From Teichococcus aestuarii (GTDB lineage Bacteria > Pseudomonadota > Alphaproteobacteria > Acetobacterales > Acetobacteraceae), in the NCBI RefSeq assembly GCF_003116135.1, contig NZ_PDOA01000005.1, positions 248,001 to 312,000 on the forward strand: a DNA stretch of 64,000 bases, given 5' to 3'. Below the pieces are notes generated by a model. It did no database searches, was not told where the DNA came from, and was given only the letters and a program-made list of their open reading frames with translations. The translations under genes were made by a program, and so were the position numbers. Shown here piece by piece: positions 1-64,000 of the stretch (position 1 is the first letter of the stretch; each line of letters opens with the position of its first letter).

Positions 1-875
1 CCCGGCGCGGGCCAGCTATACCCTTGGGTGGTGATGTCGGTCAGCCGCGTGCCGAGGGCGAGCACGAGGTCCGACTCCGCGAAGGCGGCCCGCTGCGCGT
101 CCGGGTTGCGTAGGCCGAGATCGCCCGCATAGAGGGGATGGTCGTTGGGGAACAGGTCCTGCCGGCGGAAGGAGACCGCCACGGGAAGCCGCCACGCCTC
201 GGCGAAGGCCAGCAGCGCCTCGCGCCCCCCCGCAACGTCCAGCCCATGGCCGGCCAGCAGGATGGGGCGCTCGGCGCGCCGCAGCAGGCCTGCGAGTTCC
301 GCGGTGGTCGCGGCTGGCAGCGCGGCGCCGGCGAGCCGGGTTGGCGGCAGGGCAGGGACGGCGCAGGGCGCGGCCAGCACATCTTCCGGGAGGGCCAGCA
401 CCACCGGTCCCGGCACACCCTGGGTCGCCATGTTCCAGGCGCGGGCGATCAGCTCTGGCACCTCGTCCGGATGCGTGGCCTCGCCGACCCACTTGGCGAT
501 GCCGCCGAACATCGCGGCATAGTCGATCTCCTGGAAGGCGCGGCGGCGCAGGTCGCGCTTCTCGATCTGGCCGACCAGCAGGATCAGCGGCACGGCATCC
601 TGCTCGGCGGTGTGCAGGGCGATGGCGGCGTTGCAAGCGCCCGGGCCGCGCGAGACCAGCACAATGCCGGGGCGGCCGGTGAGCTTGGCATCGGCCACCG
701 CCATGAAGCCCGCGCCGCCCTCGTGGCGGCAGGTCACGAGGTCCACGGAAGGGTGCGCGTGCAGGGCGTCGAGCAGGGCAATGTAGGATTCCCCCGGCAC
801 GCAGAAGGCGCGGTCTGCCCCCCGCGCGGCCAGGGTGTCGAGGAGGATCTCGGCGGCGGTCTTGGCGTTTCCCAT
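1..875 (-). CDS. Thiamine-diphosphate-dependent enzyme, acetolactate synthase-like, C-terminus cut by window edge
   Basis: The reading frame from ATG at 875 runs off the left edge without a stop, so about 291 N-terminal residues are visible. They form the TPP-binding pyrimidine domain: the opening NAKTAAEILLDTLAARG is typical of acetolactate synthase/benzoylformate decarboxylase-like enzymes. The cofactor-activating glutamate is expected in the motif HEGGAGFMA (about E52), followed by GPGACNAAIALHTA and the start of the central domain (LAGHGLDVAGG). Family enzymes decarboxylate or ligate 2-keto acids in the cytosol; the substrate cannot be told from this half. It is divergent from a LysR gene 61 bases away, which probably regulates it. 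The family call is firm, the substrate unknown. Confidence 0.85.
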   Translation of the reverse strand, partial: MGNAKTAAEILLDTLAARGADRAFCVPGESYIALLDALHAHPSVDLVTCRHEGGAGFMAVADAKLTGRPGIVLVSRGPGACNAAIALHTAEQDAVPLILLVGQIEKRDLRRRAFQEIDYAAMFGGIAKWVGEATHPDEVPELIARAWNMATQGVPGPVVLALPEDVLAAPCAVPALPPTRLAGAALPAATTAELAGLLRRAERPILLAGHGLDVAGGREALLAFAEAWRLPVAVSFRRQDLFPNDHPLYAGDLGLRNPDAQRAAFAESDLVLALGTRLTDITTQGYSWPAP

Positions 876-923
876 GCGGCATGAATAGCGCGACGGGGCA
901 TGCGCTGGCTTGCAGTATCAGCT

Positions 924-938
924 ATAGCGTCAGGCTAT
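924..938. promoter_or_regulatory. Candidate LysR-type operator (T-N11-A palindrome)
   Basis: ATAGC-gtcag-GCTAT is a perfect 5-base-arm palindrome with the T-N11-A layout preferred by LysR regulators. It lies in the short divergent gap and overlaps the ATG of the LysR gene at 937, a position suited to autorepression. This is inference from sequence shape only. Confidence 0.35.
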
Positions 939-1866
939 GGATCAGACGCGGCTCCGCTCCCTGCTGGCGATCGCCGAGCATGGCGGCTTCGGCCGGGCGG
1001 CGGCCGCGCTCGGGCTCGCACAGCCCAGCCTGTCACGCCAAGTTGCGCTGCTGGAGCAGGAGATTGGCCGCCCGCTCCTCTACCGCCACGGCCGAGGCAC
1101 TCGGCTGACCGAGGACGGGCAGCGTCTGGTCGATGCGGCGCGCCCGCTGCTCGCCGCCCTGGCCAACCTGCCCGCCGTGCTCGACGACCCGGTGCCGCGC
1201 GGCCAGATGACGCTGGGCGTGCCGACCTTCATGTCCGTGCATCTGGCCGAATCGATCTTTGGCGAATTGCGGCAGCGATATCCGCAGCTGCATATCAGGC
1301 TGGTGGATGGGTTCAGTGGCTTCATCAACCAGTGGCTGACGGAGGGCCGGCTGGACGTCGCCATCCTCTACGACAGCCAGCGCAGCCGGGCGATCCTGGC
1401 GGAGGTGCTGGCCGAGGAGGACCTGTTGCTCTTTGCGCGGCGGCGCCGGGCCCGCGACCTACAGGGAGAAGGACCCGTGCCCGTCTCGGCGCTGGCGCGG
1501 CTCGACCTTGTCCTGCCGGACCGACAACACGGGCTGCGCCGGGCGCTGCAGCGGGCAGGAGCGCGCCCTGATTCAGCGCTCCTGCTGGAGGTCGACAGCC
1601 TGACCGCCATCCGCGCGCTGGTCGAGCGTGGCATCGGCTGGAGCGTGCTGCCGCGCGCCGCGCTGACCCGGGAGGCGGCGGACCAGCGCTACATCCTGCG
1701 TGGCCTCGGCACACCGCCGCTGCGCGCGCGGCTGATGGTGGCAGTCAGCCCGGCGCGGGGTATGACGCCGGCTCTGCGCGCCGTCATGGCGCATCTGCAT
1801 CTCATGGTCGCCCGGCTCCAAGGCCAAGGCATCATGACGCCGCCGACCGGCGTGCCGCGGCGCTGA
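937..1866 (+). CDS. LysR-family transcriptional regulator
   Basis: 309 residues, the usual LysR length. Residues 1-60 form the winged helix-turn-helix (GGFGRAAAALGLAQPSLSRQ, then LLEQEIGRPLLYRHGRG). Residues about 90-300 are the periplasmic-binding-protein-like effector domain (RGQMTLGVPTFMSVHLAE, RLDVAILYD, LVERGIGWSVLPRAAL). It is divergent from the thiamine-diphosphate enzyme gene, the classic arrangement for a LysR protein controlling its neighbour and itself. The inducer is unknown. The start at 937 places the conserved N-terminal leucine-rich segment (MDQTRLRSLLAIAEHG) correctly. Confidence 0.92.
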   Translation: MDQTRLRSLLAIAEHGGFGRAAAALGLAQPSLSRQVALLEQEIGRPLLYRHGRGTRLTEDGQRLVDAARPLLAALANLPAVLDDPVPRGQMTLGVPTFMSVHLAESIFGELRQRYPQLHIRLVDGFSGFINQWLTEGRLDVAILYDSQRSRAILAEVLAEEDLLLFARRRRARDLQGEGPVPVSALARLDLVLPDRQHGLRRALQRAGARPDSALLLEVDSLTAIRALVERGIGWSVLPRAALTREAADQRYILRGLGTPPLRARLMVAVSPARGMTPALRAVMAHLHLMVARLQGQGIMTPPTGVPRR

Positions 1867-2380
1867 GACGCGGCCCGGAGGACAGGGAGATGCCTGGGCT
1901 TCCTGCCCGGCAGCCTGCAGGACATCACTGCGGCTCATCCTGGGCCGTTTCCTCCTCCGGCTTTGGATGCGCCCAAAAGGTACTGGGTCCGGGCGAGGCC
2001 GCGCAGCGCTGGGTCAGCCGAAGAGGCAAAATGACCTCTTTGTCCGGTTTTATTTGCCGATGCCGGGCCTGTCTCCCGTGCCGCCGGGCCGGCAACGTCG
2101 TGTCCATCGTCGCCACGGATGGTGTGTCGTTGGGGCATTCTGAGTGTTCCTGCTGAGGCGCCGCTGTTGCTGGCTAATCCGCCGACGGTGGTGGCGGGCA
2201 CAGGGCGTTCCGGCTGAGTGTTACGTACTTTAGACTTATCGCGGGCAGCTTGAGCTGGGACACATCCAGCGTCCATTCCTCATAGGACATGTCGGGCAGC
2301 TACGACTTGCGAGCAGCTATGCTCGCAAGCCTGTCATGTCCGCCCGCTTGTCCATCAAGCCTCGAGGGCGGAGCTCCGAA
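1867..2380. other. Non-coding stretch at the left side of the island
   Basis: About 510 bases with no convincing gene. Short frames on both strands lack ribosome sites and protein-like composition. A local drop in GC around 2030-2060 and 2220-2245 and the strong hairpin at 2306-2329 suggest degraded mobile DNA or an island edge, but I recognise no element and find no partner for the tRNA-Arg remnant seen at 23.6 kb. Confidence 0.4.
2306..2329. repeat. Perfect 9-base inverted repeat
   Basis: CTTGCGAGC-agctat-GCTCGCAAG forms a stable hairpin. Weaker outer arms (GGACATG near 2285 and CATGTCC near 2336) extend it to an imperfect palindrome of nearly 60 bases. No T-run follows on either strand, so a simple rho-independent terminator is unlikely. 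It lies just past the stop of the minus-strand gene ending at 2381. It may be a recombinase site, a transcript end or a relic repeat. Confidence 0.5.
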
Positions 2381-3382
2381 TCAGGAACGGATGCTCCTGA
2401 GCAGGTCGTTGTGCCACGCGATGCATGCGTCGCGCTGCTCGAACGCCGTGGCCTCGACCCCCTCGACGTCCATGGCAGCCTGGCCCGTCCAGATCTCAGG
2501 CACATGAAGCGCCGCATCCAATGCGCAGGACCACGACGCACTCGCCAACTCCGGATAGAGCTCCACGGCAGGGCTCTGGCTGATCCACGGGGCGAGCGCG
2601 TCCAGAAAGGTGTAGACGCGCTCCCACTCAAGCTTCTGGCGCCCGTTCTCGTGCGATCCCACGGCAAGCTGGACTGCGAACTCCGTGTCCTTCGCCGAGA
2701 CAAGACTGCCCGTGCGCAAGTCCACCTCAATCCCGAGGAACGAAGCCGCAATCGAATTGGCCTTCTCCGCATCAGCCTCGGGCATCCCAGCCTTCCGCTT
2801 CCTCCACGGGATCAGCGTCTCCAGATGTTCCGACAATTTGGGGAAGCCGGCGGCAAAGGCGCGAACGTGGTCTCGTGTCACGCCGCCGCTGACTCGGGGC
2901 AGGTCATAGGCTTTCGGTTCGTACGTGCGCACAAGCACACGGTTAGAGGTTCGGGTGTACCAGGAAGGATCGCATCGCATCCTGAACAGAACGCGCAGCA
3001 GATCCTCGCGATGAACCCAGTAGTCGATCGTCGAGGGAACATTGAGGATCGGCAGGACCTGCCAGAAGGCGTAGCTCTGACCAATCATCATCGCCTCGCA
3101 GGCGACCTTGTCGCCGAACGCCTCGATGATCCTCCCGTAGGTCTCGCCACCCATCAGGATGGGATCAATGTCATCCGAGAGAGCCGAGAACGGGATGCCC
3201 CGATCAAGCTGGGCAGGCCGTGCGAAGGCCCTCAACGCCGCGGCATACGCTTTCTTCGGGATGCCATTCCTCCTCGCCTCTGCGAGAGGCAGACCCACGC
3301 CTCCGAGAGGAATGGTTTCGCTCTCTGGGTCCAGTTGGGCGCGTTCCTGAGGCGGGTGCTTCGATGTCGCCTGCTTCGCCAT
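2381..3382 (-). CDS. Hypothetical island protein
   Basis: 333 residues from the ATG at 3382 (MAKQATSKHPPQERAQLD). The frame extends upstream to 3526, but that extension looks non-coding. AGGAGG abuts the chosen ATG directly, so the exact start is uncertain. The protein is soluble, mixed alpha/beta in character, with no signal peptide or membrane segment and no motif I recognise. Notable stretches are YWVHREDLLRVLFRMRCD and LDALAPWISQSPAVELYP. It is encoded on the same strand as the excisionase-like gene and integrase upstream, so it is probably island cargo. Function unknown. Confidence 0.65.
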   Translation of the reverse strand: MAKQATSKHPPQERAQLDPESETIPLGGVGLPLAEARRNGIPKKAYAAALRAFARPAQLDRGIPFSALSDDIDPILMGGETYGRIIEAFGDKVACEAMMIGQSYAFWQVLPILNVPSTIDYWVHREDLLRVLFRMRCDPSWYTRTSNRVLVRTYEPKAYDLPRVSGGVTRDHVRAFAAGFPKLSEHLETLIPWRKRKAGMPEADAEKANSIAASFLGIEVDLRTGSLVSAKDTEFAVQLAVGSHENGRQKLEWERVYTFLDALAPWISQSPAVELYPELASASWSCALDAALHVPEIWTGQAAMDVEGVEATAFEQRDACIAWHNDLLRSIRS

Positions 3383-3748
3383 CCTCCTGGGCTTCCGCCG
3401 CGAAGGGCAAGGGAGGGTCGCCAGCTTGGTGGCGCAGGACAGCTCATTCTTTGGGTCCACAATCATCTCCTGCTGTGGGAAGCCGAGGGGGCATGGAAGA
3501 GGGAGAGGAGCAGCGACGCCGCCCATCCTGAGGTGCCGTCGATGTCACGCGAGCATCACGACGGTGGCCTTGAGCCGCTGATGGGCGGCTTTGTCCGGCG
3601 AGACAGGAATCACCGGTGCCGTCGGCATGGTGCCTCCGGGTCTCCTGTCTTCTCGATGCGATGCGGAGTGCGCTGCCGCCCGTTTCGGCGGGTCGCTCGT
3701 CAGCGGTCAGGCAGAGCGGGGCCGGACTTCGCGAGGCGGATTCGAGAC

Positions 3749-3988
3749 TCAGCTCATCGCGGTGCTGGCGACGATCCGGTCACTGATGAATGTCTCGAGG
3801 TCTTCGTGGCGGTAGCGGACGGTCTTGTGCCCGAGGCGCACGAAGCGCGGCCCGTCGCCCGTACAGCGCCAGCGCTCCAGCGCCTTGCGGCTGACGCCGA
3901 GCCGGGCGGCCACATCCTCGGGTGTCAGCAGGGGAGGGTGATGCGGCGTGGGCGCGGCAGCACGAATGGCCAGCTTCGGCTGTTCCAT
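3749..3988 (-). CDS. AlpA/MerR-type helix-turn-helix protein, likely excisionase
   Basis: 79 residues. After a short N-terminal tail comes a compact winged HTH: LLTPEDVAARLGVSRKALERW, then TGDGPRFVRLGHKTVRYRHEDLETFI, the standard layout of AlpA/excisionase-like DNA-binding proteins. AAAGGA sits 7 bases before the ATG at 3988, which decides the start. It is encoded 70 bases downstream of the integrase on the same strand, so the pair is probably the recombination module of this island, the small protein biasing the integrase toward excision or regulating it. A pure transcription regulator is the alternative. Confidence 0.82.
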   Translation of the reverse strand: MEQPKLAIRAAAPTPHHPPLLTPEDVAARLGVSRKALERWRCTGDGPRFVRLGHKTVRYRHEDLETFISDRIVASTAMS

Positions 3989-4058
3989 GGGGTGTCCTTT
4001 CGGTGTGGTCAGAAAAAAGCGGAGGCGCGGAGGGGAGGACGGCGCGGCCGCCCTCCGG

Positions 4059-5252
4059 TCAGGCTGTCTCCGGGGATGCGTCGTCGGCTGGCGGTGCCGG
4101 CTGGCCGATACGGCCGACGGCGTTCGCGGCCTCGACCAGGCGCTCCTGGCTGAGGTGCGCATAGCGGCTGGTGGTGGCGACCTGCTTGTGCCCGAGGATG
4201 CGGCCGACCTCGTAGAGTGAGTGGCCGCGGTTCGCGAGCGCGCTGGCGAAGCTGTGGCGCAGGTCGTGGAGGCGCAGGGTGGGCGAGAGCCCTGCCGCCG
4301 CCTTGGCCCGCCCCCAGGCGCCACGGACGCTCTCCATCGGCTGGCCCCGCCGCCGGGCCGAGGGAAAGACGAAGGGGTTGCCCGGCGCCCGCCGCAGGCC
4401 GCTGAGCAGCGCCAGCGCCGCGTCGGAGAGCGGGATGTGCCGCCGCTCGCCGTGCTTGGCCAGCGGCACCGTCATGACGCGCCGCCCGAGGTCGACATGC
4501 TCCCAGCGGGCCCGCAGCACCTCGTTCTTGCGCGCGCCGGTCAGGGCCAGCAGGCGGATGGCCTCGGCCGCCACGCGGTCGGGCTCCTCGGCCAGCACGG
4601 CCAGCAGCCGGACGTGCTCGGCGTCGGAGAGGAACTCCTCGCGGTGCCGCTCCGGCAGCATGCCCGGGCGCTCGGCCGGGTTGCGGCCGTCATAGGCGCC
4701 CCAGCGCAGGGCCAGGGTAAAGATCCGGCGCAGCACGGCGAGGTGGCGGTTCACCCGCGGGTTCGACAGCCCCTCGGCGAGGAGCCGGCGGCGGAACTCC
4801 GCCACCTCGCCGGGCTCCACCCGGTCGAGCGGCTTGCGCCCGAGCGCGGGCAGGATCCGCTTGCGGCACATCGCCTCGTAGTCCCAGGCGGCGCGCAGCG
4901 TGTCGCGGATCTGCGGCAGGTACTTCTGCTCGACGAACTCGGCGAGGGTCGGGACGGCGCGCCGCCGGTCGCGCTCGCCGCCCGGGTCGCCGCCGAGGGT
5001 GACGGCGGCGCGGAGCTGCTCTCCCTTCTGGCGCGCCTGGTCGAGGGTGATGTCGCCGAGGCGGCCGAGGCGCACCTCCCGGGCGCGGCTGCGGTCGTCT
5101 GCGTAGCGCAGCCAGAAGGTGATCTGTCCGCTGGCTCTGACCTCCATGATGAAGCCGCGGAGACGGGTGTCGAAGATGCGGAGCTTCCGCGCCCCCGGCG
5201 GCACCGGCGGCGGTGCCTTGGTGAGGGCGCGTGTGATCAGTTCGGTGGCCAT
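4059..5252 (-). CDS. Tyrosine-type site-specific integrase
   Basis: 397 residues from ATG 5252. The frame extends to 5330, but AAAGGCGG precedes the inner ATG and MATELITRALTKAPPP is a normal integrase beginning. Order: an N-terminal DUF4102-like arm-binding region (LRIFDTRLRGFIMEVRASG, GDITLDQARQKGEQL), a SAM-like core-binding domain (about 95-190), and a catalytic domain. The catalytic domain has Arg in LTGARKNEVL, HxxR in LHDLRHSFAS, His in LGHKQVATT and the nucleophile Tyr in SRYAHL. All catalytic residues are present, so it should be active. Integrases of this type often use the 3' half of a tRNA as attachment site, which fits the tRNA-Arg remnant at 23.56-23.60 kb. Confidence 0.95.
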   Translation of the reverse strand: MATELITRALTKAPPPVPPGARKLRIFDTRLRGFIMEVRASGQITFWLRYADDRSRAREVRLGRLGDITLDQARQKGEQLRAAVTLGGDPGGERDRRRAVPTLAEFVEQKYLPQIRDTLRAAWDYEAMCRKRILPALGRKPLDRVEPGEVAEFRRRLLAEGLSNPRVNRHLAVLRRIFTLALRWGAYDGRNPAERPGMLPERHREEFLSDAEHVRLLAVLAEEPDRVAAEAIRLLALTGARKNEVLRARWEHVDLGRRVMTVPLAKHGERRHIPLSDAALALLSGLRRAPGNPFVFPSARRRGQPMESVRGAWGRAKAAAGLSPTLRLHDLRHSFASALANRGHSLYEVGRILGHKQVATTSRYAHLSQERLVEAANAVGRIGQPAPPADDASPETA

Positions 5253-5462
5253 GCCAGGCCGCCTTTCATCCGGTCGTGAGGAGTGGGGGATGGGTCCCGG
5301 CCGCACCGAATGGCGGGCACCGGGGCTCAAGAGTGTGTTCGCGGCGTGACTTTGGCGCGCAAAGGGGAAATTGCGGGTGAGTGGCGAGAATGCCGCCCGC
5401 CCGCGCCGTGACCGTCCTCCGGCAAGCTGCCTTGGCGTTGCTTCGCGCGCCTCAGTCAGCGG

Positions 5463-6074
5463 TCAGGCTTGGTGCTGCCGGCGCGCCACCTCGCAGCGCA
5501 GGGCCGTGGTGGCGTGCGAGCTGGCAAGGGCGATCAGGCTGTCGGCTGGCCGCGCCAGGGCCGCATCGATCAGCGTCTGATCGAGCACCAGCAGCAGCAG
5601 GCTGGCGATGATGCCGGGGCTTCGGCCGGCAGGGTCTGAGCTCAGGATGATGGGGCTGCGCGTGGCGCCGCCGCGCTGGGCGATGTCCCAGGGGTAGGGG
5701 GAAGGCCCATCGCCCGGGCGGAAGCTCAGCGGGGCCGCCATGCCCTGACCGGGGCGGGCGCCGAGGGCCTCGACCGCCTTCCCGAGATGGTCGGCGGACT
5801 GCAGGGCCATGAGGCTCGGCTTGCGCCGCGCCTCGGCCATCTGCCGCTGTTGGGCCACGCCTGCGATGTCGCGAGCACTCCAGGCACCACCCGGCCCGGA
5901 GTTCTCGTCCAGGCCGAGGCGCAGCGTGGCCTGGGTGCCATCGCCGGCGTCGAGCACCGCGAGGTGCCAGGGCAGAAGGCAGCCCGCGGGCATGTCGGTG
6001 CGGATAAAGAGAGCATAACGCCCGGTGACGTCGCGGCGCAGGGCCACGACGTCCGGGTGCGGAGCGTCGGTCAT
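5463..6074 (-). CDS. Hypothetical protein
   Basis: 203 residues from ATG 6074, preceded by GGAAG at good spacing (an upstream ATG at 6101 is possible). The N-terminal half looks like a small beta-rich domain (GRYALFIRTDMPAGCLLPWH, LDAGDGTQATLRLGLDE). The C-terminus is helical and ends in RRQHQA. There are no membrane segments, although LLLLVLDQTLIDAAL is hydrophobic. A longer overlapping frame on the same strand (5452-6129) has arginine/proline shadow composition and is rejected. It is between the integrase and another unknown gene on the same strand. Function unknown. Confidence 0.6.
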   Translation of the reverse strand: MTDAPHPDVVALRRDVTGRYALFIRTDMPAGCLLPWHLAVLDAGDGTQATLRLGLDENSGPGGAWSARDIAGVAQQRQMAEARRKPSLMALQSADHLGKAVEALGARPGQGMAAPLSFRPGDGPSPYPWDIAQRGGATRSPIILSSDPAGRSPGIIASLLLLVLDQTLIDAALARPADSLIALASSHATTALRCEVARRQHQA

Positions 6075-6244
6075 GGGGTCTTCCGGGAAGGTGGATGACA
6101 TCCGCCTGCGGGCCCGTGGGGCTCAGCAACCTGGCGGACGCAATGCCATGACATATGACCGGGAGCGGAGGTTGCTTCTCTCGGCGGGACTCAGGGCCTC
6201 AGATCCGGTGCGCGTCGCCAAGCCGGATGAGGCCCAGAAGATGG

Positions 6245-7549
6245 TCAGGTCTCCAGGTGCTCGTCGAGGCGATCGTCACGGCGGCGCGCCGCCCGGAGTG
6301 CCTGCCGCGCCTGCTCGAACTCCGGCCGCAGGCCGAACACGGTGGGCCTGTTGTCGAGCCGTCGCAGCAGGCCGGCCCGTTCCATCTCGACCAGGGCGTC
6401 GCGCAGCTTTTCCGGCGTTTCCCGGGTGGTGGTGGCGCAGCGGCCGGACCAAAGGAGCGTCTCCAGCGCGCGGCGCGCCTGCCGCGGCGTCGCCTCTCCG
6501 GTGGGGCGGCCTGCTGCTCCGGCGGGCCGGGGTTCGGGCGCAGCCAGACGCAGGAGCGGCATGAGGCCGAGCAGGAACTCGGTGCCGCACCGTGGGTAGA
6601 CCTCGTAGAGCTCGTTGACCGTCTGCCACATCTCGTCGAGCAGCGGCACGGCCGCTTCGGCGAGCGCCGCGACGACCGCGGCAGCCGTCTGACCTGAGAG
6701 GTTGTCCTCCCTGGGCATCGGAGAAGGTGCGGTCGCCAGCAGGGCGCGGACAGTCTCGCGGTCGGGCAACTCAATCTCCGTCCGCAGCAGGTCGGCCCGC
6801 TTGGCGTAAGCCTTCCGGCCGGGCGCGGTGTGAGTGCTCGGGCGCCAGCGGACCACCAGGCGGTCGCCCTCGTGGTCCTGGATCGACCGGATGGTCTGCT
6901 GCGCGCCGCCCATGAGTGAGCGCTGCGCCAGATCCTGGACAATCGTCTCGGCCGCCTGGACCGGATCAGGGAGGTCCCGGTAGATCTCGCATTGCTGAAC
7001 CCACAGCCGACCCCGCAACTGCGCGGACGGAAGTCCGGCCGCCTCGGCCAGTTCGGCAACGAGGGCATCAATGCCATTCCGGAGGTTCGCGAGCTCCTGA
7101 CCGAGGAGATATGTCCAGTCGTCCCCATGAGCGCCTACCAGATTGGTGGCACCACCCGTTGCCGGCTCGCCAGGATCCTCGAGCTGCGACCGCAGCGCGC
7201 GCAGCAGACCGGGGCGAAGCCGGCTCCGGTTGGTGATGCGAAGGCGCCCGGCATCGTCTGCGCTGAGGAAGATCTCGCCGGTGATGGTCATCTCTCCACC
7301 CTCCGGCAGGTCAGGGACGACGAACAGGACGGCGAGCTTGTTCTTGAGGCATTGGCCCGGCTTGGGCGCAGCCTTGATGATCCCGGCCTGGTACAGGCGG
7401 GCGCAAAAGCCCTCTGCCTCGTCAACCAGCAGATGCGGCAGGGCAACATCGAGGCCGAACTGGATTCGATCAATCAGGACATCAGCCTGCGGAGCGCAGG
7501 ACAGCAGAGGATCGGAAGCGGTCGCATCAATGGCTGGCAGTTCGCGCAC
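6245..7549 (-). CDS. Hypothetical island protein, 434 residues
   Basis: A long frame with normal protein composition. Features: an N-terminal region with VLIDRIQFGLDVALPHLLVD, a beta-rich segment (NKLAVLFVVPDLPEGGEMTI), a helical middle (RNGIDALVAELAEAAGL), and a C-terminal winged-helix-like segment (TPEKLRDALVEMERAGLLRR, about residues 375-395) ending in an arginine-rich tail. A DNA-binding role is possible but unproven. No catalytic motif is recognised. It is on the same strand as the integrase group and probably belongs to the island module rather than to the defence operon on the other strand. Confidence 0.65.
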   Translation of the reverse strand: MRELPAIDATASDPLLSCAPQADVLIDRIQFGLDVALPHLLVDEAEGFCARLYQAGIIKAAPKPGQCLKNKLAVLFVVPDLPEGGEMTITGEIFLSADDAGRLRITNRSRLRPGLLRALRSQLEDPGEPATGGATNLVGAHGDDWTYLLGQELANLRNGIDALVAELAEAAGLPSAQLRGRLWVQQCEIYRDLPDPVQAAETIVQDLAQRSLMGGAQQTIRSIQDHEGDRLVVRWRPSTHTAPGRKAYAKRADLLRTEIELPDRETVRALLATAPSPMPREDNLSGQTAAAVVAALAEAAVPLLDEMWQTVNELYEVYPRCGTEFLLGLMPLLRLAAPEPRPAGAAGRPTGEATPRQARRALETLLWSGRCATTTRETPEKLRDALVEMERAGLLRRLDNRPTVFGLRPEFEQARQALRAARRRDDRLDEHLET

Positions 7550-7771
7550 GGTTCCCGTTCCTGAGCAGAGAGGCAGGGAGATGTCTGGGAAACGGGCATG
7601 AGGTCAAGGGCGCTGGCATTTCCCCACATTCCCGGGGCTTGTCAGAGGGGAGGCGGAATGGCGCCGCAGCGTGGGGACTGCCTCTGATGACCTGTCCTCT
7701 TGGCTCGATTTTGGGTCATGCCCCATCGCGTGGTGTAGGAGCTATGGTGTCGGTGGGTCGGGTGGCCGGGA

Positions 7772-8737
7772 TCATGCTGGCACGGCGGAGAGCCTGATGG
7801 GACCAGTATCGCTGACTGCGGCGACGGTCTCCAGCGTCATGTAGCGCGACCGCTGGATGGCCTATTCGTCGGACTGTTCGAGGAGGATGGCGCCGACGAG
7901 CCGCACGACGGCAGCCTCATTCGGGAATATGCCGACCACATCGGTAAGGCGCTTGATCTCGCCATTGAGGCGCTCGATGGGGTTGGTGCTGTGGAGCTTG
8001 GCACGGTGCGCGGCCGGGAATGTCATGTAGGCGAGGACATCCTCCTAGGCGCCATTCATGAGGGCAGCGAGCTTCGGGACCTTCGGCCACAACTGGTCGG
8101 CTACCACTCTCCACTGCCGCTTGGCGCCCTCTGCATCGGGCTCCGCGTAGGTGGTGCCGATCCAGGCCGAGACGATGCGGCGCTGCGCTGCGCCTTCCCG
8201 GCATGCGCCAGCAGAGTGCGGGCAAAATGAACGCGGCACCTTTGCCAGGTGGCCCTGAGCACCTTCGTCACGGCGGCCTTGAGGTCCTCGTGGGCATCCG
8301 GAGACGACGAGCTTCACGTCCCTGAGGCCGCGGCGGGCGAGGCCGCGCAGGAAATCGAGCCAGAACGGCTCCGCTTCGGACCTGCCCACCACCATGCCGA
8401 GCACCTCGTGCCGCCCGTCAGCGTTGACGCCCACAGCAACGGAGACGATACGCCCTGCGTCGCGCACCTTTACGTAGGTCGCGTCCAGCCAGAGATAGGA
8501 CCAGTCGCCCTCGATGGGGCGGGCCAGGGAGTCGCCCATCCGCTCGTTAATCTCGGCGCAGAGGCGGCTGGGCTCTTAGAGGCCCCTTCCAGGCCCATGG
8601 TGCGAACCAGATCGTCGACCGAGCGCATCGAGATGTCCTGGAGATAGGCCTCCTGGATCACCGCTATCAGCGCTTTCTCGGCGGTCCGCCATGGCTCCAG
8701 GAAGGCGGGGAAGTAGGAGCCGCGCCGTCAGTGGGGT
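7772..8737 (-). pseudogene. IS256-family (mutator-type) transposase remnant
   Basis: Translating the minus strand in pieces gives a recognisable IS256 transposase: [38 protein letters not shown], the DDE-domain start [33 protein letters not shown], then [20 protein letters not shown] and a C-terminal [18 protein letters not shown]. The N-terminal third is missing. There are frame breaks near 8575 and 8300 and TAG stops near 8047 and 7864, so the gene is dead. Its truncated upstream end abuts a sequence resembling an IS21-type terminus (8726-8768), suggesting that a second element cut it. Confidence 0.85.
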
Positions 8738-8768
8738 CCCGTTTGGACGCTGATCACCCCTCTAACAG
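8726..8768. repeat. IS21-type terminus-like sequence
   Basis: The minus strand reads AGGGGTGATCAGCG then TCCAAACGGGACCCC, a form I associate with ends of IS21-family elements in Alphaproteobacteria. It stands exactly where the IS256-type transposase loses its N-terminus. No IstA/IstB genes are nearby, so this is a lone end. Recognition is from memory and needs a database comparison. Confidence 0.35.
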
Positions 8769-8917
8769 GGTTCCTATTCCACGCCGATCCACAGCTGAAA
8801 GCCTGCAAGTTGAGCCGTATTGGTGAATTAGCCAAGAATCTCTGGCTGCACCCGTTCCCCTCCCCAATATTTCTTCATAAGCTCAGGCTAGCCAACTGAA
8901 CCCCGGGCGCTGTTGCG

Positions 8918-10540
8918 GTGCGGATTCTACCCACGACTGTCTTGAACCCGAATACGCCGGATGGCGAACGCTATGTGCGATCGCTGCTGGCTGCAGCACC
9001 TGCATCTCCCGGCGCCTTCGTTACTCACTCGGTGAACCTGCCCGAGCATGCCTATAAGCGGTACGGAGAGGCCGACTTCGTCCTCGTTGACCGGCGAGGG
9101 CTCCTGGTCATCGAAGTAAAGGGGGGAATTGTCCGGCACTCGGGGGGCGTCTGGAGCTTCGAAAACGGACGAGGGCAGGCAAGGCGGCGCTCCGAGGGCC
9201 CGCATAGGCAGGCCGAGTCAGGCATGCAGGCACTCCTCCGGACGCTCGCGCGCGCCGACGCCCCGCCGATCGGCATTTTCGGTTGGGTGGTGGTGACACC
9301 CTTCACTTTTTGGGCCGCGCCCCACCCCGAGATCCCAGTCCCGCTGCTTCTCGACCGTTCGGCCTGCACCTCGCCTTTTAGTTTCACCGAGGCTCTGGAC
9401 CGTGCCTTCCAGTGGTGGCGCGATAGGGCGGTCGCGTCAGGCCGCGCCACCCATCCGCTGGACTCTGCCGCCCTGGAGCGCCACCTGCTCCCGGAGTTCC
9501 AGTACGCCCCAGCCCCTGCGCGGTGCGCGGAGGCTGTCGAGGGGGACGTCGTCCGCCTGACTGAACGGCAAGCGGAAATACTTGAGGGGCTCTCGGGTAA
9601 CACGCGGCTGCTTGTCGAGGGGGGAGCCGGGACAGGCAAGACGCTCCTGGCGGCAGCGTCCGCGAGGCAGGCCGCGGCCTCAGGGAGCAGCGTAGGCCTG
9701 ATCGTCGCCGCGCCGGTCCTGGCGGCTTACCTCGCCGCCGAGATGCCCAGGGTGACAGTGGTCGATCCCGCGACGATGCGGTACCTGCCCGCACGATCCC
9801 TTGATGTCCTCGTCGTGGACGAAGGGCAGGAACTGGCTAATTCTGAGGGGCTGCACCAAGCCGGGCGCCTGCTCAGGAAAGGGCTGGACGCCGGGTGCTG
9901 GCGCTGGTTCATGGACCCTGCCAACCAAGCGCTCCACTCGACCATTGAGCAGGGCAGCCTCGCGCGTCTACGCGCGATGTCAGCCTACTACCGCTTGACC
10001 CGGAACGTCAGGTCGACGCGCAACATCGTCAACTTCGTCCGAGGCACCGTCGGCGCCGACGTGGGCATCTCTGACATCGATCCCAGAGGTGTCCTCCCGC
10101 ACATTGAGCACGTGCTCGGCCCCGCAGCCGCCGCCCTCGAGGCAGCTGTTAGACGGGCACGCGAATGGATCGACACCGGCGTCGCACCGGGCGACATCGC
10201 GCTACTCGCGGCGGAGCAGGACGTGACTTCCCTTCTCGAACTGGCGCGCCGGAACCTCGGCGACGACGTGGCTCTGCTGGCCGCTCCCGCTGCACTCGAC
10301 GCGGCCCGCACGCGCGCCGCAGTGAGCGATCCCTCGACCTTCCGGGGGATGGAGCGGGCGTGGGTAGCGGTTGCGTGCACGCCTAGCTTCGCGGAGCAGC
10401 CGAGAAGCGAGCGGTTTCTGTACGTCGCCATGACCCGCCCGAGAATTGGGCTTGCGGTGTTCTTGGCCGATGGCGCGGACGCTTGGTTTAAGGGCCTCCA
10501 GGCCGAACAGGAATCACGGGCGCAGGAAACGACCCAATGA
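8918..10540 (+). CDS. NERD nuclease-domain SF1 helicase, first gene of the DISARM-like operon
   Basis: 540 residues from a GTG start. Residues about 10-165 are a NERD domain, a PD-(D/E)XK-type nuclease fold: GEADFVLVDRRGLLVIEVKG carries the likely catalytic D53, E66 and K68. Residues about 212-525 are a UvrD-like helicase/ATPase with Walker A GGAGTGKT (235-242), Walker B VVDEGQEL (about 299-306), an arginine motif TRNVRSTRNI and a C-terminal motif near FRGMERAWVAVAC. Its last codons overlap the next gene by 4 bases (ATGA), so translation is coupled. In this operon it could supply the nuclease that DISARM normally takes from DrmC. The domain calls are clear; the role is inferred. Confidence 0.88.
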   Translation: MRILPTTVLNPNTPDGERYVRSLLAAAPASPGAFVTHSVNLPEHAYKRYGEADFVLVDRRGLLVIEVKGGIVRHSGGVWSFENGRGQARRRSEGPHRQAESGMQALLRTLARADAPPIGIFGWVVVTPFTFWAAPHPEIPVPLLLDRSACTSPFSFTEALDRAFQWWRDRAVASGRATHPLDSAALERHLLPEFQYAPAPARCAEAVEGDVVRLTERQAEILEGLSGNTRLLVEGGAGTGKTLLAAASARQAAASGSSVGLIVAAPVLAAYLAAEMPRVTVVDPATMRYLPARSLDVLVVDEGQELANSEGLHQAGRLLRKGLDAGCWRWFMDPANQALHSTIEQGSLARLRAMSAYYRLTRNVRSTRNIVNFVRGTVGADVGISDIDPRGVLPHIEHVLGPAAAALEAAVRRAREWIDTGVAPGDIALLAAEQDVTSLLELARRNLGDDVALLAAPAALDAARTRAAVSDPSTFRGMERAWVAVACTPSFAEQPRSERFLYVAMTRPRIGLAVFLADGADAWFKGLQAEQESRAQETTQ

Positions 10541-13500
10541 CCCGCATGACCGAATCCTTGCCCGCTCCGAGGTCTGCCAGCCCGCCGCTCACCACCCGGG
10601 AGAAGCGCACAGCCCGCGACCGGCTGGTTGCCACGCTTCGCGGTGACCTCATCGGCCCGTCGCACGGCGACGCTGAGGAACTGCCAGAGCGACCGGACAA
10701 GCGCTATCTCATGAGCATGCTCTTCCCGCGGAACGCCACGGCCGCGCCCGTCGTGGAGGAGGAGGAGACATCGGCGCCAGACGCCGGTGCAGGAGGCAGC
10801 AACGAGGACGAAGCCACAGACGGCTTCGAGGCGCCGACCGACCTGCTGTTCCAGCGCCTGCCCGCCTCCGTCGGCTTCTCCTTCGCAGTGCCGGCCGGGC
10901 ACCCCTTCTCCGTGGAGATACGGGCCGGGGCCGGCACCTACCGGAAGCGGGTCACGGTGCAGGAGGGAGCGGCTTCCGGAGTCCCGCCACAGCGAGGCGG
11001 AAGCCAGCGAAGGAGGGCATCCTGGGTCCGCTCCGGCCTCTTCCATCCGGCATCCGGCCAAGAGGAACGGGTCGACATATTGTCTACGGGGGCGGTACGG
11101 CGTGGTGCGTTCGGCGGCTGGGCGCAGATCCACGTCTCTACGCGCAGCGGGCCGGAGGATTCCTGGATTGTGACGGTTAGCCTCGTAAACGAGAGGACCG
11201 TTACGGACGAGAACGGCCGCTACGACCCAGAGGACTGCCTCTACCAGGTCTCGCTTGAGGCCGTGCCTTCTGTGGCCGTGCTGCCGTGGCCGTCCCCCGA
11301 ACGGCTCACGGTCGACCCCGAGGAGGACGAACTCGCGCTACAGTACCGGGACCGACCCGCGCTCGCCGTCGGGCACGGCTGTGCCGCTGACTGGAGTCCG
11401 ACGGGCAACGGCAGGACGCGGATACGGGTCGAGTTCTTGCCATCTATCGAGGTCGCTCCGGTCACGACGCGGATCCGTGACCTGGACGAGCGCGCGAGCC
11501 GGGCGCTCAGCCTCCAGCGCCTGCAGTCCGAAGCCGTGGCCGTGGACGACCTCCTGGGCCACCTGCGGGCCCTCGTGGAGGCGTATGCCGCTTGGCGCCG
11601 GGGTCTCGACGCCGTCCCCACGGATGACCACCCACCCGAGGCGCGCACCCGAATCCTCGACAGGATCGACGATGGGCTCCGCCGCATGCGGGACGGCTGC
11701 GACCTGCTGGCGCGGGATGCTGACGCGCTCCGGTGCTTCCGCCTCGCGAACCGGGCGATGCTCGTCCAGATGGCCTACTCAGGGCGGGTCAAGTCGGCCG
11801 AGAGGGGTGGACGCCCGGCCGTCGGGCGCGTCGACCCCGACGACGCGATGCACGCCGCCTACGAGTGGCGCCCCTTCCAGCTCGCCTTCCTGCTGCTGGT
11901 CCTCCGGAGCATGTGGGAGGAGGGCGACCCATTCCGCGACGTCGTCGACCTGATCTGGTTCCCGACAGGCGGCGGCAAGACGGAGGCGTACCTCGCCGCC
12001 GCGGCGTTCGACATGCTACGGCGGAGGCTGCGGGATCCCGGTCGCGGCGGCGGCACCGCAGTCATCATGCGCTATACCCTGCGCCTGCTCACGCAGCAGC
12101 AATTCCAGCGCGCCGGCCACCTCATCTGCGCGCTCGAGAGCCTGCGGATGCAGGATGAGCGCAGTCTGGGGGGCGAGCCGTTCTCGCTGGGCCTTTGGAT
12201 CGGCTCCGGCAACGCCCCGAACGCGCTCTCCGATGCCGCGGAGAAGTTCGACCGCCTCATCCGGCAGCGGCCGGGCCCAGTGCGGAACCCGTTTATTCTC
12301 CTGCGCTGCCCGGCCTGCGGCAGCCCCGTCATCTCCCCCACGCGGCAAACCGACGGGGACGAGGATGTGGGTATCCGTTGCACGCCCGCGGCCTTCGAGT
12401 TCTTCTGCCTGGAGCCGCGGTGCGAGTTCCACCGGAGCATCCCGGTTCAGATCGTGGACGAGGCGCTCTACCGCGCGCCGCCGACGATGCTGCTGGCGAC
12501 GCTCGACAAATTCGCCATGATGGCGTGGAAGGAGAACGCTGGGCGGTTTTTTGGGGCGGGCACGCGCAACGCGCCGCCGTCCCTCGTCATCCAGGACGAA
12601 CTCCACCTTATCTCGGGCCCCCTCGGCACGGTCGCCGGGGGCTACGAGGCCGCCATCGACGCGGTGATCGCCCACCGCGGCGGGCGCCCGAAGGTCATCG
12701 CCTCAACCGCCACAATCCGGCGCTCGGCCGACCAAGCGCTGGGCCTCTTCGCCAAGGAAGCGGCGGTGTTCCCGCCCGCCGGGCTGACGGCCGGCGAGAC
12801 CTTCTTCTCCCGCCCGGACCCCGACGTGCCCGGGCGCCTCTACCTTGGCGCCATGGCGCAGGGCCACACGCCGACCTTCAGCAACGTGCTCGCCTCAGCC
12901 TCCCTGCTGACCGCCGTGCCGAGGCTCGGACTCTCCGATGCAGTGGACGACTCTTGGTGGACGCTCGTCGTGTACCACAACAGCCGGCGCGAGCTCGGGC
13001 GAAGCCTCACCTTGGCCCGCGACGACATTCCCTCCCGCATTGCGGCGCTCCACCCGCCGGGCACGTCCGGCGCCAGGGCGCTGCGCCGGGTACAGGAGCT
13101 CTCGGCCAACGTGAAGGGCGAGGACATCCCCAACGTGATCGAGGAGGTCTCCGCCGGTAAGGGTACCCCCCGCGCCATTGACTACCTTGGCTGCACGAAC
13201 ATGCTGTCCGTCGGGGTGGACATCGACCGGCTCGGCCTGATGATGGTGCTCGGGCAGCCGAAGACGGCGTCGGAGTACATCCAGGCGACGTCGCGCGTCG
13301 GCCGCGACGGAACACGCCTCCCGGGCGTCGTGCTCGCTTTATACTCCCCCACGAAGCCCCGGGACCGCTCACACTACGAGAACTTCCGGCCCTTCCATGA
13401 TGCCCTCTACAGGTTTGTGGAGCCGACGAGCGTCACCCCCTTCGCGCTCCCGGCGCGGGAGCGGGTGTTCCACGCCGCCATGATCAGCGCGATCAGGATG

Positions 13501-13908
13501 GGGACCGCCCTGTCCGGCAACGCCGATGCGGCACGCTTCTCGACGGCAGACCCGCAGGTTCGGGCGCTGGCGGACCGCCTCTACGAAAGGATGAGGCGGG
13601 CCGACCCGACTGAGCGCCGGGGCATCGACTCGAAGGCGGCGGAGGTGGAGCGGTGGTGGGAGACGCGGCTCGCGCAGAACCTCAGATACGCGATGCCGCC
13701 GCAGGCCATGAATTTCCCCGTGCTTATCAAGCAGTTCGGTGAGCAGGCCCATCCGGAGGCCCGCGAGACGCTTCAGTCCATGCGCCACGTGGACGTCGGC
13801 GTCCGGGTTTGGATCAGGGGCGCAAGGCCGTCCGATGCGCCTTCGGGCGGCAACCCGCCCACCCTGAGACCATGGGGCGGGGCCGCCCGGCGGAGGAACG
13901 GTACGTGA
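10537..13908 (+). CDS. drmA: DrmA-like DISARM helicase
   Basis: 1123 residues. An N-terminal region of about 450 residues is followed by an SF2 helicase core: Walker A WFPTGGGKTEAY (about 474-485), DExH box QDELHLISGPLGT (about 685), motif III-like ASTATIR and motif VI QATSRVGRDG (about 915). Cysteine pairs CPACGSP (about 590) and CLEPRC (about 623) suggest a zinc site inside the core. Size, the DELH box with following SGPLGT, and the DUF1998 partner immediately downstream match DrmA of DISARM. DrmA-DrmB act together in phage restriction. It overlaps the genes on both sides by 4 bases. I am confident of the family and less sure of the function in this variant. Confidence 0.88.
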   Translation: MTRMTESLPAPRSASPPLTTREKRTARDRLVATLRGDLIGPSHGDAEELPERPDKRYLMSMLFPRNATAAPVVEEEETSAPDAGAGGSNEDEATDGFEAPTDLLFQRLPASVGFSFAVPAGHPFSVEIRAGAGTYRKRVTVQEGAASGVPPQRGGSQRRRASWVRSGLFHPASGQEERVDILSTGAVRRGAFGGWAQIHVSTRSGPEDSWIVTVSLVNERTVTDENGRYDPEDCLYQVSLEAVPSVAVLPWPSPERLTVDPEEDELALQYRDRPALAVGHGCAADWSPTGNGRTRIRVEFLPSIEVAPVTTRIRDLDERASRALSLQRLQSEAVAVDDLLGHLRALVEAYAAWRRGLDAVPTDDHPPEARTRILDRIDDGLRRMRDGCDLLARDADALRCFRLANRAMLVQMAYSGRVKSAERGGRPAVGRVDPDDAMHAAYEWRPFQLAFLLLVLRSMWEEGDPFRDVVDLIWFPTGGGKTEAYLAAAAFDMLRRRLRDPGRGGGTAVIMRYTLRLLTQQQFQRAGHLICALESLRMQDERSLGGEPFSLGLWIGSGNAPNALSDAAEKFDRLIRQRPGPVRNPFILLRCPACGSPVISPTRQTDGDEDVGIRCTPAAFEFFCLEPRCEFHRSIPVQIVDEALYRAPPTMLLATLDKFAMMAWKENAGRFFGAGTRNAPPSLVIQDELHLISGPLGTVAGGYEAAIDAVIAHRGGRPKVIASTATIRRSADQALGLFAKEAAVFPPAGLTAGETFFSRPDPDVPGRLYLGAMAQGHTPTFSNVLASASLLTAVPRLGLSDAVDDSWWTLVVYHNSRRELGRSLTLARDDIPSRIAALHPPGTSGARALRRVQELSANVKGEDIPNVIEEVSAGKGTPRAIDYLGCTNMLSVGVDIDRLGLMMVLGQPKTASEYIQATSRVGRDGTRLPGVVLALYSPTKPRDRSHYENFRPFHDALYRFVEPTSVTPFALPARERVFHAAMISAIRMGTALSGNADAARFSTADPQVRALADRLYERMRRADPTERRGIDSKAAEVERWWETRLAQNLRYAMPPQAMNFPVLIKQFGEQAHPEARETLQSMRHVDVGVRVWIRGARPSDAPSGGNPPTLRPWGGAARRRNGT

Positions 13909-15737
13909 GTACAGGCAAGAACTACGAACTCCGTCGCACCCAGCTCGTCGGCGCCGGGGGCATCGGCGCTGTCATCGACATCGGCGACGAGTCCTTCGTT
14001 GTCTGCGACGCGGTGGATTGGGGCTCGCCCTCGGAGTACGTCCGCCTACAGCGGATGGAGCAGCGGCTCCGCCGCGACCTCAGGAAGCCGCCCGCGGACC
14101 GCCCGGGGTCGCCGGGGCGCGTGCTCTTGCACCGCTTCCCCGAGGCCATGTTCTGCAACAACGCCCGGTGCCGCCGCATCATCCGATGGCAGGAGGCCCG
14201 GCACGGACGCCCTGGACTGCCGATGAGGTGCCCTCAGTGCCAGCAGGAGGGCACGCTGGTACCGATGCGGTTCGTGGTCGCCTGCGAGGATGGCCACCTG
14301 GACGACGTGCCATGGCACCTGTGGGCCCACAAATCGAGCCGGGGCGGCTGCCGCTCCCATGAGCGGTTGAAGCTGCTGGTGGACGAGACCGGGACGGGCG
14401 GCCTCGAAACGCTGAAGATCCTCTGCGAGGACTGCGGGTCATCCGAGTCGCTCGACGGCATCACGTCAAAGGTGTCCATGAAGTCTGTCGGGGTGCGCTG
14501 CCCATCGTGCCATCCCTGGCAGGCCCGAACGGGCGGGTTCACCTGCACGAAGGAGCCTTCGATCCTCCAGCGCGGCGCCACGAACCTGTACTACCCCGTC
14601 ACCGCGTCCGCCCTCTCGCTGGGGGATGGCAGCGGTACCTCGGCGCATGACGCGGCGGTGGCCAGGATGCTGGCCTCGACCACCTTCGAGATGGCGAAGG
14701 AGGTTGCAGCCGATCTTGCGTCGACGGGCAACGTACCCCACCCGAGGATCGCCCGGTTTGCCCAGATGCTCGCCGACGAGTTCGCGCTGCCCGTCGAACT
14801 CGTCCTGGAGCACCTTCGTGCATCTGCGCCTGTCGGTGGGGCAGCATCCAGCGCCGCGGAGGACGGCGATCCGGATTGGGATGCCGAGGACATCCTGGCC
14901 GAGGAGTGGCGCTTCCTGACATCGGCCGAGGCCGCCGACTTCGCGTCAGGCGATCTCGTCTGCCGGGAGACACCTCCTCCGACAGTCGGGGGGGGCGCGC
15001 CGTTCGCGCGCGTCCTGCTCGCGGATCGGCTCCGGGAGGTCCGGTCCTTTCTCGGCTTTAGGCGCATCAAGCCGGACGGGGCGCTGGTGCGGCCTGAGGC
15101 CGGCCGCGCCTTTCCCCCCGGGGTTCGCCCATGGCTGCCCTCGGTCGAGGTATTCGGCGAAGGCATATTCATTGCCTTCGACCTCGACTTCGTCTCCCGG
15201 TGGGAGGTGGTGGTCCGGGCGGACCGCGACGAGTCCGCGCGGCTCGCCGAACTCGAGCGCCACTGGCAGGACCAGGGATACTGGTTCCTGCCGAGGCCGA
15301 CGCCGAGGTTGATCGCCATCCACACCCTCTCCCATCTGCTGATGAGGCAGCTCGTGTTCGAGTCCGGCTACTCCTCCTCTGCCCTGCGCGAGAGGATCTA
15401 TGCGGGCCCCGACATGGCCGGGCTGCTCATCTACACGGCGGACGGCGACTCCGAAGGCTCCCTCGGCGGCCTAGTACGGCAGGGGCGGCCGGACAGGCTC
15501 GGCGACCTCATCAGGGTGGCCCTGGACCGCGGGGTGTGGTGCTCTGCGGACCCGGTGTGCCGGGAGACCCAAGGGCAGGGACTCGGCGGCTTCAACCGGG
15601 CCGCCTGCCATGCCTGCTCCCTTGTCCCCGAGACCTCTTGCGTGCTCGCCAACACGCTGCTCGACAGGAGCCTCCTTCTTGGACGCGGGTCGTCCCTCCC
15701 GGGCCTGCTCGAGGGCGTGCTGGCGGGCTCGCCATGA
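13905..15737 (+). CDS. drmB: DrmB-like DUF1998 protein
   Basis: 610 residues from GTG 13905, which overlaps the upstream stop as GTGA; an ATG at 13809 lies deep in drmA and is rejected. The N-terminus RRTQLVGAGGIGAVIDIGD is the conserved DrmB opening. Several cysteine pairs follow (CNNARC, CPQC, CEDCGSS, CPSC). The DUF1998 signature is C-terminal: AIHTLSHLLMRQLVFESGYS, then AGLLIYTADGDSEGSLGGLV and the closing cysteines CHACSLVPETSC. In DISARM, DrmB partners the DrmA helicase and helps recognise unmodified DNA. Position and domains agree with that role. Confidence 0.9.
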   Translation: MSTGKNYELRRTQLVGAGGIGAVIDIGDESFVVCDAVDWGSPSEYVRLQRMEQRLRRDLRKPPADRPGSPGRVLLHRFPEAMFCNNARCRRIIRWQEARHGRPGLPMRCPQCQQEGTLVPMRFVVACEDGHLDDVPWHLWAHKSSRGGCRSHERLKLLVDETGTGGLETLKILCEDCGSSESLDGITSKVSMKSVGVRCPSCHPWQARTGGFTCTKEPSILQRGATNLYYPVTASALSLGDGSGTSAHDAAVARMLASTTFEMAKEVAADLASTGNVPHPRIARFAQMLADEFALPVELVLEHLRASAPVGGAASSAAEDGDPDWDAEDILAEEWRFLTSAEAADFASGDLVCRETPPPTVGGGAPFARVLLADRLREVRSFLGFRRIKPDGALVRPEAGRAFPPGVRPWLPSVEVFGEGIFIAFDLDFVSRWEVVVRADRDESARLAELERHWQDQGYWFLPRPTPRLIAIHTLSHLLMRQLVFESGYSSSALRERIYAGPDMAGLLIYTADGDSEGSLGGLVRQGRPDRLGDLIRVALDRGVWCSADPVCRETQGQGLGGFNRAACHACSLVPETSCVLANTLLDRSLLLGRGSSLPGLLEGVLAGSP

Positions 15738-17140
15738 GGCTGCCGAACGCGCGCGACCTGAACGAAGAGCAGGAACGGGTCTATCTGTACGCGCCCGAGG
15801 ACGGCCGCGTCCTCGTCTCGGGACCGCCCGGCACGGGAAAGACCGTACTCGCGGTGTTGAGGGCTATGGAGGCGGCGAAGAAGGGCCGACGGACCGCCGT
15901 GGCGATGTTCAACAGGATGCTCGAGGCATACGCGTGCCGCCTCCCGGACGGTATCGGGTCGCTCGAGGCTCAGGGAATCCAGGTGCAGACCGTGCGCCAG
16001 CTCTTCAGGGATCTGTGGTTCGGCTTGCGGGTTCCACCGGCCGCGAACGCAGCATTGATTCTCCTCGACACTTCTTTCGATGAACGTGAGAAGGTCAAGA
16101 AGCTTGGTGCTAAGTGGAAGCCTGCGATCTGGGCACCCTGGAGCCGGAAGAATGGCAAATCTCGTGGCTACAGTTGGACGGTGGAACCCGACGAGTACTG
16201 GCAGAATCCCGGTGCGTTCAGTAGATGGTCTCCCACGTCTGATCTTCCTGCCTCCGAGGAAAATGAGTTCGCTGTCGACTGGGACACTGTTACCCGGCAC
16301 CTCCTGAAGCACCAGTCCGTCGCCCGCTGGGACGCTCTGTCCATTGACAAGCTGATCATCGACGAGGGCCAGGACTTCCCACCGGAGTTTTTTAGGCTGC
16401 TGCGGTTGATGTCCGAGGGAGTGATTGGACCGGAGGGGCGACCACTAGCGGTAATGGTGCTGGCCGACGAGAACCAGCGCCTCAGCGCCAAGCAGCACTC
16501 GACCATATCGGACATTGAGACGGCCCTGGCGATCCCGGCTTCGCGCCATTACCATCTGCGTACCAACTTTCGGAACACAAGGCAGGTCGCGCTCGTTGCG
16601 CAGCACTTCTTCGCCGGAGCGAACACGGGCATCCCGCTGCTTCCTGAGCGAAGGGGACCGACTCCGGAAATGCGGCGCTGTGAGAACGTGCAGGCGGCTG
16701 TGGAGCAGATCGTTACGTACCAACGCAACAACCCGAAGCATGAGATCGGGGTGCTCATACCCGACGACGACACTGCCCGCCGGGCCTACTTCGACGCGCT
16801 GCGTACGGCGGCCGCTCCTTCGAGCGTGCGCGTCCAGACCTATGCCTTTCGAGACCCGGAATTCAACCAGCCGAAGCGGCACCTCGTCTTCGACGAGCCT
16901 GCTGTGACGGTGTTGAACCGTGCCAGCTGCAAGGGACTGGAGTTCGATGCAGTCTTTGTCGTCAACATCCATGCAGCCCGGATCGAGGAGGGCCAGGAGG
17001 ACTTCTTTAAGATGGGCATGTACGTCATGTCGGCGCGGGCCCGTCGAAGCCTTGCTCTCCTGTGGGTCGGCGGGCCCTCGGATAGGCCCCCAGTGCTCGG
17101 GTTGATGCCGCGAGCACCTGCCATCAGGATTCTGGCATGA
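15734..17140 (+). CDS. UvrD-like SF1 helicase with inserted DUF5710-like module
   Basis: 468 residues, start ATG 15734 overlapping drmB by 4 bases. Helicase motifs: Walker A GPPGTGKT (30-37), Walker B IIDEGQDFPPEF (about 208-219), motif III-like LADENQRL, motif IV TNFRNTRQVA, motif V NRASCKGLEFDAVFVVN. Between Walker A and B, residues about 108-155, lies DTSFDEREKVKKLGAKWKPA followed by tryptophan- and tyrosine-rich sequence, the pattern of the small DUF5710-type module. This piece has lower GC than its flanks, which suggests later insertion. It should be an ATP-driven DNA translocase. Its partner function within this DISARM-like operon is unknown. Confidence 0.85.
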   Translation: MRLPNARDLNEEQERVYLYAPEDGRVLVSGPPGTGKTVLAVLRAMEAAKKGRRTAVAMFNRMLEAYACRLPDGIGSLEAQGIQVQTVRQLFRDLWFGLRVPPAANAALILLDTSFDEREKVKKLGAKWKPAIWAPWSRKNGKSRGYSWTVEPDEYWQNPGAFSRWSPTSDLPASEENEFAVDWDTVTRHLLKHQSVARWDALSIDKLIIDEGQDFPPEFFRLLRLMSEGVIGPEGRPLAVMVLADENQRLSAKQHSTISDIETALAIPASRHYHLRTNFRNTRQVALVAQHFFAGANTGIPLLPERRGPTPEMRRCENVQAAVEQIVTYQRNNPKHEIGVLIPDDDTARRAYFDALRTAAAPSSVRVQTYAFRDPEFNQPKRHLVFDEPAVTVLNRASCKGLEFDAVFVVNIHAARIEEGQEDFFKMGMYVMSARARRSLALLWVGGPSDRPPVLGLMPRAPAIRILA

Positions 17141-19095
17141 GTTCGGACAGTCCTGTTCCCCATCTTGTCTCCAATTTCCGAGAGTCCCTGTCGATTCTGG
17201 AAAGCCTTCGTGCCTCTGCCCGACCCGGCAGGGGAATGCGGCACCTTACGAGGCGGCCGGTGGTGGACGCGTTGCGGGAAGCGGAGCTGACGGCGGTGAC
17301 GGGGGGCCTGGACGGTGAGTTCCCAGTGCTATGCCGCGTCGAGGTGTCCGCCGGGCCCATCGGCGACACCCAGGCCAACTGCGTTCCGCTTGGGCGAATC
17401 GCGGCGTTCGTCTTCCGCACGGGGGACGAACGCGACCAAGTCGCGGGAAAGATGTTCGAGAACATCAGCACCGACGGGTTGAGCATGGAGGTCGCGCCCG
17501 CACTCTTCAGTCGGGAGGGGCCATCTCGTTTCAACGCGGAGCCCACCGATGGAGCGGCAGGCGAGGCGCAGGACTGGATTCGGGCAGATGCTCTGGCAGG
17601 CGCTGTCGGCACTGTACTATCACTCGCACACCGACGCCTCGAGGCCGCAGCCGAGGCGGGCGCCTTCCTCGACGGCGCCGGGGGCCTCCCAGTCGACCTG
17701 CCCGCCTTCGTCAACTCCCTGCTCTCGCCAGACGGCCCATGGGAGACGCCGGGCACCGCAGTCGCCGCAGTCACGTCCAGCCTGCGCGGGCTGCCGGGGC
17801 AGGATCCCCTTGAGCTGGTTGACCTTTACGCAGAGGCGCTCAGGGCCTGCGGTTATTCCTCGGACAACCTCGACAGGTTCAGGAACTTCGTTTCTGACGT
17901 CATCACATCCCGCAGGGCGAGGCGCCCACAGGATCTCGCCGACGAGGGCGACCTGCTGCTCCGGGCGCTCCTTCTCGTTCTACAGAGGGATCGGATAGAC
18001 GATATCCTAGACGATTCGGCCGATGGCATGCTTCCGGGACCGGCTGTCCACCTCACGGCCGCGGCACTCGCTGGCTTCCGCGAGGGCCTCGCGAGGATGC
18101 CCTCGGCGATCAAGCAGCCCTTCCGCGACGTCCTCGGCGAGTTTGCCTCCGCTGTCGAGGCCAACCCATCGGTCCGGCTGGAGGATCTTGCTGCGCCCTT
18201 GAAGGCGCGACTGCCGGCGGCTCCCGCCACCGCGCCGTTGACCTCGACGCTCCAAGACGGCGCGATCCTGCCAAGCGTCGCTGCCAGCGGTGATCTTGAG
18301 CCCGCACTGGTCCGGGAACTGCAACTCGTAGCTGAGTCCCTGGGACTCTCGCAGGCACGGCCCGAGGAGGGCATGCTGGGAACCTGCGCCCAAACCCGCG
18401 TGGCGGTCCTGGTTTCCCCTTTGAGGGACGATGCAGCCCAAGCCCCAACGCTCTGTCTCCGTGTTGTTATCGGCAACATTGCGGGCGGGGCGCTTGTTCG
18501 CGCGGCGCTCTCGGACGCCCTGAAGGCGGAGCCCGGTTCGGTGCTCTGGCTCGCTCCGGGTTCGAACGAACTGGAGTTGGTGCTTCCGATCGGCGCTGCC
18601 ACGGAGCAGAACCTGCCGCGCGTGCTCAGCCACCACGTCGAATTGGCCCGCCGCTGGCATGCCGCTGCCGCGTCCACAGAGCGGCCCGCCAGCGGCGACG
18701 CACCGGCAGAGACCGCGAAGGCCCTGCCGAAGCCGAGGGGCGGGGGTGGCCGCAAGCGACTGGGGCCGTCCTCCACAGGCCAGGGCGCTGGGCCTCCCGA
18801 TGCGGATAAAGCATTAGAAGCTCCGCAGGACGGCTTGAGGGCGACTGGAGGCGGGGAGACGAAGCCAGCCCCGCGGCGCCGGTTGAGGAAGGGCGGTGCC
18901 GAAGAGGTCGAGGGCGAGGCAGCAAAGCCATCTCCGAAACGTCGCTTGCGGAAGGAAGGCGTCGGCCGGGATCGACCCGCCACGAAACAAGTCAACTTCC
19001 TCGGGCCGGTGTCGGACCCGGTGCAGGGCGCCGAACCCGAGGCGGACGCCGAGAAGGCGAGTGCCGATCCACCGCCGGAGGACGGCACTGCCTGA
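17137..19095 (+). CDS. Unrecognised 652-residue protein, last gene of the DISARM-like operon
   Basis: Its ATG overlaps the helicase stop by 4 bases, so it belongs to the operon. Residues 1-140 are mixed alpha/beta (LDGEFPVLCRVEVSAGPIGD). Residues 150-470 are mostly helical. The last 130 residues are disordered and basic, with three related clusters (KPRGGGGRKRLG, KPAPRRRLRKGG, KPSPKRRLRKEG) that could bind DNA. It has no Walker, phospholipase-D HKD or known nuclease motif, so it is neither DrmC nor a helicase. Likely a structural, adaptor or DNA-binding subunit specific to this variant. Function unknown. Confidence 0.75.
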   Translation: MSSDSPVPHLVSNFRESLSILESLRASARPGRGMRHLTRRPVVDALREAELTAVTGGLDGEFPVLCRVEVSAGPIGDTQANCVPLGRIAAFVFRTGDERDQVAGKMFENISTDGLSMEVAPALFSREGPSRFNAEPTDGAAGEAQDWIRADALAGAVGTVLSLAHRRLEAAAEAGAFLDGAGGLPVDLPAFVNSLLSPDGPWETPGTAVAAVTSSLRGLPGQDPLELVDLYAEALRACGYSSDNLDRFRNFVSDVITSRRARRPQDLADEGDLLLRALLLVLQRDRIDDILDDSADGMLPGPAVHLTAAALAGFREGLARMPSAIKQPFRDVLGEFASAVEANPSVRLEDLAAPLKARLPAAPATAPLTSTLQDGAILPSVAASGDLEPALVRELQLVAESLGLSQARPEEGMLGTCAQTRVAVLVSPLRDDAAQAPTLCLRVVIGNIAGGALVRAALSDALKAEPGSVLWLAPGSNELELVLPIGAATEQNLPRVLSHHVELARRWHAAAASTERPASGDAPAETAKALPKPRGGGGRKRLGPSSTGQGAGPPDADKALEAPQDGLRATGGGETKPAPRRRLRKGGAEEVEGEAAKPSPKRRLRKEGVGRDRPATKQVNFLGPVSDPVQGAEPEADAEKASADPPPEDGTA

Positions 19096-19119
19096 TCGGG
19101 CCGGGCGCCGGCATTCGCG

Positions 19120-20895
19120 TCAGTCGAAGAGTTCGGGCAGCCTGGACGGCGGTTCCGGCAGGTCGACTACGCGGACCTGCTCCCAAGCGTCGTCGCGCTT
19201 GCACCATTCGGTGACATTCCGCGTCCCGGCGCTAGAGACAAGCGCTTCGTGTAGCGGTCGAGCCCACGACGCGAAGAGCGCCTGGATCTCGCTGGAGGCA
19301 TGCTGCGCCCGCCAGACAGTGTCGAGGTCGAATTGGCCGCCGAAGTCAGCGGCGAGGCGGGCAACCATGAACGCCACAACGTTGGCTCCGTACGACCCGA
19401 GCTCCGCCGCCCTGACTGCGGATTGGGCCGACCTGAACAGAATCGCGAGCGACACCGCTTCGCGATAGAACGCGGGGTCCGGCTTCCATCCCCGCTGAAA
19501 CTTGTCCGGAAGCTCGGACATGAAGATGGCGAAGTTCTTCTGCGCGCCCCGACTGACGGTCTGCGGACGCTCCCACCAGCACATGAGGAACTTCGCGAGG
19601 TCGGTCTTGCTGAAAACGTTGCCCTTTGGACACACCGCATCGAACTCGCGGCGTTTCGCCGCGGTCGAGCCGAACCGCGCGCGGGCTACTTGGTAGGCAC
19701 CCCGGGTTCTCTCGTAGAACCAGCGCGTCCGCTCCCCGGGGCACCACAGCTGCTCGGAGAGCCGCTCGAGTTCGATGTGGAAATCACTGTTGGCAGATAG
19801 GTCAGCCACCTGGATTACGTTCTGCGTGTTGGCGTATCGCGAGATCAAGGGCACGAACTCGGAGAGGCGACCGGCCTCCACCCGAGTCAGCTTCATGGCC
19901 ACGGCAACTTGGCTGACATCCATCCGGTCGACCTTCTTTGCGCGGTGGATGGAGGCGGTGGTCTGGGCGCCATTCACGATCTGGAGACCCCTGACGCGGC
20001 GGATGACCGTCTCGCCGTGCCAGGAGCCGGCGTCAATCTCGTCAGCCGTGGCGGTGATGCCGTTGTTGTATGCCAGGAAGCGGCCTGACTCCTCGGCAAT
20101 GGTCCTCCGGATGCCCTTGTTCACGCCCCCCTTCGCCTGCAGGAAGGATCGGACGTTGAACTCGAACAGCCTTGCCCCGTATCGCTCGTAGAGGGCGAAA
20201 ACTAGGTCGCCGGGAAGGATTGCGAGGAACGTCTGGTACTCGCGGGGAGGCGGCCTCATCTCCAGGCATGCCAGCGGTCTACCAAGCATCTCCACGAAGT
20301 CGATCTCGATGCGCTCCCGCGTGACCCCCTCGGCGGCCGCACGCTTCAACCGCTCCGCATCCCAGACTTCGAACTCCACTCGGCGCCCGTGGATTTCCAT
20401 CGGCGGGATGTCTGCCCCCCTGACCACAGCATCGGTCAGCACGTGGACGCGCACGTCCTCAATGCGCGGCAGCTCGGCCGCGATGCGGCGCGCCGCGGCA
20501 TCGGCGAGGGCGCTTCCAGCGAAGCGGGTCAGGTCGCCCCTCGCCGCGTGCTCGAAGAAGCGCGCCGCCGCCGCCCCTATGCGGACGGTCTCGCTCCGCG
20601 GCAGCGTGGCCTCGCGGTCGTCCGGCCTGCGGTAAGCGGTAAAGATCTCCAGCCGAGAAGCCTCATCCGGGAGGGAGTAGGCAGCCACGCGACAGCGCGA
20701 GCGGCCCGAGGCGTCCTCGTGAGGGCAGAGGTCGTGGGACGCGACGGAACCTGCTTCCTCAAGGTAACCGAGCATGACCTCGGCGAGCGCCACATGCTCC
20801 GCGAGTGGCGTCTCCGGCTCGATCTCACCGAGCCGGTCATCAGTCTCCGTACGCAGGTTTGAAAGGAATTCTGCGAGCAGTTGGTCCTCAAACAA
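19120..20895 (-). CDS. AIPR-family (abortive infection phage resistance) protein
   Basis: 591 residues, convergent with the DISARM-like operon. The AIPR hallmark is at about 247-290: FNVRSFLQAKGGVNKGIR, then AYNNGITATADEI, followed by RGLQIVNGAQTTASI and VPLISRYANTQNVIQVADL. Family members are named for abortive-infection phage resistance and often lie beside modification genes; their molecular activity is poorly known. The gene is divergent from the vsr-methyltransferase pair. It could be an independent defence gene or a component added to the DISARM-like system. Confidence 0.9.
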   Translation of the reverse strand: MFEDQLLAEFLSNLRTETDDRLGEIEPETPLAEHVALAEVMLGYLEEAGSVASHDLCPHEDASGRSRCRVAAYSLPDEASRLEIFTAYRRPDDREATLPRSETVRIGAAAARFFEHAARGDLTRFAGSALADAAARRIAAELPRIEDVRVHVLTDAVVRGADIPPMEIHGRRVEFEVWDAERLKRAAAEGVTRERIEIDFVEMLGRPLACLEMRPPPREYQTFLAILPGDLVFALYERYGARLFEFNVRSFLQAKGGVNKGIRRTIAEESGRFLAYNNGITATADEIDAGSWHGETVIRRVRGLQIVNGAQTTASIHRAKKVDRMDVSQVAVAMKLTRVEAGRLSEFVPLISRYANTQNVIQVADLSANSDFHIELERLSEQLWCPGERTRWFYERTRGAYQVARARFGSTAAKRREFDAVCPKGNVFSKTDLAKFLMCWWERPQTVSRGAQKNFAIFMSELPDKFQRGWKPDPAFYREAVSLAILFRSAQSAVRAAELGSYGANVVAFMVARLAADFGGQFDLDTVWRAQHASSEIQALFASWARPLHEALVSSAGTRNVTEWCKRDDAWEQVRVVDLPEPPSRLPELFD

Positions 20896-21332
20896 ATGCC
20901 TTCTCCGGCTTCTCCGCGGCCTGCCCTGCCGGTACTGCTACGGCCTGGAGGCGAGTTCCATAGCTTTAGGCTCTGGAATACTCCCGCCGCCCTTTCCGAA
21001 CCCGGGAACCGTCGGATTTTCCGGGTAAAGGTGAGGCGGTCACCCCTATCAAACTCCGGAGATGTCCGGCGCCGCGGTGCCAATCCGGCGCCCGTCTCTC
21101 CGCCGAGCTCCACGCCGCAGAGATGGCCAGGGCCGTCGCGGTCGGAACCACTTCTCCTTTCGGGCGCTAATCCGTTCGACGGTCGCGTCAGAACCCGGCA
21201 GAAGGGAAGTGACCCAGCTTGACCCCACGTGCGACACAATAGATCCTTGGTGGAACGGTGCAAGACGAAGATCTACCTCTAAAGGGCCTTGGCGGGACGC
21301 CGCCGCCGGCGCGACGGCATCGGGGGGACATC
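20896..21332. other. Divergent promoter region between AIPR and vsr genes
   Basis: About 440 bases without a convincing gene. It must hold promoters for both AIPR (leftward) and vsr-methyltransferase (rightward). TTGACC at 21219 is a possible -35, but the nearest -10-like sequence (TAGATC at 21240) is 15 bases away, so I do not call a promoter. TTCCA/TGGAA arms around 20957-20979 make a weak palindrome. Confidence 0.4.
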
Positions 21333-21764
21333 ATGTCCCCCGAGAAGCGCAGCGCCGTAATGGCCCGCATCAAAGGAAGGGACACTGGTCCCGAACGCGC
21401 CGTCGCCGAGGCGCTCCGCGCCAGAGGCTGGGATTTCGAGACCCACGCGCGCGACCTGCCAGGACGCCCAGACATACTGTTCAGGGAGGCCGGGGTGGCC
21501 GTTTTCGTGGATGGCGACTTCTGGCACGGATGGAAGTTTCCGCAGTGGAAGGACAAGCTCTCCGAGAAGTGGGAGGCCAAGATCGAGGCGAACCGGCAGC
21601 GGGACGCTCGGAACTTCCGTCGGCTCCGCCGCGCGGGGTGGCGCGTGGTAAGGATCTGGGAGCACCAAATTGGCCGGGATCTTCCCGCCTGTATCGCGCG
21701 GATCGAGTCCTTGCTGCCACCATGCGACGGTGCCTGCATCGGCAGCGTCACTACACGCGGGTGA
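21333..21764 (+). CDS. Vsr-like very short patch repair endonuclease
   Basis: 143 residues from ATG 21333, preceded by a G-rich ribosome site; this matches the usual Vsr length, so the upstream in-frame ATG at 21258 is not used. The opening SPEKRSAVMARIKGRDTGPE and LPGRPDILFREAGVAVFVDG are the standard Vsr start and nuclease core, followed by DFWHGW and GWRVVRIWEHQIG. Vsr nicks T:G mismatches that arise from 5-methylcytosine deamination, so it pairs with the cytosine methyltransferase downstream. The cysteine zinc ligands of classical Vsr (GCFWH, HDC, WEC) are replaced here (GDFWH, WKF, WEH). Confidence 0.9.
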   Translation: MSPEKRSAVMARIKGRDTGPERAVAEALRARGWDFETHARDLPGRPDILFREAGVAVFVDGDFWHGWKFPQWKDKLSEKWEAKIEANRQRDARNFRRLRRAGWRVVRIWEHQIGRDLPACIARIESLLPPCDGACIGSVTTRG

Positions 21765-21810
21765 GGATTAAGCCTGGCCAAATGCCTCCAACCCGTTAGT
21801 CTCGCGCATC

Positions 21811-22857
21811 GTGCGAATCCGAACTCTAGATCTCTTCTGCGGCGGCGGCGGCAGCAGCTGGGGCGCCCAGGCTGCTGGTGCCGAGATCGTCTGCGGCGTT
21901 GATGCCTGGGACCTCGCGGTTCGGGCGTACGCGAGCAACTTCTCGACGGCCAAGGCGGTCCACCTGCGGATGACGCCGGAGAGTGGCCCCGCCGACCTCG
22001 GCGACATCGGCGAAATCGACCTGCTGCTCGGCTCCCCCGAATGCACTCACCATACCTGCGCGCGCGGGAGTAGGCCCCGGGACGAGGACAGCAAGCGTAC
22101 TGCTTTCTACGTCACCAACTTCGCCCGGGACCTCAGCCCGAGGCCGCGCTGGGTGGTCATCGAGAACGTTGTCCACATGCGCGGCTGGCACGGCTACGAG
22201 CCGCTTCTCACCGAATTGCGGCGCCTCGGGTACAGGACCGAGGTCTACATCCTCGACGCTTCCCGTTTCGGGGTTCCGCAGAGCCGGCGGAGGGTCTTCA
22301 TCGTCGGCGACCTCGCTGCCCAGCCGCCGTCGGAGGTGCGGGGGCAGCGGGGACGCGCCCCCTGGGTGAAGGGCATTATTGCCGCAGAAGACGAGGGCCA
22401 TCGCTCCCGTCTGCTCCGGTCGGAGGGTCGCGCCCCCGCCACGCTGGAGCGCGCCAAGCGGGGCATCGCCGCGCTCGGCGAGGGCACCCCCTTCCTCATC
22501 GTCTACTACGGCTCGGACGGCGCCGGCGGATGGCAGCCGCTCGACCGGCCGCTCCGCACCATCACGACGCTAGATCGCTTCGGGCTGGTGACTTGGCGCG
22601 GCAGCACACCGATGCTGCGCATGCTCCAGGTGGACGAACTCATGGCCGCCATGGGATTCTGGGGTGGGTACAACCTCGATGGGATCGGCCAGCGGCGGGA
22701 CCGCATTCGATTACTCGGCAACGGTGTCTGCCCGCCGGTAATGGCCGCTATTGTCGGGTCTCTGACGCGCGGGGCGGCGCAGACAGCTTCCTGGGCAGAG
22801 GACGAGGAAGCTCCGCACGACTCCCCTGGTCCCCTGTTCCTGGCGGCTGCCGAGTAG
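21811..22857 (+). CDS. DNA (cytosine-5) methyltransferase
   Basis: 348 residues from a GTG start. Motifs in order: I DLFCGGGGSSWGAQ (SAM binding), IV GSPECTHHTCAR (catalytic Cys in the SPEC form instead of PPCQ), VI VIENVVHM, VIII QSRRRVFIVGD, and a C-terminal GNGVCPPV that equals motif X-type GNAV. The target-recognition region lies about 190-270. It methylates cytosine in a specific, here unknown, sequence. Beside a DISARM-like operon it would correspond to DrmMII and protect host DNA; vsr just upstream counters its mutagenic side effect. The family is certain, the DISARM role inferred. Confidence 0.9.
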   Translation: MRIRTLDLFCGGGGSSWGAQAAGAEIVCGVDAWDLAVRAYASNFSTAKAVHLRMTPESGPADLGDIGEIDLLLGSPECTHHTCARGSRPRDEDSKRTAFYVTNFARDLSPRPRWVVIENVVHMRGWHGYEPLLTELRRLGYRTEVYILDASRFGVPQSRRRVFIVGDLAAQPPSEVRGQRGRAPWVKGIIAAEDEGHRSRLLRSEGRAPATLERAKRGIAALGEGTPFLIVYYGSDGAGGWQPLDRPLRTITTLDRFGLVTWRGSTPMLRMLQVDELMAAMGFWGGYNLDGIGQRRDRIRLLGNGVCPPVMAAIVGSLTRGAAQTASWAEDEEAPHDSPGPLFLAAAE

Positions 22858-22887
22858 AAGGAGGCCGGGGCCGCGACGTTTGCCTCT

Positions 22888-23208
22888 GTGAGCGTCATGT
22901 GCGAATCTTTTTCCATGACGGACTGCAGCCGTGAACGGCGGTGGCTCATCCTCAGCGAGGACGGCCGCCATGTCTGGCTCGGGCGCTACTCTGACCCGAG
23001 CGAGGAAGAGATCGCTTCGGCCGAGGCGTCTCTCGCCGCGCAATCACTTGGGGGCTACGTGGCCGTGGCCGAAGGGGACTATTGGTCGCGGAAAGCCCGC
23101 ATGACCCTTCTGCCAGTCCGTCCTCTGGCAGGACCAAGGATTCCTTTCGAGCAGGCGTCGGCCGTCTTCGAGGCGATCAGAGCGAGGAGGCTGTCGGAGC
23201 TGGCCTGA
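22888..23208 (+). CDS. Small hypothetical protein downstream of the methyltransferase
   Basis: Up to 106 residues. GTG 22888, ATG 22897 and ATG 22915 are all possible starts and none has a good ribosome site. The core RRWLILSEDGRHVWLGRYSD and EEEIASAEASLAAQSLGGYV look like a compact alpha/beta domain. Same strand and 30 bases after the methyltransferase, so probably co-transcribed. No known family; it is the last gene before the island edge. Confidence 0.6.
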   Translation: MSVMCESFSMTDCSRERRWLILSEDGRHVWLGRYSDPSEEEIASAEASLAAQSLGGYVAVAEGDYWSRKARMTLLPVRPLAGPRIPFEQASAVFEAIRARRLSELA

Positions 23209-23556
23209 CCTGACCTGCCTCCGGTTATGGGGGCGCCCGGTCCAGGAGGGGTCAACCGGCCTGTTGTTGTCCCCAATACTCGGATAGGGGTCTGCGTGGA
23301 GAAGGCGAAGGCATCTCCAGATGCTCGATCGCGTCCGGTGCCACGTGTATGACAATCTGCTGCCCGAAGGGGAGCCAGATCGCGGCACGGGCAAAGTTGC
23401 TGCTCGAGTTGTCCCCCGTCCCACGCTAGTCCCACGGGGAAATGAGGGGGGGCGAGGGAGATTGTGGGCCAGGAAGGCACCATCGGCCGCACCGAAAACC
23501 ACGGGAAGCCAACGAAATACCTCTGATCTCCGCCTTCAGATCAGCACTTCCGTAAT
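23209..23556. other. Non-coding stretch before the island's right edge
   Basis: About 350 bases between the last island gene and the tRNA-Arg remnant. Frames on both strands look like noise. Near the junction the DNA carries inverted repeats that embrace the anticodon-loop sequence (CAGATC near 23537 and GATCTG at 23562; CCGTA and TACGG around 23550-23562), the kind of arrangement used as a tyrosine recombinase core site. Confidence 0.45.
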
Positions 23557-23601
23557 CTACGGATCTGGCGGTTGGGAGTTCGAATCTTCCCGGGCGCGCC
23601 A
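23557..23601 (+). other. 3' half of tRNA-Arg(ACG): island attachment-site remnant
   Basis: From the anticodon loop onward this folds as a tRNA: loop CTACGGA with anticodon ACG (23559-23561), 3' anticodon strand TCTGG, five-base variable loop, T-arm GGGAG-TTCGAAT-CTTCC, acceptor strand CGGGCGC, discriminator G and encoded CCA. The D-arm, the 5' acceptor strand and the 5' anticodon strand are absent, so it is not a gene. It differs from the intact tRNA-Arg at 43.7 kb at 9 of 45 positions. This is the usual footprint of a tyrosine-integrase island inserted at a tRNA anticodon loop. The intact partner should lie left of the window. Confidence 0.8.
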
Positions 23602-23628
23602 GTCTCCTCGCGGAGCAAGGAAGTTCGG

Positions 23629-23656
23629 AAAAGCCCGGCCTCTGCGCCGGGCTTTT
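23629..23656. terminator. Rho-independent terminator after the tRNA-Arg remnant
   Basis: AAAAGCCCGGC-ctctgc-GCCGGGCTTTT is a perfect 11-base stem with T/A runs, bidirectional in form. It is 27 bases past the CCA, as expected for the original tRNA transcript. On the other strand it can end transcription of the isomerase gene finishing at 23682. Confidence 0.85.
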
Positions 23657-23681
23657 CGCATCAGGCTCCGGTGGCTTTGTT

Positions 23682-24284
23682 TCAGCGGGCGAGCGCCGCC
23701 TCCAGGAAGTCCAGCCGGTCCTGGCCCCAGAAGATCTCGCCCTCCAGCACGTAGCTCGGCGCGCCGAAGACGCCGCGCTCCAGCGCCATCTGCGTGTCCG
23801 CCGCGCGCCGTTCCGCCCAGCGCGGCTCCTCGGCCAGGCGCAGCACCGCGCCGCCATCCAGCCCGACGCCGGCGGCCAGCTCGGCCAGCGTCGCGGCATC
23901 CCCGGTGTCGCGCTCCTGCTCCCACAGCGCCTTCAGGATGGCATGCGCCAGGGCGATGGCCGGCGCGTCGCCGAAGCTCTCCCGCACGGCGATGGCGGCA
24001 TGCGCCGGCAGGGCCTCGCGCGCCGGGAAGAATTTCGGCTCGAGCTGGATCGGCACGCCCAGCCGCTCGCGCCAGCGCCGCAGCTCCATCATCCGGTAGG
24101 CCTGGCGCTGCGGCGAGCGCTTGGGCAGCGGCAGCCCGCCCGAGGCCGCGAAGATGGTGCCGAAATCCACGGGGTAGACACGCAGCGCGGCGCCATGGCG
24201 TGCCGCCATCGCCTCCAGCCGGGCCGCGCCCAGATGCGTCCACGGCGAATTCAGCGAAACATAGTAGTCGATCTGCGCACCCAT
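23682..24284 (-). CDS. 2-hydroxychromene-2-carboxylate isomerase family (DsbA/GST-kappa fold)
   Basis: 200 residues from ATG 24284. The start IDYYVSLNSPWTHLGAARLE, then RMMELRRWRERLGVPI and the C-terminal GAPSYVLEGEIFWGQDRLDF are typical of the NahD-like isomerase branch of the thioredoxin-fold DsbA family, which uses glutathione. Classical members act in naphthalene catabolism. Many relatives of unknown substrate exist in bacteria without that pathway, as probably here. It is the first chromosomal gene after the tRNA remnant and is read toward it, sharing the bidirectional terminator. Confidence 0.87.
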   Translation of the reverse strand: MGAQIDYYVSLNSPWTHLGAARLEAMAARHGAALRVYPVDFGTIFAASGGLPLPKRSPQRQAYRMMELRRWRERLGVPIQLEPKFFPAREALPAHAAIAVRESFGDAPAIALAHAILKALWEQERDTGDAATLAELAAGVGLDGGAVLRLAEEPRWAERRAADTQMALERGVFGAPSYVLEGEIFWGQDRLDFLEAALAR

Positions 24285-24477
24285 CGGCGTTCCCCCGGTT
24301 GCTTCGGAAGCGGATCCTGCGCGGCCCTGGGGATACGCACAAGCGGGGCCGGAGGAAGCGGCCGGCTGCGCGCCGGCCGCCCATCGGAGAAGGCCATGCC
24401 GACCGTTTCCCGGGCTGCCGCGTTCTCCTGGAGGTCCGCTCCGCGACTGGGAGCAAGCAGGGAGTCTCCAACCGAAC

Positions 24478-25440
24478 ATGGCACGGCCGATCCTTCTCTC
24501 GCTGGGCAGCGTGAATGCGGATTTCCAGGTCCGGGTGCCAGAGGCGCCCGATCCCGGCCGCACGCTGCCGGCCACGGATTTCACCCGGCTCAGCGGCGGC
24601 AAGGCCGCCAACCGGGCGGTCCTGGCATGCCGCCTCGGCCATCCCGCCCGGCTCCTGGCCAGGGTCGGGGATGACGATCTGCGCGAGCAGGCCCTGGCGC
24701 CGCTGCGCCGGGCGGGCATCGACCTCGGCGGCGTGTCGGTGGCCGAGGGGGTGGCGACGGCCGTGTCGATGATCGCCGTCCTGCCGGACGGCAAGAAGAG
24801 CATCGTGCTGGCGGGCAACGCCAACGATTCCTGGCGGCAGGAGGATGGCGAGGCCGCCGCCGCGGCCATCGCGGCGGCGCCGGCGGGCTCGCTGCTGACG
24901 GTGGATTGCGAGATCCCGCCCGATGTGGCGGCGCGCGCCATCGCCGCCGCCCGCGGGCGCGGCCTGGCCGTGGTGCTCGATCCTTCCCCGGCCGACCGGG
25001 TGCGGGACGCCATGCTGGCCCAGGCCACCGCCGTCACCCCCAACCCCTCCGAGGCGGAAGGCCTGACAGGGGTGAGGGTGGACGGGCCGGAGGCGGGGGC
25101 GGAAGCCGCCCGCCGGCTGGCGGGGCGCGGCGTGGCCATCGCCTGCGTGAAGCTGCAGGATGGCGGCTGCGTGCTGTGGCAGGATGGCCGCGCCACCCAC
25201 ATCCCGGCGGTTCCGGTCGAGGTGGTCGACAGCACCGGCGCCGGCGATGCCTTCGCGGGCGCGCTGGCCGTGGCGCTGCTGGAGGGGCGGCCAGTGCTGG
25301 AGGCCGCCTGCTTCGCCGTGGCCGCCTCCCATCTCGCCGTCACCGCCTTCGGGTCGCAGGAAGCCTATCCCGGCCGCGACCGGATCGAGGCCCTCCTGCC
25401 GCGGCTCGCCGCCGGGCAGCGCGCCCTGGCAGGGCGCTGA
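24478..25440 (+). CDS. Ribokinase-like PfkB-family sugar kinase
   Basis: 320 residues. N-terminal LSLGSVNADFQVRV and the first PfkB signature region SGGKAANRAVLACRLG; C-terminal anion-hole motif DSTGAGDAFAGALAVAL, whose Asp is the catalytic base. The lid and GRTLPATDFTRLSGGKAANR resemble ribokinase. It phosphorylates a sugar with ATP in the cytosol; the specificity is not visible. The stop is one base before the ATG of the GH65 gene, so the two are translated together and probably handle the same sugar. Confidence 0.9.
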   Translation: MARPILLSLGSVNADFQVRVPEAPDPGRTLPATDFTRLSGGKAANRAVLACRLGHPARLLARVGDDDLREQALAPLRRAGIDLGGVSVAEGVATAVSMIAVLPDGKKSIVLAGNANDSWRQEDGEAAAAAIAAAPAGSLLTVDCEIPPDVAARAIAAARGRGLAVVLDPSPADRVRDAMLAQATAVTPNPSEAEGLTGVRVDGPEAGAEAARRLAGRGVAIACVKLQDGGCVLWQDGRATHIPAVPVEVVDSTGAGDAFAGALAVALLEGRPVLEAACFAVAASHLAVTAFGSQEAYPGRDRIEALLPRLAAGQRALAGR

Positions 25441-25441
25441 G

Positions 25442-27898
25442 ATGCCGCTGCGTCCGCCGGCGAGCTTGGCCTATGACGATTTCGACCCGCAGGATGAGGG
25501 GCGCCGGGAGGCCCTGCTCACCCTGGGCAACGGCGTCCTGACGGTGCGCGGCGCGGCGCCCTGGAGCACGGCCGATGCCGTCCACTACCCCGGCACCTAC
25601 CGCGCCGGCCTCTACAACCGGCTGGCGGACGTGATCGAGGGCCGGCGGGTCGAGAATGAATCCCTGGTGAACCTGCCGAACTGGCTGCCCCTGACCTTCC
25701 GGGTGGAAGGCGAGGCGGCCTGGTTCTCGCTCGAAGCCGTGGAGATCCTCGAATACCGCCACGCGCTGGACGCCACGCGCGGCGTCTCCACGCGCGAGCT
25801 GCTCTTCCGCGACGGGGCCGGCCGGCGGAGCTGGCTGCGGGAGCGCCGCCTCGTCAGCATGGCGCAGCCCGGGCTGGCGGCCCTGCGGCTGGAGATCGTG
25901 CCGCAGGGCTGGTCCGGCATCCTGGAGGTGCGGTCGGGCATCGATGGCGGGGTGACGAATGCGCGCGTGCCGCGCTTCAAGCCCTTCGACAAGCAGCATC
26001 TGGAGGCGGTGCGCGGCGAGGCGGTGTCGCCCGGCCTGCTGCTGCTGCGCTGCCGCACGCGCGGCGCCCGCACCGGCATCGGCACGGCAACCCGCACCGC
26101 CCTGGAAGCCGGCGTGCTGCTGGCGCGCGAGGACCGGGCGGAGGCCGCCTCCATCGCCGAGCATCTGCGCTGCGGCGTGGCGCCGGGGCGGCCGCTGGTG
26201 CTGGAGAAGACCGCCGCCATCGCGACCACGGGCGATGCGGGGGTGCGGGAGGCGGGCGAGGCCGCCCTGGCCCTCCTGCGCGACGCGCCCAGCTTCGCGG
26301 CGCTGGAGGCGGCGCATGCCGCGGCCTGGTCCCCATGGCTCGCCCGCATGCGGATCGAGGCCGCTGTGCCGGAGCAGGGCTGCGCCGCCCGGCTGATGGG
26401 CTTCCGCATCCTGCAGACCGCCTCGCCGCACTCGGCGTGCCTGGATGTCGGCTTTCCCGCGCGGGGATGGCAGGAGGCCTATCGCGGCCACATCTTCTGG
26501 GACGAGACCTTCGTCCTGCCCTTCCTGATGTTCCGCGCGCCCGGGATCGCGCGGGCGTTGCTGCTCTACCGCTGCCGCAGGCTGGAGGATGCCCGCGCCG
26601 CCGCCAGCGCGGCGGGGCAGCGCGGCGCCATGTTCCCCTGGCGCTGCGCCAGCGACGGGCAGGAGCAGACCCCGCGCCTGCAGTGGAACCCGCTCTCCGG
26701 CCGCTGGATGGAGGACCACACGCGGTTGCAGCGGCATGTCGGCGCCGCCATCGCGCTCAATGTGTGGCGCTACTGCGAGGCCACCGGCGACGAGGACTTC
26801 CTGGCACGGCACGGGGCCGCGCTGATGCTGGAGATCGCCCGCTTCTGGGCCGGCGCGGCGCGCCACGACCCGGCGACCGACCGGTACGACATCCTCGGCG
26901 TGGCCGGGCCGGACGAGTACCACACCGCCTGGCCCGGCGCGGCGGAGCCGGGGCTGCGCAACAACGCCTACACCAACGTCATGGCGGCCTGGACGCTGCG
27001 GCGCGCGCGGGAGGCGCTGGAGCGCCTGCCCGCCGCCCGGCGCCAGGCGCTGTGCCAGGCCATGGGGCTGGAGGGGCGGGAGCTGGCCCATTGGGAGCAC
27101 GTCTCCCGCCGCCTGCGCCTGGTCTTCCGCGACGACGGCACGCTGCTGCCCTTCGAGGGCTTCGACCGCCTCCGCCCGCTGGACCTGCAGGCCATGGCGG
27201 AGGCGCATCCCGGCCAGCGTCTCGACTGGGTCCTCGAATGCCAGGGCGGGAGCACGAACAGCTATCAGGTGATGAAGCAGGCCGACACGCTGATGCTGCC
27301 CTTCCTGCTTTCATGGCAGGAGCTGGCCGGAACGCTGGAGGGCATGGGCTATGCCATGACGGCGGAGCAATGGCGGCGCACCGCCGCGCACGACTTGGCG
27401 CGCACCACGCATGATTCCTCCCTCTCCAACCTGGCCTTCGCCGGTGCCCTGGCGCGCCTCGACCCCGCCGCCTCGCTGCGCTTCTTCAAGGCCGCGATGA
27501 AGCCGGAGCACGATCCGTCCAGCGCCTCCTCGGTGGCCGAGGGGCCGCATCTCGGCGCCTATGGCGGGGCCTTCCTCGTGCTGCAGCACCACTATCTCGG
27601 CCTGCATCTGGAGCGGGACGGGCTGATGCTGGACCCGGCGCCGCCGCCGGGCCTCACGCCCGTCCGGTTCGGGCTGGATTGCCGCTTCGGGCGGTTCGCG
27701 CTGGCATGGACCGGGTCCGCCCTGCGGCTTTGCGCGGACCCCGCGAACCGCGCGCCCGTCCGCGTCTCGCATTCCGGCGGCGTGCAGGCCCTCGCCCCGG
27801 GCGCCTCCCTCCTGGTGGCGCCGGGCGGCGCGGCCGGGCCTTGGCGGGAGGCTTCCCCCGGCCTTCCCGGCGGGCAGGCGGCGGCCGGGGCGGGGTGA
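25442..27898 (+). CDS. Glycoside hydrolase family 65 protein (disaccharide phosphorylase-like)
   Basis: 818 residues from ATG 25442 (an in-frame start at 25160 lies inside the kinase gene). N-terminal beta-sandwich: RREALLTLGNGVLTVRGAAP, GTYRAGLYNR. The (alpha/alpha)6 barrel has GHIFWDETFVLPFLM, the catalytic acid in VAGPDEYHTAW (E492) and the phosphate-binding KQADTLMLPFL; a C-terminal beta-domain follows. Family members (trehalose, maltose, kojibiose and nigerose phosphorylases) split alpha-glucosides with phosphate to beta-glucose 1-phosphate. No beta-phosphoglucomutase is nearby; the partner is the PfkB kinase. The exact disaccharide is unknown. Confidence 0.9.
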   Translation: MPLRPPASLAYDDFDPQDEGRREALLTLGNGVLTVRGAAPWSTADAVHYPGTYRAGLYNRLADVIEGRRVENESLVNLPNWLPLTFRVEGEAAWFSLEAVEILEYRHALDATRGVSTRELLFRDGAGRRSWLRERRLVSMAQPGLAALRLEIVPQGWSGILEVRSGIDGGVTNARVPRFKPFDKQHLEAVRGEAVSPGLLLLRCRTRGARTGIGTATRTALEAGVLLAREDRAEAASIAEHLRCGVAPGRPLVLEKTAAIATTGDAGVREAGEAALALLRDAPSFAALEAAHAAAWSPWLARMRIEAAVPEQGCAARLMGFRILQTASPHSACLDVGFPARGWQEAYRGHIFWDETFVLPFLMFRAPGIARALLLYRCRRLEDARAAASAAGQRGAMFPWRCASDGQEQTPRLQWNPLSGRWMEDHTRLQRHVGAAIALNVWRYCEATGDEDFLARHGAALMLEIARFWAGAARHDPATDRYDILGVAGPDEYHTAWPGAAEPGLRNNAYTNVMAAWTLRRAREALERLPAARRQALCQAMGLEGRELAHWEHVSRRLRLVFRDDGTLLPFEGFDRLRPLDLQAMAEAHPGQRLDWVLECQGGSTNSYQVMKQADTLMLPFLLSWQELAGTLEGMGYAMTAEQWRRTAAHDLARTTHDSSLSNLAFAGALARLDPAASLRFFKAAMKPEHDPSSASSVAEGPHLGAYGGAFLVLQHHYLGLHLERDGLMLDPAPPPGLTPVRFGLDCRFGRFALAWTGSALRLCADPANRAPVRVSHSGGVQALAPGASLLVAPGGAAGPWREASPGLPGGQAAAGAG

Positions 27899-27936
27899 CG
27901 AGGGCGGGCGGCGGGCCGCCGGGCGCGCCCGGCCTC

Positions 27937-29208
27937 TCAGGCGGCGGGGTGCCGCACCAGGGCGGAGCCGTCCAGCCCGTCGAGCCCCGGGCAGCCCATC
28001 AGCGCGAGGGTGAGGTCCAGCTCCGCGGCGAGCCCCTGGAGCACCGCGCGGACCCCGTCCTCCCCCGCCAGGGCCAGCCCATAGACATAGGGGCGGCCCA
28101 GCAGCACCGCCGAAGCGCCCAGGGCGAGCGCCTTGACGACGTCGGAGCCCGTGCGGATGCCGCCGTCGAACAGCACCGGAACCCGCCCCGCCACGGCCTC
28201 GGCCACCGGCGCCAGCATGTCCAGCGAGGCCACGGCGCCATCGACCTGCCGCCCGCCATGGTTGGAGACGACGATGCCGTCCATGCCCGCATCCAGGGCG
28301 CGGCGCGCGTCATCGGGGTGCAGGATGCCCTTGAGCAGGATGGGCAGCCGCGTGGCGCGGCGCAGCCGGGGCAGGTCGGCCCAGGTGAGGTCGGGGCGGG
28401 AGTAGAGGGCGATGAAGCGCTGCACCGCCTGCATCACCTGCCGCGGCGCGGCCAGGGCCTGCAGCGTGCCCCCCGGCCAGGCGCGCAGCAGCGCCAGGAC
28501 CGAGGGCAGGGCGCCCGGCCCGAGGCGCGGGCGCTCCCCCGGGTCGGCCTCGGGCGGCGGCAGGCCCTGGAAGACGGGGTCCGAGACGTAGTTCGCGATG
28601 CCGCGCCCGCGCAGGAACGGCAGGTGGCCGCAGTCGAGGTCGCGCGGGCGCCAGCCCAGCTGCGTGGTGTCGAGCGTGACGACGATGGCCTCGTAGCCGG
28701 CGGCCTCGGCGCGGCGCAGGAAGCTCTCCATCAGCGCGTCGCTGGAGGACCAGTAGAGCTGGAACCAGCGCGGGCCCGTGCCGCAGGCGCGCGCGATGCT
28801 CTCCAGCGGCACGGAGGACTGGCTGGAGGCGATGAAGGTCAGGCCCTCGGCCGCGGCGGCGCGGGCGGCGGCCAGGTCGCCCTGGCGCCAGGCCATGTCC
28901 AGCACCCCGATGGGCGCCAGCAGCAACGGCAGCGGCAGGGTGCGGCCGAAAAGCCCGACCGAGAGCCGGCGCGCCGAGACGTCGCGCAGCACGCGCTGAA
29001 GGATGCGGTGATGGTCGAAGGCGGCGCGGTTGGCGGCGGCGGTCCGCTCCAGCCCGGCCGCGCCGGCGATGTAGGCCCGCGCCTTGCCGCCCATCCGGCG
29101 CAGCGCGGCGCGTTCCAGGGCTTCCGCCGAGCTGGGGACGACCGGCCGCCGCCCGGCGAAGCCGGCGGTGAAGATGCTGGCCTGATGCCGCCGGCCCAGT
29201 CCCGCCAT
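27937..29208 (-). CDS. FMN-dependent alpha-hydroxy acid dehydrogenase/oxidase (LldD-like)
   Basis: 423 residues from ATG 29208. It begins with a helical lid (ALERAALRRMGGKARAYIAG), followed by the FMN barrel: LAPIGVLDMAWRQGD, FIASSQSSVPLESIA, WFQLYW, and the active-site motif VVSNHGGRQVDGAVAS with the catalytic His (about 317) and following Arg, then LFDGGIRTGSDVVKALALGA for phosphate. Family enzymes oxidise 2-hydroxy acids (lactate, glycolate, mandelate). No glycolate-oxidase or mandelate partner genes are nearby, so the substrate is open. Convergent with the GH65 gene and divergent from the higA-kaiC operon. Confidence 0.92.
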   Translation of the reverse strand: MAGLGRRHQASIFTAGFAGRRPVVPSSAEALERAALRRMGGKARAYIAGAAGLERTAAANRAAFDHHRILQRVLRDVSARRLSVGLFGRTLPLPLLLAPIGVLDMAWRQGDLAAARAAAAEGLTFIASSQSSVPLESIARACGTGPRWFQLYWSSSDALMESFLRRAEAAGYEAIVVTLDTTQLGWRPRDLDCGHLPFLRGRGIANYVSDPVFQGLPPPEADPGERPRLGPGALPSVLALLRAWPGGTLQALAAPRQVMQAVQRFIALYSRPDLTWADLPRLRRATRLPILLKGILHPDDARRALDAGMDGIVVSNHGGRQVDGAVASLDMLAPVAEAVAGRVPVLFDGGIRTGSDVVKALALGASAVLLGRPYVYGLALAGEDGVRAVLQGLAAELDLTLALMGCPGLDGLDGSALVRHPAA

Positions 29209-29323
29209 GGAAATCCTGCCGTGCCGGCAGCCCCGCCCGATGCCGCGTGCCAGGATGCCGCAGATCGGGCCCCGCCCGCAACGCGGCGCATCGTGCCGCG
29301 CCCGCCCATCGGCCCCTTGCGGG

Positions 29324-29344
29324 GTGTAACCCCGGGCGTTACAC
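29324..29344. promoter_or_regulatory. Candidate operator palindrome upstream of higA-like gene
   Basis: GTGTAAC-cccgggc-GTTACAC: perfect 7-base arms around a 7-base spacer, ending 8 bases before the ATG at 29353. It covers the ribosome-binding region of a HigA-type repressor gene, the expected place for an autoregulatory operator. The TTACAC half-site resembles published HigA operators as I remember them. Confidence 0.55.
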
Positions 29345-29352
29345 GCTCGCCC

Positions 29353-29700
29353 ATGCCGCGACGCCGAACGATCGGACCCGGGTTTGACGGCGAGGGCCAC
29401 CCCGGCAGGCTGTTGCGGCGGCAGATCCTTCCCGCGCTCAAGCTGACGATCAGCCAGGCGGCCCAGGATCTGGGCATCACCCGGCAGAGCTTGCACCGCA
29501 TCCTGGCCGGACGGGCGGCGATCACGCCGGAGATGGCCCTGCGGTTCGAGCGCCTGTGCGGCGTGTCATCCCGGTTCTGGCTGGAGCGTCAGCACGCCTA
29601 CGAGCTTCTCCGTGCCGAGGCCGCGATGGAAAACGCGCTCTCGCAGATCCCCCAGCATCCCCTTCCGGAGAACATCATGGCCGAGCTTGACGTGAAATGA
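29353..29700 (+). CDS. HigA-type XRE-family regulator (orphan antitoxin)
   Basis: 115 residues. HPGRLLRRQILPALKLTISQ, then QAAQDLGITRQSLHRILAGR, ITPEMALRFERLCGVSSRFW and LERQHAYELL give the whole HigA/VapI antitoxin pattern with its HTH. No HigB toxin frame precedes or follows it; instead it overlaps a KaiC-like gene by 4 bases. It may have been recruited as the repressor of this KaiC-histidine kinase operon. The palindrome just upstream supports autoregulation. Confidence 0.85.
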   Translation: MPRRRTIGPGFDGEGHPGRLLRRQILPALKLTISQAAQDLGITRQSLHRILAGRAAITPEMALRFERLCGVSSRFWLERQHAYELLRAEAAMENALSQIPQHPLPENIMAELDVK

Positions 29701-31202
29701 CGCGCCCCGAGGCCAGTCCGCCGGAGAAGGCGCGGACCGGGGTGCCGGGACTCGACGACATCCTGTCCGGTGGATTGTCCCCGGGGCACATGTTCCTCCT
29801 TGAAGGAAATCCCGGCACGGGCAAGACGACCATCGCGCTGCGGTTCCTTCTGGAAGGCGCGGCGAGAGGGGAGCAGTGCCTCTACATCACGCTTTCGGAA
29901 ACCGCGCGGGAGCTGCGCGAGGGCGCCGCGTCGCATGGCTGGTCCCTGCCCGACGAAGTCTCCGTCTTCGAGCTGGTGCCGCCCGAGAGCCTGCTCGATT
30001 CCGCGCAGCAGCAAAGCCTGCTCCATTCCTCGGACCTCGAGCTCGGCGAGGCCACGCGCCAGATCTTCGAGGCGTATGAGCGCGTGCGGCCCACCCGCAT
30101 CGTGCTGGACAGCCTCTCCGAGATCCGCCTGCTGGCGCAGGGCTCGCTCCGCTACCGCCGGCAGATCCTCGCCCTGAAGCACTACTTCGCCCGGCTCGGC
30201 GGCACGGTGCTGCTCCTCGACGACCTGACCTCCGACACCTTCGACAAGACGGTGCACAGCGTCGTGCATGGCGTGATCCGGCTGGAGGCGCTGTCGCCCA
30301 GCTATGGCGCCGAGCGCCGGCGCCTCCGCATCTCGAAGTATCGCGGCCAGGCGTTCCGGGGCGGCTTCCACGACTTCACCATCCAGAGGGGTGGCGTGCA
30401 TGTCTTTCCGCGGCTGATCGCGGCCGAGCACCGCAGCGGCTATGAGCGCGCGCGCATGACCAGCGACATTCCCGCGCTGGACGCGCTGCTGGGGGGCGGC
30501 ATCGAGCAGGGCTCCAGCACGCTGCTCCTCGGCCCCTCCGGCACGGGCAAGAGCATCCTGTCGCTGCAATTCGTCACCGCCGCCATACGGCGCGGCGAGA
30601 AGGCCGCCATCTTCGTCTTCGACGAGGAGATGGGCCTGCTGCTGCGCCGGGCGGCGGAGATCGGCTTCGATCTGGAAGGGATGCGGAGGCGCGGCGCCCT
30701 GCTCATCGAGCAGGTCGATGCCGCCGAGCTGTCTCCGGGCGAGTTCGCCCACCGGGTGCGCGAGCATGTCGACAAGGCGCAGGCGAAGACGGTCGTCATC
30801 GACAGCCTCAACGGCTACCAGGCGGCGATGCCGGACGAGAACGCGCTCATCCTCCACATCCACGAGCTGCTCCAGTACCTGAACCGCCAGGGCGCCACGA
30901 CCTTCCTGACGGTGGCGCAGCATGGGCTGGTGGGCGACATGAGGTCGCCGGTCGACGTGACCTACCTCGCCGACACGGTGATCCTGCTCCGCTACTTCGA
31001 GGCCGTCGGCAATGTCCGGCGCGCCATCTCCGTGATCAAGAAGCGGACCGGCGCGCACGAGAACACCATCCGCGAGTACCAGATCAGCCGTGGCGGCATC
31101 GGCCTCGGCGAGCCGCTGCGGGATTTCCAGGGCGTGCTGCGCGGCGTGCCGACATTCACCGGCGACACGGCGCCGCTGCTGGACAGCTTTCCCGCAAAGT
31201 GA
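29697..31202 (+). CDS. KaiC-like double-domain ATPase
   Basis: 501 residues with two RecA-type KaiC domains: CI P-loop GNPGTGKTT (about 38-46) with GVPGLDDILSGGLSPGHMFL before it, CII P-loop GPSGTGKS (about 279-286) with IPALDALLGGGIEQGSSTLL. The C-terminal YLADTVILLRYFEAVGNVRR matches the region that holds the autophosphorylation sites of cyanobacterial KaiC. By eye the Ser-Thr pair is Thr-Tyr here. There is no kaiA or kaiB. Such stand-alone KaiC proteins work with neighbouring histidine kinases in signalling; one follows directly (TGATG overlap). Confidence 0.92.
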   Translation: MTRPEASPPEKARTGVPGLDDILSGGLSPGHMFLLEGNPGTGKTTIALRFLLEGAARGEQCLYITLSETARELREGAASHGWSLPDEVSVFELVPPESLLDSAQQQSLLHSSDLELGEATRQIFEAYERVRPTRIVLDSLSEIRLLAQGSLRYRRQILALKHYFARLGGTVLLLDDLTSDTFDKTVHSVVHGVIRLEALSPSYGAERRRLRISKYRGQAFRGGFHDFTIQRGGVHVFPRLIAAEHRSGYERARMTSDIPALDALLGGGIEQGSSTLLLGPSGTGKSILSLQFVTAAIRRGEKAAIFVFDEEMGLLLRRAAEIGFDLEGMRRRGALLIEQVDAAELSPGEFAHRVREHVDKAQAKTVVIDSLNGYQAAMPDENALILHIHELLQYLNRQGATTFLTVAQHGLVGDMRSPVDVTYLADTVILLRYFEAVGNVRRAISVIKKRTGAHENTIREYQISRGGIGLGEPLRDFQGVLRGVPTFTGDTAPLLDSFPAK

Positions 31203-33283
31203 TGGGCAACGCTCCCGCGCACGCGCTGACGGTGCCGCTGTACACGCCCTATGGCCGTGACGCGACGATCGCCGCGGCGCTGCTGCGCGAGGCCGGCGCC
31301 ACCGCGGCGGTGTGCGGCGATTTCGCCAGCTTCGAAGCCGCGATCGGCGACGATGCCTGCTTCGCCGTGGTCACGGAGGAGGCCCTGCGGCATGTCGACC
31401 TGGCCGGGATCTCCGCCAGGATGGCGCGGCAGCCCGCCTGGTCCGACCTGCCCTTCATCGTCCTCACCCACAGCGGCGGCGGCCCGGAGCAGAACCCGGG
31501 CGCCGCCAGGCTCTCGGCGGCTTTCGGCAACGCGACCTTCCTGGAGCGCCCCTTCCATCCCTCCACCTTCGTCAGCGTCGCGCGGGCGGCGCTGAAGGCC
31601 CGCGGCCGGCAGTTCGAGGCGCGCGCGCGGATCGAGGCGCTGGACGAGGGCGAGCGCCGGCTCTCGATCGCGCTGCTGGCGGGCCGGCTGGGGTCGTGGG
31701 AGCTCGACCTGGAACGCGGCGTGCTGACGGCTTCCGCGACCTGCAGGGCCGTGTTCGGCCGCGCCGCGGAGGACGAGTTCACCTATGCGGACCTGCTGGC
31801 GGGCATCCATCCCGGCGACCGTGACCGCACGCAGGCCGCGGTGCGGGAAAGCGCCGCCACCGGGGCCGACTACGCCATCGAGTACCGCACGCTGTGGCCG
31901 GATGGCAGCGTGCACTGGGCCGAGATCCGGGCCCGCGTGGTGACCGGCCGGTCCGGCGGCCGCCGCATGGTGGGCGTCTCCTCCGACATCACGGCCCGCA
32001 AGAAGGCCGAGGACGATCTCCGCCGCCTGAACGAGACGCTCGAGGAACGCGTGGCGGCCCGGACGGCCGAGCTCCTGCGGGCGCACGAGACGGTGCTGGC
32101 CGAGGTGGAGCAGAGGAAGCGCACGGAGGAGGAGCTGCGGCAGGCCCAGAAGATGGAGGCGGTGGGGCAGCTCACCGGCGGGCTGGCGCACGACTTCAAC
32201 AATCTCCTGGCCGGCATCATCGGCAGCCTCGAGCTGCTGCAGATCCGCGTGGCCCAGGGCCGGACCGCCGAGCTGGAGCGGTATGTCGCCTCGGCGCAGG
32301 AAGCGGCGTCGCGGGCGGCGGCGCTGACGCACCGCCTCCTGGCCTTCTCCCGCCGGCAGACGCTCGAGGCCAGGCCCACCGACGTGAACGCGCTGGTCAT
32401 GGGCATGCAGGACCTGATCAACCGCACGGTCGGGCCGGCGATCGCCGTCACCTCCTCGGGCGCCGACGATCTCTGGCCGACGCTGGTCGACCCCAACCAG
32501 CTTGAGAACGCCCTGCTGAACCTGTGCATCAACGCGCGCGACGCGATGCCCGGTGGCGGCGCGCTGACGATCGCCACGGAGAACCGCCTCCTCGGCGCGG
32601 AGGAGGCGGCCGGGCTGGATCTCGAGGCCGGCCCCTATGTCGCTCTGCATGTCTCCGACACCGGAACCGGCATGGAGCCCGAGGTGATCGCGCGGGCCTT
32701 CGACCCGTTCTTCACCACCAAGCCGCTGGGCCAGGGCACAGGCCTCGGCCTCTCGATGATCTATGGCTTCGTCCGGCAGTCCGGCGGGCAGGTCCGCATC
32801 CGCTCGGAGGCCGGCCGCGGCGCGACCATGACCCTCTACCTCCCGCGCCACACCGGCCCGCTCGAGGGGCCCGCCGCCGAAGGGGGCGCCGGGGATCCGC
32901 TCCGCCCGGCGGAGGGCGAGACGGTGCTGGTGGTCGATGACGAAGCGACCATCCGCCTGCTGATCGTCGAGGTCCTCGAGGATCTGGGCTATGCCGCCCT
33001 GCAGGCCGGCGACGGCGCGGCGGGGCTGAAACTCCTCCGCTCCGGGCAGCGCATCGACCTCCTGGTCACGGATGTCGGCCTGCCGGGCGGCATGAATGGC
33101 CGGCAACTCGCGGACGCGGCCCGCACGCTGCGCCCGGAGCTGCGGATCCTCTTCATCACCGGCTATGCCGAAAGCGCCGCGATCGGCGACCGGCATCTCG
33201 AGGAGGGCATGCAGGTGCTGACCAAGCCCTTCACCATGCGGGACCTGGCCAGCCGCCTGGAGGCGCTGCTCCGCCGGCCTTGA
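31202..33283 (+). CDS. Hybrid sensor histidine kinase with PAS domain and C-terminal receiver
   Basis: 693 residues from ATG 31202, which overlaps the kaiC stop. Order: an N-terminal receiver-like region without a clear phospho-acceptor Asp (1-140), a PAS/PAC domain (about 155-270; DYAIEYRTLWPDGSVHWAEI), a coiled coil (LEERVAARTAELLRAHETV), a HisKA domain with H330 in GGLAHDFNNLLAGII, HATPase motifs (NLCINARDAMPGGG, DTGTGMEPEV, GTGLGLSMIYGFV), and a receiver with D624 in LVTDVGLPGG and the K in LTKPFTM. No membrane segments, so a cytosolic sensor. Probably the signalling partner of the KaiC-like protein. Confidence 0.93.
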   Translation: MGNAPAHALTVPLYTPYGRDATIAAALLREAGATAAVCGDFASFEAAIGDDACFAVVTEEALRHVDLAGISARMARQPAWSDLPFIVLTHSGGGPEQNPGAARLSAAFGNATFLERPFHPSTFVSVARAALKARGRQFEARARIEALDEGERRLSIALLAGRLGSWELDLERGVLTASATCRAVFGRAAEDEFTYADLLAGIHPGDRDRTQAAVRESAATGADYAIEYRTLWPDGSVHWAEIRARVVTGRSGGRRMVGVSSDITARKKAEDDLRRLNETLEERVAARTAELLRAHETVLAEVEQRKRTEEELRQAQKMEAVGQLTGGLAHDFNNLLAGIIGSLELLQIRVAQGRTAELERYVASAQEAASRAAALTHRLLAFSRRQTLEARPTDVNALVMGMQDLINRTVGPAIAVTSSGADDLWPTLVDPNQLENALLNLCINARDAMPGGGALTIATENRLLGAEEAAGLDLEAGPYVALHVSDTGTGMEPEVIARAFDPFFTTKPLGQGTGLGLSMIYGFVRQSGGQVRIRSEAGRGATMTLYLPRHTGPLEGPAAEGGAGDPLRPAEGETVLVVDDEATIRLLIVEVLEDLGYAALQAGDGAAGLKLLRSGQRIDLLVTDVGLPGGMNGRQLADAARTLRPELRILFITGYAESAAIGDRHLEEGMQVLTKPFTMRDLASRLEALLRRP

Positions 33284-33331
33284 GCGGCCGGCCCGGTCTC
33301 CCTTCTCCGCGCCCGGGGCGGGGCCTTCCCG

Positions 33332-34228
33332 TCAGGCGCCGCCGCGCGGGAAGGCCGCCTCCAGGAAGTCGAGGAAGACGCGGATGCGCTGGCTGACATG
33401 CCGCTTGCTGTGGTGCACGGCATAGATGCTCTCCTCCATCCGCGCCGCCTCGGCCGGGAAGAGGCGGACGAGGCGGCCGCTGGCCAGATCCTCCGCCACC
33501 TGGAACTCCGCCAGCCGCGCGATGCCGACGCCGGCCAGGGCGAGTGCCAGCAGCATCTGCCCCTGGTTCGCCGTCACGCTGCCGCTGGCGCGGATGCGGC
33601 GCAGCGAGTGCTCGCTGTCGCGGAAGGTCCAGGTGCTCCAGGGCATGCGCTTGTTGAAGTTGAGGCATTCGTGCCGCGCCAGCTCCTCCGGCGTCGCCGG
33701 CATGCCGTGCTCGGCGAGGTAGGCGGGCGCGGCGCAGATCACCCAGCGCATGTTGACGATGCGCCGCGCCACCAGCGAGGAATCCGGCAGCTCGCCGATG
33801 TAGAGCGCCACATCCACGCCGCCCTCCAGCAGGTTGCCCGCCTCGTTGCCCAGCACGAATTCCAGCCGCAGCCCAGGATGCTGCCGCCGGAAGGCGGGCA
33901 CCAGCGGCGCCAGCTGGTGGATGGCGAAGGTGGGCATGGAGCGGATGCGCAGCACGTCGCGCGGGGTGACGCCGGTGAAGGCCACCGCCTCCGCCTCCTC
34001 CACCGCCTCGATCGCCTGCCGCGCCGCGGGATAGAAGGCCTCGCCCTCCGGCGTCAGCGTCAGGCTGCGCAACGAGCGGTTGAACAGCACCACGCCCAGG
34101 CGGTTCTCCAGCCGCGCGATCATCTTGCTGATGGCGGAGGGGCTGAGCGAGAGGCTGCGCCCGGCGGCGGAGAAGCCGCCATCCTCCACGGCGCGGACGA
34201 AGACGAGCATCTCTCCCAGCCGGTCCAT
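33332..34228 (-). CDS. LysR-family transcriptional regulator
   Basis: 298 residues. HTH at the N-terminus (GGFSAAGRSLSLSPSAISKM, ARLENRLGVVLFNRS), then the effector domain (LRIRSMPTFAIHQLAPLVPA, GGVDVALYIGELPDSSLVAR, CLNFNKRMPWSTW). It is closest in style to the CrgA/YafC subgroup. Divergent from the Baeyer-Villiger monooxygenase gene, so it probably controls that gene or the downstream catabolic and transport genes. Confidence 0.93.
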   Translation of the reverse strand: MDRLGEMLVFVRAVEDGGFSAAGRSLSLSPSAISKMIARLENRLGVVLFNRSLRSLTLTPEGEAFYPAARQAIEAVEEAEAVAFTGVTPRDVLRIRSMPTFAIHQLAPLVPAFRRQHPGLRLEFVLGNEAGNLLEGGVDVALYIGELPDSSLVARRIVNMRWVICAAPAYLAEHGMPATPEELARHECLNFNKRMPWSTWTFRDSEHSLRRIRASGSVTANQGQMLLALALAGVGIARLAEFQVAEDLASGRLVRLFPAEAARMEESIYAVHHSKRHVSQRIRVFLDFLEAAFPRGGA

Positions 34229-34238
34229 GGCGCCACCT

Positions 34239-34255
34239 GTGACGGTTGTTCACAT
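34239..34255. promoter_or_regulatory. Candidate LysR operator in the divergent gap
   Basis: TGTGA-cggttgt-TCACA, a perfect 5-base-arm palindrome, sits 10 bases upstream of the LysR ATG and faces the monooxygenase gene. It fits a LysR-type autoregulatory box. Inferred from sequence only. Confidence 0.4.
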
Positions 34256-34388
34256 CAGTTTGGCAGTTTTGGAAATTGAAGGGTGGGGCGCAAGCCCCTA
34301 GCCTCCCGGCATGCCGGCCGTTGCCCTTGAGGCGGCGGCCCAGGCCAAGAATGTCCAAGGCGGAAACACAGGAAGGGAGCGGTGCGGC

Positions 34389-36032
34389 ATGTCGTCCACG
34401 GCGCGCAACCAGACCAATGGAGCGGCGTCTCCGGCGGCGGAACTCGATGCCCTGATCATCGGCGCGGGCTTCGCCGGGCTCTATCAACTGCACACGCTGC
34501 GCGACAGGCTGGGGCTGAAGGCGCGGGTGCTGGAAGCCGGCGACGGCGTCGGCGGCACCTGGTACTGGAACCGCTACCCCGGCGCGCGCTGTGACTCGGA
34601 GAGCTACTACTACTCCTACTCCTTCTCCGAGGAACTGCAGCAGGAGTGGAGCTGGAGCGAGCGCTACCCCGAGCATGGCGAGATCCGCCGCTACCTCGAT
34701 CACGTCGCCGCGAAGTTCGACCTGAAGCGCGACATCCAGTTCGGCACCCGCGTCAGCAGCGCCGAATACGATGCCGCCGCCAATCTCTGGCGCGTGCGCA
34801 CCGAGGCGGGGGAGAGCTTCTCGGCGCGCTACCTCATCACCGCCGTGGGCTGCCTCTCCTCGGCCAACATCCCGAAGATCGCCGGCCTCGAGAGCTTCGC
34901 GGGGCAGTGGTACCACACCGGCCGCTGGCCGCAGGAGGATGTGGACTTCACCGGCAAGCGCGTCGGCCTGATTGGAACCGGCTCGACCGGCATCCAGGCG
35001 ACGCCGGTGATCGCGGAGAAGGCCACGCACCTCACCGTGTTCCAGCGCACGGCCAACTACAGCATCCCCGCCCGCAACGGCCCGGTGGGCGCGGAGGAGC
35101 TGCGCGAGATCAAGGCCAACTACGCCGCCATCCGCGAGAAGGCGCGCGCCACCATCAACGGCCATCCCTTCGACATCGCGCCCGAATCCGCGCTGGACGT
35201 GGCGGAGGAGGAGCGGCTGGCGCGCTATGAGAAGGCGTGGGAGACGGGCGGCCTGCGCTTCCGCGCCGCCTTCCGCGACCTGCTGACCAGCAAGGCCGCC
35301 AACGACACCGCCTCGGAGTTCATCCGCGCCAAGATCCGCGGCATCGTGCGGGACCCGAAGGTGGCGGAGATGCTGACGCCGAAGGACCACCCCTTCGCCA
35401 CCAAGCGCCCGCCCATCGACAGCCACTATTTCGAGACCTTCAACCGCGACAACGTCACGCTGGTGGACATCAAGGCGACGCCGATCGTCGAGATCACGCC
35501 GGCCGGCATCCGCACCACGGCCGGCGAGATCCCGCTCGACATCATCGTCTTCGCCACCGGGTTCGACGCGATGACGGGGCCGCTGCTGGCCATGGACATC
35601 CGCGGGCGGGACGGCGTGGCGCTGCGGGATGCCTGGGCGGCGGGGCCGCGCAGCTATCTCGGGCTGCAGGTGGCGGGCTTCCCCAACCTGTTCACCATCA
35701 CCGGGCCTGGCAGCCCCTCGGTGCTGACCAACATGCCGGTCGCCATCGAGCAGCATGTGGACTGGATCACCGGCTGCATCGACCATATGCGCCAGCACGG
35801 GCTGCAGCGCATCGAGCCGGAGCCGGAGGCGGCGGAGCGCTGGGTGGCGCATGTGAACGAGGCCGCCAACGCCACGCTGCTGCCGCTGGCCAACAGCTCC
35901 TGGTATCTGGGCGCCAACGTGCCGGGCAAGCCGCGCGTCTTCATGCCCTATGCCGGTGGCATGGCCAACTACGCGCGGCTCTGCGCCGAGGTGGCGGCGA
36001 AGGACTACCAGGGCTTCGTGCTCGGCCGCTGA
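34389..36032 (+). CDS. Flavin-containing Baeyer-Villiger monooxygenase (cyclohexanone monooxygenase type)
   Basis: 547 residues from ATG 34389, preceded by AGGAAGGGAG; an ATG at 34311 has no ribosome site. FAD-binding Rossmann motif ALIIGAGFAGLYQLH (about 21-35), cluster GVGGTWYWNRYPGARCD, the BVMO fingerprint FAGQWYHTGRWPQ (about 169-181), NADPH Rossmann motif GLIGTGSTGIQ (about 194), and C-terminal VLTNMPVAIEQHVDWI. It inserts oxygen next to a ketone to give an ester or lactone using NADPH and O2. The esterase gene 11 bases downstream would open the product. The substrate is not identifiable. Confidence 0.93.
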   Translation: MSSTARNQTNGAASPAAELDALIIGAGFAGLYQLHTLRDRLGLKARVLEAGDGVGGTWYWNRYPGARCDSESYYYSYSFSEELQQEWSWSERYPEHGEIRRYLDHVAAKFDLKRDIQFGTRVSSAEYDAAANLWRVRTEAGESFSARYLITAVGCLSSANIPKIAGLESFAGQWYHTGRWPQEDVDFTGKRVGLIGTGSTGIQATPVIAEKATHLTVFQRTANYSIPARNGPVGAEELREIKANYAAIREKARATINGHPFDIAPESALDVAEEERLARYEKAWETGGLRFRAAFRDLLTSKAANDTASEFIRAKIRGIVRDPKVAEMLTPKDHPFATKRPPIDSHYFETFNRDNVTLVDIKATPIVEITPAGIRTTAGEIPLDIIVFATGFDAMTGPLLAMDIRGRDGVALRDAWAAGPRSYLGLQVAGFPNLFTITGPGSPSVLTNMPVAIEQHVDWITGCIDHMRQHGLQRIEPEPEAAERWVAHVNEAANATLLPLANSSWYLGANVPGKPRVFMPYAGGMANYARLCAEVAAKDYQGFVLGR

Positions 36033-36043
36033 GGGGAAGCCGG

Positions 36044-36991
36044 ATGCCCGCGCTTCACCCGGACGTCCTCGCGCTGCTGCGGCAGGCGCGCGAGGCCGGC
36101 AGCCAGCCCTTCGAGACGCAGACGCCCGAGGCGGCGCGCGCGGCCCATGCGGCGCGCGCCCGCGCCCTGCAATCGCCCGGGCCGGCGCTGCCCTGGGTGC
36201 GGGACATGGTGGCGCAGGCGGGGGAGGGGCCACCGGTGCCGGTGCGCCTCTACCGTGCCGCCGAGGCCGCGCCGGGCGGCCCGCCGCTGCCCTGCCTGCT
36301 CTACCTGCATGGCGGCGGCTGGGTGCTGGGCAGCCTGGAGACGCATGACGGCCTCTGCCGCCGCCTGGCGCAGGCCCTCGGCGCCTGCGTGCTGGCGGTG
36401 GAATACCGGCTGGCGCCGGAGCACCCCGCGCCGGCCGCGCTGGAGGACAGCATCGCCGCGCTGCGCTGGCTGGTGGCCGAGGCGCCGTCGCTCGGCATCG
36501 ACCCGGCGCGGCTGGCGGTGGGCGGCGACAGCGCCGGCGGCACCCTCGCCGCCGTGCTGGCGCTGATGGCGCGCGACGGCACGGTGCCGCCCGTGGTGTT
36601 CCAGATGCTGCTCTACCCTGCCCTCGACCTGGCCATGACGGGCGAGAGCTATGAGCGCTTCCGCGAGGGACTGCCGCTGACGGCGGCGACAATGCGCTGG
36701 TTCATCGACCACTACCTGCCGCCCCCGATGGACCGGACGGCGTGGCGCTTCTCGCCCGCGCGGGCGCAATCCCTCGCCGGCGCGGCGCCCGCCCTGGTGC
36801 TGACCTGCGGGCACGACCCGCTGTGCAGCGAGGGTCAGCTCTACGCCGCGCGGCTGGAGCGGGAGGGCGTGCGCGTCACCGCCCTGCATGCGAGCGACCA
36901 GATGCACGGCATCCTCACCATGGACAAGGCGATCGGCCCGGTGGCCGAGCTGGTGGCCTTCGCGGCCGGGGTGCTGCGCCGCCATTGGTGA
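36044..36991 (+). CDS. Alpha/beta hydrolase, hormone-sensitive-lipase family esterase
   Basis: 315 residues. Oxyanion motif LYLHGGGWVLGS (about 87-98), nucleophile elbow GGDSAGGTLA (Ser about 163), acid Asp in TCGHDPLCSEG and His in DQMHGILTM: a full HSL/GDSAG catalytic set. No signal peptide, so cytosolic. It is co-directional with, and 11 bases after, the Baeyer-Villiger monooxygenase gene, so it most likely hydrolyses the ester or lactone made there. Confidence 0.92.
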   Translation: MPALHPDVLALLRQAREAGSQPFETQTPEAARAAHAARARALQSPGPALPWVRDMVAQAGEGPPVPVRLYRAAEAAPGGPPLPCLLYLHGGGWVLGSLETHDGLCRRLAQALGACVLAVEYRLAPEHPAPAALEDSIAALRWLVAEAPSLGIDPARLAVGGDSAGGTLAAVLALMARDGTVPPVVFQMLLYPALDLAMTGESYERFREGLPLTAATMRWFIDHYLPPPMDRTAWRFSPARAQSLAGAAPALVLTCGHDPLCSEGQLYAARLEREGVRVTALHASDQMHGILTMDKAIGPVAELVAFAAGVLRRHW

Positions 36992-37196
36992 GGGGGCGGG
37001 GAGGCGCGGAACCGTGGCGGGAGAACCGGCGCGGCGGCGGAGCCGTGCCCGGATTATCCATGAAAAAGTTCCTTTGCCTGACAGGGAAAAACTGTTGACG
37101 GTCTGAGTTTGCGCTGCCCAACATGAACGAAATCCATCGGAAAGATGGAAAGCCGTACAGGTGCCATGGGCACCGGCGGCATGAAGGGAGAGAGAA

Positions 37197-38456
37197 ATGT
37201 CCAACGGTGCGAATGTCACCGGGCGGCGCGTGCTGCTCGGCGGTGCCGCCGCGGGTGCGGCCATGCTGGCCATGCCGCGCATTGCCGGCGCCCAGGCCAA
37301 GGTGATCCGCGTCGGCATGCCGACGATCCTGTCCGGGCGCGTCGCCATCCTCGGCACGTCGAGCCGGGCGGCGGTGCAGTACGCCTTCGGCCGCATCAAC
37401 GAGGCAGGCGGGCTTGGCGGCCGCACGCTGCAACTGGTGGAGCGCGATTCCAAGGGCCGCCCCGACGAGGCCGCCAAGGTGACGCGCGACCTCATCAACA
37501 ACGATGGCTGCGAGATCATCATCGACGGCGAGGCCTCCTCGGGCGGCTTCGCGGTGCACGAGGTGGTGCGCGACCTGCCGGTGCTGTGCATCCACACCAA
37601 TTCCGAGACCTCGTCGCTGACGGCGGACCCGAAGCTGCACGTCAAGACCGCCTTCCGCTGCGCCCGCCAGGGCATCCACGATGCGGTGGCGGGCGGCGTC
37701 TATGCCTCGGGCATCTCGAAGCAGCGCGGGCTGAAGCGCTGGATGACCTGCTCGCCCGACTATGCCTATGGCCGCGACAACACCGCCGAGTTCCTCGAAT
37801 TCGCGAAGATGTACGATCCGGCCATCGAGGTGGTCGACCAGGTGTGGCCGCGCCTCTTCGCGCCGGACTACACGGAGAACATCACCAAGGCGCTGCAGGT
37901 GAAGCCGCAGGCGATGTACTCGGCCCTGTGGGGCGGCGACCTCGTCAGCTTCATCGAGCAGAGCAACCTCTACCGGCTGTTCCCGAACGTGGCGCTGTTC
38001 TCCTCCTCGCTGGGCGACCCGCCGGTGCTGACCGCCATCAAGCAGCTGCCGGCCGGGCTGCACACCGCCTACCGCTACAACCGCAACTACCCCGAGAAGC
38101 CGGCCAACACCGCCTTCGCCGACGGCTTCACGGCGCTGGCGAAGCACGAGCCGACCAACTGGGCCTGGCAGAACTACGTCGCCGCCCAGTTCATCGCCGA
38201 GGCGCTGAAGCGCACCAATGGCCGCACCGAGGGCGCGGCACTGGCGGCGGAGCTGAAGGGCATGCAGATCTCCTCCGGCCTTGCGGTGGAGGAGAAGCTG
38301 ACGCTGCGCGACACCGACCACACGCTGATCGGCTACCCCACCGCCTGGGGCCGCACCGTGCCGAAGGCGCCCTTCGTCGAGGATTTCGCGCCCATCCCCT
38401 GGTCGCAGATCCTGGAGATGGAGACGCAGTGGAAGAAGCAGAAGGGCTACGCCTGA
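37197..38456 (+). CDS. ABC transporter substrate-binding protein, branched-chain amino acid/amide type
   Basis: 419 residues. N-terminal signal with a twin-arginine character (TGRRVLLGGAAAGAAMLAMP, cleavage near AGA-QAK), then a type I periplasmic fold: IRVGMPTILSGRVAILGTSS, FGRINEAGGLGGRTLQLVER, DLINNDGCEIIIDGEASSGG, and a long C-terminal lobe. First gene of a LivKHMGF-like operon. Such proteins bind amino acids, amides, urea or aromatic acids; here the adjacent monooxygenase and esterase hint at a small organic acid or ketone-derived compound. Confidence 0.92.
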   Translation: MSNGANVTGRRVLLGGAAAGAAMLAMPRIAGAQAKVIRVGMPTILSGRVAILGTSSRAAVQYAFGRINEAGGLGGRTLQLVERDSKGRPDEAAKVTRDLINNDGCEIIIDGEASSGGFAVHEVVRDLPVLCIHTNSETSSLTADPKLHVKTAFRCARQGIHDAVAGGVYASGISKQRGLKRWMTCSPDYAYGRDNTAEFLEFAKMYDPAIEVVDQVWPRLFAPDYTENITKALQVKPQAMYSALWGGDLVSFIEQSNLYRLFPNVALFSSSLGDPPVLTAIKQLPAGLHTAYRYNRNYPEKPANTAFADGFTALAKHEPTNWAWQNYVAAQFIAEALKRTNGRTEGAALAAELKGMQISSGLAVEEKLTLRDTDHTLIGYPTAWGRTVPKAPFVEDFAPIPWSQILEMETQWKKQKGYA

Positions 38457-38483
38457 GCCGCGCCCCGCCACGGGAGACACGCC

Positions 38484-39386
38484 ATGAATCTCGATGTTCT
38501 CGCCGGCTGCGTCGCCACCGCCTCCTGCTTCGTCACCCAGGTGTCGACGGGGCTGATCGTCGGCATGCTGCTGTTCCTTGTCGCCTCCGGGCTGTCGCTG
38601 ATCTTCGGCGTGCTGGGCGTGGTCAACTTCGCCCATGGCGTGTTCTACATGCTGGGCGCCTACTTCGCCTTCGCCGCCTATGAGGCGACCGGCAGCTTCG
38701 TCCTGGCGCTGCTGGCCGGCGCCGCGGGGGCGGGGCTCGTCGGCATCGTCTTCGAGCGCTTCTTCATGAGCCGCGTCTATGGCAAGGACCTGCTGATGCA
38801 GCTCCTCGTCTGCTACGCCGCCATCCTGATCTGCGACGACCTGGTGAAGATCGTCTTCGGTGCCGACTACAAGCTGATGGGCATGCCGGAAGCCTTCGCC
38901 ACCGCGCCGGTGGAGGTGCTGGGCGGCTTCATCCCCGGCTACTACATCTTCATGGTGGGCATGGCGCTCGGCATCGGCGCGGTGCTGTGGCTTGGCATCA
39001 ACCGCACGCGGCTGGGCAAGATCATCCGGGCGCTGGCGATCAACCCGCAGATGGTCGGCGCGCTCGGCATCAACACGCGGCTGCTCTACGCCGGCGTCTT
39101 CGGCATGGGCTGCGTGCTGGCCGGCACGGCGGGGGCGCTCGCCGCGCCGGTCCGCACGCTGACGCCGGGCATGGGCCTCTCGGTGCTGATCGAGAGCTTC
39201 ATCGTCACCGTCATCGGCGGTATGGGCTCGATCCCCGGCGCGCTGGTGGCGGCGATCCTGATCGGGCTGACGCGGGCCTTCGGCGCCATCGGCTTCCCGC
39301 TCTTCACCGACGGGCTGATGTTCGCGCTGATGGGGTTGGTGCTGATCCTGCGCCCCTCCGGCCTGCTTGGCGCGAGGACGGCCTGA
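38484..39386 (+). CDS. Branched-chain-type ABC transporter permease (LivH-like)
   Basis: 300 residues, about eight hydrophobic segments. GLSLIFGVLGVVNFAHGVFY and GINTRLLYAGVFGMGCVLAG are LivH signatures, with the coupling-loop region IRALAINPQMVGALG. It forms the inner-membrane channel with the LivM-like protein, whose ATG overlaps this stop by one base. Confidence 0.94.
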   Translation: MNLDVLAGCVATASCFVTQVSTGLIVGMLLFLVASGLSLIFGVLGVVNFAHGVFYMLGAYFAFAAYEATGSFVLALLAGAAGAGLVGIVFERFFMSRVYGKDLLMQLLVCYAAILICDDLVKIVFGADYKLMGMPEAFATAPVEVLGGFIPGYYIFMVGMALGIGAVLWLGINRTRLGKIIRALAINPQMVGALGINTRLLYAGVFGMGCVLAGTAGALAAPVRTLTPGMGLSVLIESFIVTVIGGMGSIPGALVAAILIGLTRAFGAIGFPLFTDGLMFALMGLVLILRPSGLLGARTA

Positions 39387-40399
39387 TGCGTGCCGGGCTG
39401 ATGCGGGATCTGGGCCTCGGCCTGATCGGGCTGGTGCTGCTGCTGGCGCTGCCCGCGCTCTTCCCGCACCCCTCGCTGCGGGATTTCCTGATCTACGTCA
39501 TCGCCTACGGGCTGCTGGCGATGTCGCTGAACCTGCTGGTGGGTCTCACCGGGCTGGTTTCCTTCGGCCATGCCGCCTACTTCGCCTCGGGCGCCTATGT
39601 GTTCGGGCTGCTGATGCAGGGCGGCGCGGTCTCCATCCCCGTGGCCATGCTGGCGGCGGTGGGCGGCACGGCGCTGCTGGCGCTGGTCATCGGCGCCATC
39701 TGCGTGCGGCTGAAGGAGATCTACTTCTCCTTCATCACGCTGGCCTTCCAGATGTTCATCCACAGCATCATCCTGACCTGGGTGGATTTGACGGGCGGCG
39801 ACCAGGGGCTGCGCGGCGGCATCCCGCGCCCGCCCTTCCTCGGCATCGACCTGGGCGACGCCGGCACGCTCTATGCCTTCTGCGCGGTGGTCTTCGTGGC
39901 CTGCCTGCTGGTGATGCGGCAGGTCTGGCAGTCGCCCTTCGGCTACACGCTGCGGATGATCCGCGACAACCCGGCCCGCGCCAACTTCCTTGGCGTGGAC
40001 GTGGTGCGGATGAAGCTCGGCGTCTTCGTCCTGGCCGGCACCATGGCCAGCGTGGCGGGCATCATCATGGCGCTGTTCGTCTCCGGTGCCTTCCCCGAAT
40101 TCGGCTTCTGGACCACCTCGGGCGAGGCGATCTTCATGATCATGCTGGGCGGCACGCAGGTCTTCCTGGGCCCCGTCATCGGCGCCTTCCTGCTGCAATT
40201 GCTGAACCACTACGTGACGATCTGGACGCACCATCACGGGCTGGTGCTGGGCATCGTCATCCTGGCCATCGTGCTGGGGCTGCGGCGCGGCGTGGCGGAT
40301 TACGCGATGGCCTGGCTGGCCGACCGTCGCGCCGCCGCCGCCCCGCCCGCCACCCCCGCCAAGGCCGCCGCCCCGGCCGAAACCAAGGCAGCCGGCTGA
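39386..40399 (+). CDS. Branched-chain-type ABC transporter permease (LivM-like)
   Basis: 337 residues, multi-span. YGLLAMSLNLLVGLTGLVSF followed by GHAAYFASGAYVFG is the LivM signature; the coupling region is MIRDNPARANFLGVDV. The C-terminal tail is alanine-rich (ATPAKAAAPAET). TGATG junctions overlap the genes on both sides, so the operon is translationally coupled. Confidence 0.94.
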   Translation: MRAGLMRDLGLGLIGLVLLLALPALFPHPSLRDFLIYVIAYGLLAMSLNLLVGLTGLVSFGHAAYFASGAYVFGLLMQGGAVSIPVAMLAAVGGTALLALVIGAICVRLKEIYFSFITLAFQMFIHSIILTWVDLTGGDQGLRGGIPRPPFLGIDLGDAGTLYAFCAVVFVACLLVMRQVWQSPFGYTLRMIRDNPARANFLGVDVVRMKLGVFVLAGTMASVAGIIMALFVSGAFPEFGFWTTSGEAIFMIMLGGTQVFLGPVIGAFLLQLLNHYVTIWTHHHGLVLGIVILAIVLGLRRGVADYAMAWLADRRAAAAPPATPAKAAAPAETKAAG

Positions 40400-41160
40400 T
40401 GCTGACGGTCGAGAACCTGCAAAAGTCCTTCGGCGGCGTGCAGGCCACGAGGGATGTCTCGCTGGCCTTCCCCGCCGGCTCGCTCACCGCCATCATTGGG
40501 CCCAACGGCGCCGGCAAGACCACCTTCTTCAACCTCATCTCCGGCCAGATCCGCCCCGATGCCGGGCGCGTCGTGTTCGACGGGGAGGATGTGGTGGGGC
40601 GCTCCAGTCTGGAGATGGTCCGCCGCGGCATGGCGCGCGCCTTCCAGGTGGCCTCGCTCTTCCCCAGCCTGACGGTGCGGGAGGCGCTCACCGCCGCCGT
40701 CACCGCGCATCAGCGCCGTTCCTGGTCGCTGCTCGCCCGCTTCCCGCTGGGGCAGAGCCGCGCCCGGGTGGAGGAGCTGCTGGAACTGCTCGGCCTCGGC
40801 GCCAAGGCGGAGCTGGTCTCCAGCAGCCTCTCGCATGGCGACCAGAAGCTGCTCGACATCGGCCTGGCCCTCGCCATGGACCCCAAGGTGCTGCTGCTCG
40901 ACGAGCCCACCGCCGGCATGGGGCCCGACGAGCGCTGGCGGATGATCGAGAAAGTGCACCATCTCTGGCAGGCGAAGAGCCTGACCATGATCTTCATCGA
41001 GCACGACATGGACATCGTCTTCAAATACGCCCAGGCGGTGCATGTGCTGAAATACGGCGCGGTGCTCGCCCAGGGCACGCCGGCCGAGATCCGCCGCAAC
41101 CAGGACGTGATCGACGCCTATCTCGGCACCGACCACCATCTGGCGGAGGGCGCGGCATGA
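40399..41160 (+). CDS. ABC transporter ATP-binding protein (LivG-like)
   Basis: 253 residues. Walker A GPNGAGKTTFFNLISG, Q-loop region RAFQVASLFPSLTV, signature LSHGDQKLLDIGLALA (the LSHGD variant of LSGGQ, common in LivG), Walker B VLLLDEPTAGM and H-loop FIEHDMDIVF. It powers the LivH/LivM-like channel. Overlaps LivF by 4 bases. Confidence 0.94.
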   Translation: MLTVENLQKSFGGVQATRDVSLAFPAGSLTAIIGPNGAGKTTFFNLISGQIRPDAGRVVFDGEDVVGRSSLEMVRRGMARAFQVASLFPSLTVREALTAAVTAHQRRSWSLLARFPLGQSRARVEELLELLGLGAKAELVSSSLSHGDQKLLDIGLALAMDPKVLLLDEPTAGMGPDERWRMIEKVHHLWQAKSLTMIFIEHDMDIVFKYAQAVHVLKYGAVLAQGTPAEIRRNQDVIDAYLGTDHHLAEGAA

Positions 41161-41888
41161 GCGCGCCGCCCAACCCAGGGGTGCCCATCCTGGAAGTAAA
41201 AGGCACGGACGTCTTCTACGGCGCCAGCCAGATCCTGTTCGGCATCGACCTCGCCGTGGCGCGGGGGCAGACCATGGCCCTGCTCGGCCGCAACGGCGCG
41301 GGCAAGAGCACCACCTTCAAGGCCATCGCCGGCATCGCGCCGCCGCGCCGGGGGCAGGTGCTGCTCTCGGGGGCCGCCGTCTCGGGCAAGGCGCCCTATC
41401 TCGTCGCCCGCGCCGGCATCGGCTACGTGCCGGAGGACCGGCAGGTCTTCCCCGAGCACACGGTGGAGGACAACCTCATCGTCGGCGCCAAGGCCGGGCC
41501 GCGCGGCGATCGGCACTGGACCGCCGAGCGCATCTACGAGGTGTTCCCGCTGCTGGCCGGCATGCGCCACCGCATGGCCGGCCGCCTCTCGGGCGGCGAG
41601 CAGCAGATGCTCACCATCGCCCGCACGCTGATGGGCAACCCGGACATCCTGCTGCTCGACGAGCCGAGCGAGGGGCTGGCGCCGATCATCGTGCGCGCCA
41701 TCGGCGACCTCATCCGCACCCTGCGGGGGATGAGCGTGACCATCCTGATCGCCGAGCAGAACATGCATTTCTGCCTCGGCGTCGCCACCCATGCGACGGT
41801 CATCGACAAGGGGCAGGTGGTCTACAGCGCCGGCATCGACGAGCTGCGCGGCAACGACGCCATCCTGCAACGCTACCTGGCCGTCTAG
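41157..41888 (+). CDS. ABC transporter ATP-binding protein (LivF-like)
   Basis: 243 residues. Walker A GRNGAGKSTTFKAIAG, GIGYVPEDRQVFPEHTVEDN, signature LSGGEQQMLTIARTLM, Walker B ILLLDEPSEGLAPII, H-loop AEQNMHF. Last gene of the five-gene transporter operon, followed by a hairpin at 41896-41923. Confidence 0.94.
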   Translation: MSAPPNPGVPILEVKGTDVFYGASQILFGIDLAVARGQTMALLGRNGAGKSTTFKAIAGIAPPRRGQVLLSGAAVSGKAPYLVARAGIGYVPEDRQVFPEHTVEDNLIVGAKAGPRGDRHWTAERIYEVFPLLAGMRHRMAGRLSGGEQQMLTIARTLMGNPDILLLDEPSEGLAPIIVRAIGDLIRTLRGMSVTILIAEQNMHFCLGVATHATVIDKGQVVYSAGIDELRGNDAILQRYLAV

Positions 41889-41895
41889 AGCGGAT

Positions 41896-41923
41896 CGCGA
41901 TCAGGCCGCTTCGCCTGATCGCG
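41896..41923. repeat. Perfect 11-base hairpin after the transporter operon
   Basis: CGCGATCAGGC-cgcttc-GCCTGATCGCG. It starts 8 bases after the LivF stop. It has no T-run, so it is either a weak or rho-assisted terminator, an mRNA-stabilising stem between the transporter and the dehydrogenase gene, or a dispersed intergenic palindrome. Confidence 0.6.
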
Positions 41924-41964
41924 TGAAGATGCTCGGCAGAACAACGCTCTGGGAGAAAGCCTGC

Positions 41965-42750
41965 ATGACACGGGATGAAGGGCGCGGCCGCGTCGCGCTG
42001 GTGACGGGGGCTGCCAGCGGCATCGGCCTGGCCACGGCGGAGGTGCTGGCCGCGCGCGGCTGGCGCGCCGTGCTGGCCGATGTCAACCTGGAGGCCGCGC
42101 GCGCGGCCGCCGCCCGCCTCGGCGCCGAGGCCATCGCCCTCGACGTCACCGACGAGGCCGCCACCGAGGCCGCCTTCGACGAGATCGAGGCCCGGCTCGG
42201 CCCGGTGGAGGCGCTGATGGCCAATGCCGGGCTGATCCAGCCCGGCGCCACGCCCGAGGCGCTGCCGCTGGCGGAGTTCGACCGGATCATCGCCGTCAAC
42301 CTGCGCGGGGTCTATATCTCCTGTGTGGCCGCCGGGCGGCGGATGGCGCCGCGCGGGCGGGGCGGCATCGTCGTCACCGGCTCGGTCACCGCCTCGCGCA
42401 CCGCGCCGCTGCACGCCTATGCGCCGGCCAAGGCGGCGGTGGTGCACATGGCCGCCTGCCTGGCCGCCGAATGGGGCCGCTCCGGCGTGCGGGTGAACGC
42501 CGTCTCGCCGGGCTATGTGGCCACGCCGCCGCTGCGCGCCGCCATCGAGCGCGGCCTGCGCGACCCGCGCCTGCTGGCCGAGGCGGCGGCGCTGGGCCGC
42601 ATGGTGAAGCCCGCCGAGATCGGCACCGCCGTGGCCTTCCTGCTCTCCGACGACGCCTCGGCCATTACCGGCATCGACCTGCCGGTGGATGCCGGGTGGC
42701 TGGCGGCGGGGCACCTGACCACCTATGGCGGCCCGCGCGCCGCCCGCTGA
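41965..42750 (+). CDS. Short-chain dehydrogenase/reductase
   Basis: 261 residues from ATG 41965, with GGAG at good distance. NAD(P) motif TGAASGIGLATA, LMANAGLIQPGA (NAG motif), catalytic Ser in GSVTASRTAPLHAYAPAKAA with Tyr and Lys of YxxxK, and C-terminal GIDLPVDAGWLAAGH. Aspartate in VLADVN after strand 2 favours NAD(H). Follows the transporter operon; with the monooxygenase and esterase it could oxidise an alcohol in the same pathway. Confidence 0.92.
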   Translation: MTRDEGRGRVALVTGAASGIGLATAEVLAARGWRAVLADVNLEAARAAAARLGAEAIALDVTDEAATEAAFDEIEARLGPVEALMANAGLIQPGATPEALPLAEFDRIIAVNLRGVYISCVAAGRRMAPRGRGGIVVTGSVTASRTAPLHAYAPAKAAVVHMAACLAAEWGRSGVRVNAVSPGYVATPPLRAAIERGLRDPRLLAEAAALGRMVKPAEIGTAVAFLLSDDASAITGIDLPVDAGWLAAGHLTTYGGPRAAR

Positions 42751-42763
42751 GCGGGGCCCTGCC

Positions 42764-43501
42764 TCAGCGGTAGTGCACCGCCCCGTTCACGTCGAGCACG
42801 GCGCCGGAGACATAGCCGGCGCCGGGGCTGACCAGGAAGGCGGCGGCGGCGGCGATCTCCTCCGGCGCCGCCAAGCGGCCGAGCGGGAACTGCCCCGGCC
42901 GGTAGCCCTGGCCGGCGGTCATCGGCGTCTCCACCGGGCCGGGGGCGATGGCGTTGACCAGCACCCCGTCTGGCGCGCCCCGCCGCGCCAGCCAGCGGGT
43001 GAAGGCGTGCAGCCCGCCCTTGCTGAAGGCGTAGTGCGGCCCCGAGGCCACGCCGCCCATCCAGCCCGCGACCGAGCCGCAGAGCACGATCCGCCCCCGC
43101 CGGCGCGCCGCCATGCCGGGCAGGAAGGCGCGGGTGAGGTTGATCGGGCCGCGGATGTTCACCGCCAGCACGCGCTCCAGGGATTCGTCCCAGCCTTCCG
43201 CCATCCAGTCGTCGAAGGGGCAGATGGCGGCCATGTCGATCAGCGCGTCGACCGGGCCGGCTCCCGCCGCCAGCGCCTCCACCGCGGCGCGCTGGCTGAT
43301 GTCGAGCCGGTGGCAGACGGCGCCATCGGCGGCGGGTCCGATGCGGGCGGCGATCTCCCCGGGCTCCAGCAGGTCGGCCAGGATCAGCGTCGCGCCCTGG
43401 GCGGCGCAGAGCCGCGCCGTGGCGGCGCCGATGCCGCCCGCCGCGCCGGTGATCAGGATGGTCTGCCCGGCGAGCGAGAAGGGGCTGGATGTGTCGTTCA
43501 T
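42764..43501 (-). CDS. Short-chain dehydrogenase/reductase
   Basis: 245 residues from ATG 43501. TGAAGGIGAATARLCAAQG (cofactor site), IDMAAICPFDDWMAEGWDE (NAG-equivalent region reads MAA), catalytic Ser in LCGSVAGWMGGVASG, YAFSKGGL (YxxxK) and C-terminal GYVSGAVLDVNGAVHYR. Convergent with the preceding dehydrogenase, 13 bases between stops. Substrate unknown. Confidence 0.92.
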   Translation of the reverse strand: MNDTSSPFSLAGQTILITGAAGGIGAATARLCAAQGATLILADLLEPGEIAARIGPAADGAVCHRLDISQRAAVEALAAGAGPVDALIDMAAICPFDDWMAEGWDESLERVLAVNIRGPINLTRAFLPGMAARRRGRIVLCGSVAGWMGGVASGPHYAFSKGGLHAFTRWLARRGAPDGVLVNAIAPGPVETPMTAGQGYRPGQFPLGRLAAPEEIAAAAAFLVSPGAGYVSGAVLDVNGAVHYR

Positions 43502-43746
43502 GCTCTGGATGTCCTCCCGGTCCGGGGCCTGCCGCCCCTGGGCTTCCGTGCGGGGCGCAGCGTGTGGCCCCGGGGCAGAGCCTCGCGCGGGGCGCGGGAA
43601 AGACCAAGGGGCAGGCGGCCGGGCGGTGGGGCCGGGAAGGGGGCGTGGCTCGTTTTGATGGAGGAAAGGTGCAAAAAAACTGCCAAAACCGTGCCGCCCC
43701 ATGTTGCGCGCCGGCCGTCGGTTGGGTATTCCCCGGCCACTGGCAA

Positions 43747-43823
43747 GCGCCCGTAGCTCAGCTGGATAGAGCACCAGACTACGAATCTGGGGGTCAGAGG
43801 TTCGAATCCTTTCGGGCGCGCCA
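43747..43823 (+). tRNA. tRNA-Arg (anticodon ACG)
   Basis: 77 bases fold fully: acceptor GCGCCCG/CGGGCGC, D-arm GCTCAGCTGGATAGAGC, anticodon stem CCAGA/TCTGG with loop CTACGAA (anticodon ACG at 43781-43783, decoded as ICG for CGN arginine codons), variable loop, T-arm AGAGG-TTCGAAT-CCTTT, discriminator G and encoded CCA. The gene is intact and not a current integration site. Confidence 0.97.
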
Positions 43824-44025
43824 GTTACCGAACAAAGTGCAGGAGCACGGGATTTTCCCGGGCTCCTTTTTTTGTGCCCGCGCTGCCGGTGCCTGCCCTT
43901 CCTGGCGTGCCCCTGGCCCGGCCTCCGCTTGGCCGGGCGCTTCGAGGGGGGCGAACCATGGCCCTCCGCCCCGGTTTCCCCCCGCTGAAGCCGGGACGGA
44001 CCCGGCGAAGCAAGGAGAGCCGAAC

Positions 44026-44529
44026 ATGCGACCTGTGAAGCCCATTCTGGCCCTGGCCCTGCTGGCGGGGCTCGGCGGCGCGGCCCTGGCGCAGAGCAGC
44101 CCCGGCCAGACCCAGGCAACCCCACCACAGCCCGGCCGGCCCCAGGCCGATGCCAGCCCTCCTGCCTCGCCGCAGCCCGCCGCCACGGACCTGCGGGACT
44201 ATGCGCGGATCCTGCAGGAGGCGGAGGACCAGCTCCGCCAGGCCATCCAGCGCAGTGGGAGCGAGCCCGCCTCGAACCAGCAGAAGGCCATGACACCGGC
44301 GCGGATGGACATGAAGGCCGCGGCCCAGCGCGTGCACGGCGCCGTGCGCCGGGTGCCGCGCGAACTGCGCGGGGACGCGCTGTACGAGGATGCGGAGCGC
44401 GCCGTGCGCGAGGGCATCACCCCGCTTTCCATGCCGCTGAGCCTGGAGGACACCGATGGCGCGGCGCAGCGTGTGCTGGGCACGGTGGAGAAGCTGCGGG
44501 CGGAAGTGGCGCGCCGCGCCGGCGCCTGA
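44026..44529 (+). CDS. Hypothetical secreted protein
   Basis: 167 residues, with AAGGAGAG before ATG 44026. Signal peptide MRPVKPILALALLAGLGGAA ending LAQ-S, then a proline/glutamine/alanine-rich linker (about 24-55) and a helical domain (DLRDYARILQEAEDQLRQAI; AAAQRVHGAVRRVPRELRGD). Probably periplasmic. No family recognised. Confidence 0.75.
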   Translation: MRPVKPILALALLAGLGGAALAQSSPGQTQATPPQPGRPQADASPPASPQPAATDLRDYARILQEAEDQLRQAIQRSGSEPASNQQKAMTPARMDMKAAAQRVHGAVRRVPRELRGDALYEDAERAVREGITPLSMPLSLEDTDGAAQRVLGTVEKLRAEVARRAGA

Positions 44530-44791
44530 TCGTGGGGCAGGGGGCGGGGGGCAGGGGGCGGGCGTCAGATAATTTTTACCGCTCCCACCCGTTCTGAGCC
44601 GGCCGGTGGATAACCTTGGCATTGCCAGATTTTTCGGGGATTCGCCGCCGGGGCACCCTGTGGGCGAAAGGTCACGCAAGCAAATTGTGGGGGTAGGCGC
44701 CGCATCCGACCCACCAGATATGGGTTGATGGCGCGGTCAGGGCGGTGCAAATGTGCCCGCCTCAGTACCCCAGCCATCAGGGATTCCCGTC

Positions 44792-46687
44792 GTGTTCGAT
44801 GCCATTCAGCTTGCCGATGATATTCAGCTCGCGGGGCATGGTCAGGTGCGCGTGGACCGGTCCCGCGATGCGTTGCTGACCGATTTCGGCAAGGCCACCC
44901 TCGACGACCGCTACCTGATGCCGGGCGAATCCTACCAGGACCTGTTCGCCCGCGTGGCCAGCGCCTATGGCGACGACGCGGCGCACGCCCAGCGCATCTA
45001 CGACTATATCTCGAGGCTGTGGTTCATGCCCGCCACGCCGGTGCTCTCCAACGGCGGCACCACGCGCGGCCTGCCCATCTCCTGCTTCCTCAACGAGGCG
45101 AATGACAGCCTGAACGGCATCGTCGACCTCTGGAACGAGAATGTCTGGCTGGCCTCCAAGGGCGGCGGCATCGGCTCCTACTGGGGCAATCTGCGCTCGA
45201 TCGGCGAGAAGGTCGGGCAGAACGGCAAGACCAGCGGCATCATCCCCTTCATCCGGGTGATGGACAGCCTGACGCTGGCGATCAGCCAGGGCTCGCTGCG
45301 GCGCGGCTCGGCGGCGGTCTACCTCCCCGTCTCCCACCCGGAGATCGAGGAGTTCATCGACCTCCGCCGCCCCACCGGCGGCGACCCGAACCGCAAGGCC
45401 CTGAACCTGCACCACGGCGTGCTGATCCCCGACGCCTTCATGCGCGCGGTGGAGGCCGACGAGGAGTGGGCGCTGACCTCGCCCAAGGACGGCGCCGTGG
45501 TGCGCAAGATCTCGGCCCGCGGCCTGTGGATCCGCATCCTGATGGCGCGCATCGAGCAGGGCGAGCCCTACATCATCTACTCGGACGCCGTGAACAACGC
45601 GCGGCCGGAGCACCAGAAGCTGGCCGGGCTGGAGGTCAAGACCTCCAACCTCTGCTCCGAGATCACCCTGCCGACCGGGCGCGACCAGCACGGGCGCGAG
45701 CGCACCGCCGTGTGCTGCCTCTCCTCGCTGAACCTCGAGACCTGGATGGAGTGGAAGGACGACCCGCGCTTCATCCCCGACGTGATGCGCTTCCTCGACA
45801 ACGTGCTGCAGAACTTCATCGACACCGCGCCCGATTCCATGGCGCGGGCGAAGTACAGCGCGATGCGCGAGCGCAGCGTGGGCCTCGGCGTGATGGGCTT
45901 CCATTCGTTCCTGCAGCAGCAGAACGTGCCCTTCGAGAGCGTCATCGCGAAGGTGTGGAACAAGCGGATGTTCAAGCACATCCGCACCCAGGCCGATGCC
46001 GCCAGCCGCCAGCTGGCCGAGGAGCGCGGGCCCTGCCCGGATGCCGCCGAATACGGCTTCATGGAGCGCTTCTCGAACAAGATGGCGATCGCGCCGACGG
46101 CCTCCATCTCGATCATCTGTGGCGGCGCCTCGCCCGGCATCGAGCCGATCGCGGCCAATGTGTACAACCACAAGACGCTTTCCGGCTCCTTCATCGTGCG
46201 CAACCCGTACCTGAAGAAGCTGCTGGCCAAGCATGGCCGCGACGACGACGAGACCTGGACCAACATCACCGTCACCAAGGGCAGCGTCCAGCACCTCGAC
46301 TTCCTGGACGAGCAGGAGAAGGCGATCTTCAAGACCGCCTTCGAGCTGGACCAGCGCTGGGTGGTGGAGCACGCCGCCGACCGCACGCCCTATATCTGCC
46401 AGAGCCAGTCGGTGAACGTGTTCCTGCCGGCCGACGTGCACAAGCGCGACCTGCACCAGATCCACTACCAGGCCTGGAAGAAGGGCGTGAAGTCGCTCTA
46501 CTACTGCCGCAGCCTCTCCATCCAGCGCGCCGATACCATCAGCGAGAAGGTGGCGGTGCAGCCGGCGCTGGGCTTCGCGGCGGCCAACAGCCTGGAGGCC
46601 GTGCTGCCCGTGCCGCCGCCGCGCACCACCCGCGCGGTGGCCGGCGAGAACGGCACCGATTATGAGGAGTGCCTGGCCTGCCAGTAG
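44792..46687 (+). CDS. nrdA: Class I ribonucleoside-diphosphate reductase, alpha subunit
   Basis: 631 residues from GTG 44792 (preceded by AGGGA), giving VFDAIQLADDIQLAGHGQ as start; an upstream GTG at 44753 would add 13 residues. The 10-strand barrel carries FMPATPVLSNGGT and SCFLNEANDS, the radical-site region TSNLCSEITLPTG (Cys and Glu), and SLYYCRSLS near the end. The C-terminus CLAC is the redox-shuttle cysteine pair. It reduces NDPs to dNDPs with a NrdB partner, which is not in the window. A mobile recombinase element begins just after its terminator. The gap upstream (44530-44790) holds no obvious NrdR-box pair. Confidence 0.92.
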   Translation: MFDAIQLADDIQLAGHGQVRVDRSRDALLTDFGKATLDDRYLMPGESYQDLFARVASAYGDDAAHAQRIYDYISRLWFMPATPVLSNGGTTRGLPISCFLNEANDSLNGIVDLWNENVWLASKGGGIGSYWGNLRSIGEKVGQNGKTSGIIPFIRVMDSLTLAISQGSLRRGSAAVYLPVSHPEIEEFIDLRRPTGGDPNRKALNLHHGVLIPDAFMRAVEADEEWALTSPKDGAVVRKISARGLWIRILMARIEQGEPYIIYSDAVNNARPEHQKLAGLEVKTSNLCSEITLPTGRDQHGRERTAVCCLSSLNLETWMEWKDDPRFIPDVMRFLDNVLQNFIDTAPDSMARAKYSAMRERSVGLGVMGFHSFLQQQNVPFESVIAKVWNKRMFKHIRTQADAASRQLAEERGPCPDAAEYGFMERFSNKMAIAPTASISIICGGASPGIEPIAANVYNHKTLSGSFIVRNPYLKKLLAKHGRDDDETWTNITVTKGSVQHLDFLDEQEKAIFKTAFELDQRWVVEHAADRTPYICQSQSVNVFLPADVHKRDLHQIHYQAWKKGVKSLYYCRSLSIQRADTISEKVAVQPALGFAAANSLEAVLPVPPPRTTRAVAGENGTDYEECLACQ

Positions 46688-46713
46688 CAGGACCTAGGGT
46701 AGAATCGTAAACT

Positions 46714-46761
46714 AAGAGGGGCTGGTCGCGACGTAAGTCGTTGTCCAGCCCCTCTTTTTTT
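46714..46761 (+). terminator. Rho-independent terminator of nrdA
   Basis: AAGAGGGGCTGG pairs with CCAGCCCCTCTT (12 bases, perfect), with an inner CGAC/GTCG mini-stem in the loop, and is followed by a T7 run. It starts 27 bases after the nrdA stop. It marks the end of core chromosome before the recombinase element. Confidence 0.93.
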
Positions 46762-46840
46762 ATCTTCCGGGGCAGAATCTTGCGGAAACCGATCCGAAGT
46801 CGTATTTCCGACGTATCGGGACGGAGGCTTAATCGTAAAC

Positions 46841-48100
46841 ATGCTGGGTTTCGAGGTGAGGCGGTTTGCCGCACGATCGGGACGGGAAGTAGCTGTCCTG
46901 TTAGAGCGCGGCGGCGGCCCGTTGTTCTGGCCCAATGTCTTCGTGACGGCTGACTATGTCCGGAGGGGCGCCTCCGTGAACACGTCGGTAAAGGTTCTCC
47001 GGTCGATTGGGATGGCTTGGCTTTGGGCCGCCTCGCTCGGTCGGAACCTTGAAGAAGACTTGGCGACGGGGTCATTCCTTTCCCTCGAGGACGCCGACCT
47101 CCTCGCTGATTTCCTTCGCGCCTCTGCGGCAGACCAGGGCGACTGGTCAAGCGGCGGTGGAAAGCCTGCTTCCATGCCCTTCCGCGTCAGCCGACTGGAG
47201 GACTACCGGCCCGACCCTCGATCCCTCAGAGCGCCTAAGGCCAAGGCGGCCGAACCAGTTGAGGCAGCTGCTCGCATCCGTTGGGTCGCGGCATATGTCG
47301 AGTGGCATCTCCAACGGCGCCTCGGTGACCTGGATCGCCGACAGGCCGAAGCTGGGACTCTCCTCGGCGTTAGTGAGATGGTCGTCGCCCGGCTACGCAG
47401 TCTGGCGCCAAGGGCGAAGGGCCAGAGCGACGACGATCTCACGCTGGAGGGTGTCTCCCGAGAGGTCCTGCAGGCCATTGAGGATGCGGTGGTGCCCGGA
47501 AGCCCGGCCAACCCGTTCGCAACCCCCTTCCTGCAGGCGAGGAACTACCTGTACTGGCGCCTGCTCCTGGACACCGGTGCCCGTCGTGGAGAAGGACGGC
47601 ATGCCAAGGCCGAGGACATAAGCTACTCGACCCGGCGGTTCCGCATCCGTGTCTCGAAGACGGTCCCGCGCACCGTGCCGATCGGGCCACAAACTGCCGA
47701 GGCGTTCGACCGCTTCATCAACGAGCACTGGGCACATTTGCCGCGGGCTGCCCGGGGCCGGGGTTACCTGTTCACCGACGAGAAGGGTGTGCACCTGTCG
47801 CTCCGCTCGTGCAACCGCATCTTCGAGCGGATCCGCCAGCACGTGCCCGGCGTCCCTGCGTTTCTTGCTCCGCATACCCTCCGGCGCACCTGGAACGACA
47901 GCTTCAGCGAGAGGGTGGACGCCATGCCGCCTGGACAGAGGCTGTCCGAGAAGCAGGAGAACGAGATGCGCAATCGGCACCAGGGCTGGTCCAAGAAGTC
48001 ATCTATGGGGTCGCGATACAGCAAACGACACATCAGGCGTGAGGCTGACCGGATCGCGGAGGAGATGGCCTCCAACATCGCCGGACCGAAGGAAGACTGA
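46841..48100 (+). CDS. Tyrosine recombinase 1 of a recombinase trio
   Basis: 419 residues. The N-terminal arm and core-binding region is unusual (ARSGREVAVLLERGGGPLFW). The catalytic domain is about 200-400: Arg in LLDTGARRGEGRHAKAED, HTLRRTWNDSF (HxxR), and a Tyr near RYSKRHI (about 391). First of three adjacent recombinase-like genes, the next starting 1 base after this stop. Comparable to GmtY of mobile-trio elements by position and size. Confidence 0.85.
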   Translation: MLGFEVRRFAARSGREVAVLLERGGGPLFWPNVFVTADYVRRGASVNTSVKVLRSIGMAWLWAASLGRNLEEDLATGSFLSLEDADLLADFLRASAADQGDWSSGGGKPASMPFRVSRLEDYRPDPRSLRAPKAKAAEPVEAAARIRWVAAYVEWHLQRRLGDLDRRQAEAGTLLGVSEMVVARLRSLAPRAKGQSDDDLTLEGVSREVLQAIEDAVVPGSPANPFATPFLQARNYLYWRLLLDTGARRGEGRHAKAEDISYSTRRFRIRVSKTVPRTVPIGPQTAEAFDRFINEHWAHLPRAARGRGYLFTDEKGVHLSLRSCNRIFERIRQHVPGVPAFLAPHTLRRTWNDSFSERVDAMPPGQRLSEKQENEMRNRHQGWSKKSSMGSRYSKRHIRREADRIAEEMASNIAGPKED

Positions 48101-48101
48101 A

Positions 48102-49556
48102 ATGCCAAGCACAGTCTTAGCCGGGCGCCCGGCGTCTGGAACCCTTGGCATCACACTACTTGATGGTCGTAGAGTAGAGTTCAACCTCATTGGGGAAAAT
48201 CATATCCAGAGTGACATTAGGCACCACAAGATAGATTTTACATGGGCAGTTGAAGGCCTGGAATGGCAAGATAGCTTGCGAAGAATTATTGTGGGAATGC
48301 TTTCGACGCATTCTTTGGTGTATGTTGAGAGATGCACCTATTATATGGGTCGTTGCATAAAGGATCATTCCCTGCGCACTGGTTCTTCCGAACCATTATT
48401 CTCGATAAGCCATATCGAGGACTGGCCGAAACGCTATGGTGTCGCAAGCTGGCCGTTCGTCCAGGCACTGCTAAATCGCTGGAATGAGAGCCGGTTGGCA
48501 GGACTCGATCCAGAAGTGTCGACCTTTCTGCTCACCCCGGAGAAGTTCGAGGAGAGTTCGGATGGCTGGTATTTCACCTTGGTCGCCAACGACCCCGAGC
48601 GGGGCGCCTTTACAGAGCAGGAACTGCGCAGCATTCGGGACGGGGTGGACCGCGCTTTCGAGCAAGATGAAATTTCTCTTCCCGAGTGGGCACTGGTCTG
48701 GTCCCTGATCGCGACCGGCGTCCGGCCAGTCCAGATCGCCAGGATGCGCATGTCGGACGTCATCCTGACGTCCGGCCCCGAAGGGACAGAGGTGACGCTC
48801 GGCATCCCGCTCGCGAAGGGGGAAAACCAAGTCCTCCGGGACCGGTGGAAGCGGAAGGCCCCCTCCGTCCTCGCCGAGATCCTTCTCCGCTACCTGGAGA
48901 TGCCGGATGTGCGTCGGCGTGCCCCGGACGCCCCGCTGTTCGAGGATCAGTCCTCGAAGGTCTCAGCCATCATCGCGTCGGTGTTCCGCCGGGTCCAGAC
49001 CTACTCCGACCGGCTGCGTGGCCCGGTCCCGGTGTTCCCCTACCGGTTCCGCTACACCCTCGGCACCAGGGCTATCGCGCTGGGTGCGTCCGATCACGAG
49101 GCCGCCCGTTTGCTGACCCACCGGACCACCCACTGCATCCAGTACTACCGGGCCGCGATGCCGATGCTCCAGCGCCCGATCCAGGAGGCCATCGGCCGGG
49201 AGATGTCCTTCCTGGCGCAGGCGTTCCAGGGACGGCTCATCGGGTCGCTCGACGAGGCCACCCGCCGTGGAGAGGCGGGGGCGCTCATCCGCGACTTCGC
49301 CCACTTGGTCGGCCAGAAGCTCGGCGCCTGCGGGACGCGGGCGGAATGCCACCAGAATGCCCCACGCGCCTGCCTCCTCTGCCGGAAGTTCGAGCCGCTG
49401 ATGGACGCCCCCTGGGAACGGTTCCTGGACGTCCTCAGGGAGGACTTGGCGGCCGAGACCGAGGACCGCATCCGTCTCATCACCCAGGAGCAGATCGACG
49501 CGGTCAGGGGTATCATTATCGAGCGGAACGCCAAGATGGCGGGAGCCTTGGCATGA
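48102..49556 (+). CDS. Tyrosine recombinase-like protein 2 of the trio
   Basis: 484 residues. Catalytic-type motifs: Arg in ATGVRPVQIARMRMSD (about 204), RFRYTLGTRAIALGAS in place of HxxR, then LLTHRTTHCIQYYR with His and Tyr (about 339-350). The C-terminus has a cysteine cluster CGTRAECHQNAPRACLLC, a possible zinc site. The first 115 codons (to about 48450) are strikingly AT-rich compared with the rest of the gene, a sign of mosaic origin. Its stop overlaps the next gene (ATGA). Confidence 0.82.
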   Translation: MPSTVLAGRPASGTLGITLLDGRRVEFNLIGENHIQSDIRHHKIDFTWAVEGLEWQDSLRRIIVGMLSTHSLVYVERCTYYMGRCIKDHSLRTGSSEPLFSISHIEDWPKRYGVASWPFVQALLNRWNESRLAGLDPEVSTFLLTPEKFEESSDGWYFTLVANDPERGAFTEQELRSIRDGVDRAFEQDEISLPEWALVWSLIATGVRPVQIARMRMSDVILTSGPEGTEVTLGIPLAKGENQVLRDRWKRKAPSVLAEILLRYLEMPDVRRRAPDAPLFEDQSSKVSAIIASVFRRVQTYSDRLRGPVPVFPYRFRYTLGTRAIALGASDHEAARLLTHRTTHCIQYYRAAMPMLQRPIQEAIGREMSFLAQAFQGRLIGSLDEATRRGEAGALIRDFAHLVGQKLGACGTRAECHQNAPRACLLCRKFEPLMDAPWERFLDVLREDLAAETEDRIRLITQEQIDAVRGIIIERNAKMAGALA

Positions 49557-51664
49557 CCGCGCCAGTTGTCGTCCGGTTTGTCGGCGCCCCTGAGAAAACA
49601 GCGCGGCAGAACCTCACTGCATTCATCGAGCGCGCCCGCCAGCAGCGCTTCTTTCGGGGGCCGGACGCAGTCGACTGGTCATCCGGCACCTGGAACCTGC
49701 GGCCATTTGCCCTGACCCGTGGCCAGCACCCGGCAGGCTACGTGCTGCACTTCACGAACCACGAAACCACCAGGCGTGGGACGCGATCACCTCATGCCGT
49801 CAATCTGCGAGAGCCGTTCCTGGATGCTGCCAAGGCGGTGGCCGTGGAGTTCCTGGTCTCCAATGGGATGGGGAGTCCCTCGAAGCTCATGGCTGTACTT
49901 CGCGCCGTCGAACGCGCGTTCCGTGACCTTGGCAAGTCTCCCGACCTGGTGGACCTGGGTCCCGAGGTGCTCGACCAGGCGACCGCCATCCTGCGCGAGA
50001 GCGTGTCCGACCTCTGGACCTTCGGCCGCATGCTGGAGCGGCTTGTCCACGAGATCGTCAACCCGGGACGCCTATCCACGACGCACCTGCTCTGGCGCAG
50101 CCCTTTCCCGTACGAGGGCGTCGACCGCTCCGACCGGGTCAGCACCGAGGCTGGGGTGGTCGAAGGATCTGAGAAGCTACCGCATCTCAAGTGCATCCTC
50201 GATCTCGCGTCGGTGTTCCATGGCGCCACGGTCCCGGCCGACGTGGTCACGACCGCATGGTTCGCTCTCGCCGTGTTCTCGCCCACCCGGGTCACCGAGA
50301 TCCTGACGCTGCCTCTAGATTGCGAGACGGAGATGGACGGGGTCTATGGCCTCGCCTGGCGCCCCCTGAAGGGCGGCGACCCCATGACCAAGTTCGCCAC
50401 CAACGCTGAATGGGCGGAGGTCGCTCGCACGGCCATCCTCCGCCTGCGGGAACTCGGCGCCACGGCTCGCCAGGCCGCGGCCTGGTACGCCGAGCACCCT
50501 GGTCGTTTGTACCTGCCCGAGGGATTCGAGCACCTGCGGGGCGAGCCGCTCACCCGCTGGGAGGTGGCCCGGATCATTGGGAAGGAGAGCCGGATTGAGA
50601 AGGGTTCCGCCCTCGACAAGGCGATGCGCCCCACGGGCAAGACGACCACCGACCTGGCACGGAGCGGAGGCTCGATTCGGACCCCGCTCTACGATTTTGT
50701 TTCCATCCAGGATTACATCCTGAAGTCTCTGCCGCCCGATTTCCCCTTGGCGGACAAGCGGTCCGGGCTGACTGCAGCCGACGCGCTGTTCTGCCTCCCA
50801 CGGCACGTCATGCGAACCGACGGCGATATGCTCCTGCATGTGCCCGACCTCATCAGCGCGAGCCAAGTGCACCATGACCTGGGAGGCAAGCCGGGTGGGA
50901 CGACGGTGTTCTACCGGCATCAACTGCTGGATCCGCGCAATGGCCAACCCTGGAAGCTGACGTCGCACCAGCCCCGGCACCTGCTGAACACGCTGGCACA
51001 GTCGAAGCATTTGTCGGAGACGCTCATCGCGTTCTGGTCGGGCCGGAAGCGGGTCGACCAGAACGCCTGGTACAACCACATCCCCCATGCGGCCTTCATT
51101 GAGGCCTACGTCACCATGGGCGAAAACGCCCCGCGCGGCGTGGGCGTGGTCGGCCCACTTGCCGACAAGGTGGAAGAGCGGGCGCGGCGGGAGATGGTGA
51201 CCCACGACACCGCCCTGCGGCTGGAGGTCGGCTCAATCATCGCCACACGGTACGGGCTCTGCCGCCACAACTACGCCCTCACACCCTGCCCCAAGGACAA
51301 GAACTGCATCGGCTGCGGGGAAAACACCTTCGTCAAGGGTGATGCTGGGCAGATCGCGGAGGCGCGAAAACAGCTCGACATCAGCTTCAACGCTGTCCAG
51401 AACTGCCGCAATGCAATGGAGAATGGTGAGCCGGGTGTAGAAAGATGGCTCTCAAAGCATGCGGAGGCAGTCGTTCGTTGGGGGATGGCGCTTGCGCTAC
51501 TAACCGATTCCGAGATGGCCGACGGAACTCTCATCACCTTGCCACCTCCGCCCGTTTCTCAAACGCGAGCGGGCCTCACACTTGCCATCCGCGAGCAAGC
51601 CTCGGGTCACGAGGAAGATGACTTCGTCTTTGAGGAACTTCTGGCAGTGGGAGGAAACTTCTGA
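49553..51664 (+). CDS. Large recombinase-like protein 3 of the trio
   Basis: 703 residues. Recombinase-like motifs: Arg in SPTRVTEILTLPLD (about 243), SHQPRHLLNTLAQ (HxxR, about 470), and Tyr in WYNHIPHAAF (about 506). A C-terminal zinc-finger-like cluster CRHNYALTPCPKDKNCIGC is at about 569-587. Larger than ordinary integrases, as is the third protein in mobile-trio elements (GmtZ-like by position). The last 300 bases are less GC-rich than the rest. Its TGA overlaps the ATG of the next gene by one base. Confidence 0.8.
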   Translation: MTAPVVVRFVGAPEKTARQNLTAFIERARQQRFFRGPDAVDWSSGTWNLRPFALTRGQHPAGYVLHFTNHETTRRGTRSPHAVNLREPFLDAAKAVAVEFLVSNGMGSPSKLMAVLRAVERAFRDLGKSPDLVDLGPEVLDQATAILRESVSDLWTFGRMLERLVHEIVNPGRLSTTHLLWRSPFPYEGVDRSDRVSTEAGVVEGSEKLPHLKCILDLASVFHGATVPADVVTTAWFALAVFSPTRVTEILTLPLDCETEMDGVYGLAWRPLKGGDPMTKFATNAEWAEVARTAILRLRELGATARQAAAWYAEHPGRLYLPEGFEHLRGEPLTRWEVARIIGKESRIEKGSALDKAMRPTGKTTTDLARSGGSIRTPLYDFVSIQDYILKSLPPDFPLADKRSGLTAADALFCLPRHVMRTDGDMLLHVPDLISASQVHHDLGGKPGGTTVFYRHQLLDPRNGQPWKLTSHQPRHLLNTLAQSKHLSETLIAFWSGRKRVDQNAWYNHIPHAAFIEAYVTMGENAPRGVGVVGPLADKVEERARREMVTHDTALRLEVGSIIATRYGLCRHNYALTPCPKDKNCIGCGENTFVKGDAGQIAEARKQLDISFNAVQNCRNAMENGEPGVERWLSKHAEAVVRWGMALALLTDSEMADGTLITLPPPPVSQTRAGLTLAIREQASGHEEDDFVFEELLAVGGNF

Positions 51665-52119
51665 TGGGCACGAAGAGGCTCACCGACAGCGACATCGAGA
51701 AGGCCGTTCGTCTGTTGGATGGCTGGACGGACAAATTGACCTGGGATCGCTACATTGCTGTGCTCGAGACCGAGATCGGGCACCGATACACGAAGCCCGG
51801 CTTGCGAAAGCATGTCCGTATCTTGAACGCTTGGGAGATGACGCGTAAGCGGCTTGCCGAAGGTACTCGAGCTGTTGGCGCTCGATCGAACGGTGATGCT
51901 GCCATCGCTCACGCCCGGCAAACAATTATGTCCCTGCGAGCAGAGAATGACCGAATCAAGCAGGAGAACCGCGACCTGCTGGAGCGCTTCATCCGTTGGT
52001 CGTACAATGCCGCTTCAAGAGGCCTAAAGCCCGAGGATCTTGACCGCGAGATCATTATAGTGGATGCGCGTTCTGCGAGAGGTGTTAGGCCAGTAGTGGC
52101 CAAGCAGAATAGCGATTGA
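51664..52119 (+). CDS. Small coiled-coil protein ending the recombinase trio operon
   Basis: 151 residues. An N-terminal helical domain (LTDSDIEKAVRLLDGWTDKL, ETEIGHRYTKPGLRKHVRIL) is followed by a coiled coil (IMSLRAENDRIKQENRDLLE). Its size and position match the small accessory protein (GmtX-like) of mobile-trio elements. Coupled to the 703-residue gene. Probably a DNA-binding helper of the recombinases; this is inferred. Confidence 0.72.
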   Translation: MGTKRLTDSDIEKAVRLLDGWTDKLTWDRYIAVLETEIGHRYTKPGLRKHVRILNAWEMTRKRLAEGTRAVGARSNGDAAIAHARQTIMSLRAENDRIKQENRDLLERFIRWSYNAASRGLKPEDLDREIIIVDARSARGVRPVVAKQNSD

Positions 52120-52225
52120 GCTTCTTTGTGTTGCGTTGAACCGAGAGCCCTGTGATCTAAAGCTGCACCCTCACATCGAAATCTGCAGCACGTTCCAAGA
52201 TGCGGTGGCTACCACCGCAAAGGGC

Positions 52226-52489
52226 TCACTTGCTTCCAAGTTTCTCGGCTTCTGAGCCTTTCGTGACCACCACACCCCAAGCGTTTCGATCGCTCTCAGG
52301 AATAATTTCCACGCCGCGCTGCTTGAGAGCGTCTACGAGCGCGATCACAGTCGATAATCGCGGATCGGAACGGCCTTGCTCGATTGCCTGGAGCACGCTG
52401 ACAGCGATCCCCGCGGCGGATGCGAGATCCGCCTGACTCATCCCAGCGAGAGCACGGGCTGCGACAAGGATGCGGGCTGAGCGAAACAT
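52226..52489 (-). CDS. XRE-family HTH regulator
   Basis: 87 residues from ATG 52489 (MFRSARILVAARALAGMSQA is the normal start of this family); a GTG at 52567 would give 113. HTH: ADLASAAGIAVSVLQAIEQG, followed by RLSTVIALVDALKQRGVEII, the common short single-domain regulator pattern in which the end reads GVEIIPE. It is opposite to its neighbours, between the recombinases and the cargo genes. Confidence 0.82.
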   Translation of the reverse strand: MFRSARILVAARALAGMSQADLASAAGIAVSVLQAIEQGRSDPRLSTVIALVDALKQRGVEIIPESDRNAWGVVVTKGSEAEKLGSK

Positions 52490-52570
52490 CGGGAAGGCAG
52501 TCTGCTGACAGAGAAGCGATTCTTTGACAACAACTGGCGCCTTCCCGCCAGCCAGCACGCAAAACACCCC

Positions 52571-52614
52571 AACAGGAACCTGTTTGGCGGTTACTATAAC
52601 CCCTTTTCAGGTTC
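52571..52614. promoter_or_regulatory. Candidate promoter/operator region of the XRE gene
   Basis: Contains AACAGG-aa-CCTGTT (52571-52584), GGTTA-cta-TAACC (52589-52601) and an inverted copy of GAACCTG at 52608-52614. On the minus strand TATAGT at about 52594-52599 could be a -10 box. Symmetric sites next to an XRE gene suggest autoregulation. Confidence 0.4.
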
Positions 52615-52761
52615 TTCTGAGTAGAGCATAAGGCGCTGGGCCGAGTCGCTTGAGGCTGATGGTGGCCGCCGTCGGCCACTTGCGACGCTGCAAAGTCGGC
52701 CACCTGCCGTGAGCTTTGCTGTTGTGTCGCGTGATTGGGAACCGGCGTGCCGGGAAAAGAG

Positions 52762-53235
52762 ATGGCCAATAACAACCAGTGCCTTCGGGCAGCCATGGAC
52801 CCCTGGTGCCTCGTCGCCCTCGACACCGGCTACGAGCACCTCTTCGGCTTCGCCATCCAACACGCCGGGACCGGCGGCCTCTCCTGGGTCCTGAGCACGC
52901 CCGTCGTCTGGATCGACGCCGCAACCGGCCGCGCCCAGACCGAGAGCGGCAGGCGGTACACGCTGGGCCGCGCGGTCACCCCTGAAGCCTTGCCAACTCT
53001 CGAGGCCAGGATTGCCTTCGCCTTGATGGTCGAACCTCAACTCACGGACCCGCTCCCACTGCCGCCGGTCCCGAAGGATTTACCGGCCGCCCGCAAATGG
53101 GTGGTCGCCTGCAAGATGGCCCGGCACCTCGGGGTCGAGCCGCCGCCCCTCAAGGATGAGGCCGCCGTGGCACATTTCCTCGGCGCCAATATGGAGCGGT
53201 ACTGGCGCCTGCGCGACGGCCGGAGGCCATCCTGA
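52762..53235 (+). CDS. Hypothetical protein
   Basis: 157 residues from ATG 52762, preceded by GGGAAAAGAG. N-terminal half resembles a small beta-rich domain (WCLVALDTGYEHLFGFAIQH, VVWIDAATGRAQTESGRRYT). The C-terminal half is helical with WVVACKMARHLGVEPPPLKD. Its stop overlaps the next gene by one base, so the two form an operon. No family recognised. Confidence 0.65.
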   Translation: MANNNQCLRAAMDPWCLVALDTGYEHLFGFAIQHAGTGGLSWVLSTPVVWIDAATGRAQTESGRRYTLGRAVTPEALPTLEARIAFALMVEPQLTDPLPLPPVPKDLPAARKWVVACKMARHLGVEPPPLKDEAAVAHFLGANMERYWRLRDGRRPS

Positions 53236-54524
53236 TGCGCCGCGAGTTCGAGGAAATCCTGCGGTGCCGCTATCCTTCGCTCTACAACAGGGCCCCACGG
53301 AAGCCTGGAAAGGAGTCGGCGCCCTTCAGCCCAGAACTCGGCGACGGCTGCTTCGCCATCCTCCTGGCACTGTCCGAGGTGATTGACCGGCACGCCAGCG
53401 CCGCCGGGATGGAGCACCTGGAGATCCTGAGGATTTCGCCAGGCGGGCGAAATGGCCTGAACTACCACCTGATCCGGGAAGACCGCTTTATCCGAGGCGC
53501 CATCTCCGCCGCTTCCCATCTAAGCCTCGCGGTGAGTGCGGTGTCTGGGCGGCCGGGCAGGCCGATGTTCAAGCGCGGTGAGGATGCTGTCGCGCTCGCT
53601 TCCGACGAGGTGGACGGCTACGAGCCGGTTCCGGCTCACTACCTGAGGCCGCTTCGTCCTCCCATCGGCGCCGGTCAGCCGCGGGCCCTGGGCCTTCTCG
53701 GGCGACGGTGGGGCGACCGAGTGGACCAGGACATTAGCGTACCTGCCGGGTGGGCGGACTTGGCTGACGTCGTACTCACCGCGTTCGCGCAGCAACAGCA
53801 CAGGATCGACATGATCCGGGCCTGGGATGACGGCACCACCGGCCAGCTCATCGTCGAGTGGGACCGCTGCAGGACGTCGGCCACCGAGGCAGGCGCCGTG
53901 GCCTTCGTCGTCGCCATGGCGGCTCTCACCGACCCGGTCACCGGCGCGTCCGGGCCGGTGGACGACACCGGGGCACCTGCCTGGTGGCGGAACACCGCAG
54001 GGGCCCACGCCGAGCTGCCGGTTCCTTGGGGAACCTACGACAGCACCGGTGCCTGGCACTCGCGGGAGGATATGGTCTGCGGACCGGCACCTGGGCATCC
54101 GTCGGCAGGCGCGCTGGCGAAGGCTAGGCATGGCGGCGCCGGTGAGATGCAGCTGACGTTGAAGCCCCACGTTGCCCAGGTCATGCGCGAGATGGCACGC
54201 AAGTCGGGTCAGGACGGGTGCGCAGCCTTCCTGACCAAGATGCTGGGTGTGCCATCGGACCAGCTTGAGGAAGCTTGCACTGGCGGTAAGGGCGCTGAAC
54301 TGCGCAGCTCGGAGGACATGTCGGATCGCGTCGGCTCCGAGGCCGACGCGTCCATTCGTACGCTGGCAACCGCCGCTCTCGGCCAGCTTACCGCCGCTGC
54401 AGAGGTTGCTCAGACAGTGACGCGCCAGCAGAGCGTGCATACGGCCCTGGAAGCGGTTGGCGCGCTCCTGCGCGGCCTGGACGCGGAGGCATTGTCTGCC
54501 GACCAGATCGCCGCAGGTGGCTAG
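53235..54524 (+). CDS. Hypothetical protein, 429 residues
   Basis: Starts on the overlap TGATG with the gene before. Residues 1-300 have a mixed composition with LPVPWGTYDSTGAWHSREDM. Residues 305-345 contain a helical segment LKPHVAQVMREMARKSGQDG that could be ribbon-helix-helix-like. The last 70 residues are alanine-rich helices. No catalytic motif is seen. Cargo of the second accessory block; function unknown. Confidence 0.65.
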   Translation: MRREFEEILRCRYPSLYNRAPRKPGKESAPFSPELGDGCFAILLALSEVIDRHASAAGMEHLEILRISPGGRNGLNYHLIREDRFIRGAISAASHLSLAVSAVSGRPGRPMFKRGEDAVALASDEVDGYEPVPAHYLRPLRPPIGAGQPRALGLLGRRWGDRVDQDISVPAGWADLADVVLTAFAQQQHRIDMIRAWDDGTTGQLIVEWDRCRTSATEAGAVAFVVAMAALTDPVTGASGPVDDTGAPAWWRNTAGAHAELPVPWGTYDSTGAWHSREDMVCGPAPGHPSAGALAKARHGGAGEMQLTLKPHVAQVMREMARKSGQDGCAAFLTKMLGVPSDQLEEACTGGKGAELRSSEDMSDRVGSEADASIRTLATAALGQLTAAAEVAQTVTRQQSVHTALEAVGALLRGLDAEALSADQIAAGG

Positions 54525-54635
54525 GATGATGCAATGGGCCGCCCGCATTCTGTCAGCAGCGTCCGCAGCGCGCAGTTCCCATCTGCGCCTGCAGCCGGAT
54601 CTGCCCTCGCGCGCCCACATGCCCGCAGCGGATCC

Positions 54636-54896
54636 ATGGGCACGGCGATGATCCTGCGGATGGCCGTCGCTGGTCTGGCTGGCCTGCTGGCAGGCTGCGG
54701 CGCCCTTGCATGGGCAGTGTCGGTGGTCAGCAGCGGCACGGACACCGGCGCGCCGGTCCTGGCCGCTCTGGTCATGTGGGCAGCAGGGATTGCGACCACG
54801 GCGTTTGGAGCCGGTGGTGTCGTCTTCTATGGGATCGGGCTGGTGAAGCTCTGCTGGAGCGACACGCGGGAGTGCCTGGAGGCGAGCCGTCGATGA
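54636..54896 (+). CDS. Small membrane protein
   Basis: 86 residues from ATG 54636 (a start at 54534 would add 34 poorly protein-like residues). Two transmembrane helices: MAVAGLAGLLAGCGALAWAV and VLAALVMWAAGIATTAFGAG, the first with a cysteine (LLAGC) that could be read as a lipobox. No family recognised. Confidence 0.5.
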   Translation: MGTAMILRMAVAGLAGLLAGCGALAWAVSVVSSGTDTGAPVLAALVMWAAGIATTAFGAGGVVFYGIGLVKLCWSDTRECLEASRR

Positions 54897-54969
54897 TGAG
54901 GCTGGCGGAGGCGCCAGATAGCGTGCCGCCGTGCGGTATGATGGCAGGACGGCACGCTCCGCTCACACT

Positions 54970-55176
54970 TCAGCGGAAGCTTACCATCCTGAGGCTGGCT
55001 TGAAGCGTGCGGTCGTAGTCGCCAGCGAGTGCATCACGCTGGTACTCGAGCACCTCTTCTTCGGAGACGCCTGCCTCTTCCAGTGCTTCGGACACCTTGG
55101 ACACGATGCCCAGGGCATTGCCGTCAACAGTGTCGCAGTCGATCGTGATGTGCGGGTATCTGCATTCGATGACCAT
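54970..55176 (-). CDS. Small conserved-looking protein
   Basis: 68 residues: MVIECRYPHITIDCDTVDGN, ALGIVSKVSEALEEAGVSEE and DALAGDYDRTLQASLRMV. The pattern of a short beta strand, an acidic DGNA turn and two helices occurs in small proteins of plasmids and phages, as I remember, without known function. Composition is clearly protein-like and less GC-rich than flanking noise. Confidence 0.65.
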   Translation of the reverse strand: MVIECRYPHITIDCDTVDGNALGIVSKVSEALEEAGVSEEEVLEYQRDALAGDYDRTLQASLRMVSFR

Positions 55177-55361
55177 GGTCGGCTGCTCCTGTTGCGTGAT
55201 CCCGAAGGTATCACGTCAATGCCGATTTCTATCGGAATTTGTGCAGCGCTGCAGACATTCAAACGAGCCACTGCCAATGAGAAGCCTTTGCGATAATGTG
55301 GCGCTAGTTCCAGCCAGCGCTGACTTGGTCGGGCGCAGGTTTCTAATTAGGAGACACCGCC

Positions 55362-56048
55362 ATGCGGGATCGCCCTCCCAATGCCGCCATCATGGCAGAG
55401 GCCCGCCGCCTCATGGCTGAGGACCCGGATGGCGACCTGTACCGCGTCGCCGAACTTCTGGCGGAGTTGGGCCACTACGGTCCTGACGGCAAGCCGTACC
55501 CTGCGCGGACGATCATGAACCTGCTGGACGATGACCTTCGCCGCAGGCGGGATGACTTGCCCCGCCAGCGCAACCGTCCAGCAACAGCCTCCTACAACCA
55601 GTGGCTCCAACGAGAGGGGCATCGGTTCGTCATCACCGGCGGAGGGGAGGACAGGGACGGCGCCGATGGGAATGCTAGGCAGGCGGACTCGGCCAGAGGT
55701 CCGACTTTCGGCCACCTCAGTGAAGGTGGTCCGCGCCCGGCACCGGGCGAGGAGACGTTCCTTGACCTGCTGACGGCTCCCGGGGGCGCCCGCGTGGAGC
55801 GAATCCTCTCCCGAGGCGCGGCGAGCGCGCCCGACTTCTGGTACGAGCAGGCCTGTGACGAGTTTGTGCTGGTCATCTCCGGCGGCGCCGTGCTCGCGTT
55901 CGAGGACGGAAGCGAGCGGCGCCTGGAGGCCGGAGACTACGCCATCCTGCCTGCCTTCTGCCGTCACCGGGTCGCCTGGACGGATTCAGCCGGGGAAACC
56001 GTCTGGCTCGCCGTCCATATGCCGCCTGCGGCTACGAGTCAGGTCTGA
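55362..56048 (+). CDS. Fusion of a resolvase-like helical segment and a cupin domain
   Basis: 228 residues. The N-terminus (about 8-50: AEDPDGDLYRVAELLAELGH, GPDGKPYPARTIMNLLDDDL) looks like the recombinase/HTH helical segment of large serine recombinases. Residues about 125-222 are a cupin: RVERILSRGAASAPDFWYEQ, CDEFVLVISGGAVLAFEDGS, LEAGDYAILPAFCRHRVAWT. The metal-binding histidines are only partly kept. The fusion is unusual. Function unknown; perhaps a ligand-controlled DNA-binding protein. Confidence 0.65.
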   Translation: MRDRPPNAAIMAEARRLMAEDPDGDLYRVAELLAELGHYGPDGKPYPARTIMNLLDDDLRRRRDDLPRQRNRPATASYNQWLQREGHRFVITGGGEDRDGADGNARQADSARGPTFGHLSEGGPRPAPGEETFLDLLTAPGGARVERILSRGAASAPDFWYEQACDEFVLVISGGAVLAFEDGSERRLEAGDYAILPAFCRHRVAWTDSAGETVWLAVHMPPAATSQV

Positions 56049-56364
56049 CGACGAGCCTTCAGAGCTCGGCCCCGACGGGTGGCCGCGTCGCCTGCAGGGC
56101 GGCTGCGGTCAGCAGGCGCCATGCCGTGCTCTCGTCGCCAACCGCGGTCGTAACGCGGGCCGTAGCCGTACTGATGACGCCAAGCCCGGCGTTGCTCGCG
56201 CTCGACACGTAGCACGTCGCTCACCGATCTGCTGCAGGCGCTCGGGCGTCACAGCTCGATGCTCCTCCAACCCCTATGCTGAACGCGCGGTAGACCCACT
56301 GCTGTTGCCCAAAGCGGTCGCTTGGCGTCTAGCCACCCACAGGCCGCCAACCTATTTCTCCCGC
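56049..56364. other. Gap without a clear gene
   Basis: 316 bases. The minus strand has a short arginine-rich frame (56039-56224, EREQRRAWRHQYGYGPRY) and an overlapping frame starting TPERLQQIGER; together they might be the wreck of a small gene. I do not call either. Confidence 0.35.
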
Positions 56365-56670
56365 ATGCCCCGCTCTCCTGCTGCCGATCTGGCCCCCCTC
56401 GTCAAGCTGCTGCAAGCGGGCGTCCCGCCCGAGCGCGCTGCCGCTGAACTCTCCCGCGTCTTGGCGATCTGGGCGGCCGAACTCAAGGACGATGACGAGC
56501 AGTTTCAGGAGCGGCTCTCGGGCTTGGCCGAGCAGATGACGATGGGGATCGAGGAGATGCATGAGGGCATCGCTGAGGCGAGCGACAAAGGAAAGCCCAC
56601 GTTGCGGCGGATCCTGGCGACCCACGAGGCGGTGCTGGAGGGGATACGGAAGGCGCAGGGGGCGGCGTAG
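56365..56670 (+). CDS. Small helical hypothetical protein
   Basis: 101 residues from ATG 56365. Almost all helix: DLAPLVKLLQAGVPPERAAA, LSRVLAIWAAELKDDDEQFQ, LAEQMTMGIEEMHEGIAEAS. No family recognised. Ribosome site weak, so the start is uncertain. Confidence 0.5.
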   Translation: MPRSPAADLAPLVKLLQAGVPPERAAAELSRVLAIWAAELKDDDEQFQERLSGLAEQMTMGIEEMHEGIAEASDKGKPTLRRILATHEAVLEGIRKAQGAA

Positions 56671-56952
56671 GTAACCTCCGCCGCGATGAGCGGCTGGCCA
56701 AACACACGATACGTTTCGGCCCGAGCATAGAGGAAGGTAGCACGATAACATTCCGTTATCGTGCCTAAATCGGTGGGTATGCCTGTTTGCCTCATTTGCG
56801 CCGGAAGCGCAGGGCTGCCTGAGCGCTTCGGCACAAGGTGAATGGTGGTTGGGCGTGATGGAGCGTCGGAACCACCACGTCGTGACTATGCCAAGCCTAC
56901 CGCCACCATAGGCGCCATGCTGGCGAAGTGCCAGCGGTGCTATTAGAGAGGA

Positions 56953-57327
56953 ATGCACGCCTCACGCCCCGCTGACCAGTCAGTCGAAGTGCTCGCCGCC
57001 TCTGAACGAGACCTCCTCCGGCGCGAGCTGTGTGTGCGGTTCGGCACCCGGCCCAAGCTGGCGGATGGCATCTTCCTGCGGGTGTGGCGCAGCGGGCCGC
57101 TGGCCGGGCAGCCGAAGGTCCCGGTCGCAATGCAGGACATGGTGGATCGCGGCCTGATGGTGGTGCGCGCGGGCTCGCCGTACATGGCCCGCGCCTACTT
57201 CACCGATGCGGGTCTGGACGCGCTACGCTGGTTGGCGGCGCAGCGCCGTGGGTTGGATCCGGTGCAGTTCGCGCATGTCCGGCAGGAGCTCGGAATGGGG
57301 GAGCTGGACTCGGTCGGTCCTGAGTAG
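56953..57327 (+). CDS. Hypothetical protein, possibly winged-helix
   Basis: 124 residues. AMQDMVDRGLMVVRAGSPYM with RAYFTDAGLDALRWLAAQRR looks like the recognition helix, wing and final helix of a small winged-helix DNA-binding protein (last step A-Y-F-T-x-A-G). Precedes the exonuclease gene by 56 bases on the same strand. GAGAGG upstream supports ATG 56953. Confidence 0.55.
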   Translation: MHASRPADQSVEVLAASERDLLRRELCVRFGTRPKLADGIFLRVWRSGPLAGQPKVPVAMQDMVDRGLMVVRAGSPYMARAYFTDAGLDALRWLAAQRRGLDPVQFAHVRQELGMGELDSVGPE

Positions 57328-57383
57328 CGGGTTCACCTTCTGATCTACTGGTCCGCGGCGACGCCAAGCGGCAAGGAAACCGC

Positions 57384-58298
57384 ATGCCGCATGATGTCGT
57401 GACAGGATTGGACCCCAGCCAGCTCGAGCAGATGGCGGCTGCACTCGAAGCCAGTGGCCAGTACCGTGTGCTGCGGCGTGTTGGCGGCCACCAGCCCCTG
57501 GAGATCCCGGCCGGTACTCGGACCCGCCTTGGTGTCCTCCTGGACCTCGAGACCACCGGCCTCGACCCGCTGCGGGACGAGATCATCGAGATGGCCATGC
57601 TGCCCTTCACCTATGGGCTGGACGGCACGGTCTACTCGGTGGGGCAGGCGTTCAGTCGTCTCCGGCAGCCATCCATCCCCATCTCGCCTGCCGTCACAGA
57701 GCTGACCGGCCTGACCAACGACATGGTGGCCGGGCACAGCATCGACCCGGCCGAGGTGGCGGGATTCGTCGAATCCGCCGCCCTCGTGATCGCCCACAAC
57801 GCTAGCTTCGACCGCCGGTTCGCCGAGGCCTTCTGCGACGCCTTCGTGGCAAAGCCCTGGGCCTGCTCGCTGCACGGCGTCGACTGGGCAGCCGAAGGAT
57901 TCGAGGGCAGCAGGCTGGGCTACCTGGCGATGAAGCACGGGCTGTTCTTCGACGGCCACCGCGCTGTCCACGACTGCGAGGCGACGCTGCAAATCCTTGC
58001 GCGGCCGCTGCTCCGCTCCGGCGTCACCGGCATGGCCCGGCTGCTGGAGGGCGCCCGGCGCCCAAGCTGGCGCATCTGGGCGGTGGAGGCACCGTTCCAC
58101 CACAAGGACACCCTGAAGGCGCGGGGCTACCGGTGGAACGGCGATGCGAACGAGCATCCCAAGGCTTGGTACATCGACGTGAGCGAAGATGCCCAGGTGG
58201 CCGAGTGCGCCTACCTTTGCGAAAGCATCTATGGGCGCCAGGTCGAGCCGGTAATGCGGAAGCTCACTGCGTATGAGCGATTCTCGATCCGTGGGTAG
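57384..58298 (+). CDS. DnaQ-like DEDDh 3'-5' exonuclease with C-terminal DUF5710-like module
   Basis: 304 residues. Exonuclease motifs: Exo I LLDLETTGLDPL (D54, E56), Exo II AHNASFDRRFAEAF, Exo III HRAVHDCEATLQIL with the His and Asp of DEDDh. Residues about 227-290 follow with FHHKDTLKARGYRWNGDANE and KAWYIDV, the same short signature (KDxLKxxGYRW...KxWY) as the module inserted in the helicase at 16.05-16.23 kb. It may serve in repair or degrade foreign DNA; its place in a mobile block suggests the latter. Confidence 0.85.
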   Translation: MPHDVVTGLDPSQLEQMAAALEASGQYRVLRRVGGHQPLEIPAGTRTRLGVLLDLETTGLDPLRDEIIEMAMLPFTYGLDGTVYSVGQAFSRLRQPSIPISPAVTELTGLTNDMVAGHSIDPAEVAGFVESAALVIAHNASFDRRFAEAFCDAFVAKPWACSLHGVDWAAEGFEGSRLGYLAMKHGLFFDGHRAVHDCEATLQILARPLLRSGVTGMARLLEGARRPSWRIWAVEAPFHHKDTLKARGYRWNGDANEHPKAWYIDVSEDAQVAECAYLCESIYGRQVEPVMRKLTAYERFSIRG

Positions 58299-59222
58299 AA
58301 CGCAGCAGGCCCGGCTCCTATTCAGCTTTGGTCGGCTTCGCGCCCTTCTCGGACATTCGGGCAGCCAATCAGCCTCCCACAAAGCGGACGTCGCTTTACC
58401 TAGGAGATCTGTATGCGGAAAGGTCGTGTGTCCTCAAGTGGCTGAATGTTGCGATCCGCTGCTTCGTCCCTCTGGGAGGAAGTTGCCGTTTGGCCCGATG
58501 CTGAAACCTGCATGGCCACCTCAGGCCGTAGCCGTTTCGAGGATAAATGCTGCTCATTTAAGATTGTAGGCGATGGCGGTGAGGCAAACCTGCAAACTGG
58601 CTATGGCCAAGCCTCGCCATCGAATGCGACGCAGTCCGTAGCTGCGCTTGCAGGTGCCGAAGATCTTCTCGATCCGGCAGCGGATACGCTGGATGGTGTA
58701 GTTCCAGCGGCGGAGGTTGCGCAGGGTTGTTGTAGCCAGGACGCCACACATGCCCGTGGCTATGATCCGAGGCGTGCCGCCCTTAGCCCGCAGCGCCGCG
58801 CCGAAGAACTCGCCTCGGTAGGCGCTGTCAGCATAGACCTAACCACGGTTCTCCGGCAGGGTGGCACCTCCGGCCAAGCCGTCATGGACATTGCCCGACG
58901 TCACCGCGAGCGCCTCGACGAGCGCCGTCTCGGCATCGGCGCTGACATTGGCCTTGAAGCCATGGATCGCGCGGCGCCTCTGATGGCCCGCCCAGGCTGC
59001 CTCGCCATAAGCGCGGCTGGCTGAGGCGATGATCGTTGCATCGGTCAGCGTGCCGGTCTTGACGATTACGGCTTTGGCCCAGAGCTGGGTGGTCACCGCC
59101 CGAACAGCGCCTGGTCTAGCTGCCGCTGTGAAACTGACCCAGGCTGGAGTGAACCCCTGAGGCTGGACCACTTGGCGCCCCGGAACTGATACACTGGTCG
59201 GACCTTCCATCAGGAGAAGGTC

Positions 59223-59585
59223 ATGCCGTCACGAGGCCCCTACCGGCGCCATTCGCCGCAGTTCAGGCTTCAGCTATGCCAAGACATCCGCAGCGGCGCC
59301 ATCGGCCGCCGTGATGCGGCCAAGCACCACAACCTGTCCACCAACCTGCTGCAGCTCTGGCTGACCCAGTACGACCGAGGCGAACTCAGCAGCGAGGAGG
59401 CGGAGGCCTCCATCATTGCCGAGTACGAGGCCAGGATTGCCGCGCTGGAGCGCAAGGTCGGCCAACTCACCATGGAGCTGGACCTAGCAAAAAAAACACC
59501 ACGCCTGCGCCTCGTGAGCGACAACGAAACCTCATCGATCATCACCGGCCCCAGGCCTGCTCCATCCGAAGGGGGTGCCAAGTGA
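59223..59585 (+). CDS. IS3-family transposase OrfA
   Basis: 120 residues. HTH region [40 protein letters not shown] and a leucine-zipper-like tail [23 protein letters not shown]-binding half of the transposase. It stops 4 bases inside orfB; the A8 run at 59489 can shift ribosomes into the orfB frame. Confidence 0.88.
59489..59496 (+). other. Programmed -1 frameshift site (A8 run)
   Basis: GCA AAA AAA in the orfA frame gives a slippery A-AAA-AAA heptamer. A -1 slip here leads into an open frame that joins orfB, giving the OrfAB fusion transposase usual in IS3. Confidence 0.7.
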
Positions 59586-60379
59586 TCGAGTTGCCACGCA
59601 GCACCTACTATTACCGGGCGCAGGAAGGATCCGCCGCACTGACAGACGGCGAGCTGGAGGAACTCATCGGTACCATCCAGGATGAGCTGCCTGGATATGG
59701 CTACCGCAGAGTGACGCATGAGCTCAGGCGCCGCGGCCACGTGGTGAACCACAAACGGATCGCCCGTGTCATGCGGGCCAAGGGCATGGGCATCAAGCCG
59801 CGGCGGCGCCACGTGCGTACCACCGACAGCAAGCACAACAGCCCGATTTTTCCCAACCTGTACCGCAATGTCATTCCGTCACAGGCCAACCAAGTGTGGG
59901 TGGGCGACTTCACCTACATCCGCCTTGCCTCCGGGTTCTGCTACCTGGCTGCCATCCTGGACGCGTGCAGCCGCAAGGTGGTTGGTTACGCCATCTCGCG
60001 TGCCATCGACACCAACTTGGCGCTGGCTGCACTGCGATCGGCGGTGGAGATCCGCCAACCTCCTGCCGGATGCATCTTCCACACCGATCGCGGCGGGCAA
60101 TATGCGAGTGAGGCCTACCGCCGGGCGCTGGCGAACGCCGGGTTCCGAGGCTCGATGAGTTCGGCCGGTAATCCGTACCACAATGCGCAGGCGGAAAGCT
60201 TTATGAAGACGCTGAAGGTCGAGGACATCTACATTGGTGGCTACGAGACGTTCCAGGACGTCGCGGAGCGCCTGCCAAGGTTCATCGAGGAGGTCTATAA
60301 CGCCAAGCGCCTCCACTCCGCGCTTGGCTACCGGTCACCCGAGGAGTTCGAACGCCAACTGGTACGGCACGTGGCCTAG
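59582..60379 (+). CDS. IS3-family transposase OrfB (DDE integrase)
   Basis: 265 residues. HTH_21 region [20 protein letters not shown], then the rve core with D in [15 protein letters not shown] in [14 protein letters not shown] and E in [14 protein letters not shown]; it ends with [18 protein letters not shown]. All catalytic residues present, so the element may be active. Confidence 0.92.
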
Positions 60380-60771
60380 TTCTGATCCAGGGTGTCCAGC
60401 CTCAGGGGTTCACTCCAACATCAATCCAAAGTGGGTCAGTTTTCAAACGGCGTTGACACCTGGTCCAGGCCCTGCCGCACCAACTCCCGGCGGAACCGCA
60501 CAAAGGTCGCGCGCTCCGGTGTCGGCTCCTTGGCGGAGAAACCGCAGAACCGTCGGAACGAGGCCCTGCCGTCGAAAGCCTCCGCGAGCTTCACCTCGGA
60601 GAGGTGGTGCCAGACCGCGATCAGCATCGCCTTGACCAAGGCTAAGGGTGGCCAAGCTGGCTCGTCTCCTGCCGCAGCATGAACGCCGTCCAGGCGACCC
60701 TCGATAGGCGCTTAGTCGATCAGCTCTGCCAAATGATCCAGAGAAGATCGCCCGCTCCGCTGATCAGACAT

Positions 60772-61163
60772 AAGGCTGAGGATCTCCTAGCCAATCCGCA
60801 GACGTGACATCCGGGGCACTCCTCGCAGCCGCCTGAGGCCCCACTGAATCACAGCAGATTTCAGCCATTCCGCGCACAGGTTTCTTAGCCGAAAGCTCGC
60901 CCAGAGACACGATCTGGCGAACGCCAGGCGGCTCCCGCATGACGGTGGCCTCCAGCGCCGCTCAGTCGGCAGGTCATGGTATTCCTCTGCCGTTGGGGAC
61001 ATCGCCCATGTTTCTCGCGCGTCCACAAGAGTCATGACCGTCGCAGGGCAACACAGACCTCTCGGAAAATTCAATTTTGGCGGACTACAAAGCTCTGCTT
61101 CATGCTCCTTCCAGGCCATACCAGAGCAGCCGTGGACACGTCCAACCGGGAAGGGCGTCAAAG
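60772..61163. other. Gap between IS relic and secreted-protein gene
   Basis: About 390 bases. The left part is probably the end of the IS5-type element. A minus-strand frame over 60787-61191 has no ribosome site and runs into the next gene, so it is not called. An AT-rich stretch at 61065-61080 may hold the promoter of the gene at 61164. Confidence 0.35.
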
Positions 61164-63218
61164 ATGCGGATTGGGACTCTGCTGAAAGCATTCAGCGGTA
61201 TCATAGCAGGGCTGGCTGCTTCGTCGGCAGCGCTTGCGCAGGTTCACAGTGACCAGCCAAAGCCTCCGAATATTGGCATTCAGATCATCACAAGCAGTGA
61301 TCTGATGTCCTGTGCGTCGTTGGCAGACAACTATCACCAGACGTCAGCCTGCAAGGGTGACGCAGGTGTATTTCAGACTGCACGCTTAATTTTCTCGGTT
61401 GAAGCCATGAGTTCAGCGCTTAAAAGTGCTGGCTTCACAGATGACCCGGATGCTCTCCAAGGTGCGATGCTCGCCGACGTGGCAAAGTTTGGTCCCGAAA
61501 TGGCGCTCACTGCCCCAGCAATGAACCTTGTTGACATCGCTGCATTGGCACATTCGCCTTTTGGAGAGAAGGGTCCGGAGATCGCAGCAAGGGCAATGAT
61601 CTCTCTAGAGTATCTTTACCCAGGGCTGGGACGGGCTATGGGCCATGATCTCAATGCCCTGGCTAGCCAGGCTGGAGTGGAAAGGCGACAGGGGCCGGAG
61701 AACTTCACGGCCTACATGGAGCAGCTCGGAGGTAAGTCCGCACCCTTGCAAGATTTTAGAGTCTTCGGGGCTCCTCCTGGCGTACAGCTACTAGTCCAGA
61801 AGATTACGGTTGGGGCTGAGCAACCAGCTACAGCCAGAAACCTTACGTCAGATTTCATCTTTCCCACACCTCTTAACTTGGGAAACAGTCGGGCAATTCC
61901 CTTTGCGTACGCCTTCGCTGAGATCGCAGCGCGCGCGCAAGCCCAGATGCTATCTTTGGTCCCCGGAATCACTCCTACGCCAGCAAGTACATCTGGTGCA
62001 CAGTTCGTCGGCGATGCGCCATTTAGGGGGGGGAGCTGCCGGATGTGCAAGGACGCTTCTCAAGTTAGGCCCCCAGCTGGCGACAACAAAGTTCCAGCCT
62101 TTGATGCGGCGCCAAGCTTGGGAGCCATTTCGGCCACCATGCCGCAGACGAACGCAGATCCCGTATCCATCAGCGATGGGGTGGATCTCCTGAACGTAAT
62201 GCGATCGAACATCGAAACTCGTTTGAAACAACTAAAAGAGATAGAAGAGACTGTTTCCAAGCAAGTTGCATCGAACACCCCAACTCAGGACGAAGCCTGC
62301 AGAATCGGCTGCGCGGTACAGGAAACAGCAGTTTTCTTGGGCCAGATAGCTGCAGGTGGGAGCGCCGTACTCACTAAGATAAAGGATGGGGAGTTCGACA
62401 GTATTCGCTCGGCGATTGTGGATTGGCGTAAGACTGGAACCGAAACATTAACCGGGAAGCACGCACGGGAATGTCAACTTCAGTGTGAGAAGGACATGGA
62501 GGAAGCAAACGCTGGTGGACAGCAGAACAACGACGACAAGACTGATAACAAGGATGGAGGCAAGCAGACCGAAGGAACGCAAGTCAGCGGTCAGGGTGGC
62601 GGGAGAGCAGGGGATGCGCCTAGTACGCCTGGTGATGACAAAGGTGGGGCGAAGCCCGGAAGCATGGAAGCTGCGCCAGGCTTCGACCCAGGTTATGAGC
62701 TAGGCAGTCAAGTGGCGGGCGGGCGGGCGGGTGGTACGCCTCCAACGCGCGGAGCAGATAACGGAGGCGGCCCGACCATGCCGAAAATCTGCCCTGCTGT
62801 CACCGGACCCGACTGCGGCTGCCTTGTGGCGGGCAACGGCGCAGTGAGTAGGTGTGTTCAGCCAGAGATGGAAGCCGCGCAGACGCGATCATGGCTGATC
62901 ATGAACACGCCGCCAAGCGATCCCCGAAAAATCTACATCCCAGCTGCGGTTCAAGCCCCGTATGGGAGTGCTCTCTCTACCAAAGATGCCCCAGAAGGCT
63001 TTCTGGCACTCGACATGTCGCTGCTGCGACCAACACCTTGGATCAGCAATCCAGCTAGTGTCGTCAACCTGCCAGCTAGTATAGGGTCCGACTCAACGTC
63101 GCTTCCTGGGGTGAATAGCAGCGCAGTAACTCCTTTGACTATACCCCCGGGCGCATTACCACAGCCGAGCCAGAGCTTACCTCAGACCACGCCGAGCCTT
63201 GGTCGGCCGCCACGATAA
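61164..63218 (+). CDS. Secreted protein of unknown function, 684 residues
   Basis: Start ATG 61164 gives a signal peptide (MRIGTLLKAFSGIIAGLAAS, cleavage near ALAQ-VH). Residues 20-230 are helical. A cysteine-bearing segment FRGGSCRMCKD is at about 290, a coiled-coil stretch LKQLKEIEETVSKQVA with CRIGC and CQLQCEKDMEE comes later, then a disordered Gly/Asp/Lys region (about 450-540), a cysteine-rich ICPAVTGPDCGCLVAG and a proline-rich tail. Lower GC than the chromosome around it. Cysteine pairs and the export signal fit a periplasmic disulfide-bonded protein, possibly of a secretion or conjugation apparatus; not recognised. Confidence 0.7.
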   Translation: MRIGTLLKAFSGIIAGLAASSAALAQVHSDQPKPPNIGIQIITSSDLMSCASLADNYHQTSACKGDAGVFQTARLIFSVEAMSSALKSAGFTDDPDALQGAMLADVAKFGPEMALTAPAMNLVDIAALAHSPFGEKGPEIAARAMISLEYLYPGLGRAMGHDLNALASQAGVERRQGPENFTAYMEQLGGKSAPLQDFRVFGAPPGVQLLVQKITVGAEQPATARNLTSDFIFPTPLNLGNSRAIPFAYAFAEIAARAQAQMLSLVPGITPTPASTSGAQFVGDAPFRGGSCRMCKDASQVRPPAGDNKVPAFDAAPSLGAISATMPQTNADPVSISDGVDLLNVMRSNIETRLKQLKEIEETVSKQVASNTPTQDEACRIGCAVQETAVFLGQIAAGGSAVLTKIKDGEFDSIRSAIVDWRKTGTETLTGKHARECQLQCEKDMEEANAGGQQNNDDKTDNKDGGKQTEGTQVSGQGGGRAGDAPSTPGDDKGGAKPGSMEAAPGFDPGYELGSQVAGGRAGGTPPTRGADNGGGPTMPKICPAVTGPDCGCLVAGNGAVSRCVQPEMEAAQTRSWLIMNTPPSDPRKIYIPAAVQAPYGSALSTKDAPEGFLALDMSLLRPTPWISNPASVVNLPASIGSDSTSLPGVNSSAVTPLTIPPGALPQPSQSLPQTTPSLGRPPR

Positions 63219-63238
63219 CAACGCGGGAGCGCAGAGCG

Positions 63239-64000
63239 ATGGAGAGATGGTCGGCGGCGTTTTGTGCGGTCCTCTTCCTTGGAAAGGCTACCGCAGCATT
63301 GGCGCAAAATCCTCCTGATATTCGGTTAGACGACGCCTTTGCTGCAGCCAAGCATGAATTCGTTCGGCGGTCGGCAAGTGCTGATCGTCTCAACCAGAGC
63401 GCCTTTAAGATCTACTCTAATTTAGATGAGGCGGATTTACACTTCGCTCTGGGATCGGCGAGCCATAGTGCCTTACCGGACAATGCGCAACTCGGGAACT
63501 TCTGCAGCAACATCGCTAGCGTGCCGGTAGTCGTCAGAGTAGGACGCTGGTTGCCGCACAGCATCGATGACGTACGTCGCTGCTCTGGCAGTGAGATATT
63601 CTCCGCCGCGATGGTGAGCCCCAAATTCGTGGAGTTCCCTATCGCTATTCGAGGCTTTCTTCCTATGACAGAGCGCGAGAGCGTGCTGCCGACCTGGATT
63701 ACGCGGGAACATATCGCGGCAGCAGCGCTCGCCAACCTGCCGGAGGGTGATTTCTCGCTACCAGAAGCTTGGGTGCAAAGCAGAGTCTGCAAGCCGAAGG
63801 ATTTGCAGCCTGCTCCGGCTGACCTTCAAAAAGCTTTGGATACTGCGTCATGTAGCATCATTGATGCCGACGGGCGGCGAAGGATCGGGGAATTTCCAGC
63901 GGTTCTCAGAACCTCGCGTGATTCGCACGCGGCAGGACCCCTTGCTGATACTAGGCTTTGGCCGTTTGCAACACTAAGATTTCCTGAGAATAAAACTGAG
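63239..64000 (+). CDS. Secreted protein of unknown function, cut by window edge
   Basis: The frame from ATG 63239 stays open to the end of the window (about 254 residues). Signal peptide MERWSAAFCAVLFLGKATAA ending LAQ-N. Then DIRLDDAFAAAKHEFVRRSA and cysteines (NFCSNIAS, VRRCSGSE, SRVCKPKD, ASCSIIDAD), again suggesting a disulfide-bonded periplasmic protein. It starts 20 bases after the previous secreted-protein gene and has the same lower GC, so the two are probably an operon. Confidence 0.65.
   Translation, partial: MERWSAAFCAVLFLGKATAALAQNPPDIRLDDAFAAAKHEFVRRSASADRLNQSAFKIYSNLDEADLHFALGSASHSALPDNAQLGNFCSNIASVPVVVRVGRWLPHSIDDVRRCSGSEIFSAAMVSPKFVEFPIAIRGFLPMTERESVLPTWITREHIAAAALANLPEGDFSLPEAWVQSRVCKPKDLQPAPADLQKALDTASCSIIDADGRRRIGEFPAVLRTSRDSHAAGPLADTRLWPFATLRFPENKTE

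What the first reader, a model, noticed from the sequence alone, without database searches (positions are those of the whole stretch)
8918..19095. DISARM-like operon with a NERD nuclease-helicase in place of DrmC
Five genes with 4-base overlaps: NERD-SF1 helicase, DrmA-like, DrmB-like (DUF1998), UvrD-like helicase with inserted module, and a 652-residue unknown protein. DISARM as described (Ofir and colleagues) has drmA, drmB and the phospholipase-D nuclease drmC plus drmD/drmMI or drmE/drmMII. Here I see no HKD phospholipase motif, no SNF2 protein and no DrmE. Two SF1 helicases and a PD-(D/E)XK-type NERD domain replace them. Tight translational coupling says the five work together. This may be an undescribed DISARM class.
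Basis: partly seen in the sequence, partly recalled or inferred. Interest (0 to 1): 0.88.

Follow-up and report, generated by a model that had tools for sequence, protein, structure and literature searches.

The report
DISARM-like defence operon without DrmC
A five-gene bacterial operon looks like a relative of the DISARM phage-defence system that lacks DISARM's usual nuclease and partner genes, carrying instead a nuclease-helicase, a second helicase and an unknown protein, and relatives with the same core occur in distant bacteria.

Summary
Window 8918-19095 (+) holds five coupled genes: NERD-SF1 helicase, DrmA, DrmB, an SF1 helicase with a DUF5710-like insert (g4), and an unknown 652-aa protein (g5). 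DrmA and DrmB are firm by HMM and match the solved DISARM complex. No DrmC, DrmD, DrmE or DrmMI was found.

The five genes are not the unit: the conserved core is DrmA-DrmB-g4-g5, found in Acetobacteraceae, two Photobacterium plasmids, another Pseudomonadota chromosome, a prophage-like contig and a Deinococcus plasmid; a Streptomyces plasmid lacks g5. NERD-helicase is in 3 of 8 distinct clade loci. These DrmAs form one clade (100/99), apart from class 1 and DrmE loci. NERD-helicase and DrmC never co-occur in 80 loci, but a tree-aware test is not significant. Vsr and C5-methylase genes lie downstream, past an opposite-strand AIPR gene.

Best reading: a DISARM-like class in which DrmAB senses DNA ends and NERD-helicase, where present, is the nuclease. 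The mechanism is inferred; the g5 fold is unresolved. Our paper searches found no description, but a 2025 preprint notes "many uncharacterized DISARM-like" classes.

The parts
8918..10540 (+). gene 1: NERD nuclease-SF1 helicase (540 aa, GTG start); E51-x-D53 and E66-x-K68 read as the PD-(D/E)XK site (assignment by eye); Walker A/B present
   Evidence: NERD 37.8 bits; RTasNERD-Hel 50.5 bits and Nhi 38.1 bits; the E-x-D-F...E-x-K pattern kept in 30 of 31 NERD-Hel proteins tested; motif positions
10537..13908 (+). gene 2: DrmA, split YprA-like SF2 helicase (1123 aa)
   Evidence: PADLOC DrmA 637 bits; NF038325 832.6 bits, cut-off 950; PDB 7s9v_A DrmA 448 bits
13905..15737 (+). gene 3: DrmB, MZB/DUF1998 protein (610 aa, GTG start)
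   Evidence: NF038324 400 bits, cut-off 240; MZB 32.1 bits, cut-off 24.2; PDB 7s9v_B DrmB 228 bits
15734..17140 (+). gene 4 (g4): SF1 (HelD/UvrD-like) helicase with DUF5710-like insert (468 aa)
   Evidence: DUF5710 above cut-off in L110 and L138, below it here; g4 profile over 150 bits in 10 of 10 clade loci, at most 72 bits in the other 105
17137..19095 (+). gene 5 (g5): unknown protein (652 aa); last ~140 residues low-complexity with basic repeats
   Evidence: no family hit; g5 profile hits in 9 of 115 DrmA loci, all in the clade; subfamily profiles match at 94.4% and 93.1% probability, one pair does not
19120..20895 (-). AIPR-family (MzaE-like) protein, opposite strand; probably a separate neighbour
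   Evidence: PF10592 286 bits; MzaE NF041935 416 bits, below its cut-off of 1050
21258..21764 (+). Vsr mismatch endonuclease
   Evidence: PF03852 78.8 bits, cut-off 27
21811..22857 (+). C5 cytosine DNA methyltransferase, candidate self-marking enzyme (348 aa)
   Evidence: PF00145 102 bits
2335..23601 (.). stretch shared with an island in P. oryzae; carries a tyrosine integrase (4059-5330, -) and an HTH_17 protein (3749-4324, -)
   Evidence: 95.3% identity over 21273 bases to L008; integrase 102 bits, HTH_17 39.8 bits; in L008 it follows tRNA-Arg and ends in a copy of the tRNA 3' end

Best explanation
The operon encodes a DISARM-like defence system of a separate class. DrmA and DrmB form the split helicase complex that, by analogy with the Serratia DrmAB structure, is held off by an acidic trigger loop and loads on single-stranded 5' ends of incoming DNA. 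Gene 4 (DUF5710-bearing SF1 helicase) and g5 are core partners of this clade's DrmAB, probably for loading or unwinding and for complex assembly or sensing. The NERD-helicase is the nuclease effector in lineages that have it, in the place DrmC has in class 1. Host DNA is spared by cytosine methylation, here probably from the methylase at 21811-22857. Shown here: gene content, coupling, clade, conserved motifs, absence of DrmC/D/E/MI. Inferred: all biochemical steps, the roles of g4 and g5, and the methylase link.
For: DrmA and DrmB match the solved DISARM complex. DrmA 65-106 is an acidic loop at the place of the Serratia trigger loop 176-232, and V1085 aligns with the base-contacting V1296 (my count on the alignments; Serratia features); V1085 is invariant in the 7 clade DrmAs of A3. 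DrmA-DrmB-g4 lie in order in 10 of 10 clade loci and g5 in 9 of 10. Loci L110 and L138, found by DrmA alone, carry g4 and g5. The clade has 100/99 support and SH-aLRT 100 in the larger tree. Its three distinct NERD-Hels group together, 97/96. NERD-Hel and DrmC: 0 both, 30 NERD only, 27 DrmC only, 23 neither, of 80 loci; none of all 115 loci has both. A C5 methylase lies in 9 of 9 clade loci with g5, in L006 only a fragment at the fetch edge.
Against: No function was tested. NERD-Hel is absent from 5 of 8 distinct clade loci, so in those no nuclease is visible and the effector role cannot be general. The exclusion of NERD-Hel and DrmC is not significant when the tree is respected: 8 independent pairs, DrmC differing in 1-2 of them. 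C5 methylases are common near other DrmA loci too (43 of the 74 non-clade flank-complete loci), those of the clade are not one orthologous set, and the Streptomyces locus L093 has none by this profile. The methylase here is cut off from the operon by an opposite-strand gene.
Confidence: 0.55

Rival explanations
1. The core DrmA-DrmB-g4-g5 acts without a nuclease, by loading on and blocking or unwinding invading DNA; NERD-Hel is an optional add-on that widens or strengthens defence.
For: 5 of 8 distinct clade loci have neither NERD-Hel nor DrmC. Bravo et al. [quoted passage not shown]
Against: NERD-Hel is translationally coupled here and in L008, L005 and L092 and keeps its putative nuclease site. 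Unrecognised nuclease activity in g5 cannot be excluded.
Confidence: 0.25
2. Ordinary class 1 or class 2 DISARM that has lost or swapped genes recently.
For: DrmA and DrmB are clearly DISARM-type.
Against: The clade (100/99) is separate from class 1 (100/100) and DrmE loci (100/100) (unrooted). g4 scores at most 72 bits and g5 has no hit in the 105 non-clade loci. g5 matches no DrmE or DrmC profile.
Confidence: 0.1
3. A DNA repair or plasmid-maintenance operon rather than defence.
For: YprA-like helicases also include repair proteins (PMC12458937, passages); helicases and Vsr are repair-type enzymes.
Against: DrmB on a separate gene is the DISARM mark; loci lie on an island, plasmids and a prophage-like contig, several beside methylase or restriction genes; patchy spread: true g5 hits in 3 of 250 genomes of the order, 1 of 385 of the class, 2 of 397 of the family, own genome counted each time.
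Confidence: 0.1

Closest known systems
DISARM class 1 (drmD-drmMI-drmA-drmB-drmC)
   Same: DrmA and DrmB as separate genes; DrmA alignable over residues 25-1091 to Serratia DrmA in two stretches; trigger-loop position and V1296 equivalent kept
   Different: no DrmC, DrmD or DrmMI; DrmA about 200 residues shorter than Serratia DrmA (1123 against 1325); extra g4, g5 and NERD-Hel; separate DrmA clade
DISARM class 2 (drmMII-drmE-drmA-drmB-drmC; gene list recalled)
   Same: DrmA matches NCBI's short DrmA model best; a C5 cytosine methylase near by
   Different: no DrmE: g5 does not match DrmE profiles; the methylase is outside the operon
UvrD-DrmA-DrmB-NERD-Hel loci (L095, L096, L099, L105, L107, L139 and L022), for which no name was found
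   Same: two SF1 helicases, DrmA, DrmB and NERD-Hel
   Different: other gene order, larger UvrD protein (GajB-like in L022, the one tested), no g5 hit, other DrmA groups
TALON (Bell et al. 2025)
   Same: a YprA-like helicase with a NERD nuclease
   Different: TALON has an ARMADA-like YprA, TPR-CSD and TBP genes; no such domain in the five proteins here
Nhi / RTasNERD-Hel
   Same: NERD-helicase proteins (38.1 and 50.5 bits, the best stretch being the helicase part)
   Different: here coupled to DrmAB

Membership tests
DISARM (any class) | DrmA helicase and DrmB (DUF1998/MZB) encoded by separate genes | tested here: met
   the DISARM_DrmAS equivalog cut-off (950) is not reached (832.6)
DISARM (any class) | DrmC phospholipase-D nuclease | tested here: not met
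   no PADLOC DrmC hit in the five proteins, no DrmC profile hit in 1-30000, both strands, no strict HKD motif in 1-25000; own genome has three weak matches of 22-29 bits to a DrmC model, all outside the window
DISARM (any class) | DNA methyltransferase of the system | tested here: inconclusive
   C5 methylase at 21811-22857, 2.7 kb past g5 and beyond an opposite-strand gene
DISARM class 1 | DrmD (SNF2-like) and DrmMI | tested here: not met
   window 1-30000
DISARM class 2 | DrmE | tested here: not met
   profile search and profile-profile comparison; by fold undecided
DISARM (any class) | anti-phage activity | not testable with these tools
   needs plaque assays
ARMADA | unsplit YprA-like helicase with BrxHII-like and PglX-like genes | tested here: not met
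   DrmA and DrmB are separate genes and no BrxH or PglX hit in the five proteins; definition
TALON | NERD nuclease with TPR-CSD and TBP genes and ARMADA-like YprA | tested here: not met
   NERD present, but no TPR, CSD or TBP domain in the five proteins; whether DrmA is ARMADA-like was not tested on a tree

The most novel reading that the evidence does not exclude
A third DISARM class whose conserved core is DrmA, DrmB, a DUF5710 SF1 helicase and a new protein family (g5). It has no fixed nuclease and no methylase of its own: a NERD-helicase is present in some lineages, and self-marking is borrowed from neighbouring cytosine methylases or restriction-modification genes.
Probability: 0.55. Interest if true: 0.7.

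Novelty: new variant of a known kind. Interest (0 to 1): 0.58.

Why it matters
It is not settled how DISARM destroys DNA or why DrmC can be dropped. A clade that dispenses with DrmC and, in some branches, carries a different nuclease-helicase gives natural variants to test whether DrmAB needs a nuclease and which partner proteins it recruits. It also adds a conserved protein family without a known domain (g5). The public records of the Photobacterium and Deinococcus relatives name no DISARM gene: DrmA is 'helicase-related' or 'DEAD/DEAH box helicase family' protein, g4 'AAA family ATPase', g5 'hypothetical protein'.

Tried and rejected
g5 as DrmE or DrmC: comparisons with the accessory-gene profiles gave at most 0.4% probability, while the Acetobacteraceae g5 set finds the Photobacterium/L110/L138 set and the Deinococcus protein at 94.4% and 93.1%; those last two do not match each other directly (0.1%). 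g5 structure: two AlphaFold runs with 3 sequences each gave mean pLDDT 33.9 and 40.6 and were not searched against fold libraries. The g5 match in G014 was rejected as spurious after reading its genes. Matches of the g5 profile to uteroglobin fusions (E 0.006-0.01) and saposins (E about 0.9) in the PDB were not believed. The phage collection gave no tblastn match to P0005 at E 1e-5, and the plasmid collection none to P0006, although g5 relatives lie on plasmids, so such negatives say little. g4 in viral contigs: 32 pattern matches, none confirmed, though L110 was later found by DrmA. C5 methylase as a mark of the clade: 6 of 6 against 43 of 74 flank-complete loci, not specific. Exclusion of NERD-Hel and DrmC: strong by Fisher test (7.9e-8), not supported by independent pairs. 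A search for direct repeats at the window island's two ends failed in the script (exit 1); BLAST of 1-9000 against 18901-45000 showed no repeat over 17 bases.

Rows dropped: before the table, L001-L004, L007, L088, L089, L094, L112 and L121-L137 (short search loci, repeats of other loci, a spurious locus and a Dpd-like locus). The tree used 92 of 115 loci after leaving out DrmA under 950 aa (except L118, L119) and collapsing at 90% identity; the tree used 45 rows of my choice; the NERD-Hel tree left out L006, L008, L118 and L119. The genome scan kept 80 of 211 loci; the plasmid list showed 50 of 85 records, of which I opened the neighbourhoods of 12.
Full report
What is there. Window 8918-19095 holds five + strand genes, all four junctions readable as 4-base overlaps. 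Gene 1 (540 aa) is a NERD nuclease fused to an SF1 helicase (NERD 37.8 bits). Gene 2 (1123 aa) is DrmA (PADLOC 637 bits; NCBIfam DISARM_DrmAS 832.6 bits against a cut-off of 950). Gene 3 (610 aa) is DrmB (NF038324 400 bits, cut-off 240). Gene 4 (g4, 468 aa) is an SF1 helicase whose insert resembles DUF5710: 15.1 bits here, but 67 and 72.5 bits, two copies each, in relatives L110 and L138, and 21-24 bits in L090, L091 and L005 (cut-off 26.5); no such hit in L092 and L093. Gene 5 (g5, 652 aa) has no family hit in three libraries. In the PDB, DrmA and DrmB match chains A and B of the DISARM complex 7s9v (448 and 228 bits).

What is missing. Profiles of DrmC, DrmD, DrmE and DrmMI built from the fetched loci hit no ORF of 80 aa or more on either strand of window 1-30000 at E 1e-4, and there is no strict HKD motif in the six frames of 1-25000. 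The own genome has three weak matches of 22-29 bits to a DrmC model, all outside the window; that model also rings in 9 of 14 control genomes.

Relatives. A scan of genome contigs with DrmA returned the best 80 of 211 loci; of these only L008 (Pseudoroseomonas oryzae KCTC 42542, DrmA 97% identical) has g4 and g5. Searches by g5 gave G043 and G230 among 250 genomes of the order (a fourth hit, G014, is spurious), own only among 385 of the class, and own and G043 among 397 of the family. G043 and G230 have all five genes in the same order. A plasmid search with g4 gave two Photobacterium plasmids and a Deinococcus plasmid with DrmA-DrmB-g4-g5 and a Streptomyces plasmid with DrmA-DrmB-g4; the Deinococcus plasmid also has a NERD-Hel upstream (170 bits to gene 1). 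A DrmA profile found L110 among 18 viral-contig loci and G1003 (L138) among 398 genomes of the phylum, 14 of which, own included, have a DrmA match. L110 and L138 carry g4 and g5 although they were found by DrmA alone. The plasmid collection holds 85 records with a DrmA relative; the four named above rank first, at 41-44% identity, the next at 37.5% (50 of 85 listed).

The g5 family. The link between distant g5 proteins is weak by single sequence (15-22 bits at best, near nothing for some pairs) but clear by profile for two of three comparisons: Acetobacteraceae with the Photobacterium/L110/L138 set 94.4% (9.1e-8), and with the Deinococcus protein 93.1% (3.1e-7); the third comparison did not match (0.1%). 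g5 matches none of the other accessory families tested, and its profile hits 9 of 115 DrmA loci, all in this clade. Two AlphaFold models were too poor to use (mean pLDDT 33.9 and 40.6).

A clade of its own. In a table of 115 DrmA loci, 10 have a g4 over 150 bits, the other 105 at most 72 bits. The same ten have DrmA profile scores of 1348-1813, the next locus 924 (the profile was built from five of the ten; L005, L006, L008, L110 and L138 were not in it). In a 92-row tree the clade (8 rows) has SH-aLRT 100 and one origin. In a careful tree of 45 chosen rows it has 100/99, class 1 100/100, DrmE loci 100/100 and the DrmE-like/NERD ('B520') loci 99/95; UvrD-type loci do not form one group there. 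Both trees are drawn at the midpoint, not rooted. L092 and L093 meet on long branches and their joining may be false.

NERD-helicase and DrmC. After collapsing at 90% identity and asking for flanks (5 kb before, 3.5 kb after DrmA), 80 loci remain: 0 have both, 30 NERD-Hel only, 27 DrmC only, 23 neither (Fisher 7.9e-8). None of all 115 loci has both on either strand. By class, NERD-Hel and DrmC: this clade 3 and 0 of 6; UvrD type 8 and 1 of 17; DrmE 1 and 0 of 9; B520 type 11 and 0 of 12; class 1 0 and 26 of 27; other 7 and 0 of 9. The test that respects the tree finds 8 independent pairs, DrmC differing in 1-2, so it cannot reach significance. In UvrD-type loci NERD-Hel and DrmC stand in the same slot after DrmB: NERD-Hel in L095, L096 and L099, DrmC in L108 (59 bits; PLD domain 59.1 bits). 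The three distinct clade NERD-Hels group together (97/96), which fits inheritance with DrmA and loss in part of the clade; 30 of 31 NERD-Hels tested keep the E-x-D-F...E-x-K pattern. Of the eight distinct clade rows NERD-Hel is in three: window, L005 and L092; L090 and L093 have under 5 kb of upstream sequence, but in both the gene just upstream of DrmA is something else.

Self-marking. A Vsr gene (78.8 bits) and a C5 cytosine methylase (102 bits) lie 2.2 and 2.7 kb past g5, beyond an opposite-strand AIPR gene. A C5 methylase occurs in 9 of 9 clade loci with g5 (in L006 a fragment at the fetch edge) and not in L093; these methylases are not one orthologous set, and 43 of 74 non-clade flank-complete loci have one too. 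The two Photobacterium loci also have restriction endonuclease genes, MvaI/BcnI-type in L090; the 440-aa protein upstream in L005 was called MvaI-like by eye only. So the methylase is a candidate, not a demonstrated part.

How it may work. Bravo et al. (PMC9142583, passages read) report Serratia DrmAB autoinhibited by a trigger loop (176-232), opened by 5' overhang DNA, with V1296 contacting a base, ATP hydrolysis needed, and DrmC apparently non-essential. By my count on the alignments the window DrmA has an acidic loop at that place (65-106) and V1085 aligns with V1296; V1085 is invariant in the 7 clade DrmAs aligned. From this I infer DNA-end sensing by DrmAB, help from g4 and g5, and cutting by NERD-Hel where present. 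Only the sequence features are shown.

Is it known? I searched a 5.39-million-paper open library. The closest paper is Bell et al. 2025 (PMC12458937; outline and abstract, passages, the section on new classes and the figure legends read). It names ARMADA, BRIGADE and TALON and says the DISARM-like clade holds 'many uncharacterized' classes, without describing this one in the text read; its supplements could not be opened. Shield (PMC10270631, passages) reports RmuC proteins in DISARM-like operons; the CoCoNuT paper (PMC11090510, passages) mentions a DISARM-like system beside McrBC; a review (PMC10952713, passages) lists NERD in Mokosh type I and Nhi-like systems. Ofir et al. 2018 is not held, so class definitions rest on Bravo et al., the Shield paper and recall. 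I file it as a new variant of a known kind.

Mobility. Window 2335-23601 is 95.3% identical to an island in P. oryzae. There the island lies after tRNA-Arg(acg) and ends in a 45-base copy of the tRNA's 3' end. In the window the right end shows a tRNA-like 3' end (24 bases, 87.5%), but no tRNA gene was found at the left end.

Noticed in passing
window 2335-23601 and L008:1804-23064: The operon rides on a ~21 kb island with a tyrosine integrase; in P. oryzae it sits at tRNA-Arg with a 45-base repeat of the tRNA 3' end, in the window at another, incompletely resolved site.
   Followed up: partly
window 19120-20895 (-): Single AIPR/MzaE-like gene between the operon and a Vsr-methylase pair; other MZA genes were not looked for.
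   Followed up: no
window 8045-8539 (-): Fragment of a Mutator-family (IS256-type) transposase just upstream of the operon.
   Followed up: no
L110:10007-19588: The core DrmA-DrmB-g4-g5 plus a C5 methylase sits on a viral contig between genes that read by eye as terminase and portal proteins and a lysozyme-like gene, so it may be prophage cargo.
   Followed up: no
L028, L029, L031-L033, L039, L040, L051, L052, L081 and others: Actinobacterial loci with a ~520-aa gene (often a ~340-aa one before it) then NERD-Hel-DrmA-DrmB; the 520-aa family is DrmE-C-like (76.8% probability), so this looks like another undescribed class with a reduced DrmE. L053 (Serratia) and L071 (Pseudomonas) have the same layout: their 537-aa protein matches the 520-aa family (86.3%), their 343-aa protein does not match the 340-aa one (0.5%).
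   Followed up: partly
L095, L096, L099, L105, L107, L139, L022: Recurrent UvrD-DrmA-DrmB-NERD-Hel loci, on Rhizobium or Azospirillum plasmids, viral contigs and genomes; L105 has an Hsp70-like gene upstream (124 bits) and L022 one that looks so by eye; a gene annotated as DarT follows in L095.
   Followed up: partly
L138:12781-17503 (-): Upstream of the core lie genes that read by eye as a MoxR-type ATPase, a VWA-domain protein and a sigma-54 activator.
   Followed up: no
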